38,554 bases of DNA from Candidatus Omnitrophota bacterium. Lineage in GTDB: Bacteria > Omnitrophota > Gorgyraeia > JAHIPI01. Below the pieces are notes generated by a model that saw nothing but the letters and a program-made list of their open reading frames with translations, was not told the origin of the DNA and did no database searches. The stretch covers positions 1-38,554 of the forward strand of contig JADHVZ010000018.1 in the NCBI GenBank assembly GCA_016783745.1. Reading direction: 5' to 3'. Below are positions 1 through 38,554 of this stretch, in pieces (the stretch's first letter is position 1; the number at the start of each line of letters is the position of its first letter). A program made the position numbers and the translations under genes.

Positions 1-1
1 G

Positions 2-559
2 AACGAAGTGGCGACGAAGCTTATAGTGTTTAAGAACGACAGGGTCTTTTTTTATCCGGGCAATTACCGGGAGTTCCTGGAGAGGATAGGCTGGGAAGAT
101 GACGAGAATATGCCTCAAATAGCTCCGGGCATTGAGCCTTCCGTTTCTAGGGCCCCATCCGGCCCGTCAGGCAAGCCAGCGGCTCAGCCCGAATCGGCTG
201 TTCCTGTCGTGCCGAGCACCGGGATCGGACGCGCGGCAAAAGGGCATGACAGGAAAATGACAAGAAAGGCCCGCGCGGAGTTTATTGCGATGAGATCGAA
301 ATGCTTAAAGCCTCTGAAAGCGAAGATCAAGAGCCTGGAGGATGAGATAATCTCTTCCGAGGACAGGGTGGCGGAGGTGAACGGGAAATTAATGAGAGAT
401 TCGCTAAAAGGAGGCCTCGGTGCGATCCGAAGAAGCGAGTTTTCGAGAGAGCTTGGGGCGTTGGCGAAGAAGATAGAATTCTGTTATGCCCAGCTCGACA
501 CGACGATGAAAGCGTACGATGCCGGGAAGCGGAAATTTAGTAACGAATACAAAAATTAA
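2..559 (+). CDS. C-terminal part of an ABC-F family ATPase (5' end lies outside the window)
   Basis: Frame is open to the window edge (NEVATKLIVFKNDRVFFYPGNYREFLERI...), matching the ABC-F post-ABC motif 'EVATKI.xF..g.v..YPGNY.xYL', followed by a charged coiled coil. Confidence 0.7.
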   Translation, partial: NEVATKLIVFKNDRVFFYPGNYREFLERIGWEDDENMPQIAPGIEPSVSRAPSGPSGKPAAQPESAVPVVPSTGIGRAAKGHDRKMTRKARAEFIAMRSKCLKPLKAKIKSLEDEIISSEDRVAEVNGKLMRDSLKGGLGAIRRSEFSRELGALAKKIEFCYAQLDTTMKAYDAGKRKFSNEYKN

Positions 560-560
560 T

Positions 561-611
561 CAGACGCTTTGAGCAAGTTATCGTAAATGCTATACTTTCG
601 CAAAGCGTCTG
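561..611. repeat. Intergenic stem-loop repeat, copy 1 (perfect 11-bp arms, 29-nt loop)
   Basis: CAGACGCTTTG(561-571) ... CAAAGCGTCTG(601-611); homologous copy at 8270-8320. Confidence 0.75.
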
Positions 612-658
612 ACAGGGCGTCCAAGATGACTTGCATAAATCAAAATAGGAGATAAAAA

Positions 659-1159
659 ATGGCCCAGGAAAATTCATCGTTTGATATTGTCGCGGAAGCG
701 AACCTTCAGGAGGTGGACAACGCTGTTAACCAGACAAGGAAGGAGCTTTCGCAGAGATTCGATTTTAAGGGAAGTAAAGCCTCGATAGAATATAATCGCA
801 CTGAAAAAAAGGTAACGCTGATCGGTGATGATGATTATAAATTGCGCTCCCTTAAAGACATTTTTGCCACTAGGCTTGCCAAGAGGGGGGTTTCTATAAA
901 GCTCCTGATATTTAAAGAACCGCAGAAAGTTTTCGGGGGCTGTTTTCAGCAGGTAGCCGATCTCGTATCAGGAATACCCCACGAAAAAGCAAAGGAGATC
1001 ACAGGAATAATAAAAAAACTGGGACTCAAAGTCCAGGTCCAGATAGAGGGAGAGAAGATAAGGGTATTTTCTCCAAAAAAAGATAACCTCCAACTTGTAA
1101 TAGCACACCTGCGAAAAATAAACTTTCCGATAGCACTTACTTTTTGTAATTACAGGTAG
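659..1159 (+). CDS. yajQ: YajQ family nucleotide-binding protein
   Basis: MAQENSSFDIVAEANLQEVDNAVNQTRKELSQRFDFKGSKASIEY... is characteristic of YajQ; ends in FCNYR like other family members. Confidence 0.92.
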   Translation: MAQENSSFDIVAEANLQEVDNAVNQTRKELSQRFDFKGSKASIEYNRTEKKVTLIGDDDYKLRSLKDIFATRLAKRGVSIKLLIFKEPQKVFGGCFQQVADLVSGIPHEKAKEITGIIKKLGLKVQVQIEGEKIRVFSPKKDNLQLVIAHLRKINFPIALTFCNYR

Positions 1160-1219
1160 AATTGACAACTCCCCATGCCTGAAGGCAGGGGATTCTCCGA
1201 TTTATACCATTTCTGGTTT

Positions 1220-2383
1220 TCATACTAGGAGTTCCTGCTTCGCTGTGGAAGCCAACGCCTCCACTCCACAGGCGATGACCGCGTGTCCCGCGGCTAAGAC
1301 CCCTCCTTTAAAGGAATTAGGAGGGTCTATCCCTCTGGATAAGATGTTTATACTTGCGTTTAGGTCTGCGTTTTCTGTGTGCCCGCAGCTCCGGCACTGA
1401 AATACTTCCTGGTTTATCCTGTTCTCTTTTGAGATATGGTGGCATTTTCTACATTCAAGGCTCGTATTCTTTGGAGATACAAGTATTAGTCTTCCGCCTT
1501 TCCAGCTCAGTTTATAGGAGAGGTGGTTCTGGAATGTATACCAGCCCTGGTCAAGAATGGAACGATTTAGGAGGGATTTGGCTTTAACGTTTGTTCCGGG
1601 ATTTTCCTTTGTTCCTTTGGCTGATTTCGCCATATCCTTTGTCTTTAGGTCTTCCATCACAATTAAGCCGTGGCTTTTAGTTAATTGTGTGGAGGTCTTG
1701 TGCAGGAAGTCATTACGTATATTTGCTATATGGTTGTGGAGTTTCTGTATTTTTTGTTTGGTTTTTCTCCAGTTTGAGGAGAACTTCTTCTTTTTTGAGA
1801 GTTGTCTCTGTAGTTTAGCAAGTCTTTTTAGATTCTTCTTTAATGGTGATATTGTAGGTATAGCTAATCTATTTGAACATTGGGCAAATGTCTTTATGCC
1901 TCTGTCTATTCCTATGTGAGATTGGGGTATTTCTTTGGGTTCGGGGATATCTACTTCACAGTTAAATGAGATGAACCAGTTCCTGCATATTTTTGATACG
2001 GTTACATGCTTTATTTTTCCATTAATTTCTCTTGTCTTGGTGAAGCGGACTGTGCCGAGTTTGGGGATTTGTGCCTGGCCGACTTTCTTTGATAGCTGAT
2101 TTAGTAGTGTTATGCCTTGAGGAAGACGGAATGAGTCATGGATTCCTTTCTTTTTGAACTTTGGATAGCCTCTGCCTCTGAAGAAGTTCTTAAAGGCTTG
2201 GTCAAGGTCTTTGTTGACTTGTTGTAGAGATTGTGAAGGCGGAATGGATAGCCAGTCAAGCTCCTTCTTTAGAGCTAAGGCCTTATTCCATACATAACGG
2301 CAGGAACCTGCTGTCTGGTTGCAGAGAGATTCCTGCTCGGGTGTTAATCTGAGTCTATATTTGAAGCTCTTTTTGATTGTCAT
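1220..2383 (-). CDS. tnpB: TnpB RNA-guided endonuclease (IS605 OrfB)
   Basis: RuvC-like motifs GIDRG, IVMEDL and NADLNASINI, plus a CRKC...CRSC zinc finger; N-terminal HTH typical of OrfB. Confidence 0.93.
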   Translation of the reverse strand: MTIKKSFKYRLRLTPEQESLCNQTAGSCRYVWNKALALKKELDWLSIPPSQSLQQVNKDLDQAFKNFFRGRGYPKFKKKGIHDSFRLPQGITLLNQLSKKVGQAQIPKLGTVRFTKTREINGKIKHVTVSKICRNWFISFNCEVDIPEPKEIPQSHIGIDRGIKTFAQCSNRLAIPTISPLKKNLKRLAKLQRQLSKKKKFSSNWRKTKQKIQKLHNHIANIRNDFLHKTSTQLTKSHGLIVMEDLKTKDMAKSAKGTKENPGTNVKAKSLLNRSILDQGWYTFQNHLSYKLSWKGGRLILVSPKNTSLECRKCHHISKENRINQEVFQCRSCGHTENADLNASINILSRGIDPPNSFKGGVLAAGHAVIACGVEALASTAKQELLV

Positions 2384-2781
2384 TGTCTCTGGGATGTCTT
2401 TTGGCTTTCTATGTACTGTTTAATTACTGAAAGAGGTGCTCCTCCGACTGTTGAGACAAAATATGAGTTTGTCCAGAGTGTGGGGAGCCTTGTGGTTAGG
2501 TGCTTGAATTCTCTCCTTAATATGTGAGATGAGGTACCTTTAACATTCTTGATGAACCTATGAATGCCGTACTGGGGGTCGACTTCCACGAGTAGATGAA
2601 CATGGTCTGGCATAATTTCCATCTCAATTATTTCGGCATTCTGTTTCCTGGTTTGTTTGATGATTATTTCCTTTAATCTCCTCTCTACTTTATCGATCAA
2701 GACCTTGCGCCTATACTTTGGGCACCAGACAACATGATACTTACAGGAATAGACGATATTTCTGTTTGATTTTACTTCCAT
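2380..2781 (-). CDS. tnpA: TnpA Y1 (HUH) transposase, IS200/IS605 family
   Basis: YHVVWCPKYRRKVL and MPDHVHLLV (HUH motif), with Tyr in VIKQYIESQ. Confidence 0.95.
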   Translation of the reverse strand: MEVKSNRNIVYSCKYHVVWCPKYRRKVLIDKVERRLKEIIIKQTRKQNAEIIEMEIMPDHVHLLVEVDPQYGIHRFIKNVKGTSSHILRREFKHLTTRLPTLWTNSYFVSTVGGAPLSVIKQYIESQKTSQRQ

Positions 2782-2848
2782 ATACTATATTATACACTAT
2801 GCTGCTATATAATACAAGACTCATTTATTGCCGCTTCGCAGCAAGCGC

Positions 2849-2897
2849 CTTATCCACAGGGATAGACCCTCCTAATTCCTCTAAAGGAGGGGTCTTA
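2849..2897 (+). repeat. 49-nt near-identical inverted copy of the tnpB 3'/omega-RNA-like hairpin
   Basis: CTTATCCACAGGGATAGACCCTCCTAATTCCTCTAAAGGAGGGGTCTTA is the reverse complement of 1295-1343 with 2 mismatches. Confidence 0.85.
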
Positions 2898-2912
2898 TAT
2901 CCCCATGGATAA

Positions 2913-3021
2913 ATCCAGGGGCTTTACGGCGCCTTCCTGGTAAATGGACGATTAGCCAGACCTTAGGTTCAAGCTACTATTGCAGGGTGTCCTCTTGGTG
3001 GATAGCCCCAGGATACTTTTT
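2913..3021 (+). ncRNA. Possible structured RNA containing the 28-bp repeat, closed by an 11-bp stem and followed by a T-run
   Basis: ATCCAGGGGCT (2913-2923) pairs with AGCCCCAGGAT (3004-3014) with one mismatch; TTTTT follows. Prediction by eye only. Confidence 0.3.
2957..2984 (+). repeat. 28-bp direct repeat, copy 1 (upstream of rsmE)
   Basis: CAGACCTTAGGTTCAAGCTACTATTGCA, identical at 3765-3792. Confidence 0.9.
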
Positions 3022-3035
3022 CCGGAGGGTCATAC

Positions 3036-3746
3036 GTGAACCTTATCCTTTTATTAAAAGAAGATTTTATCGCAGGTCATGACCGAGTCCGTCTCTCAGG
3101 CAGGAGGCATAAGCATATCCGCGATATCCTGAAATCCTCTGTCGGCGATGAGCTGTGTGTCGGCGTAGAAGGCAGCCGGATCGGCAGGGGCCGGGTCCTG
3201 GCAATTGATAATAAGACGATCGAGATGAATGTCACGTTAGAGAAAAACCCGCCATTACCGCTGCCGCTTACCCTGATACTGGCCCTGCCGCGGCCGCTCG
3301 TCCTGAGAAGGGTGCTGATCCACTCGACAGTCCTCGGCGTAAAAAAGATCATATTGCTGCATACCAAAAGGGTCCAGAAAAGTTATTGGCAGAGCCCCGC
3401 CCTCACAGAGGAAAAGATAAGAGAACAGTTCATACTGGGGCTCGAACAGGCAAAGGATACTGTTATGCCTGAGATCCAATTCCGCAAGAGGTTTAAGCCT
3501 TTCGTAGAGGACGAGCTCCCCGGCATGATCAAAGGGATCCAGGCATTTGTTGCCCATTCCGAAGGAGACGCGGCACATCCGGTCAAAGGCGCCAGGCCGG
3601 TCATACTTGTGATAGGGCCGGAGGGCGGGTTTATTCCTTACGAGATCGAGAAGCTTAAAGAAAGCGGATGCAGAGTTGTCAACTTCGGCGAGCGCATCAT
3701 GAACCTGGAAACGGCTGTCGTTGCCTGTATCTCGAGGCTTATGTAA
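3036..3746 (+). CDS. rsmE: 16S rRNA (uracil-1498-N3)-methyltransferase, RsmE
   Basis: HIRDILKSSVGDEL, VILVIGPEGGFIPYEIEKL and NFGERIMNLETAVVA are RsmE SPOUT motifs; GTG start with GGAGGG upstream. Confidence 0.93.
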   Translation: MNLILLLKEDFIAGHDRVRLSGRRHKHIRDILKSSVGDELCVGVEGSRIGRGRVLAIDNKTIEMNVTLEKNPPLPLPLTLILALPRPLVLRRVLIHSTVLGVKKIILLHTKRVQKSYWQSPALTEEKIREQFILGLEQAKDTVMPEIQFRKRFKPFVEDELPGMIKGIQAFVAHSEGDAAHPVKGARPVILVIGPEGGFIPYEIEKLKESGCRVVNFGERIMNLETAVVACISRLM

Positions 3747-3764
3747 TCAATTCCAGGAAAAAAT

Positions 3765-3792
3765 CAGACCTTAGGTTCAAGCTACTATTGCA
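3765..3792 (+). repeat. 28-bp direct repeat, copy 2 (downstream of rsmE)
   Basis: Identical to 2957-2984; weaker similarity continues downstream to about 3826. Confidence 0.9.
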
Positions 3793-3855
3793 ACAATGCG
3801 GGGAGCCATCTTGAATGATCAGCCCGGCAGATATGTGTAAGGTTAATTTTTTGCT

Positions 3856-3883
3856 TTGTGATTATGGTTTCATGTAGTATAAT
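3856..3883 (+). promoter_or_regulatory. Putative sigma-70-type promoter upstream of the GuaA-like gene
   Basis: TTGTGA - 16 nt - TATAAT, within GTAGTATAAT. Confidence 0.45.
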
Positions 3884-3941
3884 CAAAGTCAACATAATGC
3901 GTGTCTGGCGCCAGTGACAAATAACAAAAAGGAGGGATGAA

Positions 3942-4910
3942 GTGCCGTCCATCCAGGAAATTAAGAAAAACGAATTAAACACAGATCGGTTTATAGAAGA
4001 AAAAGTCCGGGAAATATCAGGTCTCGTAGGAGATGGTGTCGCGATTAACGCGCTTTCCGGTGGTGTTGACTCCTCAGCCGTTACGATTTTAGGGCACAGG
4101 GCTTTGGGCGACAGGCTCAAAGCATATTTCATAAATAACGGCATAATGAGAGAAGGTGAACCGCAGGCGATTGCCAGGATATTTGAGAAGTTGGGGGTAA
4201 AAATAGAGATCATTGATGCCCAGGATGAGTTTTTTAACGCTTTAAAGGAAATAACAGATCCGGAAGAAAAAAGAGAGGCCATAACCCAGACATTCTATAA
4301 GGATGTTTTCGGCAGGCTTGTGCGAAAAAGTGACGCGAAATATCTTCTGCAGGGCACCATTCTAACGGATGTAGATGAAACCATTGCCGGTATTAAAAGG
4401 CAGCATAACGTTTTTGAACAATTAGGCATTGATCCTGAAAAGGCTTTTGGATATAAGATCATTGAACCATTGATCCAGTTGCGCAAAGACGGTGTAAGAA
4501 AAGCCGCGGCGGCCCTGGGCTTGCCGGAATCTATATATAACCGCCCTCCTTTCCCGGGCCCGGCGCTGGCAGCGAGAGTGATCGGCGCGGTGACAAGGGA
4601 AAAGATAGGTATAGTAAGAAAAGCGACCACTGTTGTCGAGGAGGAATTGCGTAATACAGGCGCTTTTCAGTATATGGCGATCCTGCACGAGGACAAGGTT
4701 ACCGGCATGCGTGAGAACAAACGGGATTTTGGCCTGCAGATCGAAGTAAGATGCTGGGAGAGTGTTGATGCAAGGAAAGCAACGCCCACAAAATTGCCTT
4801 ATGAGACTCTAACTAAACTGGCAGATAGAATAGTTAATGAAGTTCCGGGTGTAGTAAGCGTAACATACAATATTGCGTCAAAACCACCATCAACTATGGA
4901 GGTTGTCTGA
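3942..4910 (+). CDS. Standalone GMP synthase-like ATP-pyrophosphatase (GuaA C-terminal half, no GATase domain)
   Basis: LSGGVDSSAV P-loop, PPFPGPALAARVIG, and C-terminal VVSVTYNIASKPPSTMEVV like the GuaA dimerisation domain; 322 aa with no glutaminase region. Confidence 0.8.
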   Translation: MPSIQEIKKNELNTDRFIEEKVREISGLVGDGVAINALSGGVDSSAVTILGHRALGDRLKAYFINNGIMREGEPQAIARIFEKLGVKIEIIDAQDEFFNALKEITDPEEKREAITQTFYKDVFGRLVRKSDAKYLLQGTILTDVDETIAGIKRQHNVFEQLGIDPEKAFGYKIIEPLIQLRKDGVRKAAAALGLPESIYNRPPFPGPALAARVIGAVTREKIGIVRKATTVVEEELRNTGAFQYMAILHEDKVTGMRENKRDFGLQIEVRCWESVDARKATPTKLPYETLTKLADRIVNEVPGVVSVTYNIASKPPSTMEVV

Positions 4911-4982
4911 GAACCCCAAAAAAAGTGATCTTAATAGTAACCGAAACTAAAAAGCCTGCTTACCGGCAGGCAAGGAGGCAAC

Positions 4983-5147
4983 ATGGCATTTGGTCAAGGT
5001 AGTGGATATGGCGGGGGTCCGCGAGAGATGCACAAGGCGACATGCGCGGACTGCAATAAAGAATGCGAAGTTCCTTTCAAGCCCAGCGGTGATCGTCCGG
5101 TATACTGCAAGGAATGCTTCTCAAAGCGCAAAGATAGCGGCCGTTAA
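4983..5147 (+). CDS. Small CxxC-x(n)-CxxC zinc-ribbon protein (54 aa)
   Basis: MAFGQGSGYGGGPREMHKATCADCNKECEVPFKPSGDRPVYCKECFSKRKDSGR*, preceded by AGGAGG-like 'caaggaggcaac'. The ORF track reports a different frame (4990-5172). Confidence 0.85.
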   Translation: MAFGQGSGYGGGPREMHKATCADCNKECEVPFKPSGDRPVYCKECFSKRKDSGR

Positions 5148-5175
5148 AAGGCAGCGTCTTAAAGTTGTTTAATAT

Positions 5176-5208
5176 ATATATCCCAGGCATCATCTGCCTG
5201 GGATATAT
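5176..5208 (+). terminator. Strong stem-loop, probable terminator
   Basis: ATATATCCCAGGCA-TCATC-TGCCTGGGATATAT, perfect 14-bp stem with 5-nt loop between convergent gene ends and the next start. Confidence 0.65.
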
Positions 5209-5234
5209 GTCATTTTGACAGGTATGATCGTACC

Positions 5235-6386
5235 ATGGACATGCACAAAAATGAGACGTTAGTTATTACGTGTGCCCGGGGGGTAGCTGAATATTTACGC
5301 CAGGAGGTAGAACAGTTGGGGTATACAGTGCAGTCTGCTTCCGAAACCAGGATAGATATAGCCGCATCGTTACATGACGCGATGAGGCTTAATCTTATGC
5401 TGCGCACCGGCGTTAACGTACTTTGCCTGCTCAAGCAATTTTCCTGTGAAGGCCCTGATAAACTGTACCGGGAGGTCGTATCATTTCCGTGGGAAGACTA
5501 TATCGCGCCCACGGAATACCTCAGCGTCGTCTCCCGCGTGAATACCCCCACTATCGATAATTCAGTTTTTGCGAGCCAGAAGGTGAAAGACGCGATCGTT
5601 GACCGGATTTCCGAGAAATGCGGCAGCCGGCCGGATTCCGGCCCGGGCAGAGACAACGTGGTGATCAACTTTTATTGGAACGATGACAGATGCTGGATAT
5701 ATCTCAATACTTCAGGAAAGAAGCTTTCAGACCGAAGCTATCGGAAAATTCCCCATACGGCCCCCCTGCAGGAGACCTTGGCAGCCGCTCTGCTCGGTGC
5801 CGCAGGTTTTGACGGTTCGCAACCTTTGGTGAATCCCATGTGCGGAAGCGGTACGCTTGCGATAGAAGCGGCGCTCATCGCCTCCAACCGCGCGCCCGGC
5901 CTCTTGCGGAGCAATTTTGGGTTGAAGCACGTAATGGGATTCGATTCAGAGGCATGGAGCGTTTTACGAAAAGAGGTGCGCGCCCGGTCAAAGAAAGAGC
6001 CGCCTTTCCGGATCATCGCAACGGACATTGATAAAAAGGCGGTTGAGGCCGCGAAGAAAAATGCCCAAACTGCCGGGGTCGATCACATGATCGAATTTCA
6101 TGTCTGCGATTTTAACGATACCCCGATCCCTGAAGAGAAAGGGATCGTCATCCTTAACCCTGAATACGGCTATAGGCTCGGAATAGAGCGTGAGCTGGAA
6201 GGGACCTATAAACGGATAGGGGATTTCTTTAAGAATAAATGCACGGGGTATGCCGGGTATATTTTTACCGGGAATATGGCCCTGTCAAAGAAGGTGGGGT
6301 TGAAGACCAGCCGCAGACTCGTTTTCTTTAATGCCAGGATAGAATGTAGGCTCCTGGAATACCACATGTATGTCGGCAGCAAGTGA
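5235..6386 (+). CDS. THUMP-domain class I SAM RNA methyltransferase, RlmL/YpsC-like
   Basis: N-terminal THUMP-like region, then NPMCGSGTLAIEAALIA and the D/NPPY-equivalent motif ILNPEYGYRLG. Confidence 0.9.
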   Translation: MDMHKNETLVITCARGVAEYLRQEVEQLGYTVQSASETRIDIAASLHDAMRLNLMLRTGVNVLCLLKQFSCEGPDKLYREVVSFPWEDYIAPTEYLSVVSRVNTPTIDNSVFASQKVKDAIVDRISEKCGSRPDSGPGRDNVVINFYWNDDRCWIYLNTSGKKLSDRSYRKIPHTAPLQETLAAALLGAAGFDGSQPLVNPMCGSGTLAIEAALIASNRAPGLLRSNFGLKHVMGFDSEAWSVLRKEVRARSKKEPPFRIIATDIDKKAVEAAKKNAQTAGVDHMIEFHVCDFNDTPIPEEKGIVILNPEYGYRLGIERELEGTYKRIGDFFKNKCTGYAGYIFTGNMALSKKVGLKTSRRLVFFNARIECRLLEYHMYVGSK

Positions 6387-6404
6387 AACTAACGCCTTTT
6401 TATT

Positions 6405-8252
6405 TTGAGAAAGAATATGCCAAATCAAAAAAGAAGAAAAGATGTAAGGAACCTCGCGATCATAGCGCACGTTGACCATGGGAAGACCACCCTTGTAGAC
6501 GCCCTTCTTAAATATACCGGCGCCTATGAGTTTAAAGATGGCGAGGTCGCCATAATGGACTCAAATCCTCTTGAGAAAGAGAGAGGCATTACCATCCTGT
6601 CTAAAAACGCTTCTCTCCAATATAAAGGGGTACAATTGAATCTTGTTGATACGCCCGGGCATGCTGATTTTGGCAGTGAGGTCGAACGTATTCTTAAGAT
6701 GGTCGATGGTGTGCTTCTTCTTGTTGACGCCTTTGAAGGGCCCATGCCGCAGACTAAATTTGTTTTAAAGAAGTCACTCGAGCTGCATTTAAAACCGATA
6801 CTTGTGATAAATAAGCTTGATCGTGCCCATGCCCGCCCGGATGAAGTGGCGGATATGACATTCGATCTTTTTTGTGAGCTGCACGCTTCTGATGAACAGC
6901 TTGATTTCCCGATCGTTTACGCTTCGGGAAAGGACGGTTACGCGACTCTTGATCTTGATGAGCCGAGAGACTCTATGAAACCTCTTTTAGAAACTATCCT
7001 GCATAGGGTATTGCCGCCGATAGCCAACCCTGATCTGCCTTTTCAGATGCTGGTTACAATGCTTGATTATAACTCTTATGCTGGGCGAATCGCTATAGGG
7101 CGGATTTTTCACGGGGTTGTCCGTGTCGGGGACCCTGTGGCGCTTGTGAAACGTGATGGGACTGTTGCCAGAGGCAAGGCAGCTAAGATCATGAAGTATC
7201 GTGGACTGATCCGTATCGAGGTCAATGAGGCTATGGCAGGAGATATTATATCGATCTCCGGGATAGAGGACGTAGAAGTCGGAGAGACACTCACGTGTAT
7301 TGATAAGCCAAAAGGATTGCCTACTATTAAAATAGATGAGCCTACGATCTCTATGAACTTTTCTCATAATACAAGCCCTCTTTCAGGCAAGGATGGAGGC
7401 AGATTTTTAACATCACGGCATATACGGGAGCGTCTTGAGCATGAGGCTATGATAAATGTCGGCATCAAGGTCGAGGAGGTTCTAGGGACTGACCGGTTAA
7501 AGGTCTCAGGCCGCGGTGAGCTGCATCTTGCCATCCTTATTGAAACAATGCGCCGTGAAGGGTATGAGATGGAAGTCTCCAGGCCGCAGGTTATTTTGAA
7601 GAAAATGGGCAGTCAAACGCTCGAGCCGGTTGAAGAGGTGGTAATCGAGGTGGAAAATGAGTATCAGGGTGTTGTTATGCAGGCGATCGGAGCTCGCAAG
7701 GCTCAGATGCGCGACATGAAGACAACATCTTCCGGCACTATCCGTATGGAATTTGTTGTTGCCTCAAGGGCATTGATCGGGTTTAGAAGCGATTTTCTTA
7801 TGATGACCCGGGGTAATGGCGTCATGTACCAGAATTTTTTTGAATATCAGACCCATAAAGGAGATATGCCTACCCGTCAAAGCGGTGTTCTCATCGCACA
7901 TGGATCCGGTGACGCGGTGGCATACGCGCTTTATAATTTACAGCCACGCGGTGATATCTTTGTTAAACCGGGAGAAAGGCTATATGAGGGGATGATCGTC
8001 GGTGTAAACAACAAGGGGGCCGATATTGTTGTAAACGCCTTACGCGGAAAGAAATTAACTAATATGCGCGCTTCAGGAAGTGATGACGCGATCATGCTTA
8101 TACCTCCGCGGCAGATGACCATTGAGTTCGCTCTTGAGTTTATTGAGGATGATGAATTAGTTGAGATAACTCCCAAATATGTAAGGCTCCGGAAATTGCA
8201 TTTAACAGAAGTAGCGCGCAAGCGGTTGAGCCGTAGCGCAAAATCAAAATAA
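6405..8252 (+). CDS. typA: Translational GTPase TypA/BipA
   Basis: NLAIIAHVDHGKTTLVDALLKYTG, MDSNPLEKERGITI, VDTPGHADFG, NKLDR; characteristic C-terminal domain. True start may be the ATG at 6417. Confidence 0.97.
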   Translation: MRKNMPNQKRRKDVRNLAIIAHVDHGKTTLVDALLKYTGAYEFKDGEVAIMDSNPLEKERGITILSKNASLQYKGVQLNLVDTPGHADFGSEVERILKMVDGVLLLVDAFEGPMPQTKFVLKKSLELHLKPILVINKLDRAHARPDEVADMTFDLFCELHASDEQLDFPIVYASGKDGYATLDLDEPRDSMKPLLETILHRVLPPIANPDLPFQMLVTMLDYNSYAGRIAIGRIFHGVVRVGDPVALVKRDGTVARGKAAKIMKYRGLIRIEVNEAMAGDIISISGIEDVEVGETLTCIDKPKGLPTIKIDEPTISMNFSHNTSPLSGKDGGRFLTSRHIRERLEHEAMINVGIKVEEVLGTDRLKVSGRGELHLAILIETMRREGYEMEVSRPQVILKKMGSQTLEPVEEVVIEVENEYQGVVMQAIGARKAQMRDMKTTSSGTIRMEFVVASRALIGFRSDFLMMTRGNGVMYQNFFEYQTHKGDMPTRQSGVLIAHGSGDAVAYALYNLQPRGDIFVKPGERLYEGMIVGVNNKGADIVVNALRGKKLTNMRASGSDDAIMLIPPRQMTIEFALEFIEDDELVEITPKYVRLRKLHLTEVARKRLSRSAKSK

Positions 8253-8269
8253 TATAGTGAAAGATCGAT

Positions 8270-8320
8270 CAGGCGCTTTGAGCAACTGATCATAAGTGCC
8301 GCACTTCTGCAAAACGTCTG
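8270..8320. repeat. Intergenic stem-loop repeat, copy 2
   Basis: CAGGCGCTTTG (8270-8280) ... CAAAACGTCTG (8310-8320), 29-nt loop; homologous to 561-611. Confidence 0.7.
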
Positions 8321-8337
8321 AGAAACTACGAGATATC

Positions 8338-9417
8338 ATGGAAAAAGTGATACGCGAGGAACGAACCTTAAGTTTTTTTGAGAGGTATCTGACACTTTGG
8401 GTCATCGGATGCATCGGATCGGGTATATTTCTCGGTAAATCATTTCCGCAGATAGCCCGGACACTGGATGGCATATCGATCTATCAGGTATCTATACCGA
8501 TAGCGATATGCCTCTTTTTTATGATGTATCCGATCATGGTCAAGATCGATTTCGCGGAAGTGATCAAGGCGGGGAAGACACCGAAACCTGTTGCGCTTAC
8601 ACTATTTGTCAATTGGTGCATCAAGCCCTTTACCATGCTGGCGATATCGACGCTATTTTTGGGGGTCCTGTTCAAAGGCTGGTTGCCGGGAGTAGAATTT
8701 GTCAAAGATGGATCGCAGGTCGAACTTTACAGGTCCTATATTTCCGGGTGTATTCTTCTGGGTATCGCGCCATGCACGGCAATGGTCCTCATATGGGGGC
8801 ATTTATCTAAGGGGAATGACGGACACACGCTTGTGATGGTCGCCATCAATTCTCTTACTATGTTATTTTTGTATGCCCCTTTAGGCGGATGGCTCTTGGG
8901 AGTCAACAGGATGCCTATCCCATGGCAGACGATCGCGCTGTCCGTTATCATATATGTGGGATTACCGCTTTTTCTGGGATACCATTCCCGTAAGTGGGCC
9001 ATTAAAAAAATGGGTTTTAAGTGGTTTAAGGAAACCTTTCTTCATCGTTTGACTCCGGTCTCGATCTCCGCTCTCCTTGTTACTTTAGTACTTTTATTCT
9101 CTTTTAAAGGCGAGCTGATAATAAATCAGCCGCAGGTCATTTTCTTGATCGCTATCCCGCTCCTTATACAGACGTGCCTGATATTTATAATCGCCTATGC
9201 GTTAGCAAGGTGGCTCAAATTATCATATAGAGACGCGGCGCCGTCAGCCCTGATAGGGGCGAGTAATCACTTTGAAGTCGCGATCGCCACATCAGCCATG
9301 CTTTTTGGGCTCTCCTCGGGAGCGTCATTAGCGACTGTTGTGGGAGTCTTGATAGAGGTGCCTGTTATGCTGTTACTCGTAAAGGTATGCCTTAAAACCC
9401 GCCATTTATTCAAGTGA
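8338..9417 (+). CDS. ACR3-family arsenite efflux-like permease
   Basis: [43 protein letters not shown] and [40 protein letters not shown] are ACR3 signatures. The GTG start at 8296 in the track lies inside the upstream repeat; ATG 8338 preferred. Confidence 0.9.
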
Positions 9418-9426
9418 TAAACAAAA

Positions 9427-9529
9427 GGGGGCAGACACTTTTTTAAAGCATAGGGACAGACACTTTTTGAGGCTATTTACATAACTACAAAAAGTGTCTG
9501 TCCCTGACAACGCTAAAAAAACTGTCCCA
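9427..9529. repeat. REP/BIME-like palindromic intergenic element, copy A
   Basis: GGGGGCAGACACTTTTTT..GGGACAGACACTTTTTG-18 nt-CAAAAAGTGTCTGTCCC-TGACAACGCTAAAAAAACTGTCCC; same architecture as 20015-20119. Confidence 0.85.
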
Positions 9530-9544
9530 TTTTTTTGTTTTCTT

Positions 9545-9574
9545 TTGCCTCCTTATGTATTATAATAGTATAAT
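9545..9574 (+). promoter_or_regulatory. Putative promoter upstream of the HAD/OtsB gene
   Basis: TTGCCT - 18 nt - TATAAT, in TAGTATAAT context. Confidence 0.4.
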
Positions 9575-9633
9575 TACCCTACAATAGAGGTGGACTTTTT
9601 TCGGCTATTTCGCGCGATAGAAAGGAGAGCATA

Positions 9634-11250
9634 TTGGCCGCATATTCTTTTCGCTCGGTGATCTTTGACCTGGACGGTGTCGTGACCAGGACCGCAAGCG
9701 TTCACGGAAAGGCATGGAAGACGGTTTTTGACGATTACATGAAGATGAGAGAGAAGAGGGACGCGGAGCCTTTCCGCGAGTTTACCCATGAAAGTGATTA
9801 CCTTCCCTATGTAGACGGCAAGCCCAGATATCAGGGCGTTAAGAGTTTTCTTGAATCCCGCAATATACATATTCCTTTCGGAGACGCATCGGACCCCGCC
9901 GGTAAAGAAACTGTCTGCGGCGTGGGAAACAAAAAGAACGATCACTTCCGCGAGATCCTGAAAAGGGACGGGGCAGAGGTCTTTTCATCGACCATCGATC
10001 TTATAAAACAGCTTAAAGAGGTGGGAGTAAAGGTGGGCGTAGCATCATCCTCGAAGAATTGTAAGATCATTCTTGAATCCGTAGGGCATGGGAATCTTTT
10101 TGAAACACGTATTGACGGTGTTGTTTCCGCGGAACTCGGCCTTCATGGCAAACCGGAGGGCGATATATTCGTTGTAGCCGCGGAGAAACTTGGCACCGAA
10201 CCGCGCGAATCTATAGTTGTAGAAGACGCTACTTCAGGCGTTCAGGCCGGACGTAACGGCGGATTTGGATTGGTGTTAGGAGTCGCGCGCGAGAATAATG
10301 AAAGTGATCTACTTGAGCACGGCGCTGATGTTGTAGTGCGTGACATATCCGAGATCAATATAGAGTGGATAGAGAAGTGGTTCCGGCGCAAACCAAAACC
10401 TTTACCGGGGGAACAGGCCGATAGGGAAACAGGTTTTGAGCCTGATCCCGAAAAAGACGGCCTGAAGTTCAAGATCAATCCGGCTTACCTCAGAAGCGGC
10501 AAAGACTTGATCTCAGATAAGCGTAAATTCGTATTTTTTCTGGATTATGACGGCACGTTGACCCCTATTGTCTCACGTCCGGATCTGGCAGTGATCTCTA
10601 AAGAGATGAAAAGTACCGTAGAAAAATTATCCGGCAAGCATATGGTCGCCATAGTCAGCGGCAGGATGAGAGAAGATGTAGAAGGCCTTGCCGAGATAAA
10701 AGATATTTTTTACGCGGGCAGCCACGGCTTTGATATATTGGGACCGGGTTTTTCCATGATCCACCCGAAGGCAAAAGAGGCGATCTCCGTAGTAGCTGAG
10801 GTCATTGAGAAACTTTCTAAAAAACTGAGTAATATAGAAGGGCTCATCATTGAGAAGAAGAAGTTCAGCGTTGCTGTACACTACCGCCTTGTTGATGAGG
10901 CAAAGCATCTTCCCCAGATAAAGGCATTTGTAGAGAATATCGCAAAGGAATATGGCTCGCTGTGCCTTATGAAAGGCAAGAAGGTCTTTGAGCTTTTGCC
11001 GAATATCAGCTGGGATAAAGGGCAGGCCATACGGTGGATCATGAAGGCGCTCAAGCTTTCATGGAAGGAGAGTTCCTGCGTTTACATAGGAGATGATGTT
11101 ACTGATGAATACGCGTTCAGGTCCATGCGCACCAGAGGAACGGGTATTCTCGTATCAAAAGACCTAAGGCCATCCGCGGCGGATTTCTGGCTTTCGTCTC
11201 CGGATGAGGTAAGGAGCTTGTTTGAAAAGATCATCGCGTTACCCTCTTAG
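9634..11250 (+). CDS. Two-domain HAD protein: beta-phosphoglucomutase-like HAD fused to trehalose-6-phosphate phosphatase (OtsB-like)
   Basis: First HAD: VIFDLDGVVTRTASVHGKAWK ... VVEDATSGVQAGRNGGFGLVLGV; second: FFLDYDGTLTPIV ... GDDVTDEYAFRSM. Confidence 0.9.
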   Translation: MAAYSFRSVIFDLDGVVTRTASVHGKAWKTVFDDYMKMREKRDAEPFREFTHESDYLPYVDGKPRYQGVKSFLESRNIHIPFGDASDPAGKETVCGVGNKKNDHFREILKRDGAEVFSSTIDLIKQLKEVGVKVGVASSSKNCKIILESVGHGNLFETRIDGVVSAELGLHGKPEGDIFVVAAEKLGTEPRESIVVEDATSGVQAGRNGGFGLVLGVARENNESDLLEHGADVVVRDISEINIEWIEKWFRRKPKPLPGEQADRETGFEPDPEKDGLKFKINPAYLRSGKDLISDKRKFVFFLDYDGTLTPIVSRPDLAVISKEMKSTVEKLSGKHMVAIVSGRMREDVEGLAEIKDIFYAGSHGFDILGPGFSMIHPKAKEAISVVAEVIEKLSKKLSNIEGLIIEKKKFSVAVHYRLVDEAKHLPQIKAFVENIAKEYGSLCLMKGKKVFELLPNISWDKGQAIRWIMKALKLSWKESSCVYIGDDVTDEYAFRSMRTRGTGILVSKDLRPSAADFWLSSPDEVRSLFEKIIALPS

Positions 11251-14089
11251 AAGGACAAGAAAAGAGAAGCGGGACCTGTCGTGGAAACTCACATACGAGA
11301 ACTTTATGCCCGCCAAAGAGGGCTTGCGTGAGGTATTATGCACGCTCGGTAACGGATACCTTGGAACACGGGGTGCCTCACCCGAGTCAAGGGCTTCAAG
11401 GATCCATTATCCGGGAACGTATATTGCCGGTGTGTATAATAAATTATCCACGGACATAGCCGGCAAGACAGTATCAAACGAAGCGTTTATAAACTGCACT
11501 AACTGGCTGCCCCTGACATTCAGGATCGAAAACGACGACTGGATAGTGCCTTCCTCATGCAAAATACTTTTCTATTATCAGGAGCTTGACATGCGCAGTG
11601 GAGTATTAAGCCGCAAGGTCCGTTTCCGGGAACGGAAAGGCTATACCTTTACCGTGGAGACGGCACGTATCGTACATATAGTCAAACCACATCTCGCCGC
11701 TATAAAATATGTGATCACGCCTGAGGATTATGAAGGCCCTATTACTATCCGCTCCGGACTTGATGGATCAGTTGAAAATAAGGGCGTCGCGAGGTATAGG
11801 CAGCTCAATTCAAGGCATCTCAAGGCGCATGCCGCAAGAAAAATAGATAAAAACACGATTCACCTTTCTGTCGTGACTTCTCAGTCAAAGATCGTGATAT
11901 CGCAAAGCGCAAGAACGCGTATATTCCGCTCCGGAGAAGAACTTCACGCGAAAAGCACTATGCAATTGAAGCATGAAAAGGCAATATACCAGGATTTCAC
12001 ATTGCGCGTTTGTAAGAACAATAGTTATGAAGTGGAAAAAATCGTTTCAATATATACTTCAAAAGATAAGGGAGTTAAAGACCCCGGCGTAGAATCCGTA
12101 CGCGCTCTAAAACGGCCGCTAAGATTTGACGGTTTAATAGAAAGCCATAGAAAGCGATGGGGATTATTGTGGAAGACCTTTGATATTAATATAAGCGGAG
12201 ACGCGACATTCCGGAAGATTTTAAGGCTTCACACATTCCATCTGATCCAGAGCGCTTCTTTTCATAATATCAATATAGACGCGGGCCTTCCGGCGCGCGG
12301 CCTGCATGGCGAGGCATACAGGGGCCATATATTCTGGGACCAGCTATTCGTTATGCCGTTTTATCTGCTAAGGGCTCCGCAAATAGCCAGGGCGCTGATC
12401 ATGTACAGATACAGGCGCCTTAAACAAGCCAGAAAGAATGCCAGGGAGGCCGGGTATAAGGGCGCGATGTTTCCGTGGCAAAGCGGCGCGGATGGTGACG
12501 AACAGACACAGTCGATACATCTCAATCCTATGTCAGGTAAATGGGATCCGGATTACAGCTTTCGTCAACGGCACGTATCGTTCGCGGTAGCCCATAACGT
12601 ATGGGAATACTGGTATAGTACGCGTGACACCGATTTCCTGTTTAAGTACGGAGCGGAAATACTACTTTCTATTTCTCAGTTCGCCTCCAGCCTTACCCGT
12701 TATAGTCACAGGGACGGCAGATATCACACAGAAGGCCTGATGGGACCGGATGAATTTCACGAAAAATTGCAGAGTTCCTCGGGAGCGGGCTTCAGAGATA
12801 ACGCATATACGAACGTATTTATCGTCGCAACACTGCTAAACACCTTTAAAGTGCTCCGTATATTGCCCGTGAGAATAAAGAGAAGGCTGCTCGAGAGGTT
12901 AGGCATAGATGATGAGGAGCTTATGCGGTGGGAGGATATAACGCGGAAGATGAATATTATCTTCAATAACGAAGGTATCATCGCTCAATTCGAAGATTAC
13001 TTTAGATTAAGAGAGATAGATCTTGACGCATATAGGGAGAAATACGGTAATGTCCACAGGATGGACAGGATACTTAAAGCAGAGGGCAAATCACCGAATG
13101 ACTACAAGGTAGCCAAGCAGGCGGACGTTCTCATGATGTTTTATATCTTCGAGATGTCCGAAATACGGCATATCCTTAACAGGTTGGGATACTATTTTGA
13201 CAGGGGACTTTTCAGCAAAAACTACGATTATTACATAAAAAAGACCTCCCACGGGTCAACGTTGAGTAAAGTAGTCCATTGTTATTTATCGCACCTGCTT
13301 CATAGGGACAGTGAGACATGGCAGTGGTACCTTGATGTGCTTAAGTCTGATATATATGATACGCAGGGAGGCACTACTCCCGAAGGTATACATACCGGTG
13401 TTATGGGCGGCTCCATTAACATCGCGATAAAAAGCTTTTGCGGAATAAACTTTCCTGACGACCGCATTAGAATAAGCCCCAGCCTGCCGAAAAACTGGCG
13501 GCGGATCAAGCTGAGATTTCTTTATAAAGGCAGATGGGTCTTTGTAAATATTACAAGGCGTTTGATAAGTATTTTTATAAGGGGACCCAAAAGTAGACAA
13601 GCGACTGTGGCTGTCGAGATATACGGCAAAAAGTATAAACTATCAATGGGCAGATTGCATAAGCTGCCCATTGATCGGGAAATTACCATGGCAGCGGCAG
13701 ACGGAGTCAAGAAAGTGGTCCAGGAAAAAGTGCTTATAGCAGACGGGGATATTTTACAAGCTGTCATGCTCAGAACAAGAATGGAAGCGCTCGGCTATCT
13801 GGCAGATTGTGTATATAGCGGACATGAGGCGCTGGATATATTAAAGACAGGATGGGTAGACCTTATTATCCTGGCGGTGTCGCTTCAGGGTAACATGAAT
13901 GGCTATCAATTACTGAAGGATATAAAAAAGCGCAAGAGATTTTCAAATATACCTATAATCATGCAGACAAAAAAGGCGGGCATGAAAAAGGTGTTTGAGC
14001 GCAGGGGCATTGACGCGTATTTCGTAAAACCTTATCCGGTGGAATTACTTTTAGATAAAGCTCAGAAAATAATTGGAACGAGAGGCTAA
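11222..14089 (+). CDS. Glycoside phosphorylase GH65 (trehalose/kojibiose/maltose phosphorylase-like) with C-terminal receiver-like domain
   Basis: WKLTYENFMPAKEGLREVLCTLGNGYLGTRGA, ARGLHGEAYRGHIFWDQLFVMPF, GPDEFHE, SHGSTLS are GH65 motifs; residues from ~13720 resemble REC (VLIADGDILQAVMLRTRMEALGY...FVKPYPVELLL). TTG start with AAGGAG upstream. Confidence 0.88.
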   Translation: MKRSSRYPLRRTRKEKRDLSWKLTYENFMPAKEGLREVLCTLGNGYLGTRGASPESRASRIHYPGTYIAGVYNKLSTDIAGKTVSNEAFINCTNWLPLTFRIENDDWIVPSSCKILFYYQELDMRSGVLSRKVRFRERKGYTFTVETARIVHIVKPHLAAIKYVITPEDYEGPITIRSGLDGSVENKGVARYRQLNSRHLKAHAARKIDKNTIHLSVVTSQSKIVISQSARTRIFRSGEELHAKSTMQLKHEKAIYQDFTLRVCKNNSYEVEKIVSIYTSKDKGVKDPGVESVRALKRPLRFDGLIESHRKRWGLLWKTFDINISGDATFRKILRLHTFHLIQSASFHNINIDAGLPARGLHGEAYRGHIFWDQLFVMPFYLLRAPQIARALIMYRYRRLKQARKNAREAGYKGAMFPWQSGADGDEQTQSIHLNPMSGKWDPDYSFRQRHVSFAVAHNVWEYWYSTRDTDFLFKYGAEILLSISQFASSLTRYSHRDGRYHTEGLMGPDEFHEKLQSSSGAGFRDNAYTNVFIVATLLNTFKVLRILPVRIKRRLLERLGIDDEELMRWEDITRKMNIIFNNEGIIAQFEDYFRLREIDLDAYREKYGNVHRMDRILKAEGKSPNDYKVAKQADVLMMFYIFEMSEIRHILNRLGYYFDRGLFSKNYDYYIKKTSHGSTLSKVVHCYLSHLLHRDSETWQWYLDVLKSDIYDTQGGTTPEGIHTGVMGGSINIAIKSFCGINFPDDRIRISPSLPKNWRRIKLRFLYKGRWVFVNITRRLISIFIRGPKSRQATVAVEIYGKKYKLSMGRLHKLPIDREITMAAADGVKKVVQEKVLIADGDILQAVMLRTRMEALGYLADCVYSGHEALDILKTGWVDLIILAVSLQGNMNGYQLLKDIKKRKRFSNIPIIMQTKKAGMKKVFERRGIDAYFVKPYPVELLLDKAQKIIGTRG

Positions 14090-14136
14090 AAGATTTCAGT
14101 CGGGGTCCGGCTTGTTTAAAATAAGAAAGTGAGGTC

Positions 14137-14610
14137 ATGATGACTGCTCATAAGAAATCGAGGACAGAGGAGCTAGCGTTAAAGCTTAAGGCAATAAAAG
14201 CGAAGGATATAATGACCAGGCATGTCATAACTACCGAAGAGAATGCTACTCTTTCAGAGGTTGCGGAGATCATGGTGAAGGAGAGGATCAGCGGCATACC
14301 GGTGATCACAAAAAAGGATACAGTGGCGGGCATCATTACTATGTCAGACCTTTTCATCGTAATGGACATGATAGAGTCGGGAGATGTACTGGAAAGCGGC
14401 GCGGGGAGCTTCAATCCTACGGTCAAGTTCGGCATGTCTACTGATATAGTGAAGGTAAAGCAGAATACATCTATTCACGAGATAATAGGACTGGTAAAGT
14501 ACAAAAATGTTCACACGATCCCTGTTTTTGAAGGTAGGCAGATGGTGGGGATCATAGGAAGACGCGATATCTTCAATACCTTCTACGAGGCGGTTCGAAG
14601 CGTACAGTAG
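14137..14610 (+). CDS. Paired CBS-domain protein
   Basis: AKDIMTRHVITTEENATLSEVAEIMVKERISGIPVITKKDTVAGIITMSDL and VHTIPVFEGRQMVGIIGRRDI. Confidence 0.92.
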   Translation: MMTAHKKSRTEELALKLKAIKAKDIMTRHVITTEENATLSEVAEIMVKERISGIPVITKKDTVAGIITMSDLFIVMDMIESGDVLESGAGSFNPTVKFGMSTDIVKVKQNTSIHEIIGLVKYKNVHTIPVFEGRQMVGIIGRRDIFNTFYEAVRSVQ

Positions 14611-14641
14611 TGACTTATTTTGTCTGAAATCACGGAACAAG

Positions 14642-14845
14642 ATGAATAATCCGGATAAACTGTCGGATCCCGTAAAAAAGGAATATTTCAGCGATCTATA
14701 CTGGAAATTCGGGTATTTATCAAAGGGCCTATATGCCGATGAGTTGCAAAAATGGTTTGACATTTTTCCCAGAAAGCAATTTTGCGTGATCAAAAGCGAA
14801 GATCTTTATTCGGATCCTGATCATATATATAAATGGGATCGATGA
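14642..14845 (+). pseudogene. Sulfotransferase-like gene fragment
   Basis: YLSKGLYADELQKWFDIFPRKQFCVIKSEDLYSDPDHIYK resembles the C-terminal PAPS-sulfotransferase segment 'Y...L..W...FPREQ.LVL.SEDL..DP'; only 67 aa remain. Confidence 0.55.
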
Positions 14846-14958
14846 TTTTTAAAGCAGCTGGATGATGATCTAAGAATAAATTCCTAAATTCGCTTGAATA
14901 TCTTGAATATACAGTTTTTTTGTGGTAATATTCTTAAAAGCGTACAAAAAAGGGTGAA

Positions 14959-16134
14959 ATGTCTTTATCATTGGAAGTCATATATATAATAACGGCCTTT
15001 ATAGGCATCGTGATAGCTATATCATTGATCAACATATCAAGATCATCGGGCCATGCCAGGATAAAAAAGGTGCTCTCGACCAAAAAAGAGACAGAAGCGA
15101 TCATACGCAGTATTGCCGCCGGCCTGGTAGTGGTAGACGCTAAAGGCAAGGTAGTGATGATGAACCCGGCCGCTGAAAAACTCCTTGGCACTTCCAAAAA
15201 AGACAAGATAGGACAGCCTGTCGAGGACAATCTCAAACAAGGGCAGCTGGTTTCTCTGGCAAAAGGCTCTCCGGATAAGGATGATAGGAAAATTGAGGTA
15301 GTCAGTAAAGAAGATGAGACAAGGAAAATACTCTGTCAGAGCAGCGCAGTCATAGAAGATGAGGACGGGCAGATAGTAGGTATGGTTTCCGCATTAAGCG
15401 ATGTAACCAAGCAAAGGGAACTGGACCAGCTGAAGGCTGATTTTGTGTCCAATATCTCCCATGAGTTTCGCACTCCGATCGTAACTATACAAAATTCGCT
15501 TTTTTTGCTTTTGAACAAAAAGGTCGGCCCTGTTACTCAAGAACAAGAGAAATTTCTTTCGCTTGCTCAGCGTAATCTGAAAAGACTGGGCGATCTAATC
15601 GATGATTTTCTCGATCTCTCTAAGCTCGAAGCCGCTAAGATGGAGATGAAGTACGAATCTCATTCCATTGAGAAAGTCATCAATAAGGCCTGTGACAGCG
15701 TGATGAGCCGGGCCCGGAGTAAAAATATCAGGATAGAAAAAAGGGTGCAGGAAGGTATACCGAACGTAAGCCTTGATTTTGACAGGATGGCGCAAGTACT
15801 TGATAATATTATAGGCAATGCTATTAAATTTACGCCCAAGGAAGGCAGGATAATAGTGGAAGGCTGGACGGGTGAGTATAAAAAGAATGTTTTTACCGCG
15901 GTCACGGATACGGGACTGGGAATTTCTCCGGAATATCTGGAAAAGTTTTTTGACAAGTTCCAGCAGATGGGAGAGAGAGCAGTTACGTATATAGGCGGGA
16001 CAGGCCTGGGACTTTCTATCGCGAAAGAAATAGTGGAACTGCACGGCGGAAAGATATGGGTGGAAAGTGGGCAGGGGCAAGGCGCGAAATTCGTATTCAC
16101 TTTACCCATAAAGAAGCCTCAAGAGGCCTCATAA
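14959..16134 (+). CDS. Membrane-anchored PAS histidine kinase
   Basis: N-terminal TM, PAS (RSIAAGLVVVDAKGKVVMMNPAAEKLLG), H-box FVSNISHEFRTPI, N-box NIIGNAIKFTPKEG, G-boxes DTGLGIS/GGTGLGLSIAKEIVELHGG. Confidence 0.95.
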   Translation: MSLSLEVIYIITAFIGIVIAISLINISRSSGHARIKKVLSTKKETEAIIRSIAAGLVVVDAKGKVVMMNPAAEKLLGTSKKDKIGQPVEDNLKQGQLVSLAKGSPDKDDRKIEVVSKEDETRKILCQSSAVIEDEDGQIVGMVSALSDVTKQRELDQLKADFVSNISHEFRTPIVTIQNSLFLLLNKKVGPVTQEQEKFLSLAQRNLKRLGDLIDDFLDLSKLEAAKMEMKYESHSIEKVINKACDSVMSRARSKNIRIEKRVQEGIPNVSLDFDRMAQVLDNIIGNAIKFTPKEGRIIVEGWTGEYKKNVFTAVTDTGLGISPEYLEKFFDKFQQMGERAVTYIGGTGLGLSIAKEIVELHGGKIWVESGQGQGAKFVFTLPIKKPQEAS

Positions 16135-16139
16135 GAACT

Positions 16140-17258
16140 ATGCCTAAAAATCATATTTTACTGGTTGATGACGAAGTTGATTATGTGGAAACCCTTTCAA
16201 TGATCCTTCAGACGCGGGGTTATACCGTGAGCAAGGCCTATAGTAGCGAAGAGGGATTAAAGAAAGCCAAGGAGAAACCGAATCTTATTCTACTAGATGT
16301 AAACATACCGACGGTAAGCGGATACGAAGTCTGTAATAAGCTAAGGCAGGACGACGCGACAAAACATATACCCATAATTATTCTGACAGGAAAAAATATG
16401 CCTAAGGATAAAGTGGAAGGCCTAAAGATAGGTGCCGATGACTATATCACAAAATCTTATAATCTTGAAGAATTATTCGCCCGTATTGAGGCATTACTCC
16501 GCCGGAGCGGTTTCGTAGAGGAGATTAATAAAGATCAGGCGGTGTTATTTGAAGAGCTGAAGGGCATTATCAAGGACGAAGCAGTTAAGATGTTGTTCCA
16601 GCCGCTGTTTGAGTTGAATCCGCGGAAGTTATTCGGCTATGAAGTGCTCACCCGCGGCCCGAAAGACAGCAAACTGGAAAGGCCGGATAAATTATTTCAG
16701 TATGCGCTTAGCTGCGGGCTGCTACCGGACCTGGAACTGGTATGCCGCAAAAAAGCCCTGGCTAAACTGGGGGATGATATCGAGAAGAATCTGATATTTT
16801 TTAACACAAACCCTTTTCTTATAGAAACGGAGAGTTTTAAGGATATCCTGGATCTTTACAACATGCCGCAGCAAGTCGTTCTTGAGATAACCGAGCGCTC
16901 TGAGATCAAGAATTTTCCCGCCTTCTGCAAGATCATCAAAACGTTCAAGGAAAAAGGTTTCAGGATTTCTATTGATGATGTTGGAAGCGGGTATTCCAGC
17001 CTTGACTCTATTGCTGAATTAAAACCCGATTTTGTAAAAATAGATATGGGCCTGATCAGGGATATCGGAAATAACACAGTAAAGCAAAATCTGGTCAAGG
17101 CGATCGCCTCACTTTGTAAAGAAAGCAGGATCATTTCTATCGGCGAGGGGATCGAGACCGAGGATGAATTAAAAATGCTTATAGACCTTAAAGTCGAAGC
17201 CGGGCAGGGCTATTTATTAGGCAAGCCCGGCCCGGAACTTGTTGTAGAAAAAAAATAA
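16140..17258 (+). CDS. Response regulator with REC and EAL (c-di-GMP phosphodiesterase-like) domains
   Basis: REC: ILLVDDEVDY...LILLDVNIPTVSGYEV...ADDYITKSY. EAL: LFQPLFELNPRKLFGYEVLTRG, LEITER, ISIDDVGSGYSS, VKIDMGLIR, GIETEDEL, GQGYLLGKP. ATG at 16140 preferred over the track start 16056. Confidence 0.92.
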   Translation: MPKNHILLVDDEVDYVETLSMILQTRGYTVSKAYSSEEGLKKAKEKPNLILLDVNIPTVSGYEVCNKLRQDDATKHIPIIILTGKNMPKDKVEGLKIGADDYITKSYNLEELFARIEALLRRSGFVEEINKDQAVLFEELKGIIKDEAVKMLFQPLFELNPRKLFGYEVLTRGPKDSKLERPDKLFQYALSCGLLPDLELVCRKKALAKLGDDIEKNLIFFNTNPFLIETESFKDILDLYNMPQQVVLEITERSEIKNFPAFCKIIKTFKEKGFRISIDDVGSGYSSLDSIAELKPDFVKIDMGLIRDIGNNTVKQNLVKAIASLCKESRIISIGEGIETEDELKMLIDLKVEAGQGYLLGKPGPELVVEKK

Positions 17259-17275
17259 AAAACTGGGGGTAGATC

Positions 17276-17659
17276 ATGGAAAGAAAGATCCAGGTGCTTG
17301 TAGTTGACGATGAAGTTGATTTTAAACAACTTTTGACATTTTGGCTTGAGTCAAAAGGTTATTCGGCGATTACAGCCTCCAACGGACAGGACGCCCTCAA
17401 GCTGATGGAAAAAACTACGCCGGACATCGTGCTTCTGGATATACGCATGCCGGTCATGGATGGTATAGAGACTCTCAAGAGAATAAGAAAAACCAATAAA
17501 GACCTGCCCGTTATTCTCATCAGCGCGTATATAAATGACCCCAAAGCTAAAGATGTTTTGTCTTACGGGATCTCCGGCATATTTTACAAGGGCAAAAATT
17601 TTGAAGAGGTATTGCCTCTGCTGGAATCCGCATTAAGGACACATAAAAGACTTAAATAA
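17276..17659 (+). CDS. Single-domain response regulator (CheY-like)
   Basis: VLVVDDEVDFKQLLTFWLESKGY...DIVLLDIRMPVMDGIETL...GISGIFYKG. Confidence 0.95.
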   Translation: MERKIQVLVVDDEVDFKQLLTFWLESKGYSAITASNGQDALKLMEKTTPDIVLLDIRMPVMDGIETLKRIRKTNKDLPVILISAYINDPKAKDVLSYGISGIFYKGKNFEEVLPLLESALRTHKRLK

Positions 17660-17771
17660 GAAGCCGAATTCACGCAACCTTCAGAGTGGTTTTAGAAGGT
17701 GGTATCCGCATCACCGCATCCCTCATTTTTTAAACATTATAACGCCGCTCCGGCTAAGATAGGGGAAAAAC

Positions 17772-18404
17772 ATGGACATGATGCTTTTATTTCTTACCGG
17801 AGTGACAATAGGTATCTCCGGAGCGATGATTCCCGGGCCTCTTACTTTATTCGCCGCATCCGAGGTCTTAAGAACAAACCGGTTCGCGGGGCTTAAAATA
17901 GTGGCAGGACATATAGCCATTGAATTCATATTTATTATTATTATCCTTCTGGGGCTTCAGGAATTTCTCAGTTCCAATGTTTTTTTAACGATGGCATCCG
18001 TTGTCGGAGGATCGGCCCTTATAGTTATGGGCGTTATCCTTATTGTGAAAGCGCCTAAAATGACATTTTTAAGCAAGAAAACAGACACCGGCTTTAATAA
18101 GGGTCTGTTCATCGGCGGTATTGTCTTCAGCGCTATCAGTCCCGGTTTCCTCGTCTGGTGGGCTACCATAGGCGTATCCACGCTTATAAGGTCTTTGGTT
18201 TTCGGCGTGACCGGAGTTATCATCCTGACATTGGGGCACTGGATAGCCGATGTGGGATGGTACTGGTCTATGTCTTATGCTCTGGATAAGGGGAAAACAC
18301 GCTTAAACAACGGAATGTGCCGGAATATCATCAGATTTTTCTCTGTACTTCTTATCATACTGGGTATCCATTTTTTTGTGAACGGAATAAGGGCGGATTT
18401 TTGA
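17772..18404 (+). CDS. LysE-family amino-acid exporter-like membrane protein
   Basis: GVTIGISGAMIPGPLTLFAASEVLR...GLKIVAGHIAIEF, six hydrophobic segments, SPGFLVWWATIG. Confidence 0.85.
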   Translation: MDMMLLFLTGVTIGISGAMIPGPLTLFAASEVLRTNRFAGLKIVAGHIAIEFIFIIIILLGLQEFLSSNVFLTMASVVGGSALIVMGVILIVKAPKMTFLSKKTDTGFNKGLFIGGIVFSAISPGFLVWWATIGVSTLIRSLVFGVTGVIILTLGHWIADVGWYWSMSYALDKGKTRLNNGMCRNIIRFFSVLLIILGIHFFVNGIRADF

Positions 18405-18439
18405 TATAGAGAAAAGGGCTAAACGGCAAAGGAGAAAAA

Positions 18440-19390
18440 ATGTTCAGAGAAAAGATAAAGGTGTTGGATTGCACTGTGCGCGACGGCGGGCTGATAAACA
18501 ACCATGACTTTGACCGCCGGTTTGTGAGGGCGGTATATAAGGGGCTTTCAGAGGCCGGTGTCGATTACATGGAGATAGGATACAAGAATTCCAAAGAACT
18601 GTTTTCGCCCAAGGAATACGGATTATGGAAATTTTGCGATGACGATGAGATAAATAAGATCATAGACGGGATAGAGAGCAGGACAAAACTTTCCGTGATG
18701 GTGGATGTGGGGCGCGTGAAGCTTGAAGATATCGTGCCCGCCGCTGAAAGCCCCATCACCATGATACGCACGGCTTCGTATGTAAAGGATATTGATAAAG
18801 CTATATATATGGCTAACCATTTTCATGAGAAAGGGTATGAAGCCACCATAAATATAATGGCAATCTCAAAGGATATGGGCCCGGAATTAGACGAGGCCGT
18901 ACATCAGATAGAGGAAGAAAGTAAGGCCATGGTGGTCTATATAGTCGATTCATTCGGCGCGCTCTATCAGGAACCCGTTGAGCATCTGGTGAAGAGGTTC
19001 AGGACCATATTAAAGACAAAAGAGGTGGGATTCCATGGCCACAATCACCAGCAGCTTGCTTTTGGCAACACTATTGAGTCCATCATCCATGACGCGAATT
19101 ATCTGGACGCCACTGTTTACGGTATCGGCCGCGCTGCGGGCAATTGTCCTCTGGAACTTTTAGTCGGTTTCCTGAAAAACCCGAAATTCGATATACGTCC
19201 AATATTGGATCTCATCTCCCACGAGTTTATTCCGCTTCGGGAAAAGATGGAATGGGGTTATATCATACCCTATGCTATTGCCGGCATAATGAATGAACAT
19301 CCGAGGGCCGCAATGGCGCTTCGCAAAAGCGACAAGAAGGAAAATTACCGGGAATTTTACGAAAGCCTCCTCAACACCGGCTTAGAATAG
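18440..19390 (+). CDS. HMGL-like / 4-hydroxy-2-oxovalerate aldolase-like TIM-barrel enzyme
   Basis: IKVLDCTVRDGGLINNHDF, VGFHGHNHQQLAFGNTIESI, LDATVYGIGRAAGNCPLELL. Confidence 0.88.
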   Translation: MFREKIKVLDCTVRDGGLINNHDFDRRFVRAVYKGLSEAGVDYMEIGYKNSKELFSPKEYGLWKFCDDDEINKIIDGIESRTKLSVMVDVGRVKLEDIVPAAESPITMIRTASYVKDIDKAIYMANHFHEKGYEATINIMAISKDMGPELDEAVHQIEEESKAMVVYIVDSFGALYQEPVEHLVKRFRTILKTKEVGFHGHNHQQLAFGNTIESIIHDANYLDATVYGIGRAAGNCPLELLVGFLKNPKFDIRPILDLISHEFIPLREKMEWGYIIPYAIAGIMNEHPRAAMALRKSDKKENYREFYESLLNTGLE

Positions 19391-19399
19391 ATCAAAGTC

Positions 19400-20041
19400 A
19401 TGGATGTAGAGAGATTTAAAAAACTTCCGGTCATGGGAATAATACGCGGCGTAGGACTCGATGTAATAGAGCCGCTCGTCAAGACGATCATATCCTCAGG
19501 CCTCAAGACAGTCGAGATCACCATGAATACTTCCGGAGCGCCGAAATTGATCAAGCAGATGGTAGAATCGGCGAAGAATGACCTTACTATTGGCGCCGGA
19601 ACTGTATTGACTATGGATGAGCTCTTATCGGCCTTTGATTCCGGAGCCAGTTTTATAGTCCTGCCGACACTCGTAAAAGATGTCGTAAAATACTGCGTAA
19701 AAAATAAAATACCTGTTTTCCCTGGGGCGCTTACACCTCAAGAAATATATACTGCATGGAGCGAGGGCGCTACAATGGTGAAGGTATTCCCCGCCAAGTT
19801 TTTCGGCCCTGAATATATAAAAGAGGTAAAGGCGCCGTTTCAAGACATACAGATACTCGCCTGCGGCGGTGTTAAGCCGGAAAACATACGGTCATATTTT
19901 TCGTGCGGAGCTTCTGCTGTCGCATTTGGCGCGAGTATATTTAAAAAGGAATGGCTGGCCGGGGGTGATTTCTCGAAAATAGAGGAACAGATAAGATCAT
20001 TACTCTCGGAAATAGGGGACAGACACTTTTTTGAAGAGTAG
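19400..20041 (+). CDS. KDPG/KHG aldolase-like protein
   Basis: PVMGIIRG, VEITMNTSGAPKLI, IGAGTVLTMDEL, FPGALTPQEIYTAWSEGATMVKVFPA, ILACGGVKPENI. The C-terminal GDRHFFEE is encoded by the REP-like repeat. Confidence 0.9.
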   Translation: MDVERFKKLPVMGIIRGVGLDVIEPLVKTIISSGLKTVEITMNTSGAPKLIKQMVESAKNDLTIGAGTVLTMDELLSAFDSGASFIVLPTLVKDVVKYCVKNKIPVFPGALTPQEIYTAWSEGATMVKVFPAKFFGPEYIKEVKAPFQDIQILACGGVKPENIRSYFSCGASAVAFGASIFKKEWLAGGDFSKIEEQIRSLLSEIGDRHFFEE

Positions 20042-20119
20042 GGACAGACACTTTTTGTAGCTATATAAGTAGCCTCAAAAAGTGTCTGTCCCTGACAACG
20101 CCGCAAAAAAACTGTCCCC
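20015..20119. repeat. REP/BIME-like palindromic intergenic element, copy B
   Basis: GGGGACAGACACTTTTTTGAAGAGTA-GGGACAGACACTTTTTG-18 nt-CAAAAAGTGTCTGTCCC-TGACAACGCCGCAAAAAAACTGTCCCC. Confidence 0.88.
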
Positions 20120-20192
20120 TTTTCATGTAAAGGTAAACCTTTTGGCCTTTTCTTCGTCTAATACAGTGAACAGACGGAAGGAGGGTAAAGAA

Positions 20193-20903
20193 ATGAAAAA
20201 AGTCAGATTTGGAATAGCAGTTTTAATGTTGATCTTAAGTTTGAGTATCGCCGCACCTCATGCCGCATTGGCTCAGCCGGAGGATGTGGATCACGCGCAG
20301 GCTCCGGTTGATGCCGGTGGCCAAGTCCCGCCCGGCATCGAGGGTAGAGATATACCCGGAGAGGGGCAACATCGAGGTTGGACGCAGGGCAAACACCGGG
20401 GATGGAACAAGGAAAAGCTGGAGAAGATCAAGGAAGAAAATCCCGAAAAATTCCAGGAGATGGTGGGTAAACGTCGGGAGCAGATCAAGGACAGGCTTGC
20501 GGATCTCAAGGAAAACGATCCTGAAAGATATAGGAAGCTCCGGCAGCAGATCCAATCCCGGAAGCAGAACAGGATGCAAGATTTAAAGGAAAAAAATCCT
20601 GAGAAATTCCGGGAGATGGTCGGAAGAAAAAAAGAACGCATGCAGAACCGCCTTGAGGATTTGAAAGAGAAAAACCCGGAAAAGTATGACGAGATCAATG
20701 CCCGCAAAAGTGAGATGCGGGAGTTCAAGCGTTTGAGAAAAGAAGACCCTCGGCAAGCAAAAGATTATTTATCCGACCACCCCGGCTTAAGAGACAGATG
20801 GGAGAATTTTCGTGATAGGCGTGAAGATAGGCGTGATCGAAGGACTAACGGGGGCGGGCAACACCAAGGCCAGGGCGGCCCCGGCCGGGGAAGAAGTCGA
20901 TGA
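20193..20903 (+). CDS. Secreted highly charged protein with 26-aa tandem repeats
   Basis: Signal peptide MKKVRFGIAVLMLILSLSIAAPHAALAQ; four in-frame 26-aa repeats at 20418-20729; ATG 20193 with GGAGGG upstream. Confidence 0.85.
   Translation: MKKVRFGIAVLMLILSLSIAAPHAALAQPEDVDHAQAPVDAGGQVPPGIEGRDIPGEGQHRGWTQGKHRGWNKEKLEKIKEENPEKFQEMVGKRREQIKDRLADLKENDPERYRKLRQQIQSRKQNRMQDLKEKNPEKFREMVGRKKERMQNRLEDLKEKNPEKYDEINARKSEMREFKRLRKEDPRQAKDYLSDHPGLRDRWENFRDRREDRRDRRTNGGGQHQGQGGPGRGRSR
20418..20729 (+). repeat. Four tandem 78-bp (26-aa) coding repeats
   Basis: LEKIKEENPEKFQEMVGKRREQIKDR / LADLKENDPERYRKLRQQIQSRKQNR / MQDLKEKNPEKFREMVGRKKERMQNR / LEDLKEKNPEKYDEINARKSEMREFK. Confidence 0.9.
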
Positions 20904-21448
20904 TAGAGATCGCCGAAGGGTTGCTTATAGATAAGGTAAAAACGGGCGATGATGACGCCTTTCAGCAGTTGGTCTCCCTTCACAGAGAAAAAGCGTTTGG
21001 CCTCTGTTATAGTATTGTCGGAAATGTCGAGGACGCGAAAGATGTTTTGCAGATGGCCTTAGTCAAGGCATATAAGGGAATGGGGAATTTTAAAAAGAAC
21101 GCCTCATTTTACACCTGGCTCTACAGGATCCTGGTAAATACAGCGCGTGATTTTTTACGTAAAAAGGCCAGGGAAAAAACAGAAGTTTTTGAATTTGCCG
21201 CCGATGTCAGTTTAAGCCCGGAAAAGAGAATAATAAACGCGGAATTAAAGCAGTTACTGGATCAGGCAATATGCACCTTATCGGAAAACCAGCGCATAAG
21301 CTTTATAATGAGGCATGTTAACGGCATGAAAGTAAATGACATCGCTCAGATCATTCATTGCCGCCCTGCTACGGTAAAAGTACATATATACAGAGCGGTT
21401 AAAAATTTAAAAAAACAATTGACGCCGTATTTAACAGCCACTGGATAG
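20900..21448 (+). CDS. ECF-type RNA polymerase sigma factor
   Basis: AFGLCYSIVGNVEDAKDVLQMALVKAYKGMGNF, FYTWLYRILVNTARDFLRKK, then region 4 ISFIMRHVNGMKVNDIAQIIHCRPATVKVHIYRAVKNLKK; ATGA overlap with the upstream gene. Confidence 0.95.
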   Translation: MIEIAEGLLIDKVKTGDDDAFQQLVSLHREKAFGLCYSIVGNVEDAKDVLQMALVKAYKGMGNFKKNASFYTWLYRILVNTARDFLRKKAREKTEVFEFAADVSLSPEKRIINAELKQLLDQAICTLSENQRISFIMRHVNGMKVNDIAQIIHCRPATVKVHIYRAVKNLKKQLTPYLTATG

Positions 21449-21450
21449 GG

Positions 21451-21981
21451 GTGATTAAAATGCTGTGTTTTAACGCCAGAAAGAAGTTATACGCTTTAAC
21501 CGAAGGCGATCTAAGCGGTTCCTCAGCTGAAGAGCTCAAGGTTCACCTGGATTCGTGCGCAAAGTGCGCTGAGGAATATGGAAGGATCAAGCAGGTTCTT
21601 GAGCTGGCTTCAAAAAAAGAAGCTCCTAAGATGCCTCCCGAATTTTGGGCAGAGTTTGACCGGGATTTAAGAGAAAAATTAGTCCGGGAGAAAGAGACGC
21701 CCGATACATTCACCATCCGTCCGGAACGCACAAAGATAAACCTCAAGCCGGTATACGCGCTTGCCGCTATGGCGATGTTTTTGATATCGGTTAGTTTTTA
21801 CTTATTCGGTGGTGTGCCGACTAAAAGCCGCCTGAATGCCGCATCCGACGAGCGCCTTGTAAACGATCTTCTCGCTATTGAAGAATTGACGGAAGAAGCC
21901 ATGATTTTTGATGATCAGGATATTCTTCTGGATGAGATATTTTTGCTTGAGGAGGTCAACGGCAGTAACGGTTCAGCGTAA
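21451..21981 (+). CDS. Zinc-finger anti-sigma factor-like membrane protein
   Basis: HLDSCAKCAEEYGRI (HxxxCxxC) and a single TM (VYALAAMAMFLISVSFYLF), directly downstream of the ECF sigma gene. Confidence 0.85.
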   Translation: MIKMLCFNARKKLYALTEGDLSGSSAEELKVHLDSCAKCAEEYGRIKQVLELASKKEAPKMPPEFWAEFDRDLREKLVREKETPDTFTIRPERTKINLKPVYALAAMAMFLISVSFYLFGGVPTKSRLNAASDERLVNDLLAIEELTEEAMIFDDQDILLDEIFLLEEVNGSNGSA

Positions 21982-22111
21982 AAGAAGCCGCATCCCGCGT
22001 ACAATTCCCATAATATAAAAAACCGAAAGTAGCTAGCCCTTGCGTTTTTCAGGTATTTCATGTATATTTTATTGAAGATATAGTATAATCAGCATAATAG
22101 AGGGGAGCGTT

Positions 22112-22816
22112 ATGTTTAAGAGGTTCTCAGGCGTTATTATAGTAGTTTCTTGTATATTTTTTGCGATAGGAGCTTATGCGGAGACAGAAGGTGCCTCCGC
22201 ATCCAAAAGCATCCCGGCCGGCATGGGGGATAAATTACGAAGAGGCCTTATCAATACTTTTACGGGATGGTACGAGCTCCCGCACCAGATAGTAAAAGGA
22301 TTTAATGACGGTTTTATGGGAGAAGAAGAGAACAAGCTTTTCGGCATACTTTTGGGCAGCCTGAAAGGTATATCTTGCGGTATAGGCAGGACCGCATCAG
22401 GTGTTGCGGACCTGGTTTTTTTCTGGGCAGCTGACCCTAAAGATAATATTTACGTGGGCATGCCCCTTGACGCTGAATACGCATGGGAGGAAGGCGTATC
22501 GTATGATATTTTCGATCCCAATATTACAGAAGCGGCTATAAGGCCTATGGTCAATAAACTTTTCAGGGGAGCCGGCAATACGTTGTTCGCCTTCATGGAA
22601 GTCCCCATGCAGGTCAAAAAAGGTTTTTCAAAAGGCGCATGGGATCTCGGCATTTCCAAGGGGCTATGGTTTTGGGCCAGCCGCGAAGTCTCGGGCGTTG
22701 TGGATCTATTCACGATCCCGTGCGCGAACCCGGAATACACCGCAGGAGTGACCCTTGACGATGATATGCCATGGGAAATATATCTTGAAAGAAAAAATCC
22801 GGCGCTGATGCAATAA
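22112..22816 (+). CDS. TIGR04073-like (exosortase system-associated) secreted protein with internal duplication
   Basis: KLRRGLINTFTGWYELPHQIVKGF resembles TIGR04073; second half repeats the pattern. Confidence 0.7.
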   Translation: MFKRFSGVIIVVSCIFFAIGAYAETEGASASKSIPAGMGDKLRRGLINTFTGWYELPHQIVKGFNDGFMGEEENKLFGILLGSLKGISCGIGRTASGVADLVFFWAADPKDNIYVGMPLDAEYAWEEGVSYDIFDPNITEAAIRPMVNKLFRGAGNTLFAFMEVPMQVKKGFSKGAWDLGISKGLWFWASREVSGVVDLFTIPCANPEYTAGVTLDDDMPWEIYLERKNPALMQ

Positions 22817-22865
22817 TCCGGATCTTATTCGAACTTCGCTTATTGCCGGAATAGGGGGGAACATT

Positions 22866-23948
22866 ATGAAAAATGTAAAAGTGTTGATCGGTATACTTAT
22901 CCTGATCTTACTCACTCGGCCCGCGGTCATGATCGCGCAGGAACCCACGCAGATAAATTCTAAAGAGCTGAGTGAGACCGATGTGACGGCTTTTATGCAG
23001 CAGGAGATCTCCGAAGGCAGAAATCTGCTTTTTTGTTCGGCATTCCAGATCGCCTGGGATAGATTATGCGATGATATTCTTACTGAGCCTCTAAGGCTGA
23101 GCGGTGATCCCATAGCCGCAAAAATGCTCAATGAACGGCTTACCGGCGAGGAAGATGTGTCCGGAGATTACTATCTGGCGATGGCAGGTTATAAAAGAGA
23201 CAATATTACCGGGAAGATAGTAGAGGCCATGAAGGAGAGATTCAATGAAAGCCCCGGCATCGATCTTTCATTAAATAATCCGGATGATATCCTGGCCTAC
23301 GCCTTTTTGCTCAAAGACCTGAAATTCGATAAGGAATTTGAATCACTTGAAAGGCCGATTAATTTTACAGGTAAAACCCCTGTTCGGGCATTCGGAATAA
23401 CAAAATTCGCCTTTTCCCCGGCCCATAGAAGCTTAAGCAAACAGCTTGATATCCTGGACTATCAAAGCGATAACGATTTTGTGATCGCTCTTAAATCTGT
23501 CTTGCCCGAGGATGAGATAATTCTTGCTAAGATAGCGCAGGAAGATACACTTCTGGCAAGTGTCGAATCCGTTCTGTCAAGAATAAGCGGACCATCCGGG
23601 TCGAAGATCAGAAGTGATGAGACATTGAAAATACCGAAGTTAGATTTTGATATACTTCACTTTTATTCAGATATTGAGGGAGCGCAATTCCTGAACGAGG
23701 GTTTTGAGAAGCATTTTATAGCGAAAGCCCTTCAGTCTATAAGATTCAGGCTGGATGAAAAAGGGGCGCTATTAAAATCAGAGGCAGCTATCATGGCACC
23801 GACGATGATGCCTCCAAGCAGTCCGCCAAAAATCAGACAGTTCATTTTTGACAAACCATTCCTGATCATGCTTAAGGAAAAAGACGCGAAGTATCCGTAC
23901 TTTGCCATGTGGGTCAGCAACTCCGAGCTTTTAGTCAAATACAAGTAG
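22866..23948 (+). CDS. Secreted divergent serpin-like protein
   Basis: Signal peptide; C-terminal RFRLDEKGALLKSEAAIMAPTMMPPSSPPKIRQFIFDKPFLIMLKEKDAKYPYFAMWV mirrors the serpin hinge/RCL/FxxDxPFLFxI region; N-terminal NLLFCSAFQIAWDRL resembles serpin N(I/L)(L/V)FSPFSI. Confidence 0.6.
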   Translation: MKNVKVLIGILILILLTRPAVMIAQEPTQINSKELSETDVTAFMQQEISEGRNLLFCSAFQIAWDRLCDDILTEPLRLSGDPIAAKMLNERLTGEEDVSGDYYLAMAGYKRDNITGKIVEAMKERFNESPGIDLSLNNPDDILAYAFLLKDLKFDKEFESLERPINFTGKTPVRAFGITKFAFSPAHRSLSKQLDILDYQSDNDFVIALKSVLPEDEIILAKIAQEDTLLASVESVLSRISGPSGSKIRSDETLKIPKLDFDILHFYSDIEGAQFLNEGFEKHFIAKALQSIRFRLDEKGALLKSEAAIMAPTMMPPSSPPKIRQFIFDKPFLIMLKEKDAKYPYFAMWVSNSELLVKYK

Positions 23949-23984
23949 TTTTAACCCCTCACACAACACTTCTTTTTTGCTAAT

Positions 23985-24012
23985 TGACTTTTCTATCCAT
24001 TAATGTTATATT
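23985..24012 (+). promoter_or_regulatory. Putative sigma-70-type promoter at the head of the glycosyltransferase/radical-SAM cluster
   Basis: TTGACT - 16 nt - TATATT in an AT-rich gap, about 60 nt before the start at 24074. Confidence 0.5.
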
Positions 24013-24073
24013 CTAATTACACTATTATATGTGCTAAAATATGTTTTCTTAACGATAAAACAGGAGTGTAGGT

Positions 24074-25045
24074 ATGGGAAAAGTGCTGATCATAAAACTT
24101 GGTTACTCAGAGACGCTTGACAAGGAGATCTCGCGGACCACTTCGTTGGGTGATGTCCTGAGGACAACATTTATATTAAATTTCTTTAAGCGTGACGATG
24201 TGAGCTGGTTTGTTGATGAAAAAGCCGCGCCGCTCTTGGAGAATAACCCTTATATAAGCCGCGTACTGATCCATAATCTTGAGACTGTGCTTCAGCTTCA
24301 GCATGAGCGCTTTGATACGGTCATCAATCTGGAAAAAGTCCCCGGTATATGCGCCCTTGCGGATTCGATCAGTGCATGGAGGAGGTTCGGGTTCAGATTT
24401 GATGAATATAGGGGAACTGCCCAGAGTTATGACGGCGCGGAAAAAGTTCTGGCGCTTTCTTCAAGCGACGATGAGAAGAGGGAGAACAAAAGATACTGGC
24501 AGGAGGCGCTTGCAGAGATGATAGGGAAAAACTGGAAAGGCGAAGGGTATGTATTGGGGCATAAGCCAAAAACAAAGCTTGTCCGCGATATCGGCTTTAA
24601 CTGGCAGACCGGCCAAAAATGGAGGAACAAGGCCTGGCCCAGGGAAAACTGGGAAGCGCTGGAGGGGCTCCTCAAAAATAATTATTCTATAGACTGGCAG
24701 CAGGGGCTGAACGATCTCCGCGAATATATGGACTGGATAAACACCTGCAAACTTATAGTGACCAATGACTCACTCGGTATGCACCTGGCGGTCGCGTTAA
24801 AAAGAAAGGTTATAGCCCTTTTTGGGCCCAGCTCTTCCAAGGAAGTCTATCTTTATGAAAAAGGAAAGATACTGCTCCCGAAGACAAGTTATAACTGCGT
24901 ACCGTGCCTTCAGAGAGAATGTTTTCAAAAAGAGCATTGCATGCATTTTATCAAGCCAAAGGATGTAGCAAAAGAGGCGGAAAAGATATTGAAGCAAGGT
25001 AAGCAAGCCGGGCACGCCAGATCCGCTATGGTAGGGGCAAAATAG
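24074..25045 (+). CDS. Glycosyltransferase family 9 (heptosyltransferase-like)
   Basis: KVLIIKLG...SLGDVLRTTFIL, VTNDSLGMHLAVALKRKVIALFGPSS, TSYNCVPCLQREC. Confidence 0.9.
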   Translation: MGKVLIIKLGYSETLDKEISRTTSLGDVLRTTFILNFFKRDDVSWFVDEKAAPLLENNPYISRVLIHNLETVLQLQHERFDTVINLEKVPGICALADSISAWRRFGFRFDEYRGTAQSYDGAEKVLALSSSDDEKRENKRYWQEALAEMIGKNWKGEGYVLGHKPKTKLVRDIGFNWQTGQKWRNKAWPRENWEALEGLLKNNYSIDWQQGLNDLREYMDWINTCKLIVTNDSLGMHLAVALKRKVIALFGPSSSKEVYLYEKGKILLPKTSYNCVPCLQRECFQKEHCMHFIKPKDVAKEAEKILKQGKQAGHARSAMVGAK

Positions 25046-25050
25046 CTTTA

Positions 25051-26115
25051 ATGGATGATTTCAGGATAGATTCACACAAGCTGATATATCATGTAGACAG
25101 GGTACGTGATTGGACTGTAGGCAAAAATATATACCCTCTTTACGCGGAAATATCTCCCTACGGCGGCTGTAATCACCGCTGCATTTTCTGCGCCCTTGAT
25201 TATCTGGAATATAAACCGCAGATGCTGGAGACGAATGTCCTGAAGCGTTTTCTAAAGGATATTACCCGGAAAGGCGTAAAGAGTATTATGTTCGCCGGAG
25301 AAGGGGAACCGCTCCTTCATAAGGATATGGCGGAGTTGATAAAATACGCGAAGGATCAGGGGTTAGATATAGCGATCACCACTAACGGCACACTATTGTC
25401 TAAGGCGCTTCTTGAAAGCATCCTCCCGCGCCTCAGCTGGCTTAGAATAAGCCTGAACGCGGGGACCGCGAAAAACTACGCCTCCATCCATAAAACACGC
25501 CCCGAAGATTTTAATAAGGTCATAGCGAATATAAAAGAAGCCGTGAAATTGAAAAAGAAGAAGCGGCTTTCATGCACCATAGGGGCCCAATTCCTGCTTT
25601 TAAACGAAAATTACAGGGACGCCGGGAAGCTGGCGGGCATATTAAAGGATAAAAAGGCGGATTATCTTATAATAAAACCCTATTCCCAGCACCCGCAAAG
25701 CCGTAATCGCCTCGGCGCGGGACTTCATTATGATAAGTTGCTGTATACGGAGAGAAGGCTTAGCGATTATAACAGCGGCAGTTTCCGGGTGGTCTTCAGG
25801 AAGCAGACAATGCTTAATCTCCGGGATGAGAAGCCATATGGTAAATGCCTGGGGCTGCCGTTCTGGACATATCTTGCTTCGTGGGGGGATCTATATGCGT
25901 GCAGCGCCTTTTTGGGCGATAAGCGCTTCTGCTACGGGAATATCTACAAAGAGTCTTTTGAAAAGGCATGGAATAGCCCGAAGAGAAAAAGTATAATGAA
26001 AATGATGGAGCGGGAGTGGGATATCAGTGATTGCAGGGAGGCCTGCAGGCTGGACGCGGTAAACAGGTATCTCTGGGAATTAAAGAATCCACCGGCACAT
26101 GTTAACTTTATATGA
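25051..26115 (+). CDS. Radical SAM protein (SPASM-like C-terminus)
   Basis: GGCNHRCIFCALDY (CxxxCxxC), MFAGEGEPLLHKDM, AITTNGTLL; Cys-rich C-terminal region. Confidence 0.93.
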   Translation: MDDFRIDSHKLIYHVDRVRDWTVGKNIYPLYAEISPYGGCNHRCIFCALDYLEYKPQMLETNVLKRFLKDITRKGVKSIMFAGEGEPLLHKDMAELIKYAKDQGLDIAITTNGTLLSKALLESILPRLSWLRISLNAGTAKNYASIHKTRPEDFNKVIANIKEAVKLKKKKRLSCTIGAQFLLLNENYRDAGKLAGILKDKKADYLIIKPYSQHPQSRNRLGAGLHYDKLLYTERRLSDYNSGSFRVVFRKQTMLNLRDEKPYGKCLGLPFWTYLASWGDLYACSAFLGDKRFCYGNIYKESFEKAWNSPKRKSIMKMMEREWDISDCREACRLDAVNRYLWELKNPPAHVNFI

Positions 26116-26137
26116 TGATAAGTAAACGTGGGTTAGC

Positions 26138-26239
26138 ACGTCACCACGTCACCAGGTCACACGTCACCAGGTCACACGTCACCAGGTCACACGTCACCAG
26201 TATAAGAAAACCCCTGGTGACCTTGTGACGTGGTGACGT
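26138..26239. repeat. 15-bp minisatellite (ACGTCACCAGGTCAC) with an inverted arm
   Basis: ACGTCACC; 3 full ACGTCACCAGGTCAC units 26146-26190; ACGTCACCAG; then CTGGTGACCTTGTGACGTGGTGACGT as the inverted arm (26214-26239). Confidence 0.85.
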
Positions 26240-26240
26240 T

Positions 26241-26322
26241 GTAACCCATGTTTCTTTACACTGGCATTCTGGTGACGTTGTGTCGTGTAACCCATGTTTC
26301 TTTACACTGGCATTCTGGTGAC
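26241..26322. repeat. Tandem duplication of a 36-bp block (46-bp period)
   Basis: GTAACCCATGTTTCTTTACACTGGCATTCTGGTGAC at 26241-26276 and 26287-26322, identical. Confidence 0.9.
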
Positions 26323-26367
26323 CCAGGTTTTACGTAAACCGTAAACCGACTATGTATTATCACGATT

Positions 26368-27183
26368 ATGACAGACATTAAATTTCTGCGACAAAAGGCG
26401 AACGAGATACGGAGCGAAGTTTTAAGAGTAGCCGTTCCCCACGGGGCCGGACATATAGCGCCCTCACTATCATGCCTGGATATACTCGTAGCGCTTTATT
26501 ATGAGTGCATGGCGTATGATCCTAAAAAACCGGCCTGGGAGGACCGCGACAGGCTTGTTTTTTCAAAAGGCCACGGCTGTTACGCCCTTTACGCGATCCT
26601 GAATGATCTGGGAGTCCTGCCGAAAGAAAAATGGGAAGGTTTTTATACTGAAAAAAGCGATCTTGCCGGCTGTATAGAAAGGCATTCGGAGTACGGGCTT
26701 GAAGCGGGCTGCGGTTCTCTGGGGCACGGTCTTCCTATAGCTACGGGGATCGCTTTCGGAGCTAAAATACAGAATAAGGGTTACCATACATTTTGCATAG
26801 CCGGAGACGGTGAATTACAGGAAGGATCCACCTGGGAGGCTCTGCAGTTTGCCGTTAAGCACGAAGTGGGTAACCTCATTATCATAGTCGACCACAATCG
26901 GTTACAGGCTATGGATTTTATCGTGAATATCCTCGATAGAGAAAAGACCGATCTCATCAAAAGATTACGTGGATTCGGCCTGTCTCCGGTTACATGCCCG
27001 GGACACAATATGCCCAAACTTGTCGATACAATAAAAACGGCGAAGGCAGCGTTTTCTAAAGTACCCAAAGTCATTGTCGCGGACACGATAAAAGGCCGTG
27101 GCTTGAAATGCATGGAAAACGTACCGAAATTTCATTTCAGGATCCCCACAAAGGAAGAGCTTTCGACGGGGAAAGACATATGA
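26368..27183 (+). CDS. Transketolase N-terminal (TPP-binding) subunit
   Basis: VPHGAGHIAPSLSCLDILVALYY, RDRLVFSKGHGCYALYA, GSLGHGLPIATGIAFGAK, IAGDGELQEGSTWEAL. Confidence 0.95.
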   Translation: MTDIKFLRQKANEIRSEVLRVAVPHGAGHIAPSLSCLDILVALYYECMAYDPKKPAWEDRDRLVFSKGHGCYALYAILNDLGVLPKEKWEGFYTEKSDLAGCIERHSEYGLEAGCGSLGHGLPIATGIAFGAKIQNKGYHTFCIAGDGELQEGSTWEALQFAVKHEVGNLIIIVDHNRLQAMDFIVNILDREKTDLIKRLRGFGLSPVTCPGHNMPKLVDTIKTAKAAFSKVPKVIVADTIKGRGLKCMENVPKFHFRIPTKEELSTGKDI

Positions 27184-27671
27184 GCAATACTAATGACTAT
27201 AGAAAAGAGATCATAGACACGCTTTTGCCTTATTTTAAAAAGGATGAACGCCTGCGCCTTTTAGTCTGTGATATGGGCTTCGGCGTTACGGATAAGTTAA
27301 AAGAAGTTATGCCGGAAAGTATGATGAACTGCGGCATCATGGAGCAGGGGACTGTGGGCGTAGCCGCGGGGATGGCCCTGAGCGGCCTCAGGCCGGTGGT
27401 CTATTCAATAGTAAATTTTCTGGTGTATAGAGCATTAGAGCAAATACGCAATGACCTGGTTTTGCAGAAGCTGAACGTCAAGCTTATCGGCACCGGATGT
27501 GACGACTATTTCAGTTTTTTAGGGCCTTCCCACTGTTGCGGTAAAGACGATATAGCTTTGATGAAATTGATCGATGTAAAAGTCTATGACCCTTATACGG
27601 ATAAAAGGCCGTTCAGCAAGTTAGTGGATGACTGGATAAATAGCGACGGCCCAGCCTATATCCGCGTATAG
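27180..27671 (+). CDS. Short transketolase pyrimidine-binding subunit (about 163 aa)
   Basis: NCGIMEQGTVGVAAGMALSGLRPVVYSI...FLGPSHCCGKDDIALMK; ATGA overlap with the N-terminal subunit; no transketolase C-terminal domain before the stop. Confidence 0.88.
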   Translation: MSNTNDYRKEIIDTLLPYFKKDERLRLLVCDMGFGVTDKLKEVMPESMMNCGIMEQGTVGVAAGMALSGLRPVVYSIVNFLVYRALEQIRNDLVLQKLNVKLIGTGCDDYFSFLGPSHCCGKDDIALMKLIDVKVYDPYTDKRPFSKLVDDWINSDGPAYIRV

Positions 27672-27685
27672 ACAGGAATCACTCT

Positions 27686-28438
27686 ATGCTACTGACAATC
27701 ATAATGCCCGCCCTCAACGAGGAGAATAACATCAATGCCGCTATTGATGATACTTTGTCCTCCTTCAGAGAATATAGTATTGACGGAGAAGTGCTGGTTA
27801 TAAACGACGGCAGTACGGATTCCACGCCTGATCTGATCAAACGTAAGGTAGAGGAGAATCCCGGGAAAGTAAGAACGCTTGACCATCCAAAGCCGCAGGG
27901 TATAGGTTCTTCATTCTGGGACGGTGCGGATAACGCTAAGGGCGATATAGTCTGCCTGCTGCCGGGCGATAATGAGAATATACCTGGTGAGATCTTACGC
28001 TACGTGGGGCTTATGGAAGACGTGGATCTGGTCATACCGTTTGTATTGAACAGAGAAGTGCGTTCGACTTTCCGAAGGTTCCTTTCAGCGAATTATGTCC
28101 GGTTTATAAATTGCAGCTTCAGGACCTCTCTTACTTACACGACGGGGACAGTCATCTACAGAAAATCTCTCCTTAAAGAATTAAAAACCAGGAGAATGGG
28201 CTTCTTTTTTCAGACAGATATACTGATCAGGCTGGTAAAGCGCGGATACCTCTTAGCCGAAGTCCCTTATAAATTACGGGAAAGGGGAGGCGGCAAGTCT
28301 AAAGCTGTCAGATTGCGCTCTCTCGGAGATATCGTAAGAGGCTATTTTAAGCTTTTAGCCGATATCTATTTCAAAAAAGAAAGCATAAAAAAGGCATATG
28401 CCCAGGACTCAGTTACGGCAAAGCGAAAAAGTGGTTAA
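27686..28438 (+). CDS. Glycosyltransferase family 2
   Basis: LLTIIMPALNEENNINAAIDDTLSSF, EVLVINDGSTDSTPDLI, DNAKGDIVCLLPGDNE. Confidence 0.93.
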   Translation: MLLTIIMPALNEENNINAAIDDTLSSFREYSIDGEVLVINDGSTDSTPDLIKRKVEENPGKVRTLDHPKPQGIGSSFWDGADNAKGDIVCLLPGDNENIPGEILRYVGLMEDVDLVIPFVLNREVRSTFRRFLSANYVRFINCSFRTSLTYTTGTVIYRKSLLKELKTRRMGFFFQTDILIRLVKRGYLLAEVPYKLRERGGGKSKAVRLRSLGDIVRGYFKLLADIYFKKESIKKAYAQDSVTAKRKSG

Positions 28439-29558
28439 GCATATAGAAGAGGTGAAACACCTCGTGCTTGACGGCCACAAGATGCTTTGGCACAAAGACA
28501 GGGTAGAGGCGTGGCTTGACGGCAAGAGGATAGCGCCGGTAACTATAGATTGTTCTCTGACCAGAAGGTGCAGTTATAGATGTGTATACTGTTACGGCCA
28601 GCTTCAGGCTAACGATGAGAAGAGGATGACCAGAGACGTGATCTTCCGTTTTCTCGATGATGCCGCGGAGATCGGTGTCAAGGGCGTAAGTTTTGTCAGT
28701 GACGGGGAAAGCACCTGTTCACCGCATATTTATGACGCTATAGTAAAGGGCAAAGCAAACGGCCTGGATATGGCGCTCGGTACCAACGGTTATCTGCTCA
28801 AGAACGAACGCCTGGAAGAGATCCTGCCCTGCCTTACTTATTTAAGATTCAACATTTCCGCCGCCCAGACCCGATCCTATGCCGAGATCATGGGCTGCAG
28901 CGAAAAGTGCTTCCATAAAGTGATCAATACAATAAAAAAGAGCGTTGAGATAAAACGGAAAAAGAAACTTTCCGTTACCATAGGCATGCAAATGGTCCTG
29001 ATGCCGCGATTCGCGGATCAGATCATACCGTTCGCTAATCTGGGTAAATCGCTCGGAGTCGACTACGCCATAATCAAGCACTGTAGCGATGACGAGAAAG
29101 GGAGCCTGGGTGTCGACTATTCGCAGTATTTTGAACTGGTGGATCTATTGAAGCAGGCAGAAGCGCTATCGACTAAAGACTATCTGGTCAAGGCGAAATG
29201 GTCCAAGATCTTAAGTGACGGAAAAAGAAAATACACCAAATGCTACGGCCCTGCCTTCATTATGCAGTTTTCAGGTTCGGGCCTGGTCGCGCCGTGCGGC
29301 ATGCTATTTAACAGCAGGTTCAAGAAAAACTTTCATATAGGCAATATAGCGGATACATCGTTCAAAAATATATGGAAGAGCAAAAGATATCGGGATGTCC
29401 TTGATCATATACATTCGGATAAATTCAATCCACAGACAGACTGTGGGACTCTTTGTCTGCAGCATAAGGTCAATGAGTTTCTCTGGGACTTGAAAAATGG
29501 GAAGGCAGACCTTAAGAAGCCGCCGGGCAAACCGCCGCAGCATATAAATTTCGTTTAA
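28398..29558 (+). CDS. Radical SAM protein (SPASM-like), paralogue of 25051-26115
   Basis: TRRCSYRCVYCYGQ, FVSDGESTCSPHI, LGTNGYLL; shares N-terminal HK(L/M)xxHxDRVxxW..GK.I.P and C-terminal VN(R/E)(Y/F)LW(E/D)LKN...PxH(V/I)NF(I/V) with 25051-26115. Confidence 0.92.
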   Translation: MPRTQLRQSEKVVKHIEEVKHLVLDGHKMLWHKDRVEAWLDGKRIAPVTIDCSLTRRCSYRCVYCYGQLQANDEKRMTRDVIFRFLDDAAEIGVKGVSFVSDGESTCSPHIYDAIVKGKANGLDMALGTNGYLLKNERLEEILPCLTYLRFNISAAQTRSYAEIMGCSEKCFHKVINTIKKSVEIKRKKKLSVTIGMQMVLMPRFADQIIPFANLGKSLGVDYAIIKHCSDDEKGSLGVDYSQYFELVDLLKQAEALSTKDYLVKAKWSKILSDGKRKYTKCYGPAFIMQFSGSGLVAPCGMLFNSRFKKNFHIGNIADTSFKNIWKSKRYRDVLDHIHSDKFNPQTDCGTLCLQHKVNEFLWDLKNGKADLKKPPGKPPQHINFV

Positions 29559-29705
29559 ACTTATTTTAAAAGACTTGATGAATAGAAGAACACTCCTAAA
29601 AGTCCTTCCGGGGCTGATATTTATTTTCATTCCTCATAATTTTGATGGCGCTTTTTGCGGGATATTACATATTTTTGCCCCGGAAACCGGAGATGCGTGA
29701 GTTTT

Positions 29706-30461
29706 ATGAAAAGTCAGGATAAAGTCTCTGAAGCCGCGTTCTTTGACGGGATTGCGGAAGCGGGAGAATACGATGCCCTGACTCAGCGGGCATATGACAG
29801 GCTGGTACTCTTTTTTGAAAGGTTTATCAAACCTGAACCTGGAGAAAAGCTGATAGATCTGGGGTGCGGAACAGGCGCTTTTACAAAAGAACTTAAAAAA
29901 TTCAGTCTGAATATAACAGCAGTCGATCTCTCTCAGAACGCGGTCAGTTCCGCAAAAAAGGATAATCCGGGATATTCCGCGATTTGCTCTGATATAGAAA
30001 AGCTGAGTTTTGCTGATGAAAGCTTTGATGTCGTGGTCTTCAGCGCGGTTTTACATCACTTTAAAGATTTTTCGAGATGCGCCTCTGAAGCTTACAGGGT
30101 GCTTAAGAAGGGGGGAAGGTTTTACGCCTTTGATCCTAATATGAGAAACCCTTTCATGAGGATCTACAGAAGCGCGCGTTCCGGCAAGGGTCGGAGAGCT
30201 CTACGGCCCGTAGGGCCGGAGGCCTCGCCATACACCGTCAATGAAAGGCTTTTATCAAAAGAGGAGCTGGAAAAGGCTTTTAAGGAAGCCGGTTTTTCCG
30301 CGTCTGTTCTGGCCGTATCCGGAATAGAGTTAAGGCAGGCAAATAGAGGAATATTTGACAGATTCCTCACTTTTTATAATCTGCTTGAAAGGGGCATGGC
30401 ATCATTGCCTCTCGCGCGATACTACGGATCGCATTTGATAACCTACGGCGTAAAGACGTAG
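29706..30461 (+). CDS. Class I SAM-dependent methyltransferase
   Basis: EKLIDLGCGTGAFTKEL, ITAVDLSQNAV, FDVVVFSAVLHHFKD, YRVLKKGGRFYAFDPN. Confidence 0.93.
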   Translation: MKSQDKVSEAAFFDGIAEAGEYDALTQRAYDRLVLFFERFIKPEPGEKLIDLGCGTGAFTKELKKFSLNITAVDLSQNAVSSAKKDNPGYSAICSDIEKLSFADESFDVVVFSAVLHHFKDFSRCASEAYRVLKKGGRFYAFDPNMRNPFMRIYRSARSGKGRRALRPVGPEASPYTVNERLLSKEELEKAFKEAGFSASVLAVSGIELRQANRGIFDRFLTFYNLLERGMASLPLARYYGSHLITYGVKT

Positions 30462-30479
30462 CATTCTTCAGGTACAAAA

Positions 30480-32969
30480 ATGGGTATGATATATTGTCTG
30501 AGCAAATGGTTGAAGCGTTTTCGCATATTAGTCCGCTTCATGCTATATAACCTGAGTATTGATAAGAGGCCTGTCTTTTCGGTGCTGACTGTTACCAGCC
30601 ACTGCAATTTCCGCTGTAAATACTGTTTCGGGGATTATCATAAGAGCCAGGAGAAGGACTTGTCCACGGAAAAGCTGCTGGAAACAGTCGATGAACTCGC
30701 GGACTTAGGCATTATTTACATAAATGTTCACGGCGGGGAAGCCCTTCTCCATAAAGACATGGGTAAGATCCTCACCAGAGCCCAAAAGCGGCATATGTTC
30801 GTCAATCTCATCACTAACGGGACCTTCCTTAAAAAATTCTGGGATGATGTTAAAGTAGTCGATACATTCTGCATCAGTCTGGACGGCCGTGAAGAAAATA
30901 ATGATCTCAATCGAGGGCCAGGTACATTCAAGATCGCCTCAGAAGCCATCGATTTTATTCTATCCAGGGGCCATACGCCGAGGATAGGCATGACGATAAG
31001 CAAACATACGATTGATGATATAGAGTGGCTGGCTGAGTGGGCAAAGGAAAGGCATATCTATATCCAGCCGTTCCTGCTTTTTGACCAGGAGCACCTTCCC
31101 AGAGAACTCTGGCTTACAAGGGAAGAAAATCACATGGCCCTTAGAAAGTTGATAAAACTCAAGAAAAAAGGCTATCCGATCTTCTACAGCCTGAAGACAT
31201 TGAATTACGCTCTGGACTGGCCTTTTGATAAGCCGATCTTAAGGGCCGGGGACATGAAGGACGTAAAAGTACCGAAGGATTTCAAGTTCATACCGTGCCT
31301 TTACAAGATATTGAACATAATTGTTGAGGCTAACGGCACTATCAGAAGCTGTAACGCCAAAATAAGAGGGGAATATCATACTTCCATACTCAACAAGTCC
31401 TTGAAAGACGCGAAGCGGAAGCTGCTTCAGATGGACGATTGCCTGTATTGTTATCATCTGCCTATAGTGGAGTTCAGCAACCTTATGTCCGTAAACCTTG
31501 AACCCGTGTTCGGCCAGTTCATAAATCAGGCGAGAGAGGATCTAAAAAGGCTCAAAAATCAATTATTCGCGAAGTGTGTTGCCTCCGCCGGCAAACCGGC
31601 AGTATTATTTATAAACCCACCCGGCCCCGAAAAGCTCTACCGGGGTATGATATGTACTTATATTTCAAAAGCCAATTATATCTGGCAGCCGTTTGACTTT
31701 GTGATCTTGAGCGCTCATATTCCGGAGAAGTATGACGTAAAACTCATCGACTGTAATATAGATACTTTATCGGTGCAGGGTTGCATAGAGAAGATAAAAA
31801 AGGCGGATCCTGCCGCAGTGATCGTTTCCATATCTTCTATCGTGCTTGAGAAAGATATGGAGTTCCTGCGTCAGTTAAGAAGTGCTTTTCCCGGTCTTAA
31901 GATATCGGTCTTAGGCGACGTAATGCTGGAGGACTCTTTTTGCCGTAAAGTGCGGGAATGCGGCGTAGACCTTATACTTGACCCTATGGATATCGATCTG
32001 TGTCAATATATTGAGACGGGCCGGGCTTCGTCACCGAATATAGTGATGTTCCGGGATATGAGGCCTGAGATCCACAGGAAAAAAGAAGACAAGGCAAAGA
32101 AGGTCTTGATAGGTATCCCCAGACATAAAGCATTCATAAACAGTAAGTACCGCGTCCCGTTCATGAGGCATTCTTTATACACTACAGTCTCGACTCAGTT
32201 TAGCTGTCCTTATAAGTGCCATTACTGTTCCTGCGCCAAGCTGCCTGTCACATATAGGGGGTATGATGAAGTCTTAAAAGAACTGGATTTTGTAAAAGAG
32301 CTTGGTATCCGAGAAATATATTTCAGCGATCCAAGCTTTGGCTATCCAAAAAATAATGTAAAACATCTTTTGCATTCTATGATCGATAAAAAATACTCCT
32401 TCAGCTGGTCTTGTTATTTTAATCCGGCCATGGGTACGGATGAGATGCTGAAGCTTATGAAAACGGCAGGATGCCACACAGTTATCATCGGTGTCGAGGA
32501 CGAAGATTTTGATATGCTTGGCTCGCGATTTGAAAGAAGGCTCAGCAAGGAGAAACTGTTCGAATTCACACAAAATTGTAAAAAACTGGGCATCAGGATC
32601 TGCGGAGATTTTATAATCGGCCTCAATGACAAGGAAGAGGCGTTTGAAAGAATAGTCGATCTGTCCATGAGGCTTGATCTGGATTACGCCTCTTTCAATA
32701 TATATACGCCTCTTATGGGCTCTATCGTGAGAGACGATATGATAAGAGACGGAAGCATATCTCCCGACGCTACAGGGTTTGATACTACCGGTGCCTCGAG
32801 AATGCCGGATAAGAAGTTAATAGAGCTTAGAGATAAGGCGGTAAGAAGCTTTTATCTCAGGCCGTCTTATATAGCGCGAAGGATATTGAGCTTAAAAAGG
32901 CCCGAAGAATTTTTTATTCAGTTCGCTGAGATGGTAGAGCTTTTTAAGCGATCATTCGCGAAAAGGTAG
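30480..32969 (+). CDS. Double radical SAM protein: N-terminal MoaA/SPASM-type plus C-terminal B12-binding-type radical SAM
   Basis: Two CxxxCxxC motifs in one frame: CNFRCKYC and CPYKCHYC; between them VLFINPPGPEKLY...YDVKLIDCNID...PAAVIVSISS resembles a cobalamin-binding-type domain. Confidence 0.9.
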   Translation: MGMIYCLSKWLKRFRILVRFMLYNLSIDKRPVFSVLTVTSHCNFRCKYCFGDYHKSQEKDLSTEKLLETVDELADLGIIYINVHGGEALLHKDMGKILTRAQKRHMFVNLITNGTFLKKFWDDVKVVDTFCISLDGREENNDLNRGPGTFKIASEAIDFILSRGHTPRIGMTISKHTIDDIEWLAEWAKERHIYIQPFLLFDQEHLPRELWLTREENHMALRKLIKLKKKGYPIFYSLKTLNYALDWPFDKPILRAGDMKDVKVPKDFKFIPCLYKILNIIVEANGTIRSCNAKIRGEYHTSILNKSLKDAKRKLLQMDDCLYCYHLPIVEFSNLMSVNLEPVFGQFINQAREDLKRLKNQLFAKCVASAGKPAVLFINPPGPEKLYRGMICTYISKANYIWQPFDFVILSAHIPEKYDVKLIDCNIDTLSVQGCIEKIKKADPAAVIVSISSIVLEKDMEFLRQLRSAFPGLKISVLGDVMLEDSFCRKVRECGVDLILDPMDIDLCQYIETGRASSPNIVMFRDMRPEIHRKKEDKAKKVLIGIPRHKAFINSKYRVPFMRHSLYTTVSTQFSCPYKCHYCSCAKLPVTYRGYDEVLKELDFVKELGIREIYFSDPSFGYPKNNVKHLLHSMIDKKYSFSWSCYFNPAMGTDEMLKLMKTAGCHTVIIGVEDEDFDMLGSRFERRLSKEKLFEFTQNCKKLGIRICGDFIIGLNDKEEAFERIVDLSMRLDLDYASFNIYTPLMGSIVRDDMIRDGSISPDATGFDTTGASRMPDKKLIELRDKAVRSFYLRPSYIARRILSLKRPEEFFIQFAEMVELFKRSFAKR

Positions 32970-32973
32970 GTAT

Positions 32974-34125
32974 ATGTTGAATAAACCCGTCGTATTTATA
33001 CAAAATGCCGGCTACGATTCCATGAAACAGGCCGTTGATAACATATTTGCCGCCTTTCCGCTTGATGTAAAAGATAAACTTGTTTGGGTCAAACCTAACA
33101 TGTTGGGAGATTATGTCCCTGAAAGGCACGCCACCACACATCCCGCGGTCGTATCGGCTATAGTGAAAAAGCTTGAATCTTTAGGCGCGAATGTGGTTGT
33201 TGGAGATAATTCCGGCATACAGATCATGGTCTCTGATATGGTAGTAGCCTCCAAGACAGGTTTGCTAGGGGCATCACAGGACAGATTTAAAAATATAAGT
33301 GATGAAGTGGTCTTTAAAAAAATAGGCCCGAATTCGCGGGAAGATGTAGCGGTCTCAAAAATAATAGAAGATTGCGATATATTTATATCCGTTCCTAAGA
33401 TGAAGACTCATCTACAGACTTATATCACGGGAGCGGTAAAGAATTCATATGGTTTTGTGGTGGGAAATCAAAAGCCCAGATTGCACATGAAGTACCCGGG
33501 TTTCAGGGAATTTGCCGGGATAGTGGCCGATATCTATAATATCAGAAAACCTGACCTTGTTATCGTAGACGCGGTCTACGCCATGGAGGGTGACGGCCCG
33601 AATTCCCCGAAGGTCAGGCGGCTCGATAAGGTATTCGCCTCTACGGATGGTGTGGCCCTGGATCACTATATGGCAAAGATCATGGGTATGGATGTAAGTA
33701 AAATAGCGCTTTTAAAATATTGCGTAGAAAATGACATGGGTTCGCCGGTATATGAGCTCAGGGGCGGAGATGAGGAGGCTATCAATGATTTCAAGCTACC
33801 TAGGACTTATTATAATATAAACGCGAGCAATTCTCTCGTTGATACATTGATATACCGTTTTATAATGGCGAAGAAGATCGCTATAAACAAAAAAAGCTGT
33901 ACGTTGTGCAAAAAATGCTACAACGTGTGCCCTGCCGTAGCGATAAGCTGGAAGGACGGCCCCATCATCGACAATGAAAGATGCATTCTTTGCTTCTGCT
34001 GCAAAGAGATGTGCGATCAGGATGCTATTTCTTTTGCTAAGAGATACGTTTACGTCCAGAAGATGCTCGGCCTCCTGAATACGATGAAGGATAAGATCTC
34101 CATGAAAAGGAGAAATAATGGCTGA
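32974..34125 (+). CDS. DUF362 protein with C-terminal 2x[4Fe-4S] ferredoxin domain
   Basis: VWVKPNMLG...HPAVVSAIVKKLESLGANVVVGDNSG, PKMKTHLQTYITGAVKN; CTLCKKCYNVCP and CILCFCCKEMC. Confidence 0.9.
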   Translation: MLNKPVVFIQNAGYDSMKQAVDNIFAAFPLDVKDKLVWVKPNMLGDYVPERHATTHPAVVSAIVKKLESLGANVVVGDNSGIQIMVSDMVVASKTGLLGASQDRFKNISDEVVFKKIGPNSREDVAVSKIIEDCDIFISVPKMKTHLQTYITGAVKNSYGFVVGNQKPRLHMKYPGFREFAGIVADIYNIRKPDLVIVDAVYAMEGDGPNSPKVRRLDKVFASTDGVALDHYMAKIMGMDVSKIALLKYCVENDMGSPVYELRGGDEEAINDFKLPRTYYNINASNSLVDTLIYRFIMAKKIAINKKSCTLCKKCYNVCPAVAISWKDGPIIDNERCILCFCCKEMCDQDAISFAKRYVYVQKMLGLLNTMKDKISMKRRNNG

Positions 34126-35188
34126 TATAGCCCGTAGATTCAAGTACCGCTACTTTCCTACCCTCAAAGCTGCTGCCAAAGTCACTCAGGGTTATGTCAC
34201 AAAAAAACGTATGCCTTTATATACCAGTTTATTCATTACTCAACGGTGCAATTTAAAATGTGTTTACTGTTTTCCAAAATCACAGGAGAGGAGAGAATCT
34301 GATATTCCGCTGGATAAGTTATTTAAAATAGTCGACGAGCTTTATGAAGCGGGATGCCGTTTTATCACAATACTGGGCGGAGAGCCGATGCTTCGGAGCG
34401 ATTTCGGTGAAATCGTAGATTATATAACGAAAAAAGGAATACTCGCCGAGGTGTCGACCAACGGCTATTTCATAAAAAAATGGCCCGAGGCGATCAGGAA
34501 GCTTTTTCTTGTATGCAACAGCATCGACGGAGATGAGGAGACGCACGATGCCAATCGGGGTAAAGGGTCGTTTAGAAAAGTAATGGAAAGTATAGAATTC
34601 TGCCGAGAACATAATGTGCCCGTTCAGCTCCGGTCGGTGATCACCTCTAATAACGTTGATAAACTCCAGTTTATGCTGGATCTGGCAAAGAAGGTTGGGA
34701 CGACATTGAGTTTAGGGGAGCAATGTGTGGATGCCGACCGAAATCCTTATGAAGCCAGCCCTGAGGAATACCGCGAGTTTTGGAAGTTTATAGAAAAAAA
34801 GAAGAAAGAAGGGTACCTCATTGATAAATCACATACATGCCTCAAGAATATAATAAGATACCCTTTAGATGCCCCGCTCAATAAGATTTTCATGGACGGT
34901 GAGGAATTGCCGCCTTCCATGCCGCAGGATATGCCGAAATGCACTATACGTAACGGATTTTGTCTTTTAGATAACAACGGTATGCTTTATCCCTGTATCC
35001 CACTTTTTGGAAAGTGGGGAAAGAATGTCTTTGAACTGGGAGTCAAGGGCGCATGGGAAGGCCTGATGGAGCATAAATGCAGGTTTTGCAGGTCAAGCGT
35101 TTATGATATGAAGAGTTTTTTCTTTGGCACCGACCGCTATTCTATGATCGATATGGCCCGTTATATGTTGAATAAGAATTGTCAGTGA
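34118..35188 (+). CDS. Radical SAM/SPASM protein
   Basis: TQRCNLKCVYCFPKSQ, ITILGGEPMLRSDF, EVSTNGYFI, C-terminal Cys cluster. Confidence 0.93.
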   Translation: MADIARRFKYRYFPTLKAAAKVTQGYVTKKRMPLYTSLFITQRCNLKCVYCFPKSQERRESDIPLDKLFKIVDELYEAGCRFITILGGEPMLRSDFGEIVDYITKKGILAEVSTNGYFIKKWPEAIRKLFLVCNSIDGDEETHDANRGKGSFRKVMESIEFCREHNVPVQLRSVITSNNVDKLQFMLDLAKKVGTTLSLGEQCVDADRNPYEASPEEYREFWKFIEKKKKEGYLIDKSHTCLKNIIRYPLDAPLNKIFMDGEELPPSMPQDMPKCTIRNGFCLLDNNGMLYPCIPLFGKWGKNVFELGVKGAWEGLMEHKCRFCRSSVYDMKSFFFGTDRYSMIDMARYMLNKNCQ

Positions 35189-35201
35189 CGCCGAGGAGTT
35201 T

Positions 35202-36230
35202 ATGAAAGATTATTTATCGGATTTTAAGGCGGATATAGCTCAGATTACCCCTAATGGACTATGCCCGTTACTGTACCATACTTTAATACCTTATATAGTG
35301 ACGCTCTTGGACGGGGGCTGGTTCGGCTGGATAGAAAAAAAGAAAGATACAAACTATCGTAAAAAGATAGATCCGAAAGACTTTAATAAATCAAGCGTGG
35401 ATAGATTATATCCAAATGAAGTATTGGTCCAGTGCCCGAATATCAATGCTTCTATAATCGTAGGAGTAGGCCCGTATATAAATTCCCGCGGAGAACGGGA
35501 AGTCCTCTTAAGGATTTTGAATAAGAAGGGTGAGTGCCCCAACAATCTTGAAATAGGCAATGAAATTATCCTGAATAAAAATGATTTTAAGATCTCTCCC
35601 ACCGAATACAATGCCGGATTTCCCTCGCTTTTGCTTAGTCGATTGAGCGGCAAGGAATCACTATCCGATCATTTCTGCAATAATCCTCTGAAAAATCGAT
35701 CTGTCAGTGTTGAGGATATAGAGGCGAGGTGCCGCTATCATAAGAAGAAATCGAGCTATGCGGATTCATTGCTGCCCGGCGATTTTTGTATGGATATCTT
35801 CCATCTGATCTATCCCCAGGTGTTGGCGTTATTATACAGTAGCGATAAAAAAATGAATAATTTTACGTATTCGTGCCCTATATCCGGAGAAAGGGTGACG
35901 ATAAAAGCGGAAAAAGTACCTCGTTTTAATACGATATTAGGGGGATTCAGGAAAATTTTAATAAAAATATTTAAAGCCGTATTCTTTCCCTATGATTTTA
36001 TAGACGACAACATAGTCTTTACCGTAGAAAAAAGCAGAGATGTCAAAGATTGTGCGCTAGACGAGAAAAAGAAATATTATTTCAATATGTTTGACGAGCG
36101 ATATCCCTGCCCTTCTTCTCTGCATGCATTGTATCCGTATATGTTGCTTAGAGCTCATAATATGGAATTGCCGTGGTCGGATGTTGTACATTGTCCCGGC
36201 TGCAAAGGTATAACTTACAGCATAAAATGA
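35202..36230 (+). CDS. Uncharacterised CP-rich protein with repeated TIGR04076-like modules
   Basis: NGLCPLLYHTLIPYIVTLLDGG, PGDFCMDIFHLIYPQVLALLYSSD and RYPCPSSLHALYPYMLLRAHNM repeat one pattern, each followed by a (V/Y)xCP segment. Confidence 0.6.
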   Translation: MKDYLSDFKADIAQITPNGLCPLLYHTLIPYIVTLLDGGWFGWIEKKKDTNYRKKIDPKDFNKSSVDRLYPNEVLVQCPNINASIIVGVGPYINSRGEREVLLRILNKKGECPNNLEIGNEIILNKNDFKISPTEYNAGFPSLLLSRLSGKESLSDHFCNNPLKNRSVSVEDIEARCRYHKKKSSYADSLLPGDFCMDIFHLIYPQVLALLYSSDKKMNNFTYSCPISGERVTIKAEKVPRFNTILGGFRKILIKIFKAVFFPYDFIDDNIVFTVEKSRDVKDCALDEKKKYYFNMFDERYPCPSSLHALYPYMLLRAHNMELPWSDVVHCPGCKGITYSIK

Positions 36231-37264
36231 AAAAGCAAATGACAGGCAAGCCGGTTTTAAGACTCTCAGGCGGTGAGAATCCTTATCAGGCACCGGGGGA
36301 CCTATTCGCTTCCGATAGTAAAGACCGCCTTTCACTGCGGCGGCTGCAATCGCAGAATGCCGGCGTTCCCTGTTTCACCAATTTAGCGGATGCGGACTCT
36401 ATTTTACATACGCTTTGCCTGGCAGCGGAAGCTTTCCGCCTGCGATATAAAAAGGCCCCTTTTATATCTATTGCGGCCAAGCATGGCAATCCTTGCGGAA
36501 TGGCAGCTGAGTGGGGCTCGACTGAGAAAACGGTTCTTTCGTCGCTTTTGGGAAACCCACTGGCTGTCTGGGGAGGCGAATTTATCGCCAACTTTAAAAT
36601 TGATGAAAGAATAGCCCACTTATTATTAAAAAGTGTGAGCCGAAAAAAGAGATTCGGGAATGCCTATTGGATGCTTGATGTAATCATTGCGCCGGATTTT
36701 GACGAAAAGGCCGTTGATGTCCTTAGTAAGCGCTCTTCGAGGAAGTTATATAAGAATCCACAGCTTTATAACCCCCGATTACCGGCGTCATCCTGGCGAT
36801 ATCGCCAGGTTAGAGGCGGTTTCCTACGCCAACCGTCTCCCGATTATATTTTGGATTTTACTAAGGTGGAATGTGATGGCGCACGATTGAGCGGTCAGAT
36901 AGCCGATAGTATAATCCTCGCCTGGAGCGTTGCGTATAGTTCATTTCACGGAGGCAATGAGATAGCGATAGTGAAAGAAAATCAACTTTTAGGAGTGGGT
37001 GGCGGGCCTTCTACCCTTGATGCGGCTAAAACTGCATTATTAAGAGCACAAGCAAGCGGACATGATACTACTAATTCAGTATTTGCGGCAGACGCCTTTT
37101 TTCCGTTTACCGATGCTCCCGCCGTATTAAAGGAAGCCGGCTGCTGCCTGGGTGTTGTCCCCTCCGGAGGCAAAAATGAGTTATCAGTGAGGCATTTTTT
37201 TAAAGAAAACAACATCAATATGATATTTATTCCGCCTCAATACAGAGGATTCTGCCGTCATTAG
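36227..37264 (+). CDS. Standalone AICAR transformylase-like protein (PurH C-terminal domain homologue)
   Basis: LRLSGGENPYQA, IAAKHGNPCGMA (catalytic Lys-His motif), FAADAFFPFTDAPAVLKEAG; no IMP cyclohydrolase domain. ATGA overlap with the upstream gene; start 36227 preferred over 36173. Confidence 0.82.
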   Translation: MKKQMTGKPVLRLSGGENPYQAPGDLFASDSKDRLSLRRLQSQNAGVPCFTNLADADSILHTLCLAAEAFRLRYKKAPFISIAAKHGNPCGMAAEWGSTEKTVLSSLLGNPLAVWGGEFIANFKIDERIAHLLLKSVSRKKRFGNAYWMLDVIIAPDFDEKAVDVLSKRSSRKLYKNPQLYNPRLPASSWRYRQVRGGFLRQPSPDYILDFTKVECDGARLSGQIADSIILAWSVAYSSFHGGNEIAIVKENQLLGVGGGPSTLDAAKTALLRAQASGHDTTNSVFAADAFFPFTDAPAVLKEAGCCLGVVPSGGKNELSVRHFFKENNINMIFIPPQYRGFCRH

Positions 37265-37266
37265 CC

Positions 37267-38554
37267 ATGAAGATAAGAAAGATAGTATTATGTAATTTGC
37301 CGTTGGATGGCGAACTTCAGTACTATATATCGCCGCCATATTTTCTGAAGGATGCCGTCAGTTATCCGCCCTTAGGCCTGCTTTATATAGCCGCGCAGAT
37401 TTACGACGCCGAAGTTAAGCTTATCGATACATCCTGCAATGTGAAGCTGACCATAGATGATACGGCCCGGAGGATCATAGATGAGAAGCCGGATATTCTC
37501 GGAATTACCGGTTACAGCATAAGGGCCTACGCGTTAAAGACGATATGCGAAAAGGTCAGCAGGGAGCTCGGGGACGCTGCGCGCATAGTAGTCGGAGGCA
37601 ACCATACGGAACTTTATCCTATTGAGACCCTTCGATATCCGGGTGTCAATTATGTTCTGAAAGGCGAGGCCGATTATACATTCCCGCAACTCGTAAAGGC
37701 TATAGATGACGGGGAGAAGGAAGGGGATCTTTCCGCGATTAACGGCCTCTACTTTTGTGGCGCCTCCGGTCAGATTCAGGCAAACGACTACAAGGAGGCG
37801 TCTTTTAATCTTGATGGAATCCCCTTTCCGAGGAGGGACCTGGTCGATTTCAGCCTTTACTCCACACTCGCGCAGGATACGACGACCATGACATCACTCG
37901 TCTCAAGCAGGGGCTGTTCCTTCAAGTGCATCTTCTGTGATGTGCCGATAAAGAAGATCCGCTTCCGCTCTCCGGAAAATGTAGTCGAGGAGATCGAAGA
38001 GATGATGAAGATGGGAGTGAACGAATTCAGCTTCTTTGATGACTGTTTCAATGTCGATCCGAATCGGGTAGTCAGGATATGCAGGCTTATCATCGAGCGA
38101 AAACTGAATATTAAATGGTGCTGCCGCCTGCGGCCTGCCCCTTTTACCGAGGAGATGGCCGAGGCGATGGCCGCATCGGGATGCAACCGGCTTCATTTCG
38201 GCGTCGAATCGACCAACAATGATATTCTTCGGTACATGCGAAAAGGGATCACCTACGAACAGTCGAAGAGGACACTCGATCTCTGCAAAAAGTATAAGCT
38301 GAAGCCGCTCATATACCTCATGTTCGGTTTTCCGGGGGAGGATATGAAGATGCTGAAGGAGGGCGAAAAGCTGATTTTGAATGAGTTGAGGCCCGACTAT
38401 ATCTTTCCGAGTATACTATTCCCGCTGGGCGGAACGGTCTTTTACCGCCAACTCCTTACGAGCGGAAAGCTGAAATATGACTTTTGGGCAGATTATATCA
38501 ATAATCCTACGCGTGATTATAAAGTGCCAAAATTCCGTACGCCGGAAGAAGATG
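37267..38554 (+). CDS. B12-binding radical SAM protein, truncated by the window end
   Basis: ATG 37267, open to the end: SYPPLGLLYIAAQIYDAEVKLIDTSCN (B12-binding-type) and SSRGCSFKCIFCDVP (CxxxCxxC). Missing from the ORF track because no stop falls inside the window. Confidence 0.92.
   Translation, partial: MKIRKIVLCNLPLDGELQYYISPPYFLKDAVSYPPLGLLYIAAQIYDAEVKLIDTSCNVKLTIDDTARRIIDEKPDILGITGYSIRAYALKTICEKVSRELGDAARIVVGGNHTELYPIETLRYPGVNYVLKGEADYTFPQLVKAIDDGEKEGDLSAINGLYFCGASGQIQANDYKEASFNLDGIPFPRRDLVDFSLYSTLAQDTTTMTSLVSSRGCSFKCIFCDVPIKKIRFRSPENVVEEIEEMMKMGVNEFSFFDDCFNVDPNRVVRICRLIIERKLNIKWCCRLRPAPFTEEMAEAMAASGCNRLHFGVESTNNDILRYMRKGITYEQSKRTLDLCKKYKLKPLIYLMFGFPGEDMKMLKEGEKLILNELRPDYIFPSILFPLGGTVFYRQLLTSGKLKYDFWADYINNPTRDYKVPKFRTPEED

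Follow-up and report, generated by a model that had tools for sequence, protein, structure and literature searches.

A radical SAM-rich locus of a Candidatus Omnitrophota bacterium that probably makes an unusual surface-sugar decoration

Described relatives and layout of the locus

The ADP-heptose pathway and its GT9 heptosyltransferases (enzymes of the GmhA, HldE and RfaF types) are among the described systems closest to the locus reported here. The resemblance lies in the GT9 gene of the locus and in the GmhA-like and HldE-like genes that occupy the same slot in relatives, but all of these score below equivalog cut-offs, and a pair of TPP enzymes and two SPASM radical enzymes are added. Also related is PurH (AICAR transformylase/IMP cyclohydrolase, PF01808), whose residues that contact AICAR or act in the cyclohydrolase site have been listed (PMC3261824); motif positions and the remaining PurH residue roles were assigned in the present analysis. 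The PurH-like protein of the locus (PurHL) shares with PurH the fold family, a Lys-His pair, Asn431, Arg588 and, in most relatives, the domain order. It differs in forming a separate clade, in lacking Arg207, Tyr208, Arg451 and the cyclohydrolase motifs STGGT and RVK, and in being encoded beside radical SAM (rSAM) genes; the copy in this locus also lacks the N-terminal domain.

Among radical enzymes acting on sugars or nucleoside sugars, BlsE is the nearest solved structure to rSAM1 by sequence, with DesII among the next, and such enzymes are also among the nearest folds of rSAM4. However, identity in the fold match is 16-19%, the gene neighbourhood is different, and scores are far below the DesII and BlsE model cut-offs. 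The hopanoid enzymes HpnH and HpnJ are detectably similar to rSAM3d and to the B12-binding radical SAM protein, but with scores of 63-121 bits where the cut-offs are 225 and 578. For the TIGR04076 family only a redox or iron-cluster role has been guessed (PMC8667426). The CP (Cys-Pro) protein of the locus and its homologs pass the curated cut-off of this family, whereas the arrangement differs: the modules are in tandem, fused in this locus, and encoded next to rSAM4-type genes.

The window, meaning the whole stretch of DNA analysed (38,554 nt), is an entire contig (positions 1-38554) of a 1.66 Mb genome in 54 contigs that is 93% complete. Thirteen genes at 24074-38554 all lie on the + strand, and most overlap or sit less than 20 nt apart (Table 1); successive gaps are 5, 252, -4, 14, -41, 96, 18, 4, -8, 13, -4 and 2 nt. 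Because the window is the whole contig, the cluster is cut at 38554 and the last gene lacks its 3' end. We define module A as 24074-29558 (GT9 > rSAM1 > split transketolase > GT2 > rSAM2) and module B as 30480-38554 (rSAM3d, DUF362-ferredoxin, rSAM4, tandem TIGR04076 protein, PurHL and B12-rSAM).

Table 1. Genes of the locus and the intervening repeat element, with supporting profile matches
Feature	Position	Strand	Evidence
GT9 (heptosyltransferase family), first gene of module A	24074..25045	+	PF01075 59.4 bits, cut-off 22
rSAM1, radical SAM/SPASM	25051..26115	+	PF04055 and PF13186
Repeat element between rSAM1 and TKN, probably inserted, outside the system	26119..26322		repeat structure
TKN, transketolase N (TPP-binding) half	26368..27183	+	PF00456 106.6 bits
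TKC, transketolase pyrimidine-binding half	27180..27671	+	PF02779 only, residues 6-162 of 163
GT2 glycosyltransferase	27686..28438	+	PF00535 73.5 bits
rSAM2, radical SAM/SPASM, rSAM1 paralog	28398..29558	+	PF04055 and PF13186
SAM-dependent methyltransferase	29655..30461	+	PF08241 98.9 bits
rSAM3d, 829 aa, fusion of N-terminal rSAM and C-terminal HpnJ-like rSAM	30480..32969	+	two PF04055 stretches
DUF362 protein with 4Fe-4S ferredoxin domain	32974..34125	+	PF04015 157.2 bits, PF00037
rSAM4, radical SAM, SPASM-like tail	34118..35188	+	PF04055 85.3 bits
CP protein, tandem TIGR04076-like modules	35202..36230	+	TIGR04076 40.8 bits, cut-off 33
PurHL, PurH-like, AICARFT domain only	36227..37264	+	PF01808 88.6 bits, cut-off 25
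B12-binding radical SAM, broken off at contig end	37267..38554	+	PF02310 and PF04055

The original prediction described a co-directional series with short gaps and overlaps, and its coordinates, its overlaps (at 27180, 28398, 34118 and 36227) and its family calls hold when compared with profile matches. It had also placed the series behind one plausible promoter at 23985-24012. A 10/12 promoter match does occur at 23984-24012, but promoter-like matches are near chance frequency (38 observed versus 30.1 ± 5.3 expected in shuffled sequence), and transcription as a single unit is unsupported. An element with 15-nt direct repeats, a 42-nt inverted repeat and two 37-nt copies fills the 252 nt between rSAM1 and TKN, and its core recurs on two further contigs. 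Since the flanking genes are only a few nucleotides apart in relatives such as L130 and L132, the element is probably an insertion and not part of the system.

Separate conservation of the two modules

Orthologs of rSAM1 were identified at E <= 1e-100 in 54 of the 384 class genomes searched (host genome included), with identity up to 66% and often with an rSAM2 paralog a few kb away. No rSAM1 ortholog was reported in three family members (G001-G003). We compared the 20 best-match rSAM1 neighbourhoods, which were picked by match quality, so that the fractions are not prevalence estimates: a TPP-enzyme pair adjoins rSAM1 in 16 (split transketolase in 10, E1 alpha/beta in 6), rSAM2 is present in 16, GT2 is present in 15, and the complete order GT9 > rSAM1 > TKN > TKC > GT2 > rSAM2 is identical to that of the window in two (L130 and L132). 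Located 5' of rSAM1 is either GT9 (10/20, e.g., L130, L132, L133, L134, L136 and L139) or a gene for an HldE-like kinase/nucleotidyltransferase (8/20), accompanied in 7 of these 8 by a GmhA-like SIS isomerase. The GmhA-like and HldE-like proteins are heptose-pathway kin with scores below equivalog cut-offs, and the window GT9 falls below every cut-off for LPS heptosyltransferases of the RfaF, RfaC and RfaQ types (best 54.8 versus 134.6 bits). In the host genome, contig 42 encodes a GmhA-like protein beside an HldE-type nucleotidyltransferase. The transketolase domains PF00456 and PF02779 are split over two genes, and TKC is without the third domain, PF02780.

A scan with PurHL, using one genome per species, found 18 loci at 46-52% identity; together with the window and three further loci these give the 22 PurHL loci considered here. 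The 18 loci come from records of the Nitrospinota, Omnitrophota, Deltaproteobacteria (Myxococcota), Nitrospirota, Lentisphaerota, Planctomycetota, SAR324, Geobacter (Thermodesulfobacteriota) and Magnetococcales (Pseudomonadota). Fourteen of the 22 loci encode both a tandem TIGR04076 protein and a radical SAM enzyme of the rSAM4 or rSAM1 type within about 2.2 kb (the window, L044, L045, L046, L047, L051, L053, L056, L057, L058, L059, L060, L093 and L102). In the other eight, three of which are at contig ends, no TIGR04076 gene is nearby; in L055/L104, PurHL stands alone amid housekeeping genes. The order DUF362 > rSAM4 > CP > rSAM4 > PurHL in L058 repeats that of the window apart from the extra rSAM4, L098 has DUF362 > CP > rSAM4, and in L057 the TIGR04076 part is fused to a short-chain dehydrogenase. 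One Nitrospinaceae genome carries three separate CP-PurHL copies.

Of the 384 class genomes, 8 have a match to the CP model, and the 4 that carry PurHL are all among these 8 (hypergeometric p = 8e-8, a value that ignores kinship and is uncorrected for the make-up of the CP model, whose source sequences are mostly PurHL neighbours, a choice that favours co-occurrence). TIGR04076 proteins without PurHL on the contig still usually adjoin an rSAM4- or rSAM1-type gene (G033, L091, L094, L095 and L097-L101), and thus the pairing of TIGR04076 with rSAM is the more constant element. A relative of the methyltransferase (34.9%) is located in a polysaccharide locus of G033, and a relative of the B12-rSAM (31%) lies directly 3' of PurHL in G021. 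Plasmid searches with PurHL and CP gave no match. Nothing relevant came from literature searches on DUF362 with radical SAM, on purH homologs in gene clusters, or on radical SAM with transketolase and O-antigen.

All of these genes had been predicted to form one biosynthetic system. Gene order is indeed conserved in other genomes, but for each module separately: no other locus examined had A joined to B, the window is the only place where both were seen together in full, and in G021 and G104 they lie on different contigs. A single conserved cluster of 13 genes was therefore rejected. Chance adjacency was rejected as well, given that the gene order is repeated in unrelated genomes. It is quite possible, at somewhat less than even probability, that the modules are independent pathways that merely abut here, which would fit a glycan reading of each. 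Their separate occurrence elsewhere is in line with this, as is the 96-nt gap 5' of the methyltransferase, a possible module border. Against it, both modules are read in the same direction, and the intervening terminator-like sites are weak, of a sort that chance often produces; in addition, a split transketolase is near PurHL in L047 and L092, and an rSAM1-like gene is paired with a TIGR04076 protein in L051, L059 and L099. These mixtures suggest that parts of the two sets are exchanged.

PurHL, a PurH relative with an altered substrate site

In a tree that includes 21 ordinary PurH sequences, the 19 PurHL rows fall on one side of a branch with support of 100/100. By this sequence comparison PurHL is a single clade distributed across at least seven phyla, and the intermixing of phyla inside it fits lateral transfer. 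The catalytic pair Lys266 and His267, along with Asn431 and Arg588, is kept in all 19, whereas each of the AICAR-contacting residues Arg207, Tyr208 and Arg451 is kept in 0/19 PurHL versus 21/21 ordinary PurH. An N-terminal IMP-cyclohydrolase-like domain is present in most PurHL relatives and missing in the window copy and in L055. In this domain His68, Tyr104, Asp125 and Lys137 are kept almost throughout; Arg64, Lys66 and Asn101 are lost, with the STGGT loop and the RVK motif. Scores against the NCBIfam PurH equivalog are 111 bits for the window protein and 165 bits for the full-length protein of L046 (cut-off 402). Most PurHL genomes, including that of the host, encode a separate ordinary PurH.

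The earlier designation of this protein as AICAR-transformylase-like is borne out by the catalytic residues but not by those that contact AICAR. Given that the former are kept and the latter lost, purine formylation by PurHL is unlikely, and the residue pattern looks like a change of substrate with conserved chemistry. We tentatively suggest that PurHL may be a neofunctionalised PurH. It would act both as formyltransferase and as cyclohydrolase on a substrate that is not a ribotide, and the radical SAM-TIGR04076 pathway to which it belongs, dispersed by lateral transfer, would decorate surface glycans with a heterocyclic or formamido group; we consider this specific role possible, with the balance of probability somewhat against it. 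We found no description of purine-type ring chemistry as a glycan decoration. One lead is that PurHL might act on a 5'-linked nucleoside after an HpnH-like adenosyl transfer.

Radical enzymes, glycan context and predicted product

The rSAM4 protein has a CxxxCxxC motif and four further cysteines in its tail (C275, C293, C321 and C324) that are conserved in 14/14 aligned rows, despite which there is no match to PF13186. Among PDB folds, SuiB and BlsE come closest to its AlphaFold2 model (pLDDT 83.4), so the fold does not decide between a peptide and a sugar substrate; the best PDB match by sequence is SkfB. Residues 376-803 of rSAM3d align to TIGR03471 (109 bits versus a cut-off of 577.6). The best NCBIfam matches of rSAM3d and the B12-rSAM include HpnJ, HpnH and rSAM_ladder_B12, all far below curated cut-offs. 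For the DUF362 protein, a PDB match was found to the ferredoxin part only. Six of six tested CP homologs pass the TIGR04076 cut-off of 33 (38-96 bits). A profile search of the PDB with the CP alignment found no relative, nor did Foldseek with the CP model (best E 0.71; model pLDDT only 70.9). TIGR04076 double-module proteins are also encoded beside beta-ketoacyl synthase genes (L091, L096 and L103), and a lipid role of the TIGR04076 protein is thus possible.

The surface-glycan context of these loci is the best supported part of our interpretation, and the sugar setting that had been proposed is supported for both modules. In relatives, module A is near genes for GmhA-like, HldE-like and NDP-sugar epimerase proteins. 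Most PurHL loci hold NDP-sugar and glycosyltransferase genes, and identified around these loci are genes for NDP-sugar epimerases, NeuB, D-heptose-type enzymes, GT2, GT4 and GT9 glycosyltransferases, PMT-type transferases and a flippase-like protein (several named by eye).

Other products were considered. Module B could make a modified membrane lipid or glycolipid of hopanoid- or ladderane-like type, with HpnH-like rSAM and HpnJ-like B12-rSAM chemistry on a lipid that glycosyltransferases then cap. The hopanoid and ladderane model matches and the beta-ketoacyl synthase neighbours mentioned above speak for such a product, but those matches are all far below cut-off, none of the 13 genes was recognisable as an acyl, ACP or terpenoid gene, and most PurHL loci carry sugar genes instead of lipid genes; we consider a lipid unlikely. 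Still less probable, and in our view very unlikely, is a RiPP locus in which SPASM-type rSAM enzymes mature a ribosomal peptide. It would account for the SPASM domains of rSAM1 and rSAM2 and for the similarity of rSAM4 to SuiB and SkfB. However, every RiPP maturase model is far below cut-off, and, in agreement with the original prediction that saw no obvious precursor peptide, the gaps between the genes up to the contig end at 38554 leave no room for one (at most 96 nt, apart from the 252 nt filled by repeats). If PurHL were simply a stand-alone AICAR transformylase, supplementing purine synthesis and lying in the operon by chance, it would be expected to belong to the PF01808 fold family and retain the Lys-His pair, as it does. 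The ordinary PurH elsewhere in most of these genomes, the loss of all three AICAR contacts, the low equivalog scores and the fact that unrelated phyla repeatedly link PurHL to rSAM and TIGR04076 genes make this the most improbable reading of all. A redundant purine enzyme was rejected on the residue losses and the separate PurH.

Thus, the probable product of the locus is an unusual surface-sugar decoration, formed by chemistry so far undescribed. In more specific terms, we lean slightly towards a locus assembled from two modules for the synthesis and attachment of an unusual building block of surface glycans, in which the substrate that PurHL formylates is not AICAR ribotide. The gene families, their order and their conservation are observed here; the chemical steps are predicted from knowledge of the families. 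In module A, GT9 and GT2 would handle a heptose-type sugar, the split transketolase (E1 alpha/beta in relatives) would put a TPP-bound two-carbon or acyl unit on a sugar, and rSAM1 and rSAM2 would alter the sugar by radical chemistry. In module B, rSAM3d, rSAM4 and the B12-rSAM would build the decorating group, with electrons for the radical enzymes from the DUF362-ferredoxin and, as a guess, help from the tandem TIGR04076 protein in a binding or scaffold role. PurHL is predicted to use 10-formyl-tetrahydrofolate as donor and to formylate an amine of its substrate. In most relatives, the retained IMP-cyclohydrolase-like domain may add a ring-closing or ring-opening step, for which the domain is lost in the window PurHL.

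A core purine enzyme was apparently re-tooled once, keeping its catalytic residues and losing its grip on the substrate, and has apparently spread over at least seven phyla with radical SAM enzymes and TIGR04076 proteins. PurHL can be assayed as an enzyme for which a defined cofactor is predicted, and its loci offer a functional foothold for TIGR04076. Module A suggests that, across this class of uncultured bacteria, heptose-type sugars and TPP enzymes are linked with radical SAM chemistry.

Module A in related genomes

The module that runs from the GT9 gene through rSAM1, the split transketolase (TKN and TKC) and GT2 to rSAM2 varies among relatives. A third, short radical SAM protein adjoins it in 6 of the 20 best-match rSAM1 loci (L136 and the five other loci named in the table); the window has no such protein. 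In loci L131, L133, L134, L136, L139 and L144, the slot of the split transketolase is held by an E1 alpha/beta dehydrogenase pair, so that one TPP enzyme seems to have replaced another within the same operon.

The interval between rSAM1 and TKN contains a repeat element with 15-nt direct repeats, 42-nt inverted arms and two identical 37-nt copies. Two other contigs of this genome, 42 and 52, also carry its core.

Coordinates of the features (window positions, or positions in the named region of a related genome)
Feature	Location	Strand	Remarks
Short third radical SAM protein	L136 12851-13705		Relatives in L133, L138, L139, L141, L146
Repeat element	window 26119-26322		
Type I phosphodiesterase-like domain + methyltransferase fusion	L039 11817-14108		764 aa
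CP-rSAM4 pair with the genes directly downstream	L091 9099-15379		
Pair resembling IS200/IS605 TnpB + TnpA	window 1220-2781	-	387 and 133 aa; called by eye
HAD/trehalose-phosphatase-like fusion	window 9634-11250		Adjoins the next gene; called by eye
Family 65 sugar phosphorylase-like + response-regulator receiver domain fusion	window 11222-14089		955 aa; called by eye

TIGR04076 proteins and their neighbors

The TIGR04076 family, to which the tandem protein CP belongs, is present in 99 of the 384 class genomes, mostly as a double-module protein of ~200 aa. In regions L091, L096 and L103, one or two beta-ketoacyl synthase genes adjoin genes for TIGR04076-type proteins. The phosphodiesterase-like fusion lies inside the cluster of genome G021 that encodes the PurH-like protein.

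Possible 5'-deoxyadenosine salvage

5'-Deoxyadenosine is a by-product of radical SAM enzymes. Directly downstream of the CP-rSAM4 pair in L091 are genes for a nucleoside phosphorylase, an IF-2B/MtnA-like isomerase, a class II aldolase and an aldehyde dehydrogenase, a set that looks like a 5'-deoxyadenosine salvage route.
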